This document shows positions 1 through 64,000 of a stretch of DNA of 64,000 nt, in pieces. Under the pieces are notes generated by a model. That model worked only from the letters and a program-made list of their open reading frames with translations. It had not been told where the DNA came from and searched no databases. The translations under genes were made by a program, and so were the position numbers. The stretch is from Desulfobacterales bacterium (GTDB taxonomy: Bacteria; Desulfobacterota; Desulfobacteria; Desulfobacterales; JAIPEE01). Each line of letters starts with the position of its first letter. The stretch's first letter is position 1. The stretch is from positions 1 through 64,000 of the forward strand of contig JAIPEE010000011.1 of NCBI GenBank assembly GCA_021737275.1, written 5' to 3'.

Positions 1-260
1 TCCATTTTGGATAGAGTCCGTGAAATGGTTGATACGTCGGGTATTTTGCGAAGCCCCATTAGACGCAGTACAAGAGGGTCGTCACGATAATAGTCAGCCT
101 CACGTAACCGGCGAAACCCAAGCAACAAATGAACGACAAACAGCATTACAATTAAATGATGTCCAAAAATTGGAGATACTTGTAAATGGCCAAAACATTT
201 TTTCAACCTCTGTTTCAAGTCGAGTCGCTTAAAAAGTAATTGAAAAATAAGAGCACAAGA

Positions 261-290
261 GGGTCAGGTCTACATTATTGACAAAATTAA
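261..290 (+). repeat. left arm of ~30-bp imperfect inverted repeat flanking RAYT gene
   Basis: gggtcaggtctacattattgacaaaattaa; reverse complement of 1272-1300 is gggtcaggtctacatttttgacaaattaa (one mismatch, one indel). Confidence 0.85.
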
Positions 291-343
291 ATAACTATAC
301 TAAATACCTCTTTTGGAGTATAACAATCAAGAGAGGTGTTTTT

Positions 344-1291
344 ATGTCCCGTCCTTTAAGAATAACCTATCCAGGAGCCTATTATCATATAACATCGCGA
401 GGTAATGAGCGTAAGAATATATTTAAAAGTAACAGAGACAGGGAGAAGTTTCTTGAATATTTAGAATCAGCTGTTTTGCGCTATAATGCTATTATCCATG
501 TCTATTGTCTGATGGATAATCATTATCATCTCCTTTTGGAGACACCATCCGGCAACCTTTCCCAGATCATGCGCCATATAAACGGTGCATATACAACATA
601 TTTTAACACAAAACGAAAACGAGCCGGTCATTTGTTTCAAGGGCGATATAAATCCATTCTTGTGGATATTGATGAATATGCCAAAGAACTATCAAGATAT
701 ATACATTTAAATCCAGTTCGAGCCGGGGTTGTGGAAAAGCCTGAACAATATGAATGGTCGAGCTATAAGTCTTTTGCAGGTGATATGAAAGCGCCGGATT
801 GGCTTTATCGGGATTTCATTTTAACCTACTTCGGGAAAAAGAAAAAGAGTGCAGAAAATGGCTATAAACGGTTCGTTGAGCAGCTACTAAACGAAGAATG
901 CGATAGCCCGTTAAAAAATACTTTTGGGTCAGTCATACTTGGCAGTTTGGATTTTATAAATCATGTGAAAGATACGTACTTGTCAAAACTTCAGGAAAAC
1001 AGGGACCTTCCATCGCTAAGGGAATTTTCAAATAAAGTTGAGCTTGTAGAGCTATTTAATGAAGTTGATAATGTTTTCAAAAATAAACCTAAAGTATCCA
1101 GAAATATAAAAATGTATCTGGGGCAAAAGTATTCCGGCAAAACATTAAAGGAGATAGCCCAATTCTTTGAAATAGGAGAGTCAGGTATATCTCAGGCAGC
1201 CAGAAGAATGTCTGACAGGATAGATAAAGAAAAGGGGCTCCAGGGGCAGGTTGAAAAAATAATTGATAAGCTTAATTTGTCAAAAATGTAG
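344..1291 (+). CDS. REP-associated tyrosine transposase (Y1/IS200-like, RAYT)
   Basis: MSRPLRITYPGAYYHITSRGNERKNIF...YCLMDNHYHLLLETP...AGHLFQGRYKSILVD...YIHLNPVRAGVV; HxH motif (HYHLL), C-terminal DnaA/HTH-like segment. Start moved to ATG 344 from the ORF track start at 278. Confidence 0.92.
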   Translation: MSRPLRITYPGAYYHITSRGNERKNIFKSNRDREKFLEYLESAVLRYNAIIHVYCLMDNHYHLLLETPSGNLSQIMRHINGAYTTYFNTKRKRAGHLFQGRYKSILVDIDEYAKELSRYIHLNPVRAGVVEKPEQYEWSSYKSFAGDMKAPDWLYRDFILTYFGKKKKSAENGYKRFVEQLLNEECDSPLKNTFGSVILGSLDFINHVKDTYLSKLQENRDLPSLREFSNKVELVELFNEVDNVFKNKPKVSRNIKMYLGQKYSGKTLKEIAQFFEIGESGISQAARRMSDRIDKEKGLQGQVEKIIDKLNLSKM

Positions 1292-1300
1292 ACCTGACCC
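1272..1300 (-). repeat. right arm of imperfect inverted repeat flanking RAYT gene (overlaps its stop codon)
   Basis: ttaatttgtcaaaaatgtagacctgaccc; inverted copy of 261-290. Confidence 0.85.
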
Positions 1301-1609
1301 CTAATGTGTGCTAATGTATGAATTTGAGTATGACCTAGGCAGCGGTGAGCCATGCGATAAAACGTGGAAGGGCGTTTGCGATAGAAAATAAATTCAGGTT
1401 ATTTTAATTTATGATTTAATGTACGTCCCTCTAAAACGCAGTCTGTTAAAATGTGACACCGAACACTCAATGTGATTAATGATAATCAAATGAAAGAGAT
1501 AAAAGGCTTTATGAAAAGTGAGATTGCAGAACAAAACACTATTATCCATGAAAAGTATTAATCAATAGTGCCGTACATTTGAAATTAAAAAATAAATAAG
1601 GATACTATT

Positions 1610-2272
1610 ATGGATTTTACACTAAAAATAAAAGATATTAAATCAATCAATGAAATAATAGGGTATTGGACCAGTGAAGATTACATTCATTTATTAGAGG
1701 ACTTAGATTTCTTAGATGCTAAAAATTCTAATCCTACTGAATTACGTGAGTTATTAGAAATGGCAATTAATGATTTTGAACCTCATGAAGCAGCTGAAAT
1801 TTTACTGAGATATAGATTACAAGATAAATTAAGTGGAGGACAAATTCGCAATTTATCACATGAAATGGAAGATGATAATGAAGCAGAAGATAACCCAGAT
1901 ATAGACTTACATTACCCATTGTTCAATATTAATCAGTTACTACGTAAGTCTTATAACGGAAAATTTCCAAATGCCAAGGCAACCAAAATGGAGATTGAGG
2001 TGAGTTTCAAAGGAAATGCAGAGATTGCTTTGACGAAAGAACTTGCATTAAAATCGATTAGTAAGGGATTGAGTCACAAAAGCCCCCTTATAAGGTTATT
2101 TGAAAATCAATTAAATGGGAAAGAACGCTTTCGTGATGCGGAAAAAGTAATTTGGGAATTACATAATAATAGACAAAATGAATACACAATAATTACCTCT
2201 GACTATTGGATTAACAAAGAAGATATTATTGAGTATGAATTTTCCGGCTCAATAAAGCAGTTTGATGACTAA
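1610..2272 (+). CDS. hypothetical protein
   Basis: 220-aa AT-rich ORF with acidic composition; no family recognised. Confidence 0.55.
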   Translation: MDFTLKIKDIKSINEIIGYWTSEDYIHLLEDLDFLDAKNSNPTELRELLEMAINDFEPHEAAEILLRYRLQDKLSGGQIRNLSHEMEDDNEAEDNPDIDLHYPLFNINQLLRKSYNGKFPNAKATKMEIEVSFKGNAEIALTKELALKSISKGLSHKSPLIRLFENQLNGKERFRDAEKVIWELHNNRQNEYTIITSDYWINKEDIIEYEFSGSIKQFDD

Positions 2273-2474
2273 TCAAAATCAGAATATCAGAATAGAATTA
2301 TATAAATTAATTACTTATTATTTCAAAATTTGGATAAGCTCTTTTTGCAACATCATAGATAATAAAAAAGCGCTACGTAACATGTCAGCTTAAATGTACA
2401 ACTAAAACAGGCCTATTAATCAGTACAAATTTAACTTGTGCCGAATTCCATATATTATTAAACGGACCTTTGAA

Positions 2475-4169
2475 ATGAAGCTAATTTTCAGTGAATTAAT
2501 TAATTTAATAACGAAAAAACAAGAGCGGAACATTTGGCTTTTAATTAAATTTTTCTTCTCTCTGATCATATTGGTTACCGTCTACAGTATTCTGTTTCAC
2601 TTTTTGATGGTATTTGAAAACCGTGAATTCAGTTGGATTACCGGCTTTTACTGGACGCTAACAGTTATGTCTACCCTAGGTTTTGGCGATATTACTTTTT
2701 CAACTGATCTTGGCAGGATTTTCTCGATAGTAGTCCTCATGTCGGGGATCGTGTTTCTCCTCACGATGCTTCCTTTTACTTTTATCCAGTTTTTTTATCT
2801 GCCGTGGGTGGAGACCCAGGCCAAGGCCAGAGCACCCAGGCGATTGCCAGAGGGCACCAAAAACCATGTCATCCTTACGAACTATGATTCGATTGCAATA
2901 AACCTGGCAGAACAATTTCGAAAGTATAACAATGAATATGTTGTCGTGGTAGAGGATGTGAATAAGGCCTTGGATCTTCAGGATTTAGACATCAAAGTTG
3001 CGGTGGGAGACCTGGGTAATCCGAAAACCTACCAGCAATTGCAGGTTGAAGCTGCTGCCCTTGTAGTCGCCAATGTCGATGATATGATGAATACCAACAT
3101 CGCTTTTACGGTACGTGAAATTTCTCAGAAGGTTCCCATCGTTGCCAATGCTGATATTAATGATTCGGTTGATATTCTTGAACTATCCGGTTGCACATAC
3201 GTTTTTCAATTTACGAAAATGTTAGGACAATCATTGGCACGCAGGGTTCTTGGTACAACCACCAAGGCAAATGTTATCGGAAAGATTGAATCGCTCCTGA
3301 TCGCTGAGGCCACAGCAATGAGGACATCTCTTGTAGGAAAAACACTACAGCAAAGCAAGTTGCGAGAGACAGTCGGAGTCAATGTGGTGGGCGTATGGGA
3401 ACGGGGGCTCTTCATCATGCCCACCGCTCAAACTCTCATTAATCCCGCAACTGTTCTTTTACTGGCCGGAACCGCTGAACAATTCAGTGAGTATGACGAA
3501 AAGTTTGGCAGAGATAAAAAACATCAGGCTCCAGTATTGATTCTGGGCGGTGGCAGAGTTGGCCAGGCTGCCGGACTGGCCTTGCAGGAACGTAATATTG
3601 ACTACCGTATTATAGAGAAAAAACGGAGCGTTAAAGGTGATGAACGTTATGTCTACGGTAGTGCTGCTGACATCAATACCCTTATGAAGGCCGGAATCAA
3701 GAATGCCCCTTCGGTCATTATCACCACTCATGATGATCCAACAAACATATACCTAACCATTTACTGCCGAAGGCTTTGTCCCGATATGCAGATCATCAGT
3801 CGGGCAAGTATCGACAGAAATATATCCAAATTACACACAGCAGGCGCGGACCTGGTAATGTCTTATGCTTCCATGGCCGCCAACACGATCATCAATTTGC
3901 TAAAACCGGGTGAATTGTTAATGATAGCCGAGGGATTAAACATATTTACTGTAGTTGTGCCCGCATCTTTTGTGGGAAAGTCCCTCGCTGAAAGTCAAAT
4001 TCGTACTCAGACTGGTTGTAATGTGATCGCCATCTACGACCAGGAAATAAAGAGTATAAATCCAGGACCTTCCTTTCGTTTTAGTGAGAATAACGAGCTG
4101 ATTCTGATCGGGAGTATGGAAGCCGAAAACCAGTTCTTCAAACTGTATTCAGAAATGAAAAAGATCTAA
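2475..4169 (+). CDS. potassium channel with two TrkA/RCK domains
   Basis: N-terminal TM pair with selectivity-filter-like TVMSTLGFGDITF, canonical Rossmann motif PVLILGGGRVGQAAG in the second RCK, TrkA_C-like segments. Start adjusted to ATG 2475. Confidence 0.88.
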   Translation: MKLIFSELINLITKKQERNIWLLIKFFFSLIILVTVYSILFHFLMVFENREFSWITGFYWTLTVMSTLGFGDITFSTDLGRIFSIVVLMSGIVFLLTMLPFTFIQFFYLPWVETQAKARAPRRLPEGTKNHVILTNYDSIAINLAEQFRKYNNEYVVVVEDVNKALDLQDLDIKVAVGDLGNPKTYQQLQVEAAALVVANVDDMMNTNIAFTVREISQKVPIVANADINDSVDILELSGCTYVFQFTKMLGQSLARRVLGTTTKANVIGKIESLLIAEATAMRTSLVGKTLQQSKLRETVGVNVVGVWERGLFIMPTAQTLINPATVLLLAGTAEQFSEYDEKFGRDKKHQAPVLILGGGRVGQAAGLALQERNIDYRIIEKKRSVKGDERYVYGSAADINTLMKAGIKNAPSVIITTHDDPTNIYLTIYCRRLCPDMQIISRASIDRNISKLHTAGADLVMSYASMAANTIINLLKPGELLMIAEGLNIFTVVVPASFVGKSLAESQIRTQTGCNVIAIYDQEIKSINPGPSFRFSENNELILIGSMEAENQFFKLYSEMKKI

Positions 4170-4307
4170 GCATCTTCTGTTTAGGTGGGCAACTTAGGGA
4201 CGCTCTTAACTAATTAACTTGAAAAATAATACACTTGTTATTGTGCCGTTCATGCTCAGACAATCAAGAATCGACGCATCACCGGTGAGGTTTCTGTTGC
4301 CACTGTT

Positions 4308-4960
4308 ATGTGTACGACTCTGACGGGACATTCAATTAGCTATAACCGCCGACACAAAAGACACGGACACCTGTTCCAAAACCGTTACAAATCCATCTTA
4401 TGCCAGGAAGACCCCTATTTTCTTGAACTGGTGCGATACATTCATTTAAAACTCCTGAGGGCGAAACTTATCGATAATTTGGACATGCCGGACAAATATC
4501 CATTTTCCGGACATGGTTGTCATTATGGGTAAAAAAGATAAGCGCCGGCAGCAAAGTGAAGCCGTACTTGTACTTTTTAATAAAAAGAAAGAGTCCGCAC
4601 GGCGCAGCTATAAAAATTTTGTCTCCAAAGGGATTTAACAGGGTAATCGGAAGGATTTGATTGGTGGCGGATTAATCCGCAGTGCCGGGAGCTGGGCAGC
4701 TGTTAAAACCATGAGAAATGCTAAAATTCATGAAAAAAGCGACGAGCGGATTTTGGGAAACGGTGATTTTGTAAGCCGTGTTTTATCCAAAAGCAATAAA
4801 ACTCTTGAACGACAAACCGCTCTAAAAGTCCGGGGCGTGGATATCGATTATATTATGGCGAAAGTTGCCGGCATAATGCATATGTCTGAAGATGATATAT
4901 GGATGCCTGGAAGAACCAATAATCTTGTAAGAGCCTGGCTGGGACTTTTCATATTTTCAC
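4308..4960 (+). pseudogene. decayed RAYT/Y1 transposase
   Basis: Fragments SYNRRHKRHGHLFQNRYKSILCQ...LVRYIHLKLLRAKLIDN, then after a frame change MGKKDKRRQQSEAVLVLFNKKKESARRSYKNFVSKGI, in-frame TAA at 4636-4638, then LIGGGLIRSAGSWAAVK...SDERILGNGDFV, as in full-length RAYT relatives. Confidence 0.85.
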
Positions 4961-5004
4961 CTTGCCTGATCTCACAAATTAATATAAATATTTCCTGTTA
5001 TAAC

Positions 5005-5037
5005 AAAAAAGGGGAATCGGTTCATAACCGAAACCCC
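5005..5037 (-). terminator. rho-independent terminator of tRNA-Thr
   Basis: Minus strand reads GGGGTTTCGGTTATGAACCGATTCCCCTTTTTT: hairpin followed by a T tract, directly 3' of the tRNA. Confidence 0.75.
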
Positions 5038-5049
5038 CTCATTCTTTAA

Positions 5050-5125
<76 letters not shown>

Positions 5126-5153
5126 ACAAACGGACACTTTAAGTACTTTGTTT

Positions 5154-8100
5154 ATGATTCAAAATCAAGAAAAAAAAGATCTCCGATCCTTTCTGGGCAT
5201 GATACCTGAACGGACAACGGGTATTGGCTGTATCGGACTTACCGGCTCTGAGCGGGCTTATTTTATATACAGTGCCTTCAAATCAACCGGATTGCCGGTA
5301 TTTGTTACGGTTTCATCCACAAAAGAGGCGGAAAAACTTCAGGAAGATTTGAACTTTTTCTTTGGCGAAGAAGATTCTCCGGTCTGTTATTTCCCACCTT
5401 ATAATATATTGCCGTACAAATCATTATCCTATCATAATGAAACAGCCGCACACAGAATCAATACACTTTACAGGCTGACGGCAGACAGCAACCCTCAGGT
5501 TCTGATAACAACCGTTAGTGCGCTCCTTCAGACGATTATACCGAAAAGTATGATCATCACATATCCGGAATTGATCATAGAAAATGAAGAGGTTGACCGT
5601 GAGGCCCTGATCAGCAAAATGGTTTCAGTCGGTTATTCCCGGACGGTTATTGCAGAAGAACCGGGAGACTTTTGTGTACGCGGTGGAATTCTTGACGTAT
5701 TCTCTCCTTTATATGATGATCCTGTCCGAATTGAATTCTATGGTGATCTCATTGAATCTATCCGCTTTTATGCGGCAGATACCCAGCGGACAAAACGAAA
5801 TATCAGCGAGGTTATCATTCCACCTGCCCGGGAAGTGATCCTTGAAATGGATCACCTGGATGAGTTTATAAACCGGGTAAGGATACTTTCAGCAGAACTT
5901 GAAATGGCTACTACAAAAACCAGAACTCTGGTTGAGCGTATCAAGAAAGAGGGGATATTTCCCGGAATAGAAAATCTGATTCCGCTTATCTATACCGAAC
6001 GGGAAACACTGATGGATTATCTGCCTGAAAATAGCCTTCCTGTTCTAATGGAGCCGGATTCTCTGGCTGCTGCAGCGGATAGGCTGCTTGAACAGGCTGA
6101 AGGCAATTATCAGACGGCAAAGGAAGAGGGCCGCTTTTGTGTTTCACCTGATCAGCACTATCTTGAATGGACAGAGGTTGAAAAGCAGCTCTCAACACAA
6201 AATCCTCTTTCGGTCAGCGTTATCCCTGTTTTGAAAAGCACTGCACCAGATAAAATACCTGCTGCTCAGGTTATTTTATCTGTTGAAGATAACTCGGGAA
6301 TTATTGCCGACCTCAAGGCATCACACGACCAGGAACATATTCTTAAACCCCTTGTGCAATGGGTTGGTGATAAACAAAATAACGGTTTTACGGTTCTTTT
6401 GGCCGGCAGCAGTATGAAAAGGGCTGAACGGCTAAAATCTCTCCTTGTTCCATATGGCATTGATATAAAGTTTATTGAACGCCTTGATGAGATCAAAAAA
6501 GGTGAAAAGCGTCTGTATACGGTTATTGGATCTCTTACAACAGGTTTTGTGTGGCCTGATGAGCAACTCGCCGTTATCACTGCAAATGAAATATTGGGGC
6601 CAAAGCGGGGAAAGAGAAAAAAAGATTCGCCGAAGGTTCACACAGAGCTGCTTTCCCTTGGCGATCTGAAGCAGGATGATCTTGTGGTTCATAATGACCA
6701 TGGAATCAGCCGATATGGCGGTCTCACAAAGCTGAGTCTCAATGGCATTACCAATGACTTTCTGCTTTTATATTTTAAGGATGAAGACAAACTTTACCTT
6801 CCTGTGGACCGCATGGGTGTTATTCAGAAATATTTGGGTGTGGATAGCATTAACCCGGTTCTGGATAAAATGGGTGGAAAAACATGGGATAAAGTTCGGG
6901 CAAAGGTTAAAAAGTCTGTTGAGGCCATGGCCGGCGAGCTTTTAAAGCTCTATTCCGACCGGAAAGTTCACAAGGGTCATTCATTCGGCCGGGTGGATAC
7001 TTATTTTCGCGAGTTTGAATCAGGTTTTCCGTATGAAGAGACCGCTGATCAGCTCAAGGCAATTGAGGATGTTCTGGAAGATATGGCGTCAGATAAGCCT
7101 ATGGACAGACTTGTATGTGGTGATGTGGGTTATGGCAAAACCGAAGTGGCACTCAGGGCATCGTTTCTGGCTGTTAATGCAGGCAAACAGGTGGCCATCC
7201 TTGTGCCGACAACTGTGTTGGCAGAGCAGCACTATGCAACATTTTCAGAGAGATACGAACGTTATCCGGTCAACATTGCCTGCCTCAGCAGGTTCAGGTC
7301 CACCAAAGACCAAAGAGAAATTGTCGATAGATTAAGAAACGGGAAAATTGATATCGTTATCGGTACACACCGTCTCATCCAAAAAGACATTTCCTTTAAG
7401 GATATCGGCCTGCTTATTCTGGATGAAGAGCAGCGATTCGGCGTCAGGCATAAGGAAAAACTGAAGAGGCTCAGAACATCAGTTGATGTGCTGGCGCTCA
7501 CGGCAACGCCAATTCCCAGAACACTTCATATGTCACTGCTGGGTATCCGGGATATCAGTGTCATTTCCACACCGCCTGAACAGCGGCATTCCATCATTAC
7601 CTATATTTCAGAATTTGATGACAGTGTTATTGCAGATGCTGTCCGAAATGAACTTGAACGAAAGGGACAGATTTACTTCATCCATAACAATGTCCACAGC
7701 ATCTGGAAGATTGCCCAGTATATTCAAGACCTTGTTCCGGAAGCCAGAATTGATGTCGGGCATGGTCAGATGAGCGAAGATGCCCTTGAAAAAGTGATGC
7801 AACGATTTGTGGATAAAGATATTGATCTGCTCGTCTGTACAACAATAATTGAATCCGGAATTGATATTCCCTCAGCAAATACGATTCTTGTAAACCGGGC
7901 GGACCGGTTCGGCCTGTCGCAGATATACCAGTTGCGCGGCCGGGTAGGACGATCTGAAGAGCAGGCCTATGCATACCTGTTTATACCCGGTGAAAGCACA
8001 CTCAGTAAGGATGCCCAGAAAAGGTTGAAGGTTCTGATGGAACACAGTGATCTTGGTGCCGGTTTCCAGATTGCCATGAGTGATCTTAAAATCAGGGGCG

Positions 8101-8669
8101 GCGGCTCAATTCTGGGCGCGTCACAATCAGGCCATATTGCGGCGGTCGGGTATGATATGTTTTTAAAGCTGATGGAGACGTCTGTGGCTGAATTGAAGGG
8201 AGAACCGGTTGTTGAAGATCTTGATCCTGAAATAAATATTCCGATGTCGGCCTATATCCCTGAAAGCTATATTCCGGATATTGATCAGCGGCTTTCAACC
8301 TATCGCCGTCTCTCCAGAATGACATCTCTGGATGATATCGCTGAGTGTAAGGCGGAAATGGTGGACCGGTTTGGTGAGATGCCGCCTGAAGCAGCAAATG
8401 TGTTAAAGAAGATCATGCTCAAGATTATGTCGGTCAGGGCAGGTGTCAGGCGGCTTGACTTGACAGAGAACCTGATTGTACTCTATTTTTCAGAAGCTCA
8501 CCAGAGACAGCCGCACGGTATTGTTGATTTAATCGTTTCCGATAAAAATCGCTTTACGTTTACACCGGATCATGTGCTTAAGGTGAAAATCACCGGAAAC
8601 GGAGGGGCACGGCCCCTGTCTGAAACTAAAAACATCTTGAAAGAAATCAGTCAACGTGTTAACGCCTGA
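5154..8669 (+). CDS. mfd: transcription-repair coupling factor Mfd
   Basis: VCGDVGYGKTEVALRASF, LILDEEQRFGVRHKEKLK, LTATPIPRTLHMSLLGIRDISVI, RADRFGLSQIYQLRGRVGRSEEQAYAYL, ~1170 aa. ATG 5154 preferred over the GTG at 5121, which lies inside the tRNA. Confidence 0.97.
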   Translation: MIQNQEKKDLRSFLGMIPERTTGIGCIGLTGSERAYFIYSAFKSTGLPVFVTVSSTKEAEKLQEDLNFFFGEEDSPVCYFPPYNILPYKSLSYHNETAAHRINTLYRLTADSNPQVLITTVSALLQTIIPKSMIITYPELIIENEEVDREALISKMVSVGYSRTVIAEEPGDFCVRGGILDVFSPLYDDPVRIEFYGDLIESIRFYAADTQRTKRNISEVIIPPAREVILEMDHLDEFINRVRILSAELEMATTKTRTLVERIKKEGIFPGIENLIPLIYTERETLMDYLPENSLPVLMEPDSLAAAADRLLEQAEGNYQTAKEEGRFCVSPDQHYLEWTEVEKQLSTQNPLSVSVIPVLKSTAPDKIPAAQVILSVEDNSGIIADLKASHDQEHILKPLVQWVGDKQNNGFTVLLAGSSMKRAERLKSLLVPYGIDIKFIERLDEIKKGEKRLYTVIGSLTTGFVWPDEQLAVITANEILGPKRGKRKKDSPKVHTELLSLGDLKQDDLVVHNDHGISRYGGLTKLSLNGITNDFLLLYFKDEDKLYLPVDRMGVIQKYLGVDSINPVLDKMGGKTWDKVRAKVKKSVEAMAGELLKLYSDRKVHKGHSFGRVDTYFREFESGFPYEETADQLKAIEDVLEDMASDKPMDRLVCGDVGYGKTEVALRASFLAVNAGKQVAILVPTTVLAEQHYATFSERYERYPVNIACLSRFRSTKDQREIVDRLRNGKIDIVIGTHRLIQKDISFKDIGLLILDEEQRFGVRHKEKLKRLRTSVDVLALTATPIPRTLHMSLLGIRDISVISTPPEQRHSIITYISEFDDSVIADAVRNELERKGQIYFIHNNVHSIWKIAQYIQDLVPEARIDVGHGQMSEDALEKVMQRFVDKDIDLLVCTTIIESGIDIPSANTILVNRADRFGLSQIYQLRGRVGRSEEQAYAYLFIPGESTLSKDAQKRLKVLMEHSDLGAGFQIAMSDLKIRGGGSILGASQSGHIAAVGYDMFLKLMETSVAELKGEPVVEDLDPEINIPMSAYIPESYIPDIDQRLSTYRRLSRMTSLDDIAECKAEMVDRFGEMPPEAANVLKKIMLKIMSVRAGVRRLDLTENLIVLYFSEAHQRQPHGIVDLIVSDKNRFTFTPDHVLKVKITGNGGARPLSETKNILKEISQRVNA

Positions 8670-8713
8670 AGACCTTTTGAGCAGTTTTTTTAAGAAAGAT
8701 TAGAAAATAATTC

Positions 8714-9415
8714 ATGGAATATCGGATATTTAAAAAAATATATATTTTGATCCTGATTTTGTCTGTTTCTCTGTTTTTTTCAAGCTGCAGTAGCCATGAC
8801 AGTGAAATCGACGAGAAGGTTTACCTCATAAAGGTTGGCAGCAGTGAGGTCAGTATCATTGATTTTGAAAATGCCATGGAGGCTGCAAAGATGGCCTATC
8901 CATATAATATTGCACATGATCCCCAATTTTTAAGGGAATTGCGTCTAAGACTTATAAATCAGCTGTCAGAGGAGCTGATTGTAATGGAACGGGCAAAAGA
9001 ATTAGGCATTGTCATTTCTGATGAAGAGCTGGAAACGTTGATTGCTGATTTTAAAAAGGATTATCCGGAAGATGTTTTTGATGAGATGCTGATTGAAAGC
9101 GCTATTTCATATGCACAGTGGAAGGAAAAATTCAGCCGGCGTATTCTTATTGAAAAAACAGTTACTGCCGATCTTGAAAGTAGTATTGAGATCAGCCACG
9201 AAGAGATCAGTGCCTATTATAAGGAACATTATGAGGGGAATGAAACAGTTACACAGGCGGAAAAAGAATCCCAGGTGTTTAAGAGGACGCTTATTCGGCG
9301 TTTACGAAGAGATAAAACTGAACTTGCCTATAAACCGTGGATCGAGAGTTTAAAGGAAAATTATAACGTTGAGGTTAACAGGGACCAGCTTGAAGAGATG
9401 GGCACTGAATCGTAA
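8714..9415 (+). CDS. SurA-N-like lipoprotein lacking a recognisable parvulin domain
   Basis: Lipobox-like LFFSSCSS; helical N-domain RLRLINQLSEELIVMERAKELGIVISDEELE typical of SurA/PrsA N-domains. Confidence 0.75.
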   Translation: MEYRIFKKIYILILILSVSLFFSSCSSHDSEIDEKVYLIKVGSSEVSIIDFENAMEAAKMAYPYNIAHDPQFLRELRLRLINQLSEELIVMERAKELGIVISDEELETLIADFKKDYPEDVFDEMLIESAISYAQWKEKFSRRILIEKTVTADLESSIEISHEEISAYYKEHYEGNETVTQAEKESQVFKRTLIRRLRRDKTELAYKPWIESLKENYNVEVNRDQLEEMGTES

Positions 9416-9448
9416 CTTAAATCTGTAAAGTAATGAAACGGGAAAAAT

Positions 9449-10462
9449 ATGCTTTTAAGAAGTAAAAGGGAACCATCGTTCCGGATCAAGGCAAGTCTGA
9501 TCGGCCTCATCTTTTTTTGTGTAGGCCTTTCCATGGTTATCCAACCGTCTGTTGGCGCAGAAGTTGTGGATCGTATTGTGGCAATCGTTAACAATGAAGT
9601 GGTTACGCTGCTTGATGTAAATGAGGTGTTTAGCCTTTATGAAAAGCAAATCAAGGCAAGTAATTATCCCCCGGAAAAAGAGCGCCAGATGCTTTTCCGT
9701 GTTCGCGAAGATCTCATAAATAATATGGTGGATGAAAAACTGACGGCCCAGGAAGCAAAACGGCTGAATATAACGATTGACGAAGCTGAAATTGATTTTA
9801 CCATTGAGCGGATTAAAGAACAGAACCTTTATACGGAAGAAGATTTCATAAAAGCACTTGCCAAAGACAATATAACGCTGGAACTGTATCGGGAACGTCT
9901 GAAAGGTGAGATTCTTCGATCAAGGCTTGTAAATCAGGAGGTCAGGTCCAAAATTGTTATTACGGATGAAGACATCAGGGCTTATTATGAAAGCCATCTT
10001 GATGAATATGCCCGGGGTGACAGTTATCATCTCAGGAACATATTTATACCTTATCCGACATATGCTTCTATGGATGATAAAGAAAATGTCAGCCGGATTA
10101 TGGTGTCCATTCTGAAAGAACTTGATAAGGGTGCGTCATTTGAAGATATGGCAAAAACATACTCCAAAGGTCCTACTGCCGAACAGGGTGGGGATCTTGG
10201 TGTTTTTGAGATAAAGGATCTTTCACCAGTGCTGCAGGATAGTATTAAAAATCTGAAATCGGGCGAATATACTGATGCAATAAACACCGAAGCCGGTAGT
10301 CAGATCATATATGTTGAAAAGAAAATATCTTCTGATGAGGATGCGATTAACCTTGTGTCTAAAGAAATCGAAGATATTTTATATAAACAGCAGGTTGATG
10401 AAAAATTTAAGACATGGCTTGAGGAACTCAAGAGCCGGTCACATATAAAAATCATAAAGTAG
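9449..10462 (+). CDS. surA: peptidyl-prolyl cis-trans isomerase SurA-like
   Basis: VVDRIVAIVNNEVVTLLDV..., parvulin segment YHLRNIFIPYP...GPTAEQGGDLGVFEIKDLSP. Confidence 0.88.
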   Translation: MLLRSKREPSFRIKASLIGLIFFCVGLSMVIQPSVGAEVVDRIVAIVNNEVVTLLDVNEVFSLYEKQIKASNYPPEKERQMLFRVREDLINNMVDEKLTAQEAKRLNITIDEAEIDFTIERIKEQNLYTEEDFIKALAKDNITLELYRERLKGEILRSRLVNQEVRSKIVITDEDIRAYYESHLDEYARGDSYHLRNIFIPYPTYASMDDKENVSRIMVSILKELDKGASFEDMAKTYSKGPTAEQGGDLGVFEIKDLSPVLQDSIKNLKSGEYTDAINTEAGSQIIYVEKKISSDEDAINLVSKEIEDILYKQQVDEKFKTWLEELKSRSHIKIIK

Positions 10463-10497
10463 GTGATCAACGATTTGTTGAATCCGATGAAAAGCTT

Positions 10498-11223
10498 ATG
10501 ACGACAGATAATGAAAAAAAACTTTCTTTTGGAAATTATCTGAAATCTGCAAGAGAAGAGAGAGGACTATCTCTTGAAGTTGTTTCCGGATATACGAAAA
10601 TATCACCCGCGATCCTGTTAAGCCTTGAAAATGAAGAGATCGACAAACTTCCGTCAGAAGTTTTTATAAAAGGGTTTTTAAGGATTTATTCTGAACTGTT
10701 GAAAGTTGATAACGTTCTTGTTACCCAACTGTATCTGTCAAGCCTGCATGCCTGGCATGAAGAGGCTCGGTTCAGGGCAATGGGTAATCGATCAGCCGGA
10801 CAGTTCTGGATTCTTGCTGCAGTGTCTGTTTCAGTTCTTCTGGTTTTTATTTTACTGACCGTTACATTTTTATCAAAAGAAATCGGGTTATCAAGAAAAA
10901 GCCCGGACGGAGAAAGTCAGGCGGTGACGGAAGGATCAATGCAGGAGCTTCATCACCTTGATATTTTTAATAACAAGGATAACAAAAAAGAATCATATCT
11001 GCTCGAAGTTATTGCATCAAAAAAGACAATGTTCAAGGTGATCATTGATGGGCGGAAGCCTGAAGAGTACAGAATGACCCGGGGCAAAAGAGTAACATTT
11101 GATGCTGAAAAAAAGATTAACCTGCTCATCAGTGATGCTGATGCTGTCAGACTTGTGCTGAATGGTAAAATTATCCCTGTGGAGGGGAGACAGGGGCAGT
11201 ATGTAAATGTTGTACTACCATGA
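10498..11223 (+). CDS. RodZ-like HTH/transmembrane protein
   Basis: FGNYLKSAREERGLSLEVVSGYTKISPAILLSLEN (HTH), single TM, C-terminal DUF4115-like domain. Confidence 0.8.
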   Translation: MTTDNEKKLSFGNYLKSAREERGLSLEVVSGYTKISPAILLSLENEEIDKLPSEVFIKGFLRIYSELLKVDNVLVTQLYLSSLHAWHEEARFRAMGNRSAGQFWILAAVSVSVLLVFILLTVTFLSKEIGLSRKSPDGESQAVTEGSMQELHHLDIFNNKDNKKESYLLEVIASKKTMFKVIIDGRKPEEYRMTRGKRVTFDAEKKINLLISDADAVRLVLNGKIIPVEGRQGQYVNVVLP

Positions 11224-11314
11224 AGGAAATTTTAAGATAACGAGTTTGAGCTACTCCTCAAAGCCTTGAATGGTGTTTCAAACGGATTATTGTAAAAATT
11301 GAGTGATGTTCATT

Positions 11315-12667
11315 ATGCAGAGTGATAGAAACAAAATATTGATTGAGAGCATCAAAAGGTTGCTGCGACGTGATGCTGCTCATAATCTTCGTAAAATTCT
11401 GGATAAGACCCATGCGGCAGACCTGACCCTGGTTTTCCGGGCCGTTTCCCAATCAAACCGGAAGCAACTGCTGGATCTCCTTGATGATCCGGAAAAAATA
11501 GGTGCCATATTCAGTGGTCTGGATGAAGATACGGTTCTGGATCTCATGGAGCATATAGCAGAGGATGACCTTGTTGCTATTCTTGAAGAGATGCCTTCAG
11601 ATGATGCCGCCGATCTTATCAGCCAGTTGTCCGAAGAAAAATCAGACCTGATTCTTGAAAAAATGAAACAGGAAGACTCTGATGAAGTTGAAGACCTCCT
11701 GCATTATGATGAAGATACGGCGGGTGGTATCATGGTCCCCGAATTTATTGCCGTATCTGAAGATTCAACTGCAAAACAGGCCATAGAATCACTTCAGAAA
11801 GAGCATCTGGATGTTGAGATGCCCTTTTATCTTTATGTTGTAGATGATTATGGCAAGCTGGTGGGTGTCAGTTCTCTCCGGCAGCTTGTAGTTGTACATC
11901 CCAACAAACAGCTCAAAGATTTTATGACCACGGAGGTTGTATCTGTTCGAACGGATATGGACCAGGAAGAGGTTGCCAAAGTCGTTGCCCGTTATGACAT
12001 TCTTGCTGTGCCGGTTGTTGATGAAACCAACAAACTGATGGGTATTGTTACGGTTGATGATGTTATCGATATTTTCAGAATGGAGGCCACAGAAGATATT
12101 CTGAAAATGGCAGGTGCCGGTGAGGAGTTTGTTGAGACAAAATCCATTATGAAAAGCACCAGAATCAGGTTGCCATGGCTTTTTGCCAGCTGTGTAGGTG
12201 GCCTTATGGCGTTTCTGATTATCGGACAGTTTGAACAATCTCTGGCTCAGCTGGCATATCTTGCTGCATTTATTCCGGTTATCATGGGTATGGGGGGTAA
12301 TATCGGCACCCAGTCATCAACGATTGTTGTTCGCGGCCTTGCCACCGGCCGGATTGCCATTACTGACATGTGGGCCGTTGTTTTAAAGGAGCTTTCCATA
12401 GGTGCAATACTCGGCATTGTTTACGGCGTTTTGATCGGTTTTTTCGCACACGTGAGCTATGGTATGGGGGCGCTGGCATTTTCTGTCTCTCTTTCAGTCC
12501 TTTGTTCAATGTCTGTTGCCGCACTTGTGGGGTCTCTGGTACCCATGTTTTTTGCAAGAGTCAATATTGATCCAGCCGTTGCAACAGGCCCGTTTGTGAC
12601 AACAGCTATCGATATTATCAGCGTCTATTTCTATTTTAAAATTGCAACAACCCTTCTGGGTATCTGA
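11315..12667 (+). CDS. mgtE: magnesium transporter MgtE
   Basis: MgtE N domain (MEHIAEDDLVAILEEMPSDDAADLI), CBS pair, TM domain with PVIMGMGGNIGTQSSTIVVRGLATG. Confidence 0.95.
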   Translation: MQSDRNKILIESIKRLLRRDAAHNLRKILDKTHAADLTLVFRAVSQSNRKQLLDLLDDPEKIGAIFSGLDEDTVLDLMEHIAEDDLVAILEEMPSDDAADLISQLSEEKSDLILEKMKQEDSDEVEDLLHYDEDTAGGIMVPEFIAVSEDSTAKQAIESLQKEHLDVEMPFYLYVVDDYGKLVGVSSLRQLVVVHPNKQLKDFMTTEVVSVRTDMDQEEVAKVVARYDILAVPVVDETNKLMGIVTVDDVIDIFRMEATEDILKMAGAGEEFVETKSIMKSTRIRLPWLFASCVGGLMAFLIIGQFEQSLAQLAYLAAFIPVIMGMGGNIGTQSSTIVVRGLATGRIAITDMWAVVLKELSIGAILGIVYGVLIGFFAHVSYGMGALAFSVSLSVLCSMSVAALVGSLVPMFFARVNIDPAVATGPFVTTAIDIISVYFYFKIATTLLGI

Positions 12668-12672
12668 CGGGC

Positions 12673-13440
12673 ATGTCCAGTTTTTCCACACCGGCCATTT
12701 TGCTCAGGCGCGTTGATTACGGCGACTATGACCTGATCATTACATTCTTTACCCGTGATTACGGGAAATTGTCCACCATTGCAAAGTCGGCTAAAAAGAG
12801 TGTTAAGCGGTTTGCCGGAACATTAGAGCTGTTTTCTGAAGTGGATATTGTCTGTACACCCCGGAAAAAAGGAAAAGGTTTGCCGGTTTTACAGGAAGCC
12901 TCTTTCCGTCAGCCCTTTACAGGTATTCGGGAAGATATTTTAAAAACAGCATATGCCAGCTACTGGGCGGAACTGATGGCTGAATGGCTTGAGTCGGATC
13001 AGAAACAGACACGGCTTTTCGAGCTGCTTTCCCATGTATATACAGAACTGGATTTAAATGAAATTCCACCTGAAGTTTTAAGTATGTTGTTTCAAATGCA
13101 GTTTCTGCTCATATCAGGGCACAGACCAAACCTGTCTCAATGCGGAAAGTGCTTGAAAAAAACTACAATAATAGAAGAGGACAGAATTTGTTTTGACCTC
13201 AGACAGGGCGGCCTGATATGTGGTTCCTGCCAGGCGAAAGGCGTTACTTCAGGGCAGCATCTTTCCAGGGGAACGATAAAGCAGCTTTTGTGGATGGAGA
13301 GCGGAGATTTAAAAAAGGCCGGGAGAATACGGCTGTCGCAGCAATCCATTAAGGAGGGACAGGCCTTTCTTGAGGCGTTTGTGCCTTTCCATTTGGGGAA
13401 GCAGCCCAAGAGTTTGGGGTTTTTAAAGCAGATTAGATGA
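12673..13440 (+). CDS. recO: DNA repair protein RecO
   Basis: TPAILLRRVDYGDYDLIITFFTRDYGKLSTIAKSAKKS...GTLELFSEVDI; Cys pairs CGKCLKK and CGSCQAKG. Confidence 0.93.
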   Translation: MSSFSTPAILLRRVDYGDYDLIITFFTRDYGKLSTIAKSAKKSVKRFAGTLELFSEVDIVCTPRKKGKGLPVLQEASFRQPFTGIREDILKTAYASYWAELMAEWLESDQKQTRLFELLSHVYTELDLNEIPPEVLSMLFQMQFLLISGHRPNLSQCGKCLKKTTIIEEDRICFDLRQGGLICGSCQAKGVTSGQHLSRGTIKQLLWMESGDLKKAGRIRLSQQSIKEGQAFLEAFVPFHLGKQPKSLGFLKQIR

Positions 13441-13499
13441 TGGCGTCACAATGTTTTTGCAATACCTTCAGGATTAAATGTTTTATGTGATTATCAATT

Positions 13500-14561
13500 A
13501 TGAATATGGGTAAGATTAGGAAAATAATTGAAAAAAACAACTTTGAAGCATCAGCTCCCTGTAGAATAGATATGGGTGGGACGCTTGACATCAGCACCTT
13601 TTATTTGCCGTTGCGGCACCTTTCACCATACACTATTAACATGGCGGTTAATTTGAGAACACAGGTCAAGGTGAAGCCATATGATGCGGAAAAAATCAAA
13701 ATCTCATCCAGGGGTTTCAGAAGCGCAGTTTTCCATCATGAGAAAGTTCCATTTAATCACCCCCTTGGCTTTATGTTTGCCATTGCCGCGTATTTTGGTG
13801 TAAAGGGCATACACATTGACATTGATTCCGCCTCTCCGCCGAAAAGTGCATTGGGCGGTTCTTCCGTTGCGGCTGTTGCATTAATTGCATTGTTATCCGG
13901 CGTATTTGAAAAAACAGGTGAAAAACCGTTAACAAAACCCGAGATTGCCCAACTGGCATGGCGGCTTGAATGCGCTGTAACCGGCTCTAATTGCGGCATA
14001 CAGGACCAGTTGGCGGCTGTTTATGGGGGTATCAATTCATGGTACTGGAACGGTGATAAAAATACCGTGTACAGCAGAAAAGCCATAGCGGTGAAAAAAG
14101 ATTATAAACGCCTTGAACCACACTTTCTTCTGGCGTACTGCGGTGTGCCACATGAATCTCTGAGTGTAAACGGAACATGGATCAGGCAGTTTCTTGATGG
14201 CAAATACCGAAAGGCGTGGGCAGAGATTATTGAATGTACCAAACGGTACGCCGGAGCAATTACCAGTGGTGATTATAAGCTTGCCGTTGAAGCCGTTAAC
14301 CGGGAAGTCACAATCCGGCGCCGTATGACGCCGGATGTTCTTGACAGTATAGGAAAAAAACTTGTTGATGCTGCAAAGAGAAAAAAATGTGGCGCGAGAT
14401 TTACCGGTGCCGGTGCCGGTGGCTGTCTCTGGGCCATTGGTGAAAAGGAAGACATCATCGGGTTAAAGGAATCCTGGGAAAGGATTCTAACAAAAAGAAA
14501 AGATGCCCGCCTTCTAGACGTCAAATTTGATGGAAATGGCGCAATGGTTTCAGGTTTTTAA
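13500..14561 (+). CDS. GHMP family sugar kinase
   Basis: APCRIDMGGTLD, PPKSALGGSSVAAVALIA (GHMP motif), CGARFTGAGAGGCLWAIG. Confidence 0.85.
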   Translation: MNMGKIRKIIEKNNFEASAPCRIDMGGTLDISTFYLPLRHLSPYTINMAVNLRTQVKVKPYDAEKIKISSRGFRSAVFHHEKVPFNHPLGFMFAIAAYFGVKGIHIDIDSASPPKSALGGSSVAAVALIALLSGVFEKTGEKPLTKPEIAQLAWRLECAVTGSNCGIQDQLAAVYGGINSWYWNGDKNTVYSRKAIAVKKDYKRLEPHFLLAYCGVPHESLSVNGTWIRQFLDGKYRKAWAEIIECTKRYAGAITSGDYKLAVEAVNREVTIRRRMTPDVLDSIGKKLVDAAKRKKCGARFTGAGAGGCLWAIGEKEDIIGLKESWERILTKRKDARLLDVKFDGNGAMVSGF

Positions 14562-14594
14562 GACGTGGTTACAAGATAATAAAAGGAAAGCAAC

Positions 14595-15464
14595 ATGAAT
14601 TTTCAGGATGTAATTTTAAATTTACAAAAGTTTTGGGCAAAAAAAGGGTGTGTTCTTGTACAGCCTTATGATACGGAGGTAGGCGCAGGAACTTTCCACA
14701 GCGCTACACTTCTCAAAGCGATTGGACCGGAGCCGTGGCGTTCGGCATATGTGCAGCCATCCAGAAGACCAACTGACGGCAGGTATGGTGAAAACCCCAA
14801 CCGCCTGCAGCATTATTATCAGTTTCAGGTATTGTTGAAACCATCTCCCGTGGATGTACAGCAGCTTTACCTGCAAAGCCTCAAGGTGCTGGGCATTGAC
14901 CCGCTTGAACATGATATCCGTTTTGTTGAAGATGACTGGGAATCACCAACCCTGGGTGCTTCGGGGCTGGGATGGGAAGTGTGGCTGGATGGTATGGAGA
15001 TCACACAGTTTACCTATTTTCAACATGCCGGCAGCATAGAACTTCATCCTATCCCCATTGAGATTACATATGGTCTGGAGCGGATTACCATGTATCTCCA
15101 GGGTGTTGATAATGTCTATGATCTTAAATGGACAGATACCATAAATTACGGTGATGTTCACCATCAGCAGGAAGTGGAACAGTCCACGTATAATTTTGAA
15201 CTGGCTGATGTTGAAATGCTGCTGGACCTTTTTAATAAATATGAAGCGGAATCCAAAAGAATTATCAAGGCGTCCCGTGTGCTTCCGGCTTATGAATATT
15301 GCCTAAAATGTTCCCATACATTCAATCTGCTGGATGCGCGTGGTGCCATCAGTGTTACAGAAAGAACAGGGTATATCGGAAGGATCAGAAATCTTGCCAG
15401 AGCATGTGCGGAAGGATATCTGGCCCAAAGAGAGGAAATGGGGTTTCCGCTCCTGAAAAAATAA
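14595..15464 (+). CDS. glyQ: glycyl-tRNA synthetase alpha subunit
   Basis: [46 protein letters not shown]... Confidence 0.98.
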
Positions 15465-15536
15465 ATCGTATATTTTATGTGATCAATATATTTAAACAAA
15501 TTATATATATTTTCCAGATATATTTGAGGGAAATCA

Positions 15537-17612
15537 ATGAACAAGCTGCTGATAGAAATTGGAACTGAAGAGATACCGGCCGGATATATAGTTCCGGCAC
15601 TGAATGCTTTTGCCGAAAAATTGCTCAAGGCAATGGATGTTGCCCGCATTGACCATGGTGAAGCAAAAACATATGGGACACCCAGACGGCTTTCTGTTAT
15701 TGTTGAAAATGTGGCTGATAAGCAAAAGTCTGTATCGACGGAACTGATGGGTCCCCCGGAAAGAGTCGGGTTTGATGAAAATGGAAAACCGACTGTTCCT
15801 GCACAAAAATTTGCAGAAAAAGCCGGCGTGCCGTTAAGTAAAATAGTTATCCAGGAAACCCCGAAAGGGCGTTATCTTTGTGCAAAGAAAACCGAACGAG
15901 GTATTTCAACAGGCAATGTATTAAAGGAACTCATTCCCGGCATTATCCTTTCTCTTCCTTTTCCCAAGAGCATGAAATGGTCCGATCTGCAATTGAACTT
16001 TGCCAGACCAATTCACTCCATTCTGGCTCTTTTGGGGAAAAAGGTGATCTCCTTTTCTATGGAAAGTATCAAGAGCGGCCGTTTTACCCGTGGACACAGT
16101 TTTGCCTGTCCCGGAAAGATCAAGATCAATTCACCGGATGAGTATGTTGAAAAGCTGAGTAATGCCAAAGTTATCATTGATATAGCTGAGAGAAGGAAAA
16201 TAGTTGAAGAGAAAATAAATGATGCGGCGTTCGCTGCCGGTGGAAAAGTGTTGCCGGATGAAGAGCTTATCGATATCGTAACCAACCTTGTTGAACTGCC
16301 GGTTCCGGTTGCCGGAAAATTTGAGGAAAAGTTTCTTGAATTACCTGATGAAATTCTGATTACTTCAATGCGCGAGCATCAGAAATATTTTGCTGTTGTC
16401 GATGACAAAGGTAACCTGATGCCATGTTTTGTTGCCGTTAACAATACACCTGTGAGAGATCTGGAGCTGGTGGCTAACGGCCATGCCCGTGTCCTTCGGG
16501 CAAGACTTGAAGATGCTATGTTCTTTTTTAAAACTGACAAGAAGGCTACCCTTGATGAGTGGATGGAAAAACTCAAAAAAGTACTTTTTCAGGCAAAACT
16601 CGGCTCAGTATATGAAAAGGCTCTTCGTATTCAAGCGCTTTCGGAGTGGCTTTCAGAGAACACCGGTCTTGATGCTGAAGCAAAGAAACAGGTAAGTCGT
16701 GCCGCATATTTATGTAAAGCTGACCTGGTAAGTCAGACAGTTGGCGAGTTTCCAAAGCTGCAGGGTGTTATGGGTAATGTTTATGCCACCATCGCCAATG
16801 AGAATAAGACGGTTGGTACAGCCATTGAAGAGCACTATCGCCCGACATATTCAGGCGGTATTTTACCTGAAACAATGGCCGGCGCGATTGTCAGTATTGC
16901 CGATAAAATGGATTCTATCTGCGGTTGTTTCAGTGCGGGACTGATCCCGACCGGTGCCGCAGATCCATATGCGCTAAGAAGACAGTCCATCGGTATCGTT
17001 CAGATTATAAACGATAAAGGCATGGCTTTCTCATTTAATGAACTGATCAGCAAGAGTACTGGAAAATTTTGTAAAAATGAAATGGACATTCAGGAAATAT
17101 CGGAAAAAGTATATGATTTTATAAAAAGCCGTATTAATTTTATCCTCTCAGAAGAGGGTTTTTCAAAAGATGTAATTGCTGCGGTTACTGATATTTCCAT
17201 AGATCATATACCCAATATCCGGCACCGGGTAAAGGCGCTTGAGTCACTTAAAACAATGCCTGATTTTGAACCGTTGGCAATTGCTTTCAAGCGTGTCGTA
17301 AATATTATTAAAAAAGCTAACCCTGATGAAGGCAAAACAGTTGAAGCGTCACTGTTTGTAGAAAAATGTGAATCAGTACTTTTTGAAGCGTTTAATAATG
17401 TTGAACAGAGGGTGATTGGAAATCTTGAAGAAGCCAATTTTGATCAGGCTTTAAAGGATATTGCATCACTCAGGCCACCGGTCGATGAATTTTTTGATGG
17501 CGTAATGGTTATGGCAGAAGATGGAAAACTTCGTAATAACCGACTTGGCCTTTTAAGAAAGATTGCAAATCTGTTTGCCGGATTTGCCGATTTTTCAAAG
17601 ATTTCAACCTAA
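15537..17612 (+). CDS. glyS: glycyl-tRNA synthetase beta subunit
   Basis: LLIEIGTEEIPAGYIVPAL..., MREHQKYFAVVDDKGNLMPCFVAVNNT, follows glyQ. Confidence 0.97.
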   Translation: MNKLLIEIGTEEIPAGYIVPALNAFAEKLLKAMDVARIDHGEAKTYGTPRRLSVIVENVADKQKSVSTELMGPPERVGFDENGKPTVPAQKFAEKAGVPLSKIVIQETPKGRYLCAKKTERGISTGNVLKELIPGIILSLPFPKSMKWSDLQLNFARPIHSILALLGKKVISFSMESIKSGRFTRGHSFACPGKIKINSPDEYVEKLSNAKVIIDIAERRKIVEEKINDAAFAAGGKVLPDEELIDIVTNLVELPVPVAGKFEEKFLELPDEILITSMREHQKYFAVVDDKGNLMPCFVAVNNTPVRDLELVANGHARVLRARLEDAMFFFKTDKKATLDEWMEKLKKVLFQAKLGSVYEKALRIQALSEWLSENTGLDAEAKKQVSRAAYLCKADLVSQTVGEFPKLQGVMGNVYATIANENKTVGTAIEEHYRPTYSGGILPETMAGAIVSIADKMDSICGCFSAGLIPTGAADPYALRRQSIGIVQIINDKGMAFSFNELISKSTGKFCKNEMDIQEISEKVYDFIKSRINFILSEEGFSKDVIAAVTDISIDHIPNIRHRVKALESLKTMPDFEPLAIAFKRVVNIIKKANPDEGKTVEASLFVEKCESVLFEAFNNVEQRVIGNLEEANFDQALKDIASLRPPVDEFFDGVMVMAEDGKLRNNRLGLLRKIANLFAGFADFSKIST

Positions 17613-17685
17613 ATAAATTGTACAATATATAATAAATTTAATATCATTATAATAATGATACCTTTTAAAGGGAGGGATTTAGATT

Positions 17686-17937
17686 ATGCCTTATGATGCC
17701 AGCATGGACAAAGTTTTGAAAGAGTGGAAAAGTGAAGAAACCGGACTTATTATTTCAATCAACCAGTATGGTACCGGTGAACCCAAGGTTCAGATTGGTC
17801 CGAGAATGTTTAAGAAAAAAGATGGCGGGGAATCTCAGCGCAAAGCCGGCCGATTGACGATTGAGGATCTGATGTGGTTTTATGATATTATTGATGAAGT
17901 GAAAGATGAATTGGCGGGTCTAACAGGACCGGCATAA
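17686..17937 (+). CDS. small conserved-looking hypothetical protein
   Basis: 83-aa ORF preceded by an AGGGAGGG ribosome-binding site. Confidence 0.6.
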   Translation: MPYDASMDKVLKEWKSEETGLIISINQYGTGEPKVQIGPRMFKKKDGGESQRKAGRLTIEDLMWFYDIIDEVKDELAGLTGPA

Positions 17938-18011
17938 ATAGAATTTCAACACTATCCGGTTATTAGCTTTGTAAGTCGGACGTTTGTGAAACCAAAATAG
18001 TATAAAAAGCC

Positions 18012-18049
18012 ATCCCGGCCAAGGGCGCGAAGCAACCATAAGCCGGGAT
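18012..18049. repeat. short inverted repeat (ATCCCGGC...GCCGGGAT)
   Basis: Perfect 8-bp arms at 18012-18019 and 18042-18049. Confidence 0.6.
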
Positions 18050-18103
18050 CCATGTTCTTTTAAGTTACGAACTTATAGATCAGGTACCGGATCTATTAAA
18101 CCC

Positions 18104-18292
18104 TTCATTTTCTTTGCACAGCCAAAGAAAACGAAGCAAAAGAAAGGCCGCCCCTCAACAACTTTGGCCTTCGGCTTCCTTCGCTTTTGCTATGGCCTGC
18201 GGCGGCTCCAGGAACTCGCTATCGCTCAAACAGCCTGGATCCTTTTTCCGCAGTCAACAGCAACGCTCAGCTGCGTTGAAAGGGGAAAACAT
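18104..18292. repeat. GC-rich intergenic REP-like element
   Basis: TTTTCTTTG-CACAGC-CAAAGAAAA hairpin (18108-18131), then acgaagcaaaagaaaggccgcccc and further inverted segments (ctccagg...cctggat); higher GC than neighbours and no convincing protein. Confidence 0.6.
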
Positions 18293-18337
18293 AAAAGGAT
18301 GAAAATCAATTATTAGTAAAAACAATGATAATAGTCT

Positions 18338-20212
18338 ATGACCGAAATTGAACAACTCCTTCAGGATCTTGAAAAATATAACGATGCCTATCGTAAAGGC
18401 AAACCGCTGGTCTCCGACGACGAATATGATGACCTCGTTGAAAAGTTAAGATCGCTTGCCCCGGACCATCCTTATCTTCAGTATGTGGAACCGGAACAGT
18501 TTGACGGCAAACGTGAGATACGTCACCCTGTTGCAATGCTTTCCACAGAGAAAGCGTATACAAAAGAACAACTGGAAAGATTTGTTGCCCGTGTAAAAAA
18601 AGAGGCTGCTGAAATAGGCATTTATACGGTAACATTTCGTATTACACCCAAGCTGGATGGCCTTGCAGGCAGAGATGACGGTACGGTTCTGGCTTCTCGT
18701 GGGAATGGTGAAGTGGGATATGATATTACAAACGCTTTTACCAAGGGCATTGTCCCCTTTGGCGGGCGTGGTAAAGGTGTTGGCGAAATTGTTATCCGGA
18801 CCTCATATTTTGAAGAACACCTGTCGGCATATTTTGAACACCCACGGAATATGGTCGTTGGTATTGTTACATCTGATGTGGTAAATGAATTTGCTAAAAA
18901 AGCGCTTGAGGATCAAGTTGTTCAGTTTGTCCCGTATTCGGAATTGCAGAATCGTATTGTAACCGCAGATGAACTGGTGGACCGGATTGAGGAGATTACC
19001 AAAGAGCTGGCTTCCGATACGGATTTTCCCATGGATGGTATGGTTGCAGAAGTAGTTGAAGAAGATGTAAGGGAATATATGGCGGCCACGGCTCACCACT
19101 ACCGCTGGCAGATTGCCATTAAGTCCAAAGGTGAAACCGCTGTTACGGTTGTTGAAGACATTACCTGGCAGGTTGGGCGGACCGGCAGTATAACGCCGGT
19201 TATGAACGTTAAGCCCGTAACGCTTTCAGGCGCTACCATCAGAAATGTAACTGCTCATCATGCAGGTCTTATCCGTGACAGGCATATTGGTGCCGGTGCA
19301 GAAATAGAAATTATTCGAAGCGGTGAAGTCATTCCCAAACTTGAAAAAGTAATTACACCCTCGGATACATATCAACTGCCGGAAACATGCCCCTCCTGTG
19401 GAGAGGAATTGGACTGGGATAATGACTTTCTGAAATGCAGTAACTTTTTTTGCCGTGCAAAAACAGAACAGAAGATTTCACACTGGTTTAAAACCCTTGG
19501 GACAGCAGACTGGTTTGGTATAAAAACAATCCGGAAACTGGTTGATGCGAAGTTTGACAGTCTTGAAAAAATTTATGCCATGACTGAGAATGATTTTGTA
19601 GAGCTGGGTTTCGGGCCGGTTCAGTCAAAAAATCTTGCCGAAGCAATCGTTATCAGTAAAACAAAACAGGTTGAAGACTGGAGATTTCTGGCAGCATTCG
19701 GAATATCTGATCTTAGTAAAGGCGACAGCCGGAAGCTGCTTTCGTATTTCCACCTTGAAGAACTGTTGGATGTAAAAGAAGACCGGTTAGAAGCTATCCA
19801 TGGGTTTGGTGAACTGACAAGCCGGTCAATTGTAAATGGTATTGCCGCCATCAAAGATACCATGCGGCATATGCTGGCACTTGGGTTTAATCTTGAAAAA
19901 ACATCTCTTGCCGGCGAACGTGAAACACCAGATAGCCCTATATCCGGTAAATATATCGTATTTACCGGTAAAATGCTTCAGGGAAGCCGTGAAGAAATGC
20001 AGACCAGCGCACGAAAGCTTGGCGCAAAGGTTCAGACGGCTGTAAGCGCTAATACTGATTTTCTTGTCTGTGGCGAAAAAGTTGGTGCAACAAAGATCGC
20101 AAAAGCAGAAAAATCCGGTGCGGCAATTATTTCTGAAAAGGAATACCTAGAGTTGCTAAAATCCGGCAATAAAAAAGATCAGGTTCAAATTCAGCTTTTT
20201 CCCGATAGATAA
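18338..20212 (+). CDS. NAD+-dependent DNA ligase (divergent LigA-like)
   Basis: N-terminal Ia-like SDDEYDDLVEKLR, adenylation motif PKLDGLAGRD, DITWQVGRTGSITPVMNVKPV, Cys4 zinc finger CPSCGEELDWDNDFLKCSNFFC, HhH region, BRCT (GKYIVFTGKMLQGSREEMQ). Confidence 0.88.
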   Translation: MTEIEQLLQDLEKYNDAYRKGKPLVSDDEYDDLVEKLRSLAPDHPYLQYVEPEQFDGKREIRHPVAMLSTEKAYTKEQLERFVARVKKEAAEIGIYTVTFRITPKLDGLAGRDDGTVLASRGNGEVGYDITNAFTKGIVPFGGRGKGVGEIVIRTSYFEEHLSAYFEHPRNMVVGIVTSDVVNEFAKKALEDQVVQFVPYSELQNRIVTADELVDRIEEITKELASDTDFPMDGMVAEVVEEDVREYMAATAHHYRWQIAIKSKGETAVTVVEDITWQVGRTGSITPVMNVKPVTLSGATIRNVTAHHAGLIRDRHIGAGAEIEIIRSGEVIPKLEKVITPSDTYQLPETCPSCGEELDWDNDFLKCSNFFCRAKTEQKISHWFKTLGTADWFGIKTIRKLVDAKFDSLEKIYAMTENDFVELGFGPVQSKNLAEAIVISKTKQVEDWRFLAAFGISDLSKGDSRKLLSYFHLEELLDVKEDRLEAIHGFGELTSRSIVNGIAAIKDTMRHMLALGFNLEKTSLAGERETPDSPISGKYIVFTGKMLQGSREEMQTSARKLGAKVQTAVSANTDFLVCGEKVGATKIAKAEKSGAAIISEKEYLELLKSGNKKDQVQIQLFPDR

Positions 20213-20315
20213 TATAATTAATTAAGTTTGAACCGGATTAGCAGAAATAGTATAATTATCACCCAACTATATTTTATGTTAAAACACTTTTAATTTATAT
20301 TAAGGAACACTTTGG

Positions 20316-20582
20316 ATGACAGAACCGATAACCGCTGATCAGATTGAAGAAGCTCTTTTTGATTTTATTAAGTCAAAACTTGTTGCGCCTGGTGTTGATT
20401 TTGATAGTGATACAAAGCTTGCTGATATAGGGATAGACTCCATATCCCTTGTTGAATTGCTTTTATTCCTCGAAAGAAGTTTTAGTATTCGCATTCCGGA
20501 TTCCGACCTTACCCGTAAAAATCTTTTGACAATCAATACACTTGCCGTATGTGCGAGTCGCTATGAATCGGTTATCTTGTGA
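20316..20582 (+). CDS. acyl carrier protein
   Basis: LADIGIDSISLVELLLFLERSF (DS phosphopantetheine motif). Confidence 0.9.
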   Translation: MTEPITADQIEEALFDFIKSKLVAPGVDFDSDTKLADIGIDSISLVELLLFLERSFSIRIPDSDLTRKNLLTINTLAVCASRYESVIL

Positions 20583-21913
20583 GTAAAAATCAAGATTCAA
20601 CCGATTTACTACCTGGGAAAATTCGTCTGACAGGCGGCGATTATTTCTTGCTGGCGCTTGATAACAAGAGCGACACTACTACCCGGACCCGGTTAAGTGG
20701 AAATATTTGTCAACTTCTGATAACGCTCTCTTATCCGGTTGATCCTGATCGCCTGAGATCAGTACTTGCGCAGTCATCGTTTGCTCAATGGCTTCATGGA
20801 CTCTGTTTTTCACGCCCCTTACCATTTATGAATCCACGCTGGCTTGCAAATCGTCATGGTGAATCAATTCCAGTGAAGACACACAGATCGGAATCATCCG
20901 GTAAAAACAGCGAAAAACACGGCAATATAAGGTTTGATTTATTTGATAAGGAATCTGAAGGCACCGGAGTGCTGTTTACCTGGCCTCATGCATTGATGGA
21001 TGCACGTGGCGCAGAGGTTTTTATACAGAACCTTAATATAGTTGAAAAGGATGGCCATGACCGTGACGGCCTGATAAACCTGAGGCATTGTGATTCCTTA
21101 CTCCGTCGGATACAGTCAATGAAGACATTCGGATCCCGTATGAATAAAGCTCGCAGATCCGTTCACTATATTACTAACGCCAGCCGTGAACCCTTAGCAG
21201 CTTTTTCACCAATCAACAGTTTGTCTTCCGGAGCAACTCAATCGACCCGAATTATTTTTTTCAATGAAGATGAAACTTCTCATATTGAAGAGCAGTGCTA
21301 TATATCCGGCGCCAATTTTATGAAAAGTCTTTTTTTCATGGCTGCTTCAATAAAGGCGGTAAAGGCGTGCTTATCCAAGCGTAACATAAAAGAGGGTGCC
21401 ATTGTTGTTCCTGTTCCTAAAAATCTGCGATTACGTGGGAAGCCGGGTCCGGCTTTTGCAAATCATATCTCAACCATGACTTACCGTGTCGATAAAGATG
21501 AGGCAATCAGTGTTTCACATATCGTATCGATCCTGAAAGAACAGATGATGAACCAGATGCGGGCAGGAATCCCCGAAGATTACGAGTTGATGATGAACCT
21601 GTTTCGCCGGATGCCGCTTTCTCAGTATTCAAAGATTTTGAGGGGGCCGACTAAGGGGAAAATTGCGACATTCTTTTTTTCTGATGTAGGTGAAAGCTTT
21701 AAGGGCATGGATACTTTTCTCAGTGTTCCCGTAAAGGATGTGACACACTTTGCACCGGTGGGGTTTCCTCCGGGATTGGCTATTGTTTTTATGCGGTATA
21801 AAGGGATGTTACGAACTGTTATTTCATATGTTAAGGATTGTTTTGAGAAGATGGATATTGATTTAATGGAAAGTGCTTTGAGGCAGGGGCTACTGGATGA
21901 AGGACGCCGATGA
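20579..21913 (+). CDS. condensation-domain/wax-ester-synthase-like acyltransferase
   Basis: HxxxD-type motif in LFTWPHALMDARGAEVFI; GTG start overlaps the ACP stop (GTGA). Confidence 0.6.
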   Translation: MSKNQDSTDLLPGKIRLTGGDYFLLALDNKSDTTTRTRLSGNICQLLITLSYPVDPDRLRSVLAQSSFAQWLHGLCFSRPLPFMNPRWLANRHGESIPVKTHRSESSGKNSEKHGNIRFDLFDKESEGTGVLFTWPHALMDARGAEVFIQNLNIVEKDGHDRDGLINLRHCDSLLRRIQSMKTFGSRMNKARRSVHYITNASREPLAAFSPINSLSSGATQSTRIIFFNEDETSHIEEQCYISGANFMKSLFFMAASIKAVKACLSKRNIKEGAIVVPVPKNLRLRGKPGPAFANHISTMTYRVDKDEAISVSHIVSILKEQMMNQMRAGIPEDYELMMNLFRRMPLSQYSKILRGPTKGKIATFFFSDVGESFKGMDTFLSVPVKDVTHFAPVGFPPGLAIVFMRYKGMLRTVISYVKDCFEKMDIDLMESALRQGLLDEGRR

Positions 21914-23310
21914 AGATTCTTTTGATTTCCGTTAACCGTGAGCGAATGCCTTATCCTGTGGCACCTATTGGCGCATTATATATTGTTTCCGCTGTAAAGA
22001 AGGCGGGCCATGAAGTGGATTTTCTGGATATGGCTTTTGTGAAATTCGCCCTTCGTGTTATTAAATCTAAATTAAAATCAGCATCTTATGATGTTATTGC
22101 GCTAAGCATACGAAACCTGGATGATTGTTCTTTTTGCAACCGGAAAAGTTATGTTGAAAATACGAAAAATATTGTTGATGCAATCCGACGTTGGAGTGAT
22201 GCGCCATTGGTACTGGGCGGGAGCGGCTTTTCCGTTTCTCCCAAGCAGTGGCTTGAGAATCTGAAGGCACCGTATGGTGTGGTTGGTGAGGGAGAGCACG
22301 CCTTTATTCAACTGCTTGATCGGTTAACTGCGGGTAAAACGCCTGAAGGAATTCCCGGAGTCGTCTCTTCTGATCGTGGCTCAGTTTATCAGCCGCCTGA
22401 TTTTTTATCGGATATGTCAGTAAGGGATGTCTCTTTTCCTGCACATGAACGCTGTGAATATAGACGCTATCAGAAGTATGGCGGTTTTGTCAGTATTCAG
22501 TCAAAACGGGGGTGTCCCTTCAAATGTATTTACTGTGTATATTCTGCCCTGGAAGGAACCGCTTACCGGTTGCGTCCCCCTGTAGAAGTGGTTGATGAAA
22601 TAACACAGATTCAAGGGGATCAGAAAAGCGACTGTTTCTTTTTTACCGACAGTGTTTTTAATTCACCCTGCACCCATGCAATGGATATTTGTCAGGAAAT
22701 CATTCGACGTAATTTAAAAATTAAGTGGATGGCATACTGCAATCCGGTTGGTTTTGATGCGCAACTTGCAAAAGCCATGATTCAATCCGGTTGTGTGGGG
22801 GTAGAGTTCGGTCTGGATAGTGCCGTTGATAAGATGCTGGATGCCCTGGGAAAACCTTTTAACGAACGGGATATTATCACCTGCTTTGATGCTGCAAATC
22901 AGAATAAACTTCCTTTTGCCGTTCACCTTTTGTTTGGCGGTCCGGGTGAAACACTTGATGATATTTATCAGGCACAACAAATTCTCAATAACTGTGCCCC
23001 TGCAAAGGCTGTTTTCGGGTCTGTTGGTATTCGTATTTATGAAAATACCGCTATAGCAGAGATCGCCCTTAATGAGGGTATAATCAATCAGCAGACAAAT
23101 TTTTTTGAGCCGGTATACTATCTGGCTGAATCGTTAGGCAGTGAACCTGTAACAGCCATTGACGCCATCGCACGGGAACGTTATGAATGGACAACACCGG
23201 TAGATTGGAATAAGCGTTCCATGCAGCTTATCCAGAAACTGATAAACCGGTGGGGCAGTCATCCCCAATGGCTAAATATTCGCAATTATGGAAAACATAT
23301 GAGGCGGTAA
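21910..23310 (+). CDS. B12-binding domain radical SAM protein
   Basis: N-terminal B12-like domain (MPYPVAPIGALYIVSAVKKAGHEVDFLD; LVLGGSGFS), CxxxCxxC in KRGCPFKCIYCVYSALEG; ATGA overlap with upstream gene. Confidence 0.92.
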   Translation: MKILLISVNRERMPYPVAPIGALYIVSAVKKAGHEVDFLDMAFVKFALRVIKSKLKSASYDVIALSIRNLDDCSFCNRKSYVENTKNIVDAIRRWSDAPLVLGGSGFSVSPKQWLENLKAPYGVVGEGEHAFIQLLDRLTAGKTPEGIPGVVSSDRGSVYQPPDFLSDMSVRDVSFPAHERCEYRRYQKYGGFVSIQSKRGCPFKCIYCVYSALEGTAYRLRPPVEVVDEITQIQGDQKSDCFFFTDSVFNSPCTHAMDICQEIIRRNLKIKWMAYCNPVGFDAQLAKAMIQSGCVGVEFGLDSAVDKMLDALGKPFNERDIITCFDAANQNKLPFAVHLLFGGPGETLDDIYQAQQILNNCAPAKAVFGSVGIRIYENTAIAEIALNEGIINQQTNFFEPVYYLAESLGSEPVTAIDAIARERYEWTTPVDWNKRSMQLIQKLINRWGSHPQWLNIRNYGKHMRR

Positions 23311-23321
23311 ACAAATTTGAT

Positions 23322-24518
23322 ATGAAGTCGGAAATCCGAAAATGTGATGTGCTTGTTGTTGGCGCAGGTGCAGCAGGGATCGGCGCAGCTGTTGGTGCGG
23401 CGAGGCAGGGTGCGCATGTGCTCGTGATCGAAAAATATGGATTTCCCGGGGGGTTAGCTACTGCCGGTTTGGTGGGCATGATCTGCGGCCTCTACCAGAG
23501 GGGTGGAGACAATGCCAGATATATTAGTAACGGTTTTGCAAAAGAGTTTGCTGAACGGTTAACGGCTTTGCCTGAAATATTTCCATGTAAACTGTTAGAG
23601 GGCCTTTGGGTGCTTCCCTACGATCTTGCAGATTTTGGACAGGTCGCCAATACCGTTGTTTGTCAGGAAAAGACAATAGAACCGGTTTATCATGGTGTTG
23701 TGGCCGGCGTTAATACTGAGGCGGAGCATGTTAGTAACGTTCATACATTGGTCTGGAATCGTAATATCACTTTTGAGCCAACAAGTGTTGTTGACTGTAC
23801 GGGAGAAGCTACGGTTATTGCACTTGCCGGAGGCGCAACCGTTAAAAACACTATTGATCAAAACCCGGCCATACTGTTTGATATGACAGGTGCTACTACT
23901 AACCTTTGTAAACAATCTGATCGCCTTGCTGTTATGCGTAAAATTGTAAACGCAGTGGAACAAAAGAGGCTTCCGGAAATATGTCGCGGTATTTCATTTG
24001 TGCCGACGGTCAGAGGCGGGCAATATGTTCGCCTTAAATTGCCGCTTAAGTTTAATGAAGCGCGTCACTGGAACAGTCTTTCTCATCTTGAGACCGAAAC
24101 CCGTCTTATGGCCAATACACTCAGCCGATTTTTTGTTGAAGGCGTGCCCATGTTCAAACATGCCCGATTACGGTTAGCTTCGCAGGTTGGTATTCGTGCA
24201 GGGCGTCGTGCTGTTGGAAAGTCTACGTTAACAGAAAAAGATGTCCTTGAATGTCGTAAATACGATGATACGGCGGCACGTAATGCATGGCCAATAGAAA
24301 TCTGGAGCGATGGCGGGAGTCCTGAGATAAAGCATTTACCAGAGGGAGATTACTATGATATCCCGATGGGGTGCCTGATTTCTGAAAATCTGGAAAATAT
24401 GTATATGGCCGGACGATGCCTGTCCGCAACAGATGAAGCGATTGCATCCGCTCGTGTCATCAGTGCGGCGCTGGATACCGGATATGCGGCAGGAGCGGCG
24501 GCAGCTAAGTCAGGGTGA
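23322..24518 (+). CDS. FAD-dependent oxidoreductase
   Basis: CDVLVVGAGAAGIGAAVGAARQGAHVLVIEKYGFPGGLATAGLVG (Rossmann), C-terminal NMYMAGRCLSATDEAIASARV. Start moved to ATG 23322 to avoid a 61-bp overlap. Confidence 0.9.
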   Translation: MKSEIRKCDVLVVGAGAAGIGAAVGAARQGAHVLVIEKYGFPGGLATAGLVGMICGLYQRGGDNARYISNGFAKEFAERLTALPEIFPCKLLEGLWVLPYDLADFGQVANTVVCQEKTIEPVYHGVVAGVNTEAEHVSNVHTLVWNRNITFEPTSVVDCTGEATVIALAGGATVKNTIDQNPAILFDMTGATTNLCKQSDRLAVMRKIVNAVEQKRLPEICRGISFVPTVRGGQYVRLKLPLKFNEARHWNSLSHLETETRLMANTLSRFFVEGVPMFKHARLRLASQVGIRAGRRAVGKSTLTEKDVLECRKYDDTAARNAWPIEIWSDGGSPEIKHLPEGDYYDIPMGCLISENLENMYMAGRCLSATDEAIASARVISAALDTGYAAGAAAAKSG

Positions 24519-24549
24519 ATAAAACACAGGTGCTTTTATTGAACATATT

Positions 24550-26010
24550 ATGTCGGGAAACTTATTAATGAAAGTAACGGATATTCCATATCAGTCTGCT
24601 GAAAAATGGCCTGAACAGACTGCGATTATAGATAAGTCCGGATCACTGAGCTATGCTGATCTTGCAGAAAATATTGCCCGGTCAACGAAGCATTTAAAGG
24701 GTCTGGGCATTAAATCGGGTCATGGTGTGGGTGTGATGGCAGATAACGGGCGTGAATTTGTTATAAGCGCTTTTGCGGCCCTTGGCTGCGGGGCTACGGT
24801 AATGCCTGTCTGGCGGCAGATGAAAAATGCTGAACTGCTTGAAATGTTTAATGATGCGCCTATTCAAGCTATAATTCATGATTCCCGGGATGCTCATCGT
24901 TTCGATGAATCATCGGCGGATGTACCCATTCCCGGTGCCGGAACCATGAAACTGTCCTGGACCAATAATGAAGCTGGTGCCGCTTTTGCTTCTTTTGTGG
25001 ACGATCCGGCTTTTGTCCGATTTACTTCCGGAACAACCGGCAAGTCAAAGGGTGTTGTCCTTTCCCATAAGGGTGTTATTGAGCGTACGTATGCATCAAA
25101 TCGGTTGATTGGTCTTAATAATACGGACAAAATAATATGGGTGCTTCCCATGGCATTTCATTTTTTTGTGTCAATTGTTTTGTACCTGCGATATGGTTGT
25201 ACCATCATTGTCTGTCAGGATCATCTTGCTGAAACAATTCTTGATGCTGCAAATGATCACCAGGCTACCGTTCTTTATGCTTCACCAATGCACATTCGCA
25301 TGCTTACAGCGGACAAATCCGGACGCGGTTTTCCAAACCTGCGTTATGCCATCTCAACATCCTCAGGATTACCGCAACCGCTTTTTCAGACTTTTCATGA
25401 ACGGTTTGGCATTCCTGTTTCTCAGGCATATGGTATTATTGAAATAGGATTACCTCTGATTAATCTGGCCGCTCCTGTTGAGCGTCCTGATTCGGTCGGT
25501 AAACCTCAACCGGATTATGATGTTGCGATACTGGATGATAATTGTTGTGAAGTTCCCCGGGGTGAGATCGGACATCTGGCCTTTCGCGGGCCGGGCCTGT
25601 TTTCCGGCTATCTCGATCCCCCGCGACTGAGCAGCGAAGTTTTGAAAAATGGCTGGTTCTTTACGGGAGATATGGCGTCTGTTGATCATGAAAATTTTGT
25701 TTCAGTGAAGGGGCGGTGTAATGCGATGATTAATGTTGCCGGCAACAAAGTTTTTCCTGAAGAAGTTGAATCGGTTCTACTTCAGCATTCTGCTGTGGCG
25801 AAAGCGCATGTTTTCGGCCGGACACATTATATGATGGGTGAAGCTGTTTTTGCTGAAGTATCTTTGTACGATAAATATGAAACCATACCGGAACATGAAC
25901 TTATCACATTCTGCCGTGATCGGCTGTCATTTTTTAAAACCCCTCAAAAAATCTTCTTTACAACAGATATTGATGAAACAGCGAGCGGTAAAATCAAGAG
26001 AAACGTATGA
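24550..26010 (+). CDS. AMP-dependent acyl-CoA/acyl-ACP synthetase
   Basis: FVRFTSGTTGKSKGVVLSHKGV, GWFFTGDMASVDHENFVSVKGR, C-terminal ETASGKIKRNV. Confidence 0.92.
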   Translation: MSGNLLMKVTDIPYQSAEKWPEQTAIIDKSGSLSYADLAENIARSTKHLKGLGIKSGHGVGVMADNGREFVISAFAALGCGATVMPVWRQMKNAELLEMFNDAPIQAIIHDSRDAHRFDESSADVPIPGAGTMKLSWTNNEAGAAFASFVDDPAFVRFTSGTTGKSKGVVLSHKGVIERTYASNRLIGLNNTDKIIWVLPMAFHFFVSIVLYLRYGCTIIVCQDHLAETILDAANDHQATVLYASPMHIRMLTADKSGRGFPNLRYAISTSSGLPQPLFQTFHERFGIPVSQAYGIIEIGLPLINLAAPVERPDSVGKPQPDYDVAILDDNCCEVPRGEIGHLAFRGPGLFSGYLDPPRLSSEVLKNGWFFTGDMASVDHENFVSVKGRCNAMINVAGNKVFPEEVESVLLQHSAVAKAHVFGRTHYMMGEAVFAEVSLYDKYETIPEHELITFCRDRLSFFKTPQKIFFTTDIDETASGKIKRNV

Positions 26011-26271
26011 GCGGTATTTTTAAACGTTAATTGAGATGTTGACTATTGTGGATTGGATAATCCCATATTGTAAATTCCTGAAATATTTATAATTTTATTT
26101 GATCATTTATTATATTCTGATGTATAATCTATTTTTATGATTTCATTTTTTTCAACCAGGTCGTTAATTTACATTTTTTAAGCTTTCCAAATAGTACGGG
26201 AGTCCATTTTTTTGAGTTACGCTGTATTTTTATTTTAAATATTCATTAAACGTTCTTTCAAGGAGGTAAAA

Positions 26272-27081
26272 ATGGATGATGTGATGTTCAGAATTCAGGG
26301 TTTATTGACAGAATTCGGTTTAAAAATATTGATCGCACTGGCTATTTTTATAATTGGCCGCTGGGTTGCAAAAGGAATCAGAAAGATTGTCAGAAAACTT
26401 CTTTCCAAAGGTAATGCAGATGAAACAATTGTAAAATTTGCCGGGAATATTACCTATGTTATTCTCATGATTTTTGTTATCCTTGCTGCGGTCAGTAAGC
26501 TGGGCGTACAGACCACTTCGCTGATTGCCGTACTTGGCGCTGCCGGTTTAGCTGTTGGTCTGGCATTGCAGGGATCTCTTTCAAACTTCGCTTCCGGAAT
26601 TTTAATGATTGCGTTCAGACCATTTAAAGCAGGTGATTATATCGAGGGCGCCGGCACCGGCGGGGTTGTTGATGAGATTGGTATTTTTGCCACCATCATT
26701 AAAACACCGGATAACAAAAAGGTCATTATCCCGAACTCAAATCTAACAAGCGATACAATTACCAATTTCACCGCAATGGGAACCAGGCGTATTGATCTTG
26801 TGGTTGGCGTCAGTTACAGTGATGATATTGATAAGGTTAAGCGTACGCTCCAGGATATCCTTAAAGCTGAATCCAGGCTCCTTGCAGATCCGGCCCCAAA
26901 GATCGGTCTGGTTGAAATGGCTGATAGCAGTGTGAATTTTGTGGTTCGCCCATGGGTAAAATCTGATGATTACTGGGATACCTTTTTCGATCTGCAGGAA
27001 ACCATTAAAAAACGTTTTGATAAGGAAGGTATATCAATTCCATTTCCACAGCGGGATGTTCATATGTATCAGCATCCGTGA
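26272..27081 (+). CDS. small-conductance mechanosensitive channel (MscS family)
   Basis: VLGAAGLAVGLALQGSLSNFASGILMIAFRPFKAGDYIEGAGTGGVVDEIGIFATIIKTPDNKKVIIPNSNL. Confidence 0.96.
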   Translation: MDDVMFRIQGLLTEFGLKILIALAIFIIGRWVAKGIRKIVRKLLSKGNADETIVKFAGNITYVILMIFVILAAVSKLGVQTTSLIAVLGAAGLAVGLALQGSLSNFASGILMIAFRPFKAGDYIEGAGTGGVVDEIGIFATIIKTPDNKKVIIPNSNLTSDTITNFTAMGTRRIDLVVGVSYSDDIDKVKRTLQDILKAESRLLADPAPKIGLVEMADSSVNFVVRPWVKSDDYWDTFFDLQETIKKRFDKEGISIPFPQRDVHMYQHP

Positions 27082-27175
27082 TAAACGGTAATTATGATAA
27101 ATTGACACCATAAGTAATTTTAGTATTAAAATTTATTTTGTAAAATATCTTGCCATTTTTTTTCAGGAGAAAAAT

Positions 27176-27739
27176 ATGAGAACTGCCGTATCAATTATGA
27201 TTGTGTTTTATATCTGCTGTTGTATACCGGTCAGTATATTTGCTGCGGGTGAAGAAATAGATTTGATGAGTGAACCTAACGTTTATACGCTTGTTTCACT
27301 GCACCCTGATGAACAAAACAACAGACTTTATACCGTAAACTATCAACTTCCCGGGTTTATTCCTATGTGTTCTGCCGTAGAAATTTTAAGCCTGAATGAT
27401 AAAAAACTTACATTCAAAGTAATTGGCAGAAACAAAACCTACACATATCTTTACCATAAAACATCACCTGAGTCTCTTAAAGAACATTTAAACAAATTTT
27501 TTGGTCCGAAATGCAATAATGCCGAAGTTAAAAAACTGAGTGAGGTTGATCAAAATGGTATTAGTATGGGAAGGGCGTCGATTGGTATGACTAAAAAAGG
27601 AGTTCTTTATGCACTTGGATATCCGCCAATGCATGTAACCTATTCTCTGGATATGAATGTTTGGACATACTGGAAAAATCGATTTGTAAAAATGGAAATT
27701 GAATTTGACAAAAATGGCCTTGTAACTGCAATACGGTAA
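27176..27739 (+). CDS. hypothetical exported protein (SmpA/OmlA-like C-terminus possible)
   Basis: Signal peptide; ASIGMTKKGVLYALGYPPMHVTYSLDMNVWTYWKNR resembles the GMTxxqVxxlLGxP pattern. Confidence 0.55.
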   Translation: MRTAVSIMIVFYICCCIPVSIFAAGEEIDLMSEPNVYTLVSLHPDEQNNRLYTVNYQLPGFIPMCSAVEILSLNDKKLTFKVIGRNKTYTYLYHKTSPESLKEHLNKFFGPKCNNAEVKKLSEVDQNGISMGRASIGMTKKGVLYALGYPPMHVTYSLDMNVWTYWKNRFVKMEIEFDKNGLVTAIR

Positions 27740-27859
27740 CGTTGTATATCAAGAACAGTTTATATATCTGATGAGAAAGCATGAGATTAATTACAATAAG
27801 TTGGAGTATCAGATGGCCCGACGGTTTTATAACCGGCTGAACGTTATAAATGCAATAAT

Positions 27860-27911
27860 AACCCCGATTGAATACTAATTCCTGTTTCAGGTGTCGTATT
27901 GAATCGGGGTT
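27860..27911. terminator. long hairpin, possible bidirectional terminator
   Basis: AACCCCGATTGAATAC (27860-27875) pairs with GTATTGAATCGGGGTT (27896-27911), one mismatch, 20-nt loop. Confidence 0.55.
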
Positions 27912-27960
27912 TGGTATAATCTTAAAGCGTGCGATTCAACTATCATAAGTATCTTAAAAT

Positions 27961-28530
27961 TTATTTACTCAAAGAACAGTACTCAGTAATCTCTTTTGCT
28001 ACTTCATTAAGCATTAAATTATCTGTAGTACCGATACTCCATCCGCCTGACCATGCGTCACCTCTTTCAAAAAACTCAGGGTCTGCAATAACCTTTCCAG
28101 TAGAACTATCTCGAAAAGTTACTTCCATAAGAACGGCCGAACTGCCGGCCATGGCTCCAGCCCAAAATCTGGCTGCGCCCCCGACAAATTTTATCTCTTT
28201 AATATATGGTGTGATTTGTAAGGTTCTTTCCGCAGAGTCAGAAAAGTTTTCACTGAGTTCTATTCTCTTAAGATTTGGAAAAACCATTTTTATGTCACGA
28301 AATAACAATTCATCAATTTTAACCAACGCTTTTTGGTTTGCATCTGAAGATGCAAAATTCTCATCTAATTCAACAGCCTTCATTTCAACGTTTTGAAATT
28401 TATTAAATCTTACGGTTGTCGGTTTTGAAAGTTTAGTTGGTTTTGAAAGGTTTGTTGCACAACTTGTCAGAAAAAGTGTAGTAATAGTTACAATAAGAAT
28501 CCGGTAAAAAAAGGTTCGATTGATCTTCAT
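27961..28530 (-). CDS. lipoprotein, DUF4410-like
   Basis: Lipobox TLFLTSCA; EVTFRDSSTGKVIADPEFFERGDAWSGGWSIGTTDNLM resembles DUF4410 proteins (by recall). Confidence 0.5.
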   Translation of the reverse strand: MKINRTFFYRILIVTITTLFLTSCATNLSKPTKLSKPTTVRFNKFQNVEMKAVELDENFASSDANQKALVKIDELLFRDIKMVFPNLKRIELSENFSDSAERTLQITPYIKEIKFVGGAARFWAGAMAGSSAVLMEVTFRDSSTGKVIADPEFFERGDAWSGGWSIGTTDNLMLNEVAKEITEYCSLSK

Positions 28531-28740
28531 GCTTTATATTCCTTTATATAAACAATAATACTGTAAACTATCAAAAGTGATATCTATGCCCGATTATTGT
28601 TAATTAATAAGTAAAAGTTTCATGTCATAAATTATGATCATTTTCAAATATTAATTTGGGTAAAGGTGAGATTTCCATGCTTCCTGCAAATATTATAAAA
28701 ACGATTTAGCGCAATAATTTAAGGAATAAATTAAATATTA

Positions 28741-31191
28741 TCAGGTTTTGTCTCTTGACCAAACCCAGGCATAATTAATCATAACAAATAAAAAACCACT
28801 ACCTATACCCAGCAATGCTGTAAAGCCGATATTGTGAAGTGCAGGATGCCTTGCAAAAAGAAGAGCCCCTATACCAAACAAGGTTGTCAGTGCAGAAACT
28901 GTGACTGCACTACCGGCATGAGAAACTTCATTTTGTGACCTGAATGAAGCATGGCCGAGAAAAAGGGAGTAGTCCACAACAAGTCCAAAAACAAAAATGA
29001 TAACAAGCACGGCCATCAGATTTAAAGGAATATTAAACCATCCCATAAAACCAAATGTAAAGATAATGGCCTGTGCAAGCGGTAGAAAAAACCGGATGGT
29101 TCTGAAAAGATTTCCGGTATAAATTGACAGCAGGAGAATGGTTGAAAAAAGTGCAAGGCTACCCAGCTTAACAAATTCACTTAAAATTAATTCAAGAATT
29201 TTGCTGACAAAAGATTTCCCGCTTGCAGCAAATGCAAAGGGGACATCTTCTTTCAGCTTGCTGCCAAAATTGTTGATTTCAGACATGTTACTAAGAGAAA
29301 AGCGTATCAGCAGTGTACTATGATGTCTTCCGGTTGAAAGCTGACTGGAAATCATTTGTTCCAGCAGGGGCTGGGTTAATATTTTTGTAAGGTCAAGATC
29401 CGGCATTGTTCCGGGAAGTTTTTCAATTTGACTGGTCAGAAATGATGAGCGCAGGCCATGTTTAGTTACGATTTCAGTGAGATCGGTAATCAGGCTTGTC
29501 TTTTTGTGACTGTTCCAGAAATGCTCCCAGCGGTTACGGTTGGCAAGACGTATTTTACCGGAAGGAAGAATCCCGGCCAGGGATGTATAGCTTTGAATAC
29601 CCGCAGAATCTTTATGGGCTGCCAGCCAGTTTTCTATCTGTTCACCTCTTTGAAAAAGCGTTTCCTGATCGTTCGCACGGGCAATAATGTATGCTGAATT
29701 CATTAACGACGGGAACGTTGACCTCAGCGTATTCATATCCTGCTCTATCGATGGGGAAACCATATTCAACTTTTCAACATCGCCGTCAAATTCTATTTTG
29801 AAAAGTCCGGGGAGCGCAATCAGTGTAAGGCCAAGAGAAAACACCATCAATGATGTTCTGCTTTTTTGAGTTGTTTTTTGAAAAATATCCATAAGTGCAG
29901 TTAAATTCAGTACGGCGGTATTTTTATTGTCTTTTTGCGAGATTAAAAGCGGAAGTATAAATAAAACAAAAAGAACAGAAACAATAATGCCGATCACGCT
30001 GAACTTGCCAAGCTGACTGTAACCTGGAAAGCTTGATGCACTGAGAATCAGAAAAGCGGAAAGAGTTGTTACAGCGCATAACAAAAGCGGAGTTCTGATG
30101 CCTGATACCATTTTAAGAATATTATATTGAGTTAATTCACTTTTTTTTAACTGATCGGCCCTGAATAAAACATGGATACCAAAATCCACGACAATCCCAA
30201 TCAACACACCGCCCATCCCCAATACAATGGCTGAAATTCCCGGAAGAGTTAAGGCAGTCACTGCACTGGCTGCCAGTATGCCAAAAAATGCCGGAATCAG
30301 TGCCATAACAAAATAATGTTTTCTTTTAAATATAAGCAGGCATAGTAATGTGATTGCTGTAAGAGAGATACTGACGGTAACCGTTATGTCACGCTTTATA
30401 GTGGATGCGTTGTGAACGGCAAAGCGATGCCCGGATAACCATGCGATATTGATATCAGGGTTAATGGTTTTGATATCGGCAATAATCCGGTTGATATCAT
30501 TAACCAGCAACATGCCCTTATTGGAGTCGGTATCTTTTATTACGGGCTTTGCCGTTAATATGATACTCCGGTTATCAGCAGAGAACAGATATCCATTACT
30601 GATTACCATATCGCTGTTTTTGGTACGTGCACGTTCCAGCTTATTTGTCAGGAATGTATCGATTCCCAGGGGATCTGTTTTAAAAAGTTGAGATAAGAAC
30701 GGAGATGGGGTTTCTATGAGTAATCGTTTCCAGCCGGCCAGCCTGTTATCGATGGCCTCCGGTGTCAGAAGATTTGTCAACAGCGCTTCATCTTCTGCAG
30801 TAAAAAGATCGGCACGAAAGGTGCGTAATACATTCAGCGCATCCATCATATCTCCGGCATCCCACCTGGCGAAAACCCGCTCTACCCATGAACTGTTTCG
30901 CAGTTGATTTGCAAGTTCGTCCACTGAATTGATCAGCGTTGCTTCATTGGTATCAGCACCGGTCATTTGAACCATGAAAACCAGGTGATTGGATTTCTGA
31001 AAGTTTTTCAATACCTCTGAATAACTCCGGACCGATTCTTCTTCCAAGGGAAGAAGGTCCATTATATCTTCTTCCAGTTTCAGTGAGGAGGCAAAATAAA
31101 CAAGAAATGCACCAATGACAAGACAAAGGAATAACGACGATTTGCGGTATCTGAAAAGAAGAATCTGAATTTTATCAATTAAAGAATTCAT
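28741..31191 (-). CDS. MMPL/RND family exporter (ApeM-like)
   Basis: 816 aa, repeated TM blocks, GVLIGIVVDFGIHVLFR and VFGLVVDYSLFLGHA RND-type motifs; ATGA overlap with the upstream gene. Confidence 0.88.
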   Translation of the reverse strand: MNSLIDKIQILLFRYRKSSLFLCLVIGAFLVYFASSLKLEEDIMDLLPLEEESVRSYSEVLKNFQKSNHLVFMVQMTGADTNEATLINSVDELANQLRNSSWVERVFARWDAGDMMDALNVLRTFRADLFTAEDEALLTNLLTPEAIDNRLAGWKRLLIETPSPFLSQLFKTDPLGIDTFLTNKLERARTKNSDMVISNGYLFSADNRSIILTAKPVIKDTDSNKGMLLVNDINRIIADIKTINPDINIAWLSGHRFAVHNASTIKRDITVTVSISLTAITLLCLLIFKRKHYFVMALIPAFFGILAASAVTALTLPGISAIVLGMGGVLIGIVVDFGIHVLFRADQLKKSELTQYNILKMVSGIRTPLLLCAVTTLSAFLILSASSFPGYSQLGKFSVIGIIVSVLFVLFILPLLISQKDNKNTAVLNLTALMDIFQKTTQKSRTSLMVFSLGLTLIALPGLFKIEFDGDVEKLNMVSPSIEQDMNTLRSTFPSLMNSAYIIARANDQETLFQRGEQIENWLAAHKDSAGIQSYTSLAGILPSGKIRLANRNRWEHFWNSHKKTSLITDLTEIVTKHGLRSSFLTSQIEKLPGTMPDLDLTKILTQPLLEQMISSQLSTGRHHSTLLIRFSLSNMSEINNFGSKLKEDVPFAFAASGKSFVSKILELILSEFVKLGSLALFSTILLLSIYTGNLFRTIRFFLPLAQAIIFTFGFMGWFNIPLNLMAVLVIIFVFGLVVDYSLFLGHASFRSQNEVSHAGSAVTVSALTTLFGIGALLFARHPALHNIGFTALLGIGSGFLFVMINYAWVWSRDKT

Positions 31192-31886
31192 TCAGTGCCT
31201 TCGGGTAAGATAAATGCGTTATTGGTTTTCAGTCCCATCCACATTTCGGTAATATCAAGTTCAAATGAATAACCTGTTTCATGGTTGACCAGTTTGATAT
31301 TGGAAGGTATCCGTGTATCTATACCCTCAAAATTTTTCCAATTGTTATAACTGCATTCACGAACCAGAACCCGTTTTGAATACTCCTTTGAGCGAAGAAG
31401 TATATTCGCTTCAGAAAACTCAAAAACATGGATAGTGTCACTATCGGATCTTAACAAAATACAGTCGGATCCACATGAGTTCAATCCGCACTCTTTTCGC
31501 ATAACTGAAAAGATATGGTAAAGGTCATCTGCCGGGCCGATTTTAATAAACTTTTCCGGAATTTGCTCAGGAAAGGCCAGAAGATGAGTTTTGCCATTTA
31601 CATAGAGAAAATCAAAAAAGGTTAAACCGATTTCGCCCATACCCTTGGAACGCATGTTTATACCATATAGAGCAGTATAGGTAACAAAGTCCATCTCCTT
31701 ACCGGATATATCCAGTTTAACCCGACCCGAAAAACGGCATGCGTTGGGGAAAATTCGGCGGAGTATTTCAAATTGCTTTACTTGTTTATAGGACGGCTCA
31801 GCTACCGGGTAAGTGAAAATGATTTTTGAAGCACAGGACAGCATGAAAACACAAAGAAAAATTCCTGCTGCCCAACGGAACTTCAT
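31188..31886 (-). CDS. lipoprotein, possible DUF3261/ApeN-like
   Basis: Lipobox MLSCAS; position between LolA-like and MMPL genes as in APE clusters. Confidence 0.5.
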   Translation of the reverse strand: MKFRWAAGIFLCVFMLSCASKIIFTYPVAEPSYKQVKQFEILRRIFPNACRFSGRVKLDISGKEMDFVTYTALYGINMRSKGMGEIGLTFFDFLYVNGKTHLLAFPEQIPEKFIKIGPADDLYHIFSVMRKECGLNSCGSDCILLRSDSDTIHVFEFSEANILLRSKEYSKRVLVRECSYNNWKNFEGIDTRIPSNIKLVNHETGYSFELDITEMWMGLKTNNAFILPEGTE

Positions 31887-32554
31887 TCGGGTACCTCCAG
31901 GTTAAAACCAACCGGGTTGCTTAATGAAAAGAGCGCCATATCCAGCACCTGATTTTCCTTCTCATTGCTAAAAAGAATTTCAAGCTTATCTTCACTGCCT
32001 TCGAGGATAAGGAGTCTGTTAACCCTGAGTTTATCAGGATGCAGGAACAGGGTAATTGATGTGATCATCCCAGCCATACTTTCAGAGTGAGGTGTCAACA
32101 CAATTTCAATGCCATTTTGCCGGTGAACCGTAATATTGTACTCTTTTTCAACCGCTGAGAAATCACCCTTTAGAATCTTCATCATCTGATTCATAACCTC
32201 GGAAAACATTTTCGATTCAGGGAGGTTCATTTTGTTCAGAGAACCGTTTTTGACTTCAAACCGTGCGACATCACCCTGATTAAAGATAAATGCGGTTTGA
32301 TATGGGTTTCGAGTCTCCCATCGTAACTGGTCCGGTGTTATAAAATAGAGTTTGCCTTTGGAGACTAATGATTCTTCAAAGACCTTCAGATGCCGGATCT
32401 GTTCAAAATCGGTTTCAAGGGTTTTTACTGCGCTAAGTGATGTTTGAATTTTACTTAAGATCTCTTCGGGTGTGACATCCAAACTCTGTTCAGCAAAAAC
32501 TGATGCAGGAGCTAACCATAATGCCAACAGGAATATTACTATATATCTTAACAT
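31883..32554 (-). CDS. LolA-like outer-membrane lipoprotein carrier (ApeL-like)
   Basis: Signal peptide; LSAVKTLETDFEQIRHLKVFEESLVSKGKLYFITPDQLRWETRNPY. Confidence 0.85.
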   Translation of the reverse strand: MLRYIVIFLLALWLAPASVFAEQSLDVTPEEILSKIQTSLSAVKTLETDFEQIRHLKVFEESLVSKGKLYFITPDQLRWETRNPYQTAFIFNQGDVARFEVKNGSLNKMNLPESKMFSEVMNQMMKILKGDFSAVEKEYNITVHRQNGIEIVLTPHSESMAGMITSITLFLHPDKLRVNRLLILEGSEDKLEILFSNEKENQVLDMALFSLSNPVGFNLEVPE

Positions 32555-32561
32555 AGGAACT

Positions 32562-33551
32562 CTACCTTTGTAACGTTACCAGGCTGTTGCAGTGTCCTGA
32601 AAAATTTGAGCAGCCCAAAACCGATTCGGCCTGAAGCAGCAATGTGTTGCCTGGGAGAAAGCCATGCTTTAATGAGAGCGCCGCTGTTGCCAGAGAAAGT
32701 GAATCATTACTGGGCATGTATCCATATTGTGATGAGTAATTAAAGTACCTGATACCACTTACGTTAACCGCATCCGTTGAATTATTAGCGGTAATAACCG
32801 CATCAAGGCTTTTCATAATATTATGATCCGGCTTTGTGGAACCCATATGAATATCTCCGATGAAACCATATTTGGGATTTTCCCGGTTTTTTTGAATAAG
32901 AAAACAGGTAAAGGCTTCGGATGGTTTAATATCCAAGTCACTATGGCATATGGCCGATGCATATTTTCTGACATCGTGATTTTCTTCACCGATTCCTGCC
33001 AGGACAAGATCCACCATATCGGATTCAAGAAAGATGCGGGCTGTCTGAAAAACCTGTGCAGTGGTCATTTCAAAACAGGTTACCGTTGTTGTCGGACCCT
33101 GTATTTTTAGCCCGATGGAAACATGGGCGGCCAGTGAATTATGTACCGAACTTGAAAAGTGAAGCGGTGAGGCACACGTGTCGCCATGGTCAATAAAGGT
33201 GTCCTGAAAATTAAAGGTGGCATTCAGGCATCCATAAGCTGTTCCAAAAACGATTCCGATTCTCAGGTTTTCCCTGCTGCTTATTTCTGCATCTTTTAAG
33301 GCCAGGTTGCAGGCTAGAAGAGCTGTCTGAGCAAACGGTTCCATTCGCCTGCGCATTTTTGCAGGGATGTATTCATCAAGACCTTCAGGTTTGGCGTTAA
33401 AGCAGCGTAATGTTTTTTCACCGTCAGGCGTTATAATACACGCTTCAGATGTTTCAGCACTCGCTTTCCCCTGGAGCCCGTTCCAGAACTTTCGGCTTCC
33501 GGATCCAAAGGGTGTGACCATACCAAGGCCTGTGATTGAAGCTTTTATCAT
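32562..33551 (-). CDS. beta-ketoacyl synthase-like, degenerate (chain-length-factor-like)
   Basis: MIKASITGLGMVTPFGSGSRKFWNGL start; nucleophile region TTVTCFEMTT; HGTGT and GH(T)xGAAG motifs not present (ITANNSTDAV; SSQYGYMPSNDS). Confidence 0.75.
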   Translation of the reverse strand: MIKASITGLGMVTPFGSGSRKFWNGLQGKASAETSEACIITPDGEKTLRCFNAKPEGLDEYIPAKMRRRMEPFAQTALLACNLALKDAEISSRENLRIGIVFGTAYGCLNATFNFQDTFIDHGDTCASPLHFSSSVHNSLAAHVSIGLKIQGPTTTVTCFEMTTAQVFQTARIFLESDMVDLVLAGIGEENHDVRKYASAICHSDLDIKPSEAFTCFLIQKNRENPKYGFIGDIHMGSTKPDHNIMKSLDAVITANNSTDAVNVSGIRYFNYSSQYGYMPSNDSLSLATAALSLKHGFLPGNTLLLQAESVLGCSNFSGHCNSLVTLQR

Positions 33552-34732
33552 GCGGATCCCCTGAACAGCAGCGCTGAATTTGTGCCGCCAAAAGCCAGCG
33601 ATGTTGATATGGCCGCTTTTTTATGAACGGACAATGAGGTTTTTGTGGGTTTAAGAGCACATTCAGGGTCGGCCGTTTCAAAACCGGCCGTTCCGGGTAT
33701 TTTGCCGGACATTAATGATATTGTTGTAAATACGGCTTCCAATCCCCCGGCTGCACCCAGTGTATGACCGGTATAGGCTTTGGTGGAAACAACAGGTACG
33801 GACTCAAAAAGGTCATGCAATACAGACCCTTCAACCTGGTCGTTGTTTTTTGTGGCAGTACCATGCGCATTGATAAATGAAATATCTGAAGGCGTCAGAT
33901 CTGAATTTTTAAAGGCGGTATCTATTGCTCTCCTCAACCCCATACCGCCAGGGTGAGGCGCTGTCATATGATATGCATCGGAACAGGTGCCATATCCACT
34001 TATTTCAGATAAGATTTTCACTCCCCTGGTTTTAGAAAAATTCTCACGCTCAAGAATGAGAATACCGGCGCCTTCACCAAGGTTTAAACCGGTGCGGTCA
34101 GCATCAAAAGGACGGCAGGGTTCCGGAGACATGACCATGAGTGAAGAAAAACCCAGGTAGGTTGTTCTGCATAATTCATCCGTTCCACCGGTTATTACTA
34201 CATCACAAAGATCATTCTTAAGCCACCACATTGCGCTGCCGATTGCATCTGTGGCAGATGAACAGGCATTGGCTATGGTAGAAACGGGCCCTGTGGTGCC
34301 TAAATGTGCGCTCAAAAACAGTGACGGGTTATTATTCAGATAAACATCAATGCTGCTGAAACCGGGCATCTCATTGTTTCGATAGGCCCGGTAATAGGGC
34401 TCATTATTAAGCGTACAGGCAACGGTTGTCCCTAGGCAGATACCGGTACGTGCATTTTGAAGCTTTTCCGTATCCAGGGATGCCTGAGCCAATGCTTCAT
34501 GTACTGCACAAAGGAGCAGCCGGTTGGACCGGGTAATGGTCCGGTTTTCAATGACAGGAAGCTCTGTCTCAACTTCAAAAACCGGGAAGGGTGAATTCAT
34601 ATCCACCTTAAAAAGTGTTGGCGGATGGGGATTCCTTAAGCCGGATAACATGCTGTCCATATTTTCCTGAACACAGTTTCCGGCGGCACTGACAGCGCCC
34701 AACCCGGTTATACCGACCTTTGCTTTCATCAA
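33548..34732 (-). CDS. beta-ketoacyl-ACP synthase (FabF-like)
   Basis: TIANACSSATDAIG, FINAHGTATKNND, AYTGHTLGAAGGLEA (Cys-His-His). Confidence 0.94.
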   Translation of the reverse strand: MMKAKVGITGLGAVSAAGNCVQENMDSMLSGLRNPHPPTLFKVDMNSPFPVFEVETELPVIENRTITRSNRLLLCAVHEALAQASLDTEKLQNARTGICLGTTVACTLNNEPYYRAYRNNEMPGFSSIDVYLNNNPSLFLSAHLGTTGPVSTIANACSSATDAIGSAMWWLKNDLCDVVITGGTDELCRTTYLGFSSLMVMSPEPCRPFDADRTGLNLGEGAGILILERENFSKTRGVKILSEISGYGTCSDAYHMTAPHPGGMGLRRAIDTAFKNSDLTPSDISFINAHGTATKNNDQVEGSVLHDLFESVPVVSTKAYTGHTLGAAGGLEAVFTTISLMSGKIPGTAGFETADPECALKPTKTSLSVHKKAAISTSLAFGGTNSALLFRGSA

Positions 34733-34986
34733 GCAGCCTTTGTCTCACGAATATATTCAGCCAGTGTGCCTACAGATTGAAAAATTTCACGGGCAGATTC
34801 CATATCTTTGATTTCAATTTCAAAGTGACGTTTCAATATGACAACCAGCTCAACTGCATCAAGCGAATCAAGCCCGAGTCCCTCATCGCCAAAAAGAAAG
34901 CTGTCATTCTTAATCTCTTCAGGTTTGACATCAATCAGTTTAAACTCATCAATAATAATTTTTTTTAATTGTTCTTCAATTTCCAA
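34729..34986 (-). CDS. acyl carrier protein
   Basis: GDEGLGLDSLDAVELVVILKRHFEIEI. Confidence 0.94.
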   Translation of the reverse strand: MEIEEQLKKIIIDEFKLIDVKPEEIKNDSFLFGDEGLGLDSLDAVELVVILKRHFEIEIKDMESAREIFQSVGTLAEYIRETKAA

Positions 34987-34996
34987 AATAATACTC

Positions 34997-35905
34997 CTAA
35001 TTTTTCAGGGTGCTCTTGTTCTTTTCCCAAAAGTTAAAAAAGTTATACCACATCAGGGGATATTTTTTGAGGAATTGTTCCAGAAAATCCGCATATCGCC
35101 CTGCCAGAATGCTTTGCAGCTCTTCTTTGGTATAATTATCTCCGGTTAACCCTTCAGTTAAACATTTATATTCAATTTTATATTCCATTGGTCCGGTTCT
35201 GGCCGTCAGCAGTGCAACAATGTCAGCGCCTGTTGATGTGGCCAGATGATAGGGCAATACCGGAAAAAGTGCATCTTCTCCCAAAAAAGAAGTCTTTATG
35301 GTATGCGCCGTATCTACCCTGTCGCCCATAATTGAAAGGCAATCACCATCCATTAAAACCTTGGTCGCTTCTATCATTCCACCGAGATGGCCCCGTGGAG
35401 AGATAAAACTGAAACGATCTCTTTGTGATGCAAGATCAAAAAAATGCCCGCCCTGCCAGTTTTCAATATCAAAATGGAAAAAAACGCGGCAGGCCATTTT
35501 GTCAATAGTAGCCATTACACTTTGCCAGGGGCCAACATGTGTTGTCAGCAGAACAATACCGGTTTTTTTCCCCGAAAGATGATATAGTGTTTCCCGGTCA
35601 GGAAACGAAACTTTCATGCGATCATGGCCCAATATGCCCAGGGCAACCTGTTCTATTATAATACAGCCAAATCCGTAAATATATCGCAGGCTGATAAGAT
35701 GCCGCATTGCGGTGTGCCTGTCAGGAAAACGGTGTCTTAAATAATGATCTGATGATCGAAATACCGAAGGCCTGAAAATCACATAATACGGGATAACCGC
35801 CATTAATATGAGATAGGCCGGAATCAGGCCTAACAATCTTAAAACCCAGTGAAAAAAAGCAAATCCAAGAAAATTGCCGTAAGTTGGTTGTTTTGTTTCT
35901 GACAT
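34997..35905 (-). CDS. LpxL/HtrB-like lysophospholipid/lipid A acyltransferase
   Basis: GIVLLTTHVGPWQSVMATIDK (H-x4/5 motif), CLSIMGDRVDTAHTIKTSFLGEDALFPVLPYHLA. Start moved to ATG 35905. Confidence 0.85.
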   Translation of the reverse strand: MSETKQPTYGNFLGFAFFHWVLRLLGLIPAYLILMAVIPYYVIFRPSVFRSSDHYLRHRFPDRHTAMRHLISLRYIYGFGCIIIEQVALGILGHDRMKVSFPDRETLYHLSGKKTGIVLLTTHVGPWQSVMATIDKMACRVFFHFDIENWQGGHFFDLASQRDRFSFISPRGHLGGMIEATKVLMDGDCLSIMGDRVDTAHTIKTSFLGEDALFPVLPYHLATSTGADIVALLTARTGPMEYKIEYKCLTEGLTGDNYTKEELQSILAGRYADFLEQFLKKYPLMWYNFFNFWEKNKSTLKN

Positions 35906-35918
35906 AATAAATAAAAAT

Positions 35919-37106
35919 TTATGGCGTAATCTGTTTTTTTTCAGCTTTATACCGGAACCAGACACGAGAAAGTATATATATTAAAAAGCCTGTAATTAAT
36001 GCAAATACAGGGGCACACACAATTGCCCCCAGCAGATATTCAAAAAAGCGCAAATGAACTTCCTTAAATACAGCCTGAAACGAGACCGCGTAAAAAAACT
36101 CGCCATGAAGCAAAAAGTATCCAATCTCAAAAGCAATTACCGGCACAAAAGGGGGCGCACAAAAATGGCTGATGTTTAAAGCGATAAGCCGGTTAAGCCT
36201 TAACCGGGTAGCGGCAAAGACAATTGTAATACTGTGCATGGCAATGAGCGGAAGTGTACCTAAAAATATGCCGAGCATACATGCAATGGTTATTTCCCGT
36301 GGAGATGTCGCCTCCGTAAAAAGAAGTTTAAGACTTTTCTTTGGCTGCTTAACCGAAAGTTTTTTTTCACCGGCGGCTTCAGTCTTAAAAAGTATTTTAT
36401 GTGGAACCGGCAAAAAATTGCGGATTACCAGCTGCGTATATGTCCAGGATATGCGAGCATTATCTATCACAGACCTGAAATGCGATGCATTAATTGTCTC
36501 TTCACTGTAAGAAACAGAAACATCTGCACTGTTAACATCAAGACCTGCCCAGACCCCTTTTACCAGAGCTTCCACTTCGAAATCATAGCGGTCGGCCTTG
36601 AAATTAATTTGATTAAACAATAATAACGGGTAAGCACGGTATCCGCTTTGTGTATCCTTTAACTGTAAACCGGTGCACATCCAGACCCAGAAGTTCGAAA
36701 ACTTTCTTCCAAAACGGCTTGAAAAGGGTACGTTTTCGTCCTGAAAATTCCTGTGCCCCAATATGATACTGTGGGGATTACTCTCCAGCGCTGTAACAAA
36801 TTTATGGATATCCGCAGGATCATGCTGGCCATCGGCATCCACCGTAATAATATGGGTATAGCCGTTTTCTGTTGCCCATAGGGCAGCTTTAATCAGGGCA
36901 ATGCCTTTTCCCCTGTTTTGCTTCCAGCCGATAGTAAACAGATTATCATGGCCGGCTAAAGTTTCCATGGCGCCGTCGGTTGAACCGTCATTAACAACAA
37001 GAACCGGAAATGACTTTTCAAGGGCACTTCCGACAATATCCGAAAGTGTAGCACGGTTATTATAAGTCGGGATGACGATCAGAATTTTAAGGCGTTCTTT
37101 ATTCAT
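35919..37106 (-). CDS. GT2 family glycosyltransferase fused to DUF2062-like membrane domain
   Basis: ILIVIPTYNNRATLSDIVGSALEKSFPVLVVNDGSTDGA, TVDADGQHDPADI; C-terminal PREITIACMLGIFLGTLPLIAMHS... Confidence 0.88.
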   Translation of the reverse strand: MNKERLKILIVIPTYNNRATLSDIVGSALEKSFPVLVVNDGSTDGAMETLAGHDNLFTIGWKQNRGKGIALIKAALWATENGYTHIITVDADGQHDPADIHKFVTALESNPHSIILGHRNFQDENVPFSSRFGRKFSNFWVWMCTGLQLKDTQSGYRAYPLLLFNQINFKADRYDFEVEALVKGVWAGLDVNSADVSVSYSEETINASHFRSVIDNARISWTYTQLVIRNFLPVPHKILFKTEAAGEKKLSVKQPKKSLKLLFTEATSPREITIACMLGIFLGTLPLIAMHSITIVFAATRLRLNRLIALNISHFCAPPFVPVIAFEIGYFLLHGEFFYAVSFQAVFKEVHLRFFEYLLGAIVCAPVFALITGFLIYILSRVWFRYKAEKKQITP

Positions 37107-38479
37107 AAATTTTTACTTATTGCCCGTTTACGCTTTCTGTCTGCTTTCAGCAGATAATCCCATATCGGGCCACGGTGGCCCATTTGATGAAACATGGTTA
37201 CCATTTCAAGATCCTGATCACCCAACGGGTATATCCATTCCCTATGGCCGTTAAAGGCATCTCTAAGCCTCTGGTCAACAACTTTTGTTTCAAGGCCCGG
37301 CGCCAGGTAATATTTCGGTTCAAGCAGATTATCATTACCATTAATCAGATTTTGTTCTATTGCCAGTTGCTGAACTTTTGTCCCGGGAATAATCCTGATC
37401 CCGATGCATGCCATAATAAGCGCATTCTTAAGTTCATGAAAATTTTTCAGACCCTCTTCTATCGTTTCTGCTGTTTCACCCGGACCGCCAAAAATAATAA
37501 AATGTGCGCCGGCTATTCCTTCTTCAGCAAAAAGTCTGTTGCTATGAATTACCGTTTCCCATGTAAAATCCTTTCCAAGGGCCTTAAGGGTCGTATCACT
37601 GGATGCATCCGTACCCCACTCAACACTTTTAAGGCCCGCCTCTTTCAGCAGTTGAACATTTTCACGTTGAAACCCGGACGGTTTTAAAAAAGCAGTAAAT
37701 GGAATTTTAATATCACGTTTCACCAGTTCTTCAGCAATTTCCAGATAATGTCCCTGCGGGTCATTAAATACGGAATCAGCTATTGAAAAATAATCCATTT
37801 CATATTGATCACGCATCTGTTCTATTTCATCAACAACATTTGCCGGAGTCCTGAAACGATAATTTTTTCCTTCTATGATCGGGTAGGCGCAGTAGCCGCA
37901 ATTCATGGGGCATCCGCGTTTTGTGTGCAGATTCAGCATGCCGCCATGTTTCAGATAATATTTGGAGAGCGCAGGATTACGATATGACGAGCCAAACGCT
38001 GCAACACTTTTATTTTGTGATGCATAAAATATTTTATTCTTCGGTATGGAACAATTCATCAGTTGCGCTATAAGTTGAGGAAATAAAAATTCACCTTCGC
38101 CGACAATTCCGTAGTCCGCACCAATTTTGCTGAGTAGTGCTTCGGGGTAGAGTGAATAACCTGAACCGCCGAGAACGATTGGCGCATTACTTATCTTTCG
38201 AAGCTGTTTAGCCAGCTCTTTAAAATCATCGGAATATGACTCAGCGTTAATATGGTTTAAATTATCATTATTACGAATGGAAAGCCCGATTACCTCCGGA
38301 CCAAATATTGTGCAGGCGGATTCCAGTTTATCTCCCAGGGAAGGAGATGCCAGCACATCATACTCGCAAACCTCATGCCCGGTGCTGATCAGTGCATCCG
38401 CAATCATTGCCATGCCAAGCGGATAGACGGGGTAGGGTTCTGTCGTTGTATTGCATGATATTAAAAGAATACGTGCCAT
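37103..38479 (-). CDS. B12-binding domain radical SAM protein
   Basis: PVYPLGMAMIADALISTGHEVCEYD, IVLGGSGYS, KRGCPMNCGYCAYPIIEGKNYRFR (CxxxCxxC). Paralog of 21910-23310. Confidence 0.93.
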   Translation of the reverse strand: MARILLISCNTTTEPYPVYPLGMAMIADALISTGHEVCEYDVLASPSLGDKLESACTIFGPEVIGLSIRNNDNLNHINAESYSDDFKELAKQLRKISNAPIVLGGSGYSLYPEALLSKIGADYGIVGEGEFLFPQLIAQLMNCSIPKNKIFYASQNKSVAAFGSSYRNPALSKYYLKHGGMLNLHTKRGCPMNCGYCAYPIIEGKNYRFRTPANVVDEIEQMRDQYEMDYFSIADSVFNDPQGHYLEIAEELVKRDIKIPFTAFLKPSGFQRENVQLLKEAGLKSVEWGTDASSDTTLKALGKDFTWETVIHSNRLFAEEGIAGAHFIIFGGPGETAETIEEGLKNFHELKNALIMACIGIRIIPGTKVQQLAIEQNLINGNDNLLEPKYYLAPGLETKVVDQRLRDAFNGHREWIYPLGDQDLEMVTMFHQMGHRGPIWDYLLKADRKRKRAISKNL

Positions 38480-38485
38480 AATTAC

Positions 38486-39754
38486 TTATCCGATTGCCTG
38501 CCTGTTCGTGATAGAACGACGATCGTTATTGATTGTCACCGGCTTATAGGTGTCGTCAGCAATCTCCCGCCGGATGACTTTCATAAACATATTACCCATC
38601 TGAACCTCCTGGGATTTTTCCTTATAAAAAGTATCCCAGGCGTAGTAAAAAGACTGCTGAAGCTCTTCCTGTGTCATCTGCTTGGGCTGAAACACAACCC
38701 GGTCACAGGTATAGTCTTCCCATCCATTTTTCAGAAGGCGTCCATTTTTTGCAAAAGAATTGCGGATAGGAGATTGCATGAAGGGCGTCAGAATTGTAAA
38801 TTCTGCCAGTTCAAGATTAATTTCAAGTAAAAAATCTACCATGCGTTTAATATCATCGACGGTCTGGTCGTCGGTGCCTAAAATAATGGTACCTTCAACA
38901 CCGATACCATGATCATGGTACCGTTTAACGCGGTCACGGATGACATCCGAGGTGTCCACAATCGCCTGATATACATACCAGGCACCTGCTTCATACGCCA
39001 GTTTCAGTAACTTGTCGTTATTCTTGATAGGATGACTGACCCATTTCTTTTTAAGCGGGATCATGGCCTTAAACAGCTCTTCTTCCCATGCATCGTTCTG
39101 TGCGAGGGAATTATCTACAATAAAGAGGCGATTATTTTCAATTTGAGAAAGCTCCTCAATAACTTTATCTATAGGTCGGGGCCTGAAAACTTTACCGCCA
39201 AGATATCCGGTGCAGCATGGGAAACAGTTAAATCTGCAGCCACGTGATGCATGAACAAGATCAACAAGCGGCATGCCGCGATAAGTATATTTTTCCCGAT
39301 TCAGGATATCTCTGCGGGCAGTGCCGACCAGCTCAATGGGCGGATGGTTTTTCAGGTAGTCATATCTGCTTTTCAGCTGACCATTTTTCAGATCATTCAG
39401 CACGGCTTCCATACGACCCTCGGTCTCACCGATAAAGACGGAATCAACATGTCGGGATACTTCATCTGCATGAAGCGTTGAAGAAATTCCGCCGGCAATA
39501 ACGGGAATGCCCATGTCACGATATGCTCCGGCTATAGCATATGCACGGGGAAGTTGTGCCGAAAGCATGATGGAAAGGCCGACAACGTCCGGGCTGTCAT
39601 CAATGACCAGCTCTTCCACATTTTCATCCAGAAAATCTACATCCACATAATCGGGTAAAGTTGCAGCAAAAACAACAGGACCGTGCGGCGGCAGATTAAA
39701 AGGTGTTTGTCGTTCCAGTTTTCGCCAAGTTGGATAAATCAGTTTCATTTTCAT
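38486..39754 (-). CDS. B12-binding domain radical SAM protein
   Basis: ASRGCRFNCFPCCTGYLGGKVFRPRPIDKVIEEL (CxxxCxxC), N-terminal B12-like domain. Confidence 0.92.
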   Translation of the reverse strand: MKMKLIYPTWRKLERQTPFNLPPHGPVVFAATLPDYVDVDFLDENVEELVIDDSPDVVGLSIMLSAQLPRAYAIAGAYRDMGIPVIAGGISSTLHADEVSRHVDSVFIGETEGRMEAVLNDLKNGQLKSRYDYLKNHPPIELVGTARRDILNREKYTYRGMPLVDLVHASRGCRFNCFPCCTGYLGGKVFRPRPIDKVIEELSQIENNRLFIVDNSLAQNDAWEEELFKAMIPLKKKWVSHPIKNNDKLLKLAYEAGAWYVYQAIVDTSDVIRDRVKRYHDHGIGVEGTIILGTDDQTVDDIKRMVDFLLEINLELAEFTILTPFMQSPIRNSFAKNGRLLKNGWEDYTCDRVVFQPKQMTQEELQQSFYYAWDTFYKEKSQEVQMGNMFMKVIRREIADDTYKPVTINNDRRSITNRQAIG

Positions 39755-39765
39755 AATAACAACTC

Positions 39766-40443
39766 TCAGTCTTTATTAAAAAAATCGAGTATGGATCCGA
39801 TTTTGTTTTTTTTAAATTCAAAATTATTTCCATCCGCTTTCAGAGTAAACACCTGATTTTCGGATGTGATAACACTTTTTTCCAGAACAATAAAAAAGGC
39901 CATAGGACAACCATTCAGGTCGGCCGGCGGGTTTTCAACAACACCTGCCAGCATCCGGTCTGATTTTTCTGACCTGATCATACGGACAGCACTTTTCAAA
40001 GCATCCATTCCAACGGTCTCAGGGTGATCGCCCACACAGAAGGTCGGGCCTCTCAAATCAAAGGAGACACAGCTTTCGCCCAGAACAATTACCGGCAGTG
40101 TATAAGAAAAAAGATTCGGGCTGCTCATGGCACCTTCATCCTCAAGGGTTGTCTGGTAATAATCCCTGTCTGTAATTATTGTATCATACAATGTAGAGAT
40201 GACCATTCCACATGTCATACTGTTTTTGTGATATGAAGCATCCTGTAATGCCAGCGCAGCAGCCGTGCATCCCATGCGGGTAAAATTATCGAACCGGCCC
40301 CATCTTTTGGGAATTTCAGGAAAAATTAATTTTGGTTCAGGCAGTGAAACAGTACCATTTTGCTCATGTAAAGAAACTTTATCTCCAAGTTTACCCCAGC
40401 CTGATATTGTAACAAAACCGCCGCCGGTCACATTGATATTCAT
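39766..40443 (-). CDS. truncated, nucleophile-less beta-ketoacyl-synthase-like protein
   Basis: 225 aa aligning by eye only to the KS N-terminal half; nucleophile region GPTFCVGDHPETVGMDAL lacks the TACSS pattern; no room for a C-terminal half before the next gene. Confidence 0.7.
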   Translation of the reverse strand: MNINVTGGGFVTISGWGKLGDKVSLHEQNGTVSLPEPKLIFPEIPKRWGRFDNFTRMGCTAAALALQDASYHKNSMTCGMVISTLYDTIITDRDYYQTTLEDEGAMSSPNLFSYTLPVIVLGESCVSFDLRGPTFCVGDHPETVGMDALKSAVRMIRSEKSDRMLAGVVENPPADLNGCPMAFFIVLEKSVITSENQVFTLKADGNNFEFKKNKIGSILDFFNKD

Positions 40444-41561
40444 GAGATACCCCCTATAATCAGGGCCGCGTTTATTCCGCCAAAGCCTGAATTGGTGGTT
40501 AATATCGAACCGTCACCGACATTTTGCGGACTGGCAGAAACCCGGCCTTCTGCACGTTTTTCAGGACGACCAAGACCAAACGTGGGGGGGGTAATCCGAT
40601 TGTTCAGTACGTTGACACTCAGGGCGGTTTCCAGGGCTCCGGCAGCGCCCAGCGTATGGCCAAGGGCACCTTTTACCGAAAAGAGTGGAAAACGTCTGCT
40701 GCCAAAACTGTTTTCAAGGGCGGAAAGCTCCATGGCGTCATTAAAAACGGTTCCGGTGCCATGGGCGCAAAAACTAACAATATCATCAGGTTTAAGTGCG
40801 GCCTGGGTCAAGGCGCTATGGATGGCAGCCGTTAAACCGCAGCCGTCACGTGCCGGACCGGTTATATGATTTGCATCGTTGGCTATTCCCCATCCTTCTA
40901 CTTTAGCCATTGGTGTTACATTATTTTTTTCTGCTTCCTTTTCCGATACCAGATGAACGGCAGCAGCAGCATCTCCCAAGGCAAGGCCATCCCGATTCAT
41001 ATCAAACGGTCTGCATTTGGTTGTACTTAAGGCCCGTAATGCTGCAAATCCTGAAAAAGTAAAACGGCTTACCCAATCCGCACCAATGACAATGACATTA
41101 TCGGCTTCGCCCTGCGCAATCATATCGGCAGCTATAGAGATGCCAACCGTTGATGACGCACATGCTGCGTTGATATCCATACCCTGGGAACTTAAACCAA
41201 GTTTATGGTTCAGCCACTGGCGATATTCGCAGGCATGCTGCGGGGGAAGTATTTTTTTCCCTGCAGCAGAATTTTCTATCTGCTCAACACCGCCTTTAAT
41301 TCCTGTCCAGATCAGAAAAGTATTTTCAGGTAAGGGTTTAAGTTGCACAACGAGCTGTTCAAGCAGAAGAAGTACTTTGTTTTCAGAACTGCTGTCTAAT
41401 AAATCTACACATCCTGCCTCAAGCCCTTCAAGCTTGCCGGCGGCAAACCGTTTGATCGGGGCCAGGGCGCTTTTGCCGGCACAAAGATTTTGCCAGGTTT
41501 CTTCCAGGTTGTTTCCCAATGCAGTTATGGCTGCTGTTTGTTTTATGAGCACTTTACTCAT
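40440..41561 (-). CDS. beta-ketoacyl-ACP synthase
   Basis: DINAACASSTVGI, FCAHGTGTVFNDAMEL, KGALGHTLGAAGALE. Confidence 0.93.
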   Translation of the reverse strand: MSKVLIKQTAAITALGNNLEETWQNLCAGKSALAPIKRFAAGKLEGLEAGCVDLLDSSSENKVLLLLEQLVVQLKPLPENTFLIWTGIKGGVEQIENSAAGKKILPPQHACEYRQWLNHKLGLSSQGMDINAACASSTVGISIAADMIAQGEADNVIVIGADWVSRFTFSGFAALRALSTTKCRPFDMNRDGLALGDAAAAVHLVSEKEAEKNNVTPMAKVEGWGIANDANHITGPARDGCGLTAAIHSALTQAALKPDDIVSFCAHGTGTVFNDAMELSALENSFGSRRFPLFSVKGALGHTLGAAGALETALSVNVLNNRITPPTFGLGRPEKRAEGRVSASPQNVGDGSILTTNSGFGGINAALIIGGIS

Positions 41562-42031
41562 AACAACTCTCCGGAAAACCAGCGATTACGAAACACTTCA
41601 AGAAATGGTGGTGTGATGAGTTGAAGGTCAAAGTTCAGATCCGTTATCAGCTGAACGGTATAACCGGTTGCTATCAGCCTGTTTTCAAAATTATGAATCT
41701 CATACTCAAAATTCATTCGTGACGCTTCGGACCAGATGGCACGAGCTTTTATTTTAAAGGGTTCCGGAAACGTCAGGGGTGCATAAAAATCAAAATGCAG
41801 CTTGACCAGTGGCGCCAGAAAACCTTCATTATACATATCAAGATAGCCCAGGTTATATCTCTTCCCAAAGGCAGCCCGGCCATCTTCAAAATAGCTGGGA
41901 TAACGGCCGTGCCAGACGACACGAAGCGCGTCAACTTCCTCAAACCGGACTGTTCGGGTTGTTTCGGCTTCAAGCGGTGGCGGATCACCGGCCGCTCTTT
42001 TAAAGTGGTATAGTTTAGGATGCTTTATCAT
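41558..42031 (-). CDS. acyl-CoA/ACP thioesterase (4HBT hotdog, ApeK-like)
   Basis: TTRTVRFEEVDALRVVWHGRYPSYFEDGRAAFGKRYNLGY. Confidence 0.9.
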   Translation of the reverse strand: MIKHPKLYHFKRAAGDPPPLEAETTRTVRFEEVDALRVVWHGRYPSYFEDGRAAFGKRYNLGYLDMYNEGFLAPLVKLHFDFYAPLTFPEPFKIKARAIWSEASRMNFEYEIHNFENRLIATGYTVQLITDLNFDLQLITPPFLEVFRNRWFSGELL

Positions 42032-42918
42032 TTTTCTGCCTCTACGCTCATAACGATGGCAGCCAGCTTTTTGCCATCCGAGTTAAGCTGAATTCCGGTT
42101 TGCCAGCCGTCACCATCTGAAATAAGCTTGCCGGATATCTGAAGTATCCGGTCCGGCATGACCGTTCCCATGAATTTTACTTTATCTACGGTTTTTATGG
42201 TTAACCTTTTTTGTAACAATAATTCAGCCGTAAGCGCAGCAATTTGCAGCATGATAATTCCCGGAAGTATGGGTGTACCCGGGAAATGGCCACTGAAACC
42301 GATAAATTTGCTTTCAAAAGATATAGCGGCATTCAGCGCTTCAACAGACCCGTTCAGAATTTGAAGATGTTCCAGAATATAGGCACTGGATCGGTTTCTG
42401 TTTTGTGTGAGCCATTCGGGCATGTCATCTTTTATATCGGATGATCGTGGGTCAGGTGCGGCTACGGAAGAAAAGGGCGGGGCCTCATCCAGAATCCACA
42501 CATTCAAAGTGCCCTCCGCAATGGTTTTCTGATCACTTGAGGTGACCGTACCGTCAATAACCGTTGCATTGTTGATTTCAAATGTGCGCCTGATTTCAAT
42601 CCGTAAGGTATCCCCCTTGTTCACCTGACACCCTGTTAGTCTGAAGTTTTTGATGCCGACCAGCAGACCCGTGCGGACATTCCGGTCGTTTTTAATATCT
42701 TCATATCCGTTATATGCTGCAGCTGTCTGGGCCATGAGTTCAATAAAGGCAACAGGATCCAGGCCGGTATTTTCATGAAAAAAAATATTATCGCTTTTAA
42801 TAACGGCACGGGCCTGACCCAGGTCAGGAACAACTTTTTCAAGTTTGTCCAACAGCAGCATCGTATCCCGATGAGGAACAAACAATGATGCTTCTGAAGG
42901 CAGGGATGGTAAAATCAT
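42028..42918 (-). CDS. double-hotdog dehydratase (ApeP-like + ApeI-like fusion)
   Basis: N-half VPHRDTMLLLDKLEKV...FFHENTGLDPVAFIELMAQTAAAYNGY; C-half FIGFSGHFPGTPILPGIIMLQIAALTAELL. Confidence 0.82.
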   Translation of the reverse strand: MILPSLPSEASLFVPHRDTMLLLDKLEKVVPDLGQARAVIKSDNIFFHENTGLDPVAFIELMAQTAAAYNGYEDIKNDRNVRTGLLVGIKNFRLTGCQVNKGDTLRIEIRRTFEINNATVIDGTVTSSDQKTIAEGTLNVWILDEAPPFSSVAAPDPRSSDIKDDMPEWLTQNRNRSSAYILEHLQILNGSVEALNAAISFESKFIGFSGHFPGTPILPGIIMLQIAALTAELLLQKRLTIKTVDKVKFMGTVMPDRILQISGKLISDGDGWQTGIQLNSDGKKLAAIVMSVEAEK

Positions 42919-44270
42919 GTTGTATGCCTCAAATCAAAAAAAGTAACACGTTTACGCTTATCGGGCACCCTGGTCTTATTTTCAAACTCTTTTACTGTAA
43001 CCGTTTTAATCTCCGGAAGAACACGAGCGACCGCCTGAACCTTTTCACGAACGGGCGTAATTTCTATCGCCGAGTTTTCAACTGCCGCATAAAGCATCAC
43101 TCTGTCTGTGCCGTCACTGTTTAAATGCGCTTCAACAAACCCGCCGGCTATTCCGTTAATTCCCTGCAAGGCATTTAATAATATATTGGGAAAAGTTGTT
43201 GTCCCCTTGATTTTTAGCATCTGTTTTTTGCGGCCAAGAACCGGTCCTAAACGGATGGTATTACGGCCACAACGGCATGGCTTATCTACCAGAAAAGAAA
43301 GATCTCCGGTTCGATAACGCAGCAGGGGCATTCCATTGACACCCAAAGGGGTTACAACCACTTCACCTGTTTCACCGGGCGGTACCGGAAGCCCATTTCC
43401 ATTCACAATTTCAACAATCATCAATTCCGGCCTGAGATGTCCGCCCTGTTGGTAACGGCATTCACAAAAAGCGGTTGCCATTTCAGTTGATGCGTAAGTT
43501 GAATAGGTTTTGGCCTGCCAGAGGTTTTCAAGCTGCTGTGCTATTGGAAGTGCTTGCAGGGTTTTATCTCTCAGCGGTTCACCAATGCCGATGAACCGTT
43601 TTATTGATGATTGTCCGGGATCTTCACCCCGTTTAAGGGCATCTTCACCACAACGGTTTAATAATGAGGGAACGCCTATAACCGTTTCCGGTTTTACAAG
43701 CTTTATCAGCTGCCATAACTGGGCAGAGCTGGAAGCACCGGCACGAATAACTTTGTTCCCATTTTTTATACATCCAAGATAGTATGCCAGGCCGGCCATA
43801 AAGCAGCGATCAATTGAAGCGGCGATGATAACGGTTTCATCTTTTTGTAGCCCTGTTGCAGAAAGAGAAACCTGTTCATTATAAGCCAACCGTGACAGAT
43901 CGTTACGGGTCAGAAGAACGGGTGTGGGTTCTGAGACTGTTGTCGCAGATGTCAGGCATACATCCACAATTTCAGAAGCATCAACCGATATAAATTTACT
44001 GTTTTTTTCTGAAAGTGAATCTTTTTCCGTTAGAGGGATCTTTGTAATATCATCTAATGTGGTAAGAGATTGCCAGTCAATACAGTGCGTTTTAAAAATA
44101 TTTTGATAAAAAGGTGAATTTTCTCCACAGTACTTGAGATGATCCATAAATAATTTTTCCTGAATATGGTGTATCTCATCAGTGGATTTGAATTCCAGAT
44201 TATAATATTTTTCAACTTCGCATCCCGGTAATACCGGAAGCGATAAAAATTCGTTCGGGTTATTCACCAA
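42915..44270 (-). CDS. phenylacetate-CoA ligase (PaaK)-like adenylate-forming enzyme
   Basis: YSTYASTEMATAFCECRYQQGGHLRPELMIVEIV, GETGEVVVTPLGVNGMPLLRYRTGDL, CRCGRNTIRLGPVLGRKKQMLKIKGTT. Confidence 0.88.
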   Translation of the reverse strand: MVNNPNEFLSLPVLPGCEVEKYYNLEFKSTDEIHHIQEKLFMDHLKYCGENSPFYQNIFKTHCIDWQSLTTLDDITKIPLTEKDSLSEKNSKFISVDASEIVDVCLTSATTVSEPTPVLLTRNDLSRLAYNEQVSLSATGLQKDETVIIAASIDRCFMAGLAYYLGCIKNGNKVIRAGASSSAQLWQLIKLVKPETVIGVPSLLNRCGEDALKRGEDPGQSSIKRFIGIGEPLRDKTLQALPIAQQLENLWQAKTYSTYASTEMATAFCECRYQQGGHLRPELMIVEIVNGNGLPVPPGETGEVVVTPLGVNGMPLLRYRTGDLSFLVDKPCRCGRNTIRLGPVLGRKKQMLKIKGTTTFPNILLNALQGINGIAGGFVEAHLNSDGTDRVMLYAAVENSAIEITPVREKVQAVARVLPEIKTVTVKEFENKTRVPDKRKRVTFFDLRHTT

Positions 44271-45018
44271 GAAACTCCTTTATTTGTCCGTGAACAGCCT
44301 GTTTCATATCATATGCCCGGTTCTCGCCTGAAAACCGTTCAGGCAGAACCGGCGGTAAAAGGTGAATATCAACCATCGAAGGTCTGAAGCCCGGTTTTAT
44401 TTTCGATAAAAATTTTTCCGTACCTTTAATGCAGACCGGTATCACCGGGATATTAAAGCTGCACGATATAAAAAAAGCGCCTGAACGGAACCGGTGTAAT
44501 CTGCCGTCACGAGAGCGATGGCCTTCCGGGAAAAAAAGCATGGATACCTGCTTTTTGACTATTTCCCTGCCTCTGTTCTGAATAAAATCGGAAAGTGATT
44601 GTTCTTCAATATTTACATAACCACTGCGTCTCATAATTGAACCATATATTGGAATTTTGAAAGGCCAGCCTCTGACAAACATGACGGTATGGCATAATGC
44701 ATATTTTGCAGTAAAATATGCATCTGCCGCAGAAGGGTGGTTGATGACATAGACAACCGGGCCATGGTCAGGGTGCGTTTCCTTACCGGTTACCCTGTAG
44801 CGGATATATGGCCAGCATGTTGCCAGCGCAAAATGTCCATAAATATAAACAACTCTTCTGAACGCGCCATCAATTCCTTTCCGCTCAAAAATAAGACTGA
44901 AAAGAACATAAAACGGTAAGAAAATAATAAAAAGGCCGTTTGCTAAAGCAAAATAAACCAGGAAAACAATGCCGATAATGATAAAGATATAATCGGAAAT
45001 TTCCCGACGATTGTTCAT
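44260..45018 (-). CDS. 1-acyl-glycerol-3-phosphate acyltransferase-like (PlsC domain)
   Basis: VVYVINHPSAADAYF, LFFPEGHRSRDGRLHRFRSGAFFI, IPVIPVCIKGTEK. Confidence 0.88.
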   Translation of the reverse strand: MNNRREISDYIFIIIGIVFLVYFALANGLFIIFLPFYVLFSLIFERKGIDGAFRRVVYIYGHFALATCWPYIRYRVTGKETHPDHGPVVYVINHPSAADAYFTAKYALCHTVMFVRGWPFKIPIYGSIMRRSGYVNIEEQSLSDFIQNRGREIVKKQVSMLFFPEGHRSRDGRLHRFRSGAFFISCSFNIPVIPVCIKGTEKFLSKIKPGFRPSMVDIHLLPPVLPERFSGENRAYDMKQAVHGQIKEFLGE

Positions 45019-45287
45019 ATATCAGCCTGTTTAGCGTTAATAAAATCGTATATATCGTTTATTGTTCTGATCGCACGTATTGTTTCCTCATCTTTTTCGC
45101 GAGAAATTTTGAAATTAAACGCTTTTTCCAGTGCAACAACCAGATCAACACTATCCAGACTGTCAAGCCCCAGATCGTCGTACAGTGTTGCATCAGGTGA
45201 TAATTCCGCTTCATCCAGTTCGAACTCGTCGACCAGAACGATTTTTACTTTTTCTTCAACATTATTATGGCTTGATTCCATTAACAT
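45015..45287 (-). CDS. acyl carrier protein
   Basis: YDDLGLDSLDSVDLVVALEKAFNFKI. Confidence 0.95.
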   Translation of the reverse strand: MLMESSHNNVEEKVKIVLVDEFELDEAELSPDATLYDDLGLDSLDSVDLVVALEKAFNFKISREKDEETIRAIRTINDIYDFINAKQADI

Positions 45288-46537
45288 CTCCTGAGAATTA
45301 ATACGGCGTTTGTTCCGCCAAAGCCGAAACTGTTTTTTATAAAAAATTCACCATTAAAAGGTGATGGTTGCAATAAATGGGCAATTCCCTTGCAGTCTTC
45401 AGCAGGTTTATCGAGATTTCGTGTGGGAATCAATGTTTTTTCTGTTATTGCACGCAAGCATGCTGAAAGCTCAAGCACACCACTGGCTCCTGCTGTATGA
45501 CCCATATACCCTTTCAGAGAGCTGACAGGAAAGGCTTCATCTCCAAACACCTTGCGTAAACCCTCTGCTTCTGCTGCATCGCCCTGCAATGTGCCTGTCG
45601 CATGTGCATTGGCATAGCAGATCTGTTTTTTATCAATATCGGCATCCTTTAAAGCACTTTCAATGCATCGTGCAATCGTATCGCTGTTGGATTGTGCCAT
45701 GCTTCCGGGGTCAACAAATGAGGCAAACCCTAAAATTTCTGCAATACAATTGGCGCCTCTTTCCCTGGCAGATGATTCCGACTCCAGTACCAGGCAGCCC
45801 GCACCGGAACCGCAAACGGTGCCATCACGATCTTTATCAAAAGGCCTGGGCGTCATTTCCGGCCGATCATTATATTTATAAGAGCTGGCATAAACCAGAT
45901 CGAAGGAACCTGATACAAGCGGGTGCAGTTCATCGGACCCGCCGCAAATAATGGCGTCCTGAATTCCGGAGCGGACAGATTCAAATGCAAGGCCAATGGC
46001 CTGTGTGGAAGATGTGCAGGAGGAGTCAGTTGAAAACATACGACCCGAAAGGCCAAACGCATGGGCAAGGTTGGCTGCAACGGTGTGGCTCATAATTTTA
46101 AAAAAGGTTCCTGAACCGATGTTTTTCATGGAACTGTTTTCAAAATAATTTTTAAAAAAATCCGACATAGCTTCAACGGATCCCGTTGTTGATCCGAAAA
46201 CAACACCCATGCGGCCGCTGTTTTTAAGCTCGTCCGGAATACCGGATGCACTCAGCGCTTCCTTTGCTGCAAGATAGGCCATTTGAGCGGTCGGGCCCAT
46301 TGTACGACGAAATGTACGGGGGATGTCTTTTTTATTTATGGCTTCACTTAGAGGCGCACCAACGTTACATTCCAGATCAGACAGATGCTTTTGCCATTCT
46401 GCCGTCATATTGCGCATTGCAGATTTATTATTTTTAATCGCATCAACCAGAACGTCAACGCCTGAGCCAAAGGGTGAAATTGCACCCATACCTGTTATAA
46501 AAACTCTGTTCATTGATACTGCCTTACCTGGTCCCAT
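45281..46537 (-). CDS. beta-ketoacyl-ACP synthase
   Basis: FSTDSSCTSSTQAIG, CYANAHATGTLQGDAAE, KGYMGHTAGASGVLE. Confidence 0.94.
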   Translation of the reverse strand: MGPGKAVSMNRVFITGMGAISPFGSGVDVLVDAIKNNKSAMRNMTAEWQKHLSDLECNVGAPLSEAINKKDIPRTFRRTMGPTAQMAYLAAKEALSASGIPDELKNSGRMGVVFGSTTGSVEAMSDFFKNYFENSSMKNIGSGTFFKIMSHTVAANLAHAFGLSGRMFSTDSSCTSSTQAIGLAFESVRSGIQDAIICGGSDELHPLVSGSFDLVYASSYKYNDRPEMTPRPFDKDRDGTVCGSGAGCLVLESESSARERGANCIAEILGFASFVDPGSMAQSNSDTIARCIESALKDADIDKKQICYANAHATGTLQGDAAEAEGLRKVFGDEAFPVSSLKGYMGHTAGASGVLELSACLRAITEKTLIPTRNLDKPAEDCKGIAHLLQPSPFNGEFFIKNSFGFGGTNAVLILRRC

Positions 46538-47958
46538 AATTTTTCCAGACCCAAAATCATGGATGTTGTTAAAAATCCGGATATAATGGTGCCCATTATT
46601 CCCGGGAAATGGATACTTTGTCCGGACAGATATAACCCACGGGCAGATATAATCGGTGTTAAACCCCGTTGTGCGGAAATGTGCTTTACGCCATATGCCG
46701 AACCATTGACTGTACCGGTATATCGTTCAAACGTGTGCGGTGTTGCCGCATCAATCACAGAATATTCCCCTTTCATTTCAGGGAACATTTTTTCAAAAAG
46801 GGCCAGCGATTTTTTTATCTGGATATTTTTACAGTTGTAATATGCCGGGTTGGAAGTACGGTTTTCATACTCATCTTTACCCGGGCATCCATCACTTGCA
46901 AGGCTGATAAGGCACAATGCTTTTCTATCGGAATGGCCGCTGTCACATGCCATAACAGCAAACATATCTTCTTTTTTTTCCCATCTGCCCAGACGATAGT
47001 AATTAGTTGACCGGAGCCGCCTGGGGATAGTCTCTGCCTTAAGCCATACGACAAAAGGTGCTTTTGTATTGGTGAGACCTTTCAGACGATTGAAAAAAGC
47101 CGGCTTTACAATGCCCCGCGGCAGCATATCGTTCAAAAGCTGGGGATGGCCGGTAAATATACATGATCCGGATTCAAAACGTTTCCCGTCAACAGTTGTG
47201 AGCCCCTGGAATGTTCTCTTGTCGGATAATTCAATCTTATCAACCTGTTGGGAACAGAAAATTTCTGCACCTTCACTTTTTAATGCCGCTGTAAACGCAT
47301 CAAGAATCTCATCGCCACCACGGTTAAAGGTGCAGGCGCCTCTGTAAAAAGGTCCCAGAATCAAGGCATGATAATAAAGGGGAATTTCATGCGCTTCTAT
47401 ACCGCAAAGTGCAAAGGCATGACGGCCTGCAAGATGAATCATCTCATCTTCGGCATTATGCTTTTTTAAAAAAGCCTCAAGTGTCTCATCAGATTTAAAC
47501 TCAGTTGAAAACTGATCAAACGCCATATCAAAATTAACATAGGGTGTTTTTTCAAGAGTGTCTTCAATGAAGTCAAAATAGGCATGAATAGCGACAGAAC
47601 TCTTTGGAAAAAAATTCAGATAGGCGCTTCTTGCACTATCAAGCCCGGAAGGGATTTCAAACGTTTTACCGCCTATCAGTATACTGTCAAAAGCCTTTAA
47701 ATCCATAGGTACGGGGTGAATCTGCTCCCAGAGTCCAAGATACCTGAAAAGTGTATGCAGGGAAGAGGTCGGGGAAAACCCCCCGGTGTAGTGCAGGCCC
47801 ACATCACACCAGTACCCTTCACGCTTAAAACGCCTTAATAGCGGGCCGGGTTTATTATCTTTTTCAAGTATCGCCACCCGGTGTCCGTTTTTAAGAAGAA
47901 TTAATGCAGCGGTTAAGCCGGAAAGGCCCGATCCTATGACGATTGAATCAAACTTCAA
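46510..47958 (-). CDS. phytoene-dehydrogenase (CrtI)-like FAD oxidoreductase
   Basis: KFDSIVIGSGLSGLTAALILLKNGHRVAILEKDNKPGPLLRRFKREGYWCDVGLHYTGGF; C-terminal GLYLSGQSIHFPGIMGTIISGFLTT. TTG start at 47958 gives a TTGA coupling overlap. Confidence 0.9.
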   Translation of the reverse strand: MKFDSIVIGSGLSGLTAALILLKNGHRVAILEKDNKPGPLLRRFKREGYWCDVGLHYTGGFSPTSSLHTLFRYLGLWEQIHPVPMDLKAFDSILIGGKTFEIPSGLDSARSAYLNFFPKSSVAIHAYFDFIEDTLEKTPYVNFDMAFDQFSTEFKSDETLEAFLKKHNAEDEMIHLAGRHAFALCGIEAHEIPLYYHALILGPFYRGACTFNRGGDEILDAFTAALKSEGAEIFCSQQVDKIELSDKRTFQGLTTVDGKRFESGSCIFTGHPQLLNDMLPRGIVKPAFFNRLKGLTNTKAPFVVWLKAETIPRRLRSTNYYRLGRWEKKEDMFAVMACDSGHSDRKALCLISLASDGCPGKDEYENRTSNPAYYNCKNIQIKKSLALFEKMFPEMKGEYSVIDAATPHTFERYTGTVNGSAYGVKHISAQRGLTPIISARGLYLSGQSIHFPGIMGTIISGFLTTSMILGLEKLWDQVRQYQ

Positions 47959-49172
47959 CCCGGCGTCTCCAGTAAAAGGCAGGCATTGGTACCACCAAAA
48001 CCGGCTGAGTTGCATAAAATATGATTGAGCGATGTGTCAATCAATTCGGTGGCAATTTTTAACGGTGCGGCATCTTTTTCCTGATTTTTAAAATTTAAAT
48101 TTGGTGCAATGAAATGATTTTGGGCCATCAGAATAGAATAAACCACCTGTGCAGCACCGGCCATCCACATTTCATGACCGGCATATGATTTCACAGAAGA
48201 GACCCAGGGCATATTATTATTAAATACATTATAAATTGCCGTGGCTTCAGCTTTATCTCCGACCGGCGTCGAAGTGGCATGTGCACAGATATAATCAATG
48301 GCTGCCGTATCTGTTTCGCCCAGCTTAAGGCATTCCCGCATGCAGCGTTCAAGCCCTTCGCCTGTTGGTACGGCAAGGTTTGTTCCATCTGAAGAGAAGG
48401 CATAAGATTTTACTCTTGCCAGAATGTTTGCGCCGCGTTTGATGGCCAGGTCCTCTCGTTCAAGGCATAAAATAGCAGCACCACCACTTGGTACCAGCCC
48501 GTCTCTCTCAGCATCAAACGGTTTTGAGGCTGCTGCAGGTAATTCCTTTTGCATTGAAAAGGCATTTGTTGCATCAAAGGCTGCAACGGATTCCCAGTTT
48601 ATTTCCTGCACGCCACCGCAAATTGCACGATCCTGACGGCCCAGGGCAATAAGATCTGCCGCCTGGCCGATGGCATGTCCCCCGCTTGCACACGCACTGC
48701 TGACCGTCCATGATGCGCCACGATTACCAAACAATGTGTTCAGATTCATCGTAACTGTAGAATTGAGGGAGTGAAAAACAAGGCTGCCGCCAATGGGAAA
48801 TGTACGTTTTTCTTCAAGCGTAAGCGCAACCTGTTTGTAGTTGGCAAGAGTTGAAGAGTCATTACCTATAATCAGGGCTGTTCTTTCGGATCGGACATCC
48901 TCTTCACAAAGTCCGGCCTGTTCGATCGCTTCCAAAGCGGCTGAATAAGCGTGCTCTACAAATTCCGGCATTGTTTTTCTTTTTTTCCGGCCTATGCTCG
49001 GCATTTTAAAATCATCAATTACACCGCTTAATGCGCTCCGAAAACCAAGCTTCTGGCGTTCCGGTACGAATTGAATGCCGCTTTTACATTGCTTAAGCGA
49101 TTGTTCGACTTTCTTTTTGCCTGTCCCCAGACTGGAAACGATACCTGATCCTGTAATAACGACTGAGTGCAT
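47955..49172 (-). CDS. beta-ketoacyl-ACP synthase
   Basis: WTVSSACASGGHAIGQA, YICAHATSTPVGDKAEA, KSYAGHEMWMAGAAQ. Confidence 0.92.
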   Translation of the reverse strand: MHSVVITGSGIVSSLGTGKKKVEQSLKQCKSGIQFVPERQKLGFRSALSGVIDDFKMPSIGRKKRKTMPEFVEHAYSAALEAIEQAGLCEEDVRSERTALIIGNDSSTLANYKQVALTLEEKRTFPIGGSLVFHSLNSTVTMNLNTLFGNRGASWTVSSACASGGHAIGQAADLIALGRQDRAICGGVQEINWESVAAFDATNAFSMQKELPAAASKPFDAERDGLVPSGGAAILCLEREDLAIKRGANILARVKSYAFSSDGTNLAVPTGEGLERCMRECLKLGETDTAAIDYICAHATSTPVGDKAEATAIYNVFNNNMPWVSSVKSYAGHEMWMAGAAQVVYSILMAQNHFIAPNLNFKNQEKDAAPLKIATELIDTSLNHILCNSAGFGGTNACLLLETPG

Positions 49173-49194
49173 AAGCCTTTAAAAATTTCTCCTG

Positions 49195-49821
49195 TTAGAA
49201 ATATATGCCTGCATGTAAAACGATGTTGTTTATACCCGTATTATCATCATGTAAGTTCGCATTGGATATATGGTGCAGGCGAACCTGGAAATAATATTTC
49301 TCATAAAAATCTGCACCGATACCCAATTGTGGATTAAAATTAACCTTTAACCCCTGGCCTTCAACCTGAAAATCAGTATAGATAAAACCGATTCCGGCTA
49401 ACCCGTATATGGTAAGCCATTGCGTCGGCTCAGTCTGTGCTCTGACCAGCATACCTGCTGAAGCTATAAAACGATTGCGGTCACCAAGTGTCGAACCCGC
49501 CTGAGCCTCCAGCATCCATCGAAGCCATTTTGCCGGTTTATAGGGAAAAAATGGATCTCGGTCAAAAACAGCTGAAAGCCGGGCTGTTAAAAACTCAATG
49601 TCATCAGAATCCGGTGACCGGTTTTTCCCGACACCAAACCCTGCACCCCATTTTACAGGGCCGGTTTTTAAGCCGATTTCGTTGGCGATACTATTTGTAG
49701 CGGTAACAGTAATTGCAAATAGTACAATTATCCAAAATAGCTGAATTTTGATTATTTTGTCAATATAATGCCTGGATCCTGCGTTCAATTTTTTTACCGC
49801 CTGTTTTATAAAATGTATCAA
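49195..49821 (-). CDS. PagL-like lipid A 3-O-deacylase/acyloxyacyl hydrolase family protein
   Basis: C-terminal FQVRLHHISNANLHDDNTGINNIVLHAGIYF resembles the PagL HxSN...N-G signature ending in an outer-membrane beta-strand. Confidence 0.72.
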   Translation of the reverse strand: MIHFIKQAVKKLNAGSRHYIDKIIKIQLFWIIVLFAITVTATNSIANEIGLKTGPVKWGAGFGVGKNRSPDSDDIEFLTARLSAVFDRDPFFPYKPAKWLRWMLEAQAGSTLGDRNRFIASAGMLVRAQTEPTQWLTIYGLAGIGFIYTDFQVEGQGLKVNFNPQLGIGADFYEKYYFQVRLHHISNANLHDDNTGINNIVLHAGIYF

Positions 49822-49830
49822 GATTGTAAA

Positions 49831-50547
49831 TCAGCACACGCCGCCATTCACACCAATAACCTGGCCTGTAATGTATGATGCCCTGTCTGAAACCAAAAAA
49901 CCGACCAGTCCCGCAACATCTTCAGGTTGCCCGATTTTCTGCATGGGGATCATCTTTACAATCTCCTTTACCGGCAATTCTTTTACCATATCTGTTTCAA
50001 TAAAACCAGGTGCGATGCAATTCACACAAATACCTCTTTTAGCGGTTTCCTTTGCAAGCGCCTTAGTCGCGGCAATCAGGCCGCCCTTAGCTGCAGAGTA
50101 GTTTACCTGGCCGGGGTTTCCCATAACTCCGGAGACAGATGCGATATTGATAATTTTGCCGCTTTTCCGTTGAAGCATGGACTGCAGTACCGCTTTTGTA
50201 ACATTAAAAAAACCGTTTAGTGTCGTATCTGTAACATCGGTCCAGTCATCGGACGGCATCCACATCATCAAGCCGTCCCTTGCTATCCCGGCGTTATTGA
50301 CAAGAATATCCGGAGGCCCAAACTCTTCTACAAGTCCGTTTAATGCGCCATTAACCAGGGCCTTATCTGCCACATCAAATTTTAAGAGCGTGACTTCCGA
50401 TCCCTTTTTCCTGATCAGGGCTGCGGTTTCGGCTGCACTTTCATCGCTGCTTCGATAGTTCAGCCAGATGTCATAACCCATATCAGCCAGTTCAAGCGCT
50501 ATGGCTTTACCAATTCCCTTAGATGCACCTGTAACCAATGCAATCAT
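49831..50547 (-). CDS. 3-oxoacyl-ACP reductase (FabG-like SDR)
   Basis: ALVTGASKGIGKAIAL, ILVNNAGIARD, VNYSAAKGGLIAATKALAKE, SYITGQVIGVNGG. Confidence 0.95.
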   Translation of the reverse strand: MIALVTGASKGIGKAIALELADMGYDIWLNYRSSDESAAETAALIRKKGSEVTLLKFDVADKALVNGALNGLVEEFGPPDILVNNAGIARDGLMMWMPSDDWTDVTDTTLNGFFNVTKAVLQSMLQRKSGKIINIASVSGVMGNPGQVNYSAAKGGLIAATKALAKETAKRGICVNCIAPGFIETDMVKELPVKEIVKMIPMQKIGQPEDVAGLVGFLVSDRASYITGQVIGVNGGVC

Positions 50548-50555
50548 ATTACTCC

Positions 50556-52142
50556 TTATGTGTCATCCATCCATGGGTTTTTAGAAGATACCTGTAAAAT
50601 TTCATTTTGAAAATCGTCAGAACAGATTAAATCTCTGACATGTTCAATCTCTTCATTAAGGGGTCTGTCTTCATTCAGCTTTGGAAAAACAGTTCTCACT
50701 TTTTCAAAAAGTTTTTTATAGCCTTTACCCATCACCGTATCATCGTTTCGTAATTCAGCCGCCTGGACAAGGGCCATTGTTTCAACCGCGGCAATTTTCC
50801 ATGCCATCGGCAGTACTTTTTTTGTGTATCGGGCGGCGGTCATTCCCATGCTGACAACATCCTGATTATTACCATTGGTGGGAATACTCTGTATCGAGGC
50901 CGGTGCAGTCAACATTCTGGCTTCAGCGGCAAGTGAGGTTGCCATAAGCTGACATCCGGCCATGCCTGAATTCAGGCCCGGATTTGCCCCTGTGAGCATA
51001 GGCGAAAGGCCCTGGGAATACCGCCAGTTCAAAAGCCGGTCTATCTGGCGTTCGGAAAGAAGAAGCATTTTTACGATGGAGAGGCGTAAATAATCGGCCG
51101 CAAATGAAATCTGCTGGCCATAAAAGTTTCCGCCATGAATTACAATCTCTGTTTCGGGAAAAATAAGGGGGTTATCTGTTGATGCATTCAATTCACAGGT
51201 AACAACCTGTTCAACGTGCCAGACAACATCCTGACATGCCCCCAGAACCTGGGGCGCACAACGCATGGAATAGGGATCCTGAATCTCTATTCCCTCTTTT
51301 ACCGGCTTTTCTCTCATACCCCAGTGATGATTGTTAATCTCTTTTTCATACCGTTCATGAGTGCAAAGATATTCGGCCATACGCTTTGCAACCGATATTT
51401 GACCTTTATGGCCCCGGGCTCTGTGGAGCTGCCCGCATAAAACTTCAGGCTCGCCATACATAACCTGAATCAGGCATGAGGACAGAAATTCATGAAAATT
51501 CAAAAGTTTTTGAACATCAACAACAGCAAGGCTCATGATACCTGTCATGGCCGAAGTACCGTTTACAAGGGCCAGCCCCTCTTTACTTTTTAACTCAATC
51601 GGTTTGAGGCCGGCTTTTTGAAGGGCTTCAGTTGCCGGCAGGCGCTCACCTTTGTATTTTGCCCATCCGATACCTGAGAAAACTCTTGCCATATGGGCCA
51701 ATGGTACAAGATCGCCGCTGGCACCAACTGATCCTTCTGTTGGAATTTCAGGCAACAGCCCTTTTCTTAACCCATTCAGGATATTTTCAATGACTTCTAC
51801 CCGTATACCGGAGTATCCCTTTGCCAGCGCATTTACGCGTGATACCATAATGGCACGGGTCTCTTCTTCTGAAAACAGGTCTCCCTGGCCGGTCGAGAGA
51901 TGGTGCAATAAGTTTACCTGATGTTCTTTAAGTGCCTCTTCCGACACGCGATAACCGGATAACGGTCCAAATCCTGTGTTAATTCCATAAATCGTATGGG
52001 CGTTGTTTACAAAACGATCCACCAGATTGCGAGATAATTGCATTCGGTCGCGGGCATCGGTTGTCAGTTCAAAATCAGCATTAGTATATGAAATGTCATA
52101 AACATGTTGCGGTAAAAGATTGTTTCCGTCAATTTTTATCAT
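50556..52142 (-). CDS. aromatic amino acid ammonia-lyase (HAL/PAL/TAL family)
   Basis: MIO-forming triad in TEGSVGASGDLVPLAHM (51714-51722), LALVNGTSAMTG, DAYSMRCAPQVLG-like DPYSMRCAPQVLG; substrate-site LLHHLSTG. Confidence 0.95.
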   Translation of the reverse strand: MIKIDGNNLLPQHVYDISYTNADFELTTDARDRMQLSRNLVDRFVNNAHTIYGINTGFGPLSGYRVSEEALKEHQVNLLHHLSTGQGDLFSEEETRAIMVSRVNALAKGYSGIRVEVIENILNGLRKGLLPEIPTEGSVGASGDLVPLAHMARVFSGIGWAKYKGERLPATEALQKAGLKPIELKSKEGLALVNGTSAMTGIMSLAVVDVQKLLNFHEFLSSCLIQVMYGEPEVLCGQLHRARGHKGQISVAKRMAEYLCTHERYEKEINNHHWGMREKPVKEGIEIQDPYSMRCAPQVLGACQDVVWHVEQVVTCELNASTDNPLIFPETEIVIHGGNFYGQQISFAADYLRLSIVKMLLLSERQIDRLLNWRYSQGLSPMLTGANPGLNSGMAGCQLMATSLAAEARMLTAPASIQSIPTNGNNQDVVSMGMTAARYTKKVLPMAWKIAAVETMALVQAAELRNDDTVMGKGYKKLFEKVRTVFPKLNEDRPLNEEIEHVRDLICSDDFQNEILQVSSKNPWMDDT

Positions 52143-52740
52143 AAAGGTTCCTGTTTATCGATAGTGTAAAAAATCTAACAATACAGTTAGTTATAAAATA
52201 ACTCCAAAATCCTGAAAACATTTAATAAAAAATTAATACGGCATAAAAGTCAAGATTTTTTTAAACCGGAACAAGTTTGGAGGCACGGTATGGATAAGAT
52301 ATTAAATGTATCCGATAATATTCTGAATTCAATTTTTAGAGGTGGTCTATAATGAGTTTGTGCCGGTTGCTTTTAATGTGCATGCGACGTTCATTATCAT
52401 TGCTATCATTTAAAAACGATTTATCCCTCAGGAGCGGGTCAATATAAGTAATCACTATAAATGATCTCACCCAAAGGCGGCCCTGGTTCCGGAGCCTGTT
52501 ATTGAGAAAAAAGAGAAAATTCCTTCTCCCGGGAAAAAGATTCCTTTTGTAAACTTTATGAATATTTAATTATACCTGTTTTATTTCAATATTAAGGGTG
52601 TTGTATGAGAAGTATTAGATGAAAAGCAAAGCAAAAATCATACTTAAGTAGTATTGACGACAAGGAATATGTTCGATATGTGACATAGAAAAGTTGTGTC
52701 TCTCATATCTTATCCAAAACAAGTTGTATCCAAGAAGTAA

Positions 52741-52756
52741 ATGGTTTTAAAACCAT
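52741..52756. promoter_or_regulatory. perfect 16-bp palindrome in the divergent intergenic region
   Basis: ATGGTTTTAAAACCAT; possible operator, function unknown. Confidence 0.35.
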
Positions 52757-52887
52757 CGTGAAGTTGTCGTTTGGGCTATTTAAGTGATTCGTATGGCAAA
52801 ATGTCAATTCGCCAAAGAATATATTTTTAGCCCGGCTTATATATGAATGAGTGCTGAATCCATAATATCTCAATAAGGAGAGTTAAA

Positions 52888-54006
52888 ATGAGAAAAGTAA
52901 TTCCGATTTTTTTTATATGTTTCATTGCAGTTGTATTTCTGATTTCAGGCATCAGTTTTGCCGGCACACTGGCAGTAATGAACAATAATGAATATCTGCA
53001 GGGTAATGCCTCAGACGGTACAACACCGAATAATTTAATCGCTAAAGATGATCAGGAGCGAACCGCCATAGTGACAGAATCCGGCAGGCCCATTGTTTTT
53101 AAAGATGGTTCAGATGAAAATATATTTATTGACGGAGATGGTAATGTGGGTATTGGCACAACAACACCAGGTGCCATTTTGGATATTTCAAAATCTATTG
53201 GTACTGGTAGTAATGGCGTGGAATTAGATTTTGATTTTAATACTACAGGCGGATTTCCAACAGGTCTCAGTACAATGGTAAATTTAACTGGGAACTTTTC
53301 TTGTTTATATGGACATAACGCAAGTGCATCTTATGATGGATCTGAATCAGTCGGTACTATGATCGGCATTTATGGATATGCCTCAGCACGTGGAAGTGGT
53401 GCTACCGTACCACTTGTATATGGCTTAAGGGGAGAAGTCAATTACAGGAATTCAAATGTGACAACAGCAGTTGGTGTTTCCTCAGAAATATCTCGTAGCA
53501 AAGGTACCGGATCTTTAGAAAATGCATATTGTTATGTTGGTGATCTTTCATATACAGGCGCGACAAATAATTGGGGTGTCTATATATATGGGGATGATAA
53601 AAATTACTTTTCGGGTAAGGTTGGAATTGGAACAGAGACACCTCAATCAAAATTAGATGTTGCCGGTAAGATTACAGCAACTGAGATGGATATTGCCGGT
53701 ATCATCAAAGCTGAAGAAATCATTGTGGAGACTCCCGGTGCAGACGTTGTATTTGAAGATGATTATAAACTGGCTTCTCTTGAAAGTGTAGAAAATTTTA
53801 TCAAAGAGAACAAACACCTGCCGGAAATCCCATCTGCAAAAAAGGTTCAGGAAAATGGTATGCCATTGTCCGATATGGTTACCGGACAGCTTCGGAAAAT
53901 TGAAGAGCTCACACTTTATCTGATTCAGATGAACGAAAATCTTCAGACGAAAGATGACACCATCAAAAAGCTTGAGGCAAGGTTGACTGCGTTGGAAGCT
54001 AAGTAA
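52888..54006 (+). CDS. secreted tail-fibre-like/adhesin-like protein
   Basis: Signal peptide, two NVGIGTTTPGA / KVGIGTETPQSKLDVAG repeats, C-terminal YKLASLESVENFIKENKHLPEIPSAKKV plus coiled coil. Confidence 0.75.
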   Translation: MRKVIPIFFICFIAVVFLISGISFAGTLAVMNNNEYLQGNASDGTTPNNLIAKDDQERTAIVTESGRPIVFKDGSDENIFIDGDGNVGIGTTTPGAILDISKSIGTGSNGVELDFDFNTTGGFPTGLSTMVNLTGNFSCLYGHNASASYDGSESVGTMIGIYGYASARGSGATVPLVYGLRGEVNYRNSNVTTAVGVSSEISRSKGTGSLENAYCYVGDLSYTGATNNWGVYIYGDDKNYFSGKVGIGTETPQSKLDVAGKITATEMDIAGIIKAEEIIVETPGADVVFEDDYKLASLESVENFIKENKHLPEIPSAKKVQENGMPLSDMVTGQLRKIEELTLYLIQMNENLQTKDDTIKKLEARLTALEAK

Positions 54007-54077
54007 AATAATAAACGATTATCAGATAGTTTTTTCACTGTCGGTTAGATATAAAATACCCATTAGAGGATAAAGCT

Positions 54078-57000
54078 ATGAAAAAAAGCATACTTTTATG
54101 CGCACTTTTACTGATTGCCGGTATGTTTATGATGTTGACAGGAGCTCAGGCGAATCCATTAACTGGTACTTTGGATAGCGGCTCCTATACTTCAGATACC
54201 GACATCACTACAGATGAAACAGGCGGATGTATTATCCCTGCTGATCATAATGTCCAATTCGTTTCTAATGGGAAAATTATACTTAAGAACGGGTTCCATG
54301 CTCAACGCGGCAGCAAGCTCAATACATATCTGAATCCAACAGACCTTAATGATGTTGACGAAGATGGCATGCTTGATTCATGGGAATTTATACATTTCAC
54401 AGACATTGGTATTGCAGCGCTACCCGGTGATGATTATGACGATGATGGTTTTAATAATAAGCAAGAGCATGATATGGGGACCAACCCCAATAAGAAGACA
54501 CCGACAGTGACTATTAGTGCGGATCCTGAGCTTCTTGTAACAGGCAGAACAACAACATTGAGATGGTCTTCCATCAATGCAGTTTCTGCAACACTGGTAA
54601 CCAAATACGGCAATGGGTCTGTAAAAAGTACAGAAAGTGTTGATACAAATGGATCTATGGTAACTGATCCTCAATATAGTGATATGATCTATGAAATTTC
54701 TGTTTTGAGCGAGTCTTCAGAATCAGCAACAGATAGCTTAGCCGTCAGGTTCCCTGAACCGGAAATTGAGCTTTATGCTGATCCTGATCCATTTTACCTT
54801 GGTAATTCTACAACACTTTACTGGAATATTAATTATGCAAGTTATGCGGCTTTGCACGTTAAAGTTGGAGATCGATATGAATTAATTAATGAAATTGATT
54901 CAATGAATGGATCCATTCCTGTAATAATAGATAAATCAACAGAATATCGTATATATGCAGGCAATGTTGAGAATTTTGATCGTAAATATTTGACTATAAA
55001 TGTCTTAAGGCCGCCTAAAATAATATCCAATCCGACAACCATTTTATCCGGTGAGACGGCAACATTGAAATGGGATGCTACCGGCGCTGACACTTGTATA
55101 GTTGAGCCAACACCGGGAGGCAATGTTAATCCGGTTGGTGAGTTTTCTGTGGTGCCAACCTCCTCAACAACTTATACAATTACTGCAACATACGGTGCTG
55201 AGGAAGTCAGTGCCACTACAATTTTGAATGTGGCTGAGGTGATACCTCTTAACGTTCCTTCGGACTTTGCTACAGTACAAAGCGCTATTGATTCGGCATC
55301 TGACGGTGATTGGGTGCTTGTCGCTGATGGAACCTATACAGGTACGGGCAATAAAAATATTGATTTTCTCGGTAAGAAAATTACTGTCCGATCAGAAAAT
55401 GGACCGGAAAACTGTATTATTGATTGTGAGTCAGATGGACGTGGATTTATATTCCAGAATAGTGAATGGTCGAATTCTGTAGTATCAGGTTTTACAATAA
55501 TAAATGGATATGCTGATAAAGGTGGGGGCATATGTTGTCAGACGTCGTCCCCAACAATTGAAAACTGTATCATTACAAATAATTCTGCTTCAGAAGATGG
55601 GGGCGGTATCTATTACCGGGCTATAGATGCCATGCCGGATGCAACATATCCAGAAATTCGAAAATGTATTGTTAAGTATAATATTGCCGATGAAAACAAT
55701 GACACTTCATATGGCCAGGGAGGAGGTATCTATCTTGACAATTATGATACGGATTATCGAATAACATTATCAGCCTGTGATATCAGCAACAATATCTCAA
55801 CTTCCAATGGTGGCGGTTTGAAAATTAGCGGAGATGTTGATGTTATTAATTGTATGATAAATCAAAACTATGCATCAGGTGCTGCAGGTTTTTATTCAAC
55901 GGGAACATCCAGTGTTATTAATATTATTAATTGTACTATATTTGATAACTTGACTGATAATCTAAGTTCATGGTTTGGCTGTGTTTTTAATAATGAATCT
56001 ATTTATATGACAATACGAAACTCTTTGATTGGAATTGATTACTCTTATTCTATAGGAGAAAATGTTCATCTCTGGTCTTCTGCCGGGGGAATACAATTTC
56101 ATTATAGCGATGTTTTCAATACATCTATTGTTGATGGTGATTATGGTGAAGGAAATATTAGCACTGTGCCGTATTTTATTTCTAGCTATCGAGATGATGA
56201 CGAAGACTATCATCTTTATACCTCTATATCTTCAGGCACTTGGGCAGGTAACTACGCTGTTGATAAAGCCGCATATATTGATGCGCCGCTCACAGACATA
56301 GATGGAGACTTCAGACCACAGGGCGTAGGTATAGATATCGGGGCCGATGAATATGTTAAGATTGCAGAAGTTGATTTTACGGCCAGCTCAAACTCTATTC
56401 AAGAAGGTGAAACGATCACGCTCGCATGGCAAACAACTATTGTTGATTCATGCAAAATGCGATCTATAACAAATGATAAATGGAAGACCAATTATGATAG
56501 TATCGATGTTAATGGGACAATGGAAGTCTCTCCTGATGAGACAACTACTTATTATCTGGAAACATATAATGCAGTTTCAGAAGAATGGTATCCTGTCACC
56601 GTTTATGTGGATGAAGCACCCAATATCATTTTTTCTGCCGATATCAACAGTATTTTCACTGGAGAATCAGTAACCCTTTCATGGGATGTAACGGATGCTG
56701 ATTCTGTCAGTATTGATCATGGTGTTGGAGATGATCTGAACTTAAATGATTCAACAGTTGTATCTCCAACGTCGACGACCACTTACACACTCACAGCCAA
56801 TAAAAATGGTATTCCGGAAACAGCCTCTTTGACAATAATTGTAACTGATCCTGTACCGGTTATCAGCTTTTCTGCCAATCCGGATAAAATTCATAACGGA
56901 GAGTCTTCGGCCCTGGAGTGGAATGTAACGAATGCCGATAGTGTCAGTATTGATAAGGGAGTCGGGGACAATCTGTTGTTAAATGATACAGCAACTGTAT

Positions 57001-60000
57001 CTCCGATCTCTACGACCACCTACACGCTTACTGCAACAAGTCCGTATGGCCCTGAAACAGCTACTGCAACAGTATATATTGCACCGGAAATCACTTTTTC
57101 TGCAGATTCGGTTTGTTCATTTGCAGGAGAGAACGTGACACTCTCATGGGATGTGGCCAATACGGATACGGTAACCCTTGATCCTGGTAATATTATTGTC
57201 GATAGTACAGGCATAAGAACGGTAACACCATCAGTTAAAACAACATATACATTAACGGCTGTTGGCCCTGGCGGTACGGAACAAAGTGCAATTACAGTCG
57301 TATGCGATGATGAATCTACAATTGCCGAACAGGTATTTCTGGAAGCAATCAACCGGGCAAGACAAGATCCGGAAGCGGAAGCATTACGTCTGGGTATGGA
57401 TTTGAATGAAGGATTGCCTCCAGGCACAATTAGTAGTGAGCCCAAACAACCGCTTTCATTCAACAGCAGCTTACTGCTTGCGGCAAGATGTCACGCTCTT
57501 GATATGATTAATCAGGATTATTATGAACATAATTCATTGGATGGCCGTACACCTTCTGATCGTGCGATTGAATTCGGATATCCATCTCGATATGTTGGAG
57601 AAAATATAGCGCTCAGTGATACAATAGATCCTGAAGCTCAAACAATGCTGAACTTGCATGATGTGCTTTTTATTGATGCGGGTGTTGACGGGAGAGGCCA
57701 CCGATTAAGTGTTTTAGATGATATTTATAAGGAAGTCGGAGTCGGTATTTCAAAAGGTTATGACAGTGTGTATCTGAATGATGATAACTATAAAATGACA
57801 TGTGATTTTGGAACTTCATTTTATGATTCAAAACTAACTCTGCTCGGCGTTGTTTATGATGATCAAAATGCCGACAGCTTTTATACCGCCGGTGAAGGAA
57901 TAGGGAATATTGAAATAAAAATTCTTGAAACCGGAGAAACAGTTACAACAGGTTATGCAGGCGGATATGATATCCATCTGTTACCCGGTGATTATACCAT
58001 TCAGGCATCTTTACCTGGTGGGCAGGCTGTGAGAAGACAAATAAGTATTGGAAACAAAAACATAAAAGAGGACTTTATCATAAGTGAATTTGCCATGTTG
58101 TCACCACAGGTCAGTCTGGTTGCTAAGCCTGGTTATATTTTAGATGGTGATTCCGCCACACTGGTATGGAACTCTGTAAGTGCTGATTCCTGTTCTATTG
58201 AGCCGGGTGGGTTTACAAATCTTGATCCAAACGGTTCAATTGATGTAGCTCCTGCCGGCACTACAACATATACAATAACGGCAACAGGCACAGGAGATTC
58301 TACTTCACAGGCTGAGACCACGGTAACAATTTCTACAGCAGTACCTACTGTAAGCATAAGTGCAGATCCAACGCATATTCAATCCGGTGATTCAGTATTG
58401 TTATCATGGATATCTGAGAGTGCCGCGTCCTGCAGTATAGAGCCTAATCCGGGTATAGGGATAGGGGACAGGTTCGGAGAAATATTAGTAACATTAACTG
58501 AAACCACTACATATGAAATTACTGCTACAGGCCCGTATGGCACATCAGTTCCGGCTACCGTAACTGTTTATGTTGTGGATGAAGATACTGCTATCCTGAA
58601 CGGGAAAGTCACTGATGCTTTAGACGAGTCTTCTTTGGATGACGCAACCGTAACAGTAACCGATGCTGATAAATTGCAAACAGTAGAAACGTTTTCAGAT
58701 GGCTCCTACGTTGTGCCCGGTATTACCCTGGGGCAAGTTGAAATAACAATCAGCAAAGCAGGATACAACTCTGTTGTTAATGTAATCGGTCTTTCAGGTA
58801 TTGGACTCAATACACTGGATTTTGCGCTGTATAGTGATACTGCTGTTGCAACCGTCAATGGCATATTTACCAATGCAGCAACTTTGCAGCCTGAACCGGG
58901 CGTGACAATAGAAGTGGACGGCACGTGTATTTCAGGCGTATCAGGAGCAGACGGCACCTTTACATTAACTGATGTACCGATGGGAACTCAGTTGTTTCAT
59001 ATTACAAAAGATGATTTTGCTGATTATTCCCTTGAATATGATATCAATGAAGATCCATTTCAAATGGATCTTGTATATCCGACATCAATGGGTATCGCAT
59101 TTCCTGATACAATTAATACCGATGTAACCGGATATGTTTATGATGCAATGGCAGGTAAGCCTATTGCCGGGGCTATTGTAAAATTAGCCAAATCACCAAC
59201 TCATACCATAACAACCGACCAGGATGGAAATTTTGCATTGTCTGACCTGCCTGAAGGTTCCGGTATTTTCACCGCAATGGCAGAAAATCATGTTGCTATA
59301 TTTAAGAACCTTTCAATTATTAATGGCGGGGCAGATACGTTTAGTTTCAGTCTGCCGCCAACAACAAAAGGAACTTTAGAGGGCACCATAACGGATGCAG
59401 TTTCAGGCGAGCCGATACCATTTGCGGAAGTATCACTCGGTGAACACAGTATGCTCGGTGCAATGACCGAGGCAGACGGTACTTACGAGATGATTAATGT
59501 CCCGGAAGGTACACATACGGTTTACATTACCCATCCTGCGTATGAAAGTGTAACCGTTGATAATGTTAGTATGACCGACGGATCGACTGTAACGCTTGAT
59601 ATGATTTTGACTCATAGTCCGGTAACCGGATCCCTGGAAGGTACAATTACGGATAAGGATTCCGGTGCTCCCGTTGCAGGTGCGAATTTGGAAGTTGACG
59701 GAACGGGTATAACCACTACCACTGACAGCGGCGGATACTATTATCTGGCAAATCTTCCCGCAGGTCTGGTAAAAATATTGATTACCAATGCATCCGGTTA
59801 TGACGATACTTTCAGAACCACACCTGTTATGGCCGATGAAAATGGAATAACACCTACTGTAACAACAGCGGATTTTAAGTTGGATGTTTTTGACCCAGCC
59901 CCGCCGGATTCTATTTCGGTAGAAGTCACTGCTTCAGAAGGTGGTATTATTGAAACACCGGATGGCCGGTTTGCAGCCGTTATTCCGCCGGATGCATTAA

Positions 60001-61865
60001 GTGGTGATGCCATTATTACGTTAATGACACCTGCAGACGGTCCCACCGTTGTTCCGGGTGATGAACTGACACTTGATCCTGATCTTGGTTTGAGTGATGT
60101 CAAGGCGCTTGGCAGTCCGATACAGCTTGTTGTGGAACCGGCTGATCAGGGTGATCCCATTCCCACAATAGAAGGCTGGATATTGCTGACTGGCCGATAT
60201 TTTCAATCCGATGCTGATGATTTTGACCTGGATGAAAGTACGGCATTTCCTTATTACTGGGATGGGACACAGTGGACGGTTTTGCATATGAATCCGGGCG
60301 ATTTGGCGGTAGACCGGATCAATAATGCCCCGGTAGCTGTTGTTGAACTCTCTACAACACTTACGGGAGATCCTGTAGCATTATTAGGAAGTAGAGAAAG
60401 AATCCTGCTCGCATCTCTCAGTGATTATCTCCCTGATATGGATAATTCAAGTTTATTCAAGTTTATATTAGGAGCAATTATCAATAAGGAAGTAAGTGTT
60501 GAACCGAATGTAAAAATATATGATAAAGGTGATCTTGAAGTAGTAACAGAAGTACTTGGAACTGATTATGAACCTAATCCCAATGCGTTGCCATTTATGT
60601 TTTTTCATGGCTGGCTACCTCAAAATATTATCAAGAATGACTGTTCCGGACCAAACGAAGGGTATGAAGGTGGTCTTTTTGATGAAAATGATGCAGATGG
60701 TTATTCATTAGTTTTAAAAGATCTTGTCGAGGCAACGAATGGTGTTTACAGGCCAATGTTTGCTTCATACAATGGCAGGGCAACGATGGATAGCATTGGA
60801 AATGCTACAGCAAGAGAGTATAAAAAGTTGAATATAAAGGGTGATCCTGCAAAACCTGGTGACAGCAGCTCAGGAAAATTCCCTTATATTGATACTTTAG
60901 GATTTAGTAAAGGCGGCCTTGTATCTCGAACATTTCAGGCGAACTTTAATGATGTGCACAATATGGTTATGGTTGCAACGCCTAACCATGGTACATACAG
61001 TGTTATAAAAAATATTGAGCAGGTGCCTGGGAATATCGGGTTTTATTCTAAGATTCTGATGAGATGGAGTCCGGGCACGAAGGACCTCTTCCCATATGAT
61101 GACGCCAAATCGATAGACGAAACGGTTAATCCACGGATGCATGCCTTAAATACCAATCCCAAAAGTATACCTTCGGGCGATATGACACTTATAGCTGGTA
61201 CAGACGGTTTGGCTATTACAGGATTGGATTGGCCAAATGATAAAATTGTTCCTTTGACAAGCGTATTTTGCAGACCGACACAGCAACCGTATTCTTCAAA
61301 ATCTCTGCTGCAAGTTAAAGGTAATGCAAAGAAACTTGAGTATGACTTTCCGTTCAGTCATCTTACTTTTGGGGAATTGAATTTTAGATTAAAAAATAAT
61401 ACTGATGTCAGGGATAAAATTATCAACGGATTTTCTGACTGGATAGTGGCCAAAAGGATAGATAGCTACATTCCCTCTTATTACTCCGGATCCGGCTATC
61501 TCGCAGATATGGAGTGTGAAGTAGAAGTTGAATATAATGTGCTGGATCCTCAGTTGGACCCAAGTGATAATAGACAGGCTCGAGATTATGACAGAATTGC
61601 TTTGGTAATATATGCTATTGATGAAAGCGGCAACTATCATGTTGGTGGTGATTATGTTAATGCACAGGGGGATTTGATTAGAACAGAGCCAATAGTAGGA
61701 AATTCTATAGACAGGGGAAGTAATAATCCCTTAGAATTGTTTTCAAGAGCTTCTTTTCTTGAATCTGATAAAATTGTCTCAGTTGAATGCGAACTATCAT
61801 GGATTAAACCAAATCAAACAACTGTTTCGTTGGTGCCTAAAGGCAATTTTAAAATGCCTCAATAA
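54078..61865 (+). CDS. giant multidomain secreted protein (Ca-binding/Ig-like/beta-helix/CAP/carboxypeptidase-regulatory-like/lipase-like)
   Basis: 2595 aa with signal peptide; DVDEDGMLDSWE and DDYDDDGFNNKQEHDMGTNP; repeated SFSANPDKIHNGESSALEWNVTNADSV; right-handed beta-helix GGGICCQTSSPTIENCIITNNSA; CAP-like AINRARQDPEAE...HALDMINQDYYEHNSLDGRTPSDRA...GENIAL; CarboxypepD_reg-like repeats; GFSKGG and ATPNHGT. Confidence 0.9.
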   Translation: MKKSILLCALLLIAGMFMMLTGAQANPLTGTLDSGSYTSDTDITTDETGGCIIPADHNVQFVSNGKIILKNGFHAQRGSKLNTYLNPTDLNDVDEDGMLDSWEFIHFTDIGIAALPGDDYDDDGFNNKQEHDMGTNPNKKTPTVTISADPELLVTGRTTTLRWSSINAVSATLVTKYGNGSVKSTESVDTNGSMVTDPQYSDMIYEISVLSESSESATDSLAVRFPEPEIELYADPDPFYLGNSTTLYWNINYASYAALHVKVGDRYELINEIDSMNGSIPVIIDKSTEYRIYAGNVENFDRKYLTINVLRPPKIISNPTTILSGETATLKWDATGADTCIVEPTPGGNVNPVGEFSVVPTSSTTYTITATYGAEEVSATTILNVAEVIPLNVPSDFATVQSAIDSASDGDWVLVADGTYTGTGNKNIDFLGKKITVRSENGPENCIIDCESDGRGFIFQNSEWSNSVVSGFTIINGYADKGGGICCQTSSPTIENCIITNNSASEDGGGIYYRAIDAMPDATYPEIRKCIVKYNIADENNDTSYGQGGGIYLDNYDTDYRITLSACDISNNISTSNGGGLKISGDVDVINCMINQNYASGAAGFYSTGTSSVINIINCTIFDNLTDNLSSWFGCVFNNESIYMTIRNSLIGIDYSYSIGENVHLWSSAGGIQFHYSDVFNTSIVDGDYGEGNISTVPYFISSYRDDDEDYHLYTSISSGTWAGNYAVDKAAYIDAPLTDIDGDFRPQGVGIDIGADEYVKIAEVDFTASSNSIQEGETITLAWQTTIVDSCKMRSITNDKWKTNYDSIDVNGTMEVSPDETTTYYLETYNAVSEEWYPVTVYVDEAPNIIFSADINSIFTGESVTLSWDVTDADSVSIDHGVGDDLNLNDSTVVSPTSTTTYTLTANKNGIPETASLTIIVTDPVPVISFSANPDKIHNGESSALEWNVTNADSVSIDKGVGDNLLLNDTATVSPISTTTYTLTATSPYGPETATATVYIAPEITFSADSVCSFAGENVTLSWDVANTDTVTLDPGNIIVDSTGIRTVTPSVKTTYTLTAVGPGGTEQSAITVVCDDESTIAEQVFLEAINRARQDPEAEALRLGMDLNEGLPPGTISSEPKQPLSFNSSLLLAARCHALDMINQDYYEHNSLDGRTPSDRAIEFGYPSRYVGENIALSDTIDPEAQTMLNLHDVLFIDAGVDGRGHRLSVLDDIYKEVGVGISKGYDSVYLNDDNYKMTCDFGTSFYDSKLTLLGVVYDDQNADSFYTAGEGIGNIEIKILETGETVTTGYAGGYDIHLLPGDYTIQASLPGGQAVRRQISIGNKNIKEDFIISEFAMLSPQVSLVAKPGYILDGDSATLVWNSVSADSCSIEPGGFTNLDPNGSIDVAPAGTTTYTITATGTGDSTSQAETTVTISTAVPTVSISADPTHIQSGDSVLLSWISESAASCSIEPNPGIGIGDRFGEILVTLTETTTYEITATGPYGTSVPATVTVYVVDEDTAILNGKVTDALDESSLDDATVTVTDADKLQTVETFSDGSYVVPGITLGQVEITISKAGYNSVVNVIGLSGIGLNTLDFALYSDTAVATVNGIFTNAATLQPEPGVTIEVDGTCISGVSGADGTFTLTDVPMGTQLFHITKDDFADYSLEYDINEDPFQMDLVYPTSMGIAFPDTINTDVTGYVYDAMAGKPIAGAIVKLAKSPTHTITTDQDGNFALSDLPEGSGIFTAMAENHVAIFKNLSIINGGADTFSFSLPPTTKGTLEGTITDAVSGEPIPFAEVSLGEHSMLGAMTEADGTYEMINVPEGTHTVYITHPAYESVTVDNVSMTDGSTVTLDMILTHSPVTGSLEGTITDKDSGAPVAGANLEVDGTGITTTTDSGGYYYLANLPAGLVKILITNASGYDDTFRTTPVMADENGITPTVTTADFKLDVFDPAPPDSISVEVTASEGGIIETPDGRFAAVIPPDALSGDAIITLMTPADGPTVVPGDELTLDPDLGLSDVKALGSPIQLVVEPADQGDPIPTIEGWILLTGRYFQSDADDFDLDESTAFPYYWDGTQWTVLHMNPGDLAVDRINNAPVAVVELSTTLTGDPVALLGSRERILLASLSDYLPDMDNSSLFKFILGAIINKEVSVEPNVKIYDKGDLEVVTEVLGTDYEPNPNALPFMFFHGWLPQNIIKNDCSGPNEGYEGGLFDENDADGYSLVLKDLVEATNGVYRPMFASYNGRATMDSIGNATAREYKKLNIKGDPAKPGDSSSGKFPYIDTLGFSKGGLVSRTFQANFNDVHNMVMVATPNHGTYSVIKNIEQVPGNIGFYSKILMRWSPGTKDLFPYDDAKSIDETVNPRMHALNTNPKSIPSGDMTLIAGTDGLAITGLDWPNDKIVPLTSVFCRPTQQPYSSKSLLQVKGNAKKLEYDFPFSHLTFGELNFRLKNNTDVRDKIINGFSDWIVAKRIDSYIPSYYSGSGYLADMECEVEVEYNVLDPQLDPSDNRQARDYDRIALVIYAIDESGNYHVGGDYVNAQGDLIRTEPIVGNSIDRGSNNPLELFSRASFLESDKIVSVECELSWIKPNQTTVSLVPKGNFKMPQ

Positions 61866-61883
61866 CTATTAAAGGAAGTTCAA

Positions 61884-63161
61884 TTGTACAAAATAAAAAA
61901 AAATAACAAGGCGTTATTAATAACTATACTGCTTATACTATTATTTACCTCCATTGCTAATGCAGGTTGGCACTTTGTTGAACCTATGCCCGTTGGTGTT
62001 TACGGACATGATGCAGCGTTAGGAGTGGACGGTAAAATCCATGTAATGGGAGGTTTTGTTTGGTATCATCATGACGGGCGCTATTCAAATATGGTTTATA
62101 ATCCGGATGGCGACTACTGGGAAGTGTTAATGCCAGTGCCTGGTTTTATTTTAAGACGTAAGATTGGTATATTTAATACTGAACTGAATAAATGGGAATG
62201 GAAAAAACTGAATTCTGAGATAGAAATTTCAGACATGAGTATAACGAGAAACACGAGTCTTGACAGGCAGGGAGATGGTGTAGCGATTGTTACCGGAATA
62301 GAGGGCAAAATCTATTGGATTGGAGGTAATGGCCGGTGGACACCTGGAGTGGGCGAAAGTATTGTGCTACCCTTTGATCCGGTATTTAACAAATGGCCTG
62401 AAGCAAACTCGCAGAGAGTATATTATTCAGAAACAGCATCCAGTGAAACTACAATTTTTGATACAAGTGTTCCTGAAATGAATGACCGCAGAATAGATCA
62501 TGAAGCTGTTATTACATCAGATGGAAAAATTTATGTAATGGGCGGCCGCCAGACAGAAATGATTGATGGCCCACATGGAGAAAGAGCCGGGAGAGAAGTT
62601 TTTGTTCTCGATTCACTTGAATGCTATGACCCGGAAACAAACACCTGGGAATACAAAGCCCCTATGCAACTAAAAAGAATGCTGTTTGCTGCAACAGTCG
62701 GCCCGGATGACAAGATATATGTTTTTGGTGGTTCGGTAGGCTTTACAGCAGATCCGGGAGTACTTACGCTGGATACTACAGAAGTGTATGACCCAAAGAC
62801 TGATTCCTGGTCAACTCGGACACCCATGCCAGAACCCAAGGATAACCATGTTGCGGTATTAGGTGCAGATGGAAAAATTTATGTTTTGGGTGGAAGCAAG
62901 GGGGGGGATACGCCACCACAAAGAGATGTCTTCATTTATGACCCTGTAAAAGATACTTGGGAAAAAGGTCCTAAAATGAAACGTCCCCGTGGAGCCCTGG
63001 CTGCTGTCGCTACGCCGGAAGGCAAGATCTATGCTATCGGTGGAACTGATGTCGGGGCGTATAAAGGCAGACAAAAATTAAATATGTTCCTTCCGAAAGA
63101 TTATGAAGTGTATGATGGTAAAGTTCAGGATACGGTGGAGGTACTGGATATTTTTGATTGA
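61884..63161 (+). CDS. secreted Kelch-repeat protein
   Basis: Signal peptide; six IxxxGG repeats (IHVMGGF, IYWIGGN, IYVMGGR, IYVFGGS, IYVLGGS, IYAIGGT). TTG start as tracked. Confidence 0.85.
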   Translation: MYKIKKNNKALLITILLILLFTSIANAGWHFVEPMPVGVYGHDAALGVDGKIHVMGGFVWYHHDGRYSNMVYNPDGDYWEVLMPVPGFILRRKIGIFNTELNKWEWKKLNSEIEISDMSITRNTSLDRQGDGVAIVTGIEGKIYWIGGNGRWTPGVGESIVLPFDPVFNKWPEANSQRVYYSETASSETTIFDTSVPEMNDRRIDHEAVITSDGKIYVMGGRQTEMIDGPHGERAGREVFVLDSLECYDPETNTWEYKAPMQLKRMLFAATVGPDDKIYVFGGSVGFTADPGVLTLDTTEVYDPKTDSWSTRTPMPEPKDNHVAVLGADGKIYVLGGSKGGDTPPQRDVFIYDPVKDTWEKGPKMKRPRGALAAVATPEGKIYAIGGTDVGAYKGRQKLNMFLPKDYEVYDGKVQDTVEVLDIFD

Positions 63162-63286
63162 TGGCAACATAGAAAGCAAAGCGTATCTCAAACAGAGTTC
63201 TCAGAGAAAATACAAGTCTTTTATTTAAAAAACATTGTGCTCTCTGTGTGCTTAAGTGAGCGAAGTGAACGGGTGAGAAATTTTTC

Positions 63287-64000
63287 TTCCCGCAGGTCTT
63301 GTAAAAATATTGATTACTAATGCATCCGGTTATGACAATACAACCAGAACAACACCCGTCATAGCGGATGAAGATGGAATAACACCTACTGTAACAACAG
63401 CGGATTTTAAACTGGATGCTTCCGACCCAACACCGCCGGACTCTATCTCGGTACTTGTGACGGCAACAGAAGGTGGCATTATTGAAACACCCGATGGCCG
63501 GTTTGCAGCCGTTATTCCGCCGGATGCATTAAGCGGTGATGCCATTATTACGTTAATGACACCTGAAGACGGCCCCACAGTTGTTCCGGGTGATGAACTG
63601 ACTCTTGATCCTGATCTTGGTTTGAGTGATGTCAAGGCGCTTGGCAAGCCCGTCCAGCTTGTTGTGGAACCGGCTGATCAGGGTGATCCCATTCCCACAA
63701 TAGAAGGCTGGATATTGCTGACTGGCCGATATTTTCAATCCTATGTTGATACTTATAATCTGGATGAAAGTACGGCATTTCCTTATTACTGGGATGGGAC
63801 ACAGTGGACGGTTTTGGAGATAGGCCCTGATCAAATGACGGTGGACGAAATAAATAATATGCCTATGGCCTTTGTTGGGTTATATGCTACCATCACAGGT
63901 GATCCTGTGACAGCAAAACTGGGAACCAGAGAACCTATTCTACTGGCATCTCTGGATAATTATATTCCAAATATGTTTTGGGCAGTTAAGTATAATCTGA
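63287..64000 (+). pseudogene. 5'-truncated tandem copy of the C-terminal portion of the 54078-61865 gene (runs off window)
   Basis: LPAGLVKILITNASGYDNTTRTTPVIADEDGITPTVTTADFKLDASDPTPPDSISV... matches 59750 onward; in-frame TGA at 63275-63277 just upstream and no good start. Confidence 0.8.

Follow-up and report, generated by a model that had tools for sequence, protein, structure and literature searches.

Positions 20316–26010 of the 64 000-nucleotide stretch of Desulfobacterales DNA analysed here (the window) carry five open reading frames on one strand, coding in this order for an acyl carrier protein (ACP), an HxxxD acyltransferase of predicted condensation fold, a B12-binding radical SAM enzyme, an FAD-dependent oxidoreductase and an AMP-forming ligase, all with intact catalytic motifs. 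We estimate at about 55 per cent the probability that this module is an accessory, dissociated unit that loads, tailors and transfers an acyl group within an aryl-polyene/ladderane-type lipid pathway. The observations behind this reading are the gene content, the motifs, the predicted fold of the transferase, the conservation of the genes as a unit and their linkage to FASII clusters; from these we infer the substrate and the acceptor, the order in which the steps run, and the methylation, oxidation and export themselves.

The features of the locus are listed in table 1. An initial annotation had placed five same-strand genes here and regarded the first three as translationally coupled; all of the open reading frames were found where it had put them, and both overlaps are seen in the sequence, GTGA between the ACP and HxxxD genes and ATGA between the HxxxD and radical SAM genes. 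The FAD gene as listed, starting at GTG 23250, would overlap the radical SAM gene by 61 bp. Because homologues of the FAD protein begin about 25 residues after this codon, the start was moved to ATG 23322, the likely initiation codon, 11 bp past the radical SAM stop. For the ligase, ATG 24568 is as credible a start as 24550. The promoter-like site upstream of the ACP gene is rated as weak, since such sites are no more numerous in the region than in shuffled sequences. The GC content of the module (0.39–0.48) is not clearly distinct from that of the neighbouring cluster (0.44) or of the window (0.42). Homologues of the BamE-like protein adjoin the module ACP or a ketosynthase (KS)-like gene in relatives (loci L035, L036, L039, L040, L088 and L142).

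Table 1. Features of the module and its surroundings in the window.
Position	Strand	Feature	Basis
20228–20256	+	Promoter-like site TTGAAC-17-TATAAT, weak	Upstream of the ACP gene
20316–20582	+	Acyl carrier protein, 88 aa	Pfam PP-binding 2.7e-8; phosphopantetheine Ser42 in GIDSIS
20579–21913	+	Stand-alone HxxxD acyltransferase, condensation-domain superfamily, 444 aa	H137xxxD141 in PHALMDARG
21910–23310	+	B12-binding radical SAM enzyme, 466 aa	C202xxxC206xxC209; Arg68; TIGR04072
23322–24518	+	FAD-dependent oxidoreductase, ~398 aa (likely start)	GxGxxG; Pfam FAD_oxidored 1.1e-75
24550–26010	+	AMP-forming acid ligase, 486 aa	Pfam AMP-binding 1.1e-65; His for Asp235 in A4 motif
27176–27739	+	BamE-like protein	Weak BamE match under cut-off
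28741–52142	-	Aryl-polyene/flexirubin/ladderane-like FASII cluster	Gene content
37103–38479	-	TIGR04072 paralogue of the module radical SAM enzyme	539 bits against a cut-off of 360; 37% over residues 2–432

The grouping of the five genes is beyond chance, since the same order recurs in several phyla and the association is confined to one clade of the radical SAM tree. The five-gene order is kept at loci L070, L071, L072, L073 and L075, and also at L118, where the ACP was detected by profile only; the identical order was seen in one Desulfobulbaceae and one Sumerlaeota MAG, in MAGs of Verrucomicrobiota, and in a further family of the same phylum. Relatives within the Desulfobacterales carry the module genes in permuted order. 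The initial annotation had held that these genes belong together, and their co-occurrence elsewhere in the neighbourhood search bears this out. Genome contigs were searched with the radical SAM enzyme because the HxxxD alignment was too divergent for a contig scan. In the radical SAM tree (68 rows), all 18 members of one clade (support 100/99) adjoin a transferase gene, as against none of the 50 sequences outside it; this is the only sampled clade of the TIGR04072 family that travels with an HxxxD transferase. The ACP gene is adjacent at 43 of 45 transferase loci, a module-type ligase is close at 33 and an FAD gene at 26; these loci were partly picked by their radical SAM gene, so that its own count among them is biased. 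Verrucomicrobiota genomes carry an ACP–transferase–ligase core without radical SAM and FAD genes, often within an FASII cluster. The minimal unit is ACP, acyltransferase and ligase, and the other two genes are optional.

The FASII cluster of the window contains MMPL, LolA, ketosynthase-like genes, lipid-A-type and PlsC-type acyltransferases, GT2, two B12-radical SAM proteins, a thioesterase, an ApeP/ApeI-like dehydratase, an FlxY-like ligase, a desaturase-like protein, a ketoreductase and an aromatic amino acid lyase. It does not form one operon with the module, since the two lie on opposite strands with an MscS-like gene between them. Relatives of the module often sit inside or beside such clusters. 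The opposite strands would suit an independent small-molecule pathway, in which a free acyl ester or amide would be the module's own product and the FASII genes are merely adjacent. So would the module's possession of its own ligase and ACP, and the existence of several modules (L117, L119, L131, L140, L144 and L145) for which the fetched DNA, some stretches of it short, shows no KS-type marker. This pathway is unlikely, however: KS, GT2, second B12-radical SAM or MMPL markers lie near 24 of the 45 transferase loci, in varied arrangements and phyla, and at L035–L040 the module is contiguous with FASII genes. The count of 24 omits loci with a radical SAM cross-hit alone, such as L071, where this hit is the sole FASII marker within the fetched DNA. 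The ketosynthase search in module genomes was non-discriminating, because ordinary FabF may match too. The earlier ACP-based scheme, in which an acyl group would be loaded, modified and transferred, is supported, but not as a free-standing mini-pathway, given the TIGR04072 membership of the radical SAM enzyme, the adjoining FASII cluster and the relatives often found inside one.

We know of no characterized pathway with such a gene composition, and literature searches for it gave no match, in line with the initial annotation, which could fit it to no named pathway. The neighbouring cluster has the aryl polyene (APE) set of KS, dehydratase, ketoreductase, ligase, thioesterase, LolA and MMPL, and resembles APE and flexirubin clusters in these genes as well as in GT2, acyltransferase, FlxY-like ligase and aromatic amino acid lyase. 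As a flexirubin cluster it falls short, the FlxY (447 against 520 bits) and FlxA lyase (439 against 700 bits) matches both being under cut-off. The module genes do not belong to the ape set as defined: radical SAM enzyme, HxxxD condensation-type protein and FAD oxidoreductase are all absent from the E. coli apeA–R list (PMC8253772).

The radical SAM enzyme has Pfam B12-binding (5.8e-14) and Radical_SAM (7e-17) domains and matches NCBIfam TIGR04072 at 372.5 bits, barely over the cut-off of 360. This family, rSAM_ladder_B12, is curated as a lipid biosynthesis B12-binding/radical SAM protein of ‘ladderane-type’. Its membership, like the downstream FASII cluster with a TIGR04072 paralogue, had been overlooked in the initial annotation. 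The Cys triad is conserved in 18 of 18 module enzymes. The closest solved structure is that of TsrM (1.9e-53), the B12-dependent Trp C2-methylase, whose Arg69 under the cobalt (PMC8992657) is matched in position by Arg68, present in 68 of 68 TIGR04072-like sequences. In contrast, the TsrM iron ligand Glu273 is not kept: each of the 18 module enzymes has Val there (Val249 in that of the window), which could allow SAM to bind the cluster in the ordinary manner. The full TsrM-type non-radical mechanism is rejected on this ground. In alternative clusters, an HpnR-like class-B methylase-type radical SAM protein, under the HpnR cut-off, adjoins the same ACP, transferase, FAD and ligase genes, and such replacements are consistent with a methylation role.

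The naming of TIGR04072 for ladderane-type lipid clusters might also suggest that the ACP product primes ketosynthases, or that the B12-radical SAM and FAD enzymes build a carbocycle instead of methylating. FASII clusters of anammox bacteria and Desulfotalea do combine SAM radical enzymes with phytoene-desaturase-like oxidoreductases, along with a ligase and a glycosyltransferase, according to Rattray 2009 (PMC2649909), in whose consulted parts no condensation-type acyltransferase is described. We nevertheless regard this role as quite unlikely, in that passing a primer to a ketosynthase is not a task expected of a condensation-fold HxxxD enzyme, the core occurs without radical SAM and FAD genes, and ladderanes were not detectable in Desulfotalea (PMC2649909).

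The 444-residue transferase of the window gave no Pfam or NCBIfam match of its own, and was therefore placed by homologue profile and structure. The HxxxD motif for which it was first annotated is invariant (H137/D141) in 21 homologues. Pfam Condensation is matched by some homologues only, and the homologue profile matches NRPS condensation domains at 5.8e-8. A model predicted from an alignment of closer rows has a pLDDT of 85.4 and a pTM of 0.88; it replaced an earlier one built on 17 divergent rows (pLDDT 65). In Foldseek this model matches the SrfA-C C domain (2.8e-18) and AzeD (TM 0.68), with TM values of 0.58–0.70 to C domains and AzeD. These data support an HxxxD acyltransferase predicted to adopt the two-lobed, CAT-like condensation fold. 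Of the two folds proposed earlier for comparison, condensation and WS/DGAT, the condensation fold was matched; a wax ester synthase identity is not supported by Pfam, WS_DGAT_C being found in just one of 17 homologues (E 0.14). Motif and fold are common to PapA5, AzeD and NRPS condensation domains, but identity to them is only 11–14%.

No NRPS or PKS megasynthase was found among the window genes scanned. The predicted transferase fold, being that of NRPS condensation domains, would nevertheless suit a dissociated NRPS-like unit, in which stand-alone A, PCP and C proteins activate and condense an amino acid. The DS pair is invariant in 11 module ACPs, whose profile has as its closest PDB matches 6cxt, which we take to be a Bmp1-type ACP, an aminoacyl carrier protein and PltL; LgrA A domains are among the top PDB matches of the ligase, and these carrier and ligase matches speak for the same reading. 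The LgrA score, however, is raised by the summing of two A domains (88 and 80 bits). Against this reading stands the A4 motif: its Asp binds the alpha-amino group in amino-acid-activating domains, whereas each of the 21 module ligases has His there, like acyl/aryl-CoA ligases. On this motif the ligase does not fit an amino-acid adenylation domain, and the NRPS-like reading is rejected as very unlikely. The M-x-x-HF and G-I-x-E motifs are present across the module ligases. ApeH provides a precedent for an AMP-ligase that loads an aryl acid directly on an ACP (PMC8253772); the module ligase could instead make a CoA thioester.

In the load-tailor-transfer reading that we prefer, the ligase would adenylate a carboxylic acid other than an alpha-amino acid and load it on its own ACP. 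The ACP-bound acyl group would be modified by two enzymes: the B12-radical SAM protein, whose likeliest activity is C-methylation, and the FAD enzyme, through desaturation or another two-electron oxidation. The HxxxD enzyme, translationally coupled to the ACP, would then move the acyl group to a hydroxyl or amine of the lipid that the neighbouring FASII cluster would assemble, with MMPL and LolA exporting the product to the outer membrane. A bolder version, to which we give little credence, is that the ladderane-family radical SAM/B12 and flavin enzymes generate, on the carrier protein, a methylated or carbocyclic acyl group without precedent, and that the dissociated condensation-type enzyme grafts it onto an aryl-polyene lipid, making an undescribed lipid class across several phyla.

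Since 2009, the radical SAM enzymes found in ladderane-type FASII clusters have been discussed without a substrate being assigned to them. The TIGR04072 clade of the module is accompanied by a dedicated ligase for loading, a carrier protein and an enzyme for release, so that substrate and product are open to testing in vitro, five proteins of normal size being all that is needed. In anaerobes, the module may also reveal lipid chemistry that is part aryl-polyene and part ladderane-type.

The grouping of genes for an acyl carrier protein (ACP), an HxxxD acyltransferase, a B12-radical SAM enzyme, an FAD oxidoreductase and an AMP-ligase is real and conserved across phyla. The five plus-strand open reading frames and the GTGA and ATGA overlaps joining the first three, proposed in the initial annotation, were borne out by the ORF check and the window sequence. 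For the FAD gene, position 23322 is very likely the true start, because homologues begin there; this start leaves a gap of 11 bp upstream of the gene and 31 bp (or 49 bp) between it and the ligase gene. Pfam matches were obtained for ACP, B12-binding radical SAM, FAD_oxidored and AMP-binding, and the 444-amino-acid transferase has no family match of its own in Pfam and NCBIfam scans. The catalytic motifs of the module are intact: the DSIS serine, H137xxxD141, C202xxxC206xxC209, GxGxxG, the A3 motif and a C-terminal Lys.

Coordinates of the module genes and associated features (L-numbers are loci in the genomes of relatives)
Feature	Locus	Coordinates	Strand
ACP	window	20316-20582	+
HxxxD acyltransferase	window	20579-21913	+
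B12-radical SAM	window	21910-23310	+
FAD oxidoreductase	window	23322-24518	+
AMP-ligase	window	24550-26010	+
TIGR04072 paralogue of module radical SAM, in FASII cluster	window	37103-38479	-
Second B12/radical SAM protein of FASII cluster	window	38486-39754	-
Aromatic amino acid lyase	window	50556-52142	-
~232-aa protein between LolA and MMPL genes	window	31188-31886	-
Homologue of ~232-aa protein	L118	5873-6577	
2595-aa ORF	window	54078-61865	+
Kelch-repeat protein, 3' of 2595-aa ORF	window	61884-63161	+
IS200-like (Y1) transposase, at window's edge	window	278-1291	+
~245-aa protein beside LolA/dehydratase gene and module	L073	6795-7535	
~245-aa protein, same setting	L072	5549-6283	
~245-aa protein, same setting	L047	5422-6162	
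~245-aa protein, same setting	L049	5359-6096	
~245-aa protein, same setting	L048	5821-6564	
~245-aa protein, same setting	L043	4221-4958	

The radical SAM enzyme of the module exceeds the cut-off of TIGR04072 (rSAM_ladder_B12). Its nearest relatives in 390 genomes of the order are 40–49% identical, and a named scan found further relatives (48–55%) in MAGs of Desulfobulbaceae, Sumerlaeota and Verrucomicrobiota. In a tree of 68 sequences, all 18 transferase-linked enzymes fall into one clade (support 100/99) and none of the 50 others does. The FAD gene is absent from only two of these 18 clade members, L043 and L053, and the contig ends at both. The neighbourhood comparison suggested with the initial annotation found the five genes together elsewhere, in the same order (ACP-HxxxD-radical SAM-FAD-ligase) at L070, L071, L072, L073, L075 and L118; a permuted order, ligase-ACP-HxxxD-radical SAM-FAD, recurs in Desulfobacterales. 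No description of the five-gene module turned up in searches of the open literature.

Six loci carry a protein of about 245 amino acids adjoining the module and a gene for LolA or a dehydratase; these proteins may form one family, and that of L073 has no Pfam match.

The HxxxD family was found in 31 of 289 sampled Verrucomicrobiota genomes, 6 of 395 from the phylum of the window, 5 of 392 Planctomycetota and 1 of 40 Sumerlaeota. At 45 loci, sampled non-randomly and some on short contigs, an ACP gene adjoins the transferase gene in 43, a ligase is nearby in 33 and an FAD gene in 26. Many Verrucomicrobiota loci consist of ACP, HxxxD and ligase genes alone, frequently within an FASII cluster. From these loci and counts, the core of the module is therefore loading, carrier and transfer, and the radical SAM and FAD enzymes are add-ons. 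At L036, L037, L039 and L040, related ACP, HxxxD and FAD genes lie within the FASII cluster together with a second type of radical SAM enzyme, which is HpnR-like in both of the two scanned; the FASII cluster of L035 has no such second-type enzyme. Three Verrucomicrobiota loci (L134, L135 and L136) represent another context for the family: they encode longer HxxxD homologues (ORFs of 565–589 amino acids) with an ACP match nearby, and no ligase, radical SAM or FASII marker was found in their vicinity.

A condensation fold and a WS/DGAT fold had both been considered for the transferase. The condensation fold was upheld by profile and model, and WS/DGAT was unsupported among the homologues. The homologue profile matches condensation domains of non-ribosomal peptide synthetases in PDB (5.8e-8), and structural matches to the predicted model (pLDDT 85.4, pTM 0.88) include the surfactin C domain (2.8e-18) and AzeD (TM 0.68–0.70).

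In all 21 module ligases the A4 motif has His where amino-acid adenylation domains carry Asp, which makes an amino acid a less likely substrate than an acyl or aryl acid. There is a precedent in ApeH, which loads an aryl acid directly on ACP (PMC8253772).

The closest solved structure to the module radical SAM enzyme is TsrM, whose cobalamin has its lower face blocked by Arg69 and whose unique iron is taken up by Glu273 (PMC8992657; PMC13331322). In profile alignments, Arg69 corresponds to Arg68 of the module enzyme, an Arg in 68 of 68 TIGR04072-like sequences, whereas the Glu273 position is Val in all 18 module enzymes. From these two residues we infer that the enzyme would hold cobalamin without a lower ligand and bind SAM normally, a mode that would be compatible with a methylase without being proof of one. 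About 15 of the 50 TIGR04072-like sequences of the tree outside the module clade have lost the CxxxCxxC triad but retain the B12-domain Arg and Asn; these are possibly radical-SAM-dead B12 proteins.

On its 5' side the module is preceded by housekeeping genes and a gene resembling that of an NAD-dependent DNA ligase. On its 3' side are an MscS-like channel gene, a BamE-like gene and then a 23-kb minus-strand FASII cluster, which is aryl-polyene/flexirubin-like and contains radical SAM genes of the ladderane type. This cluster encodes MMPL, LolA and PagL-like proteins, several ketosynthase-like proteins, a 4HBT thioesterase, an ApeP/ApeI-like dehydratase, a ketoreductase, a FlxY-like ligase, lipid-A-type and PlsC-type acyltransferases, a GT2 with DUF2062, two B12-radical SAM proteins, a desaturase-like protein and an aromatic amino acid lyase. 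The lyase, with an ASG (MIO) motif, is nearest to the HAL and flexirubin TAL models, under the cut-off of both, and probably supplies an aryl starter acid. The second B12/radical SAM protein contains CRFNCFPC and is strongly conserved among relatives (56–62%), yet falls under all NCBIfam cut-offs. The ~232-amino-acid protein has no Pfam match; its homologue at L118 (25%) likewise lies between LolA and MMPL genes. The first 1141 residues of the 2595-amino-acid ORF give just a sub-threshold Chlam_PMP repeat match.

The module belongs with aryl-polyene/ladderane-type lipid clusters. Its most likely role would be to load, tailor and transfer an acyl group to a lipid of this type.
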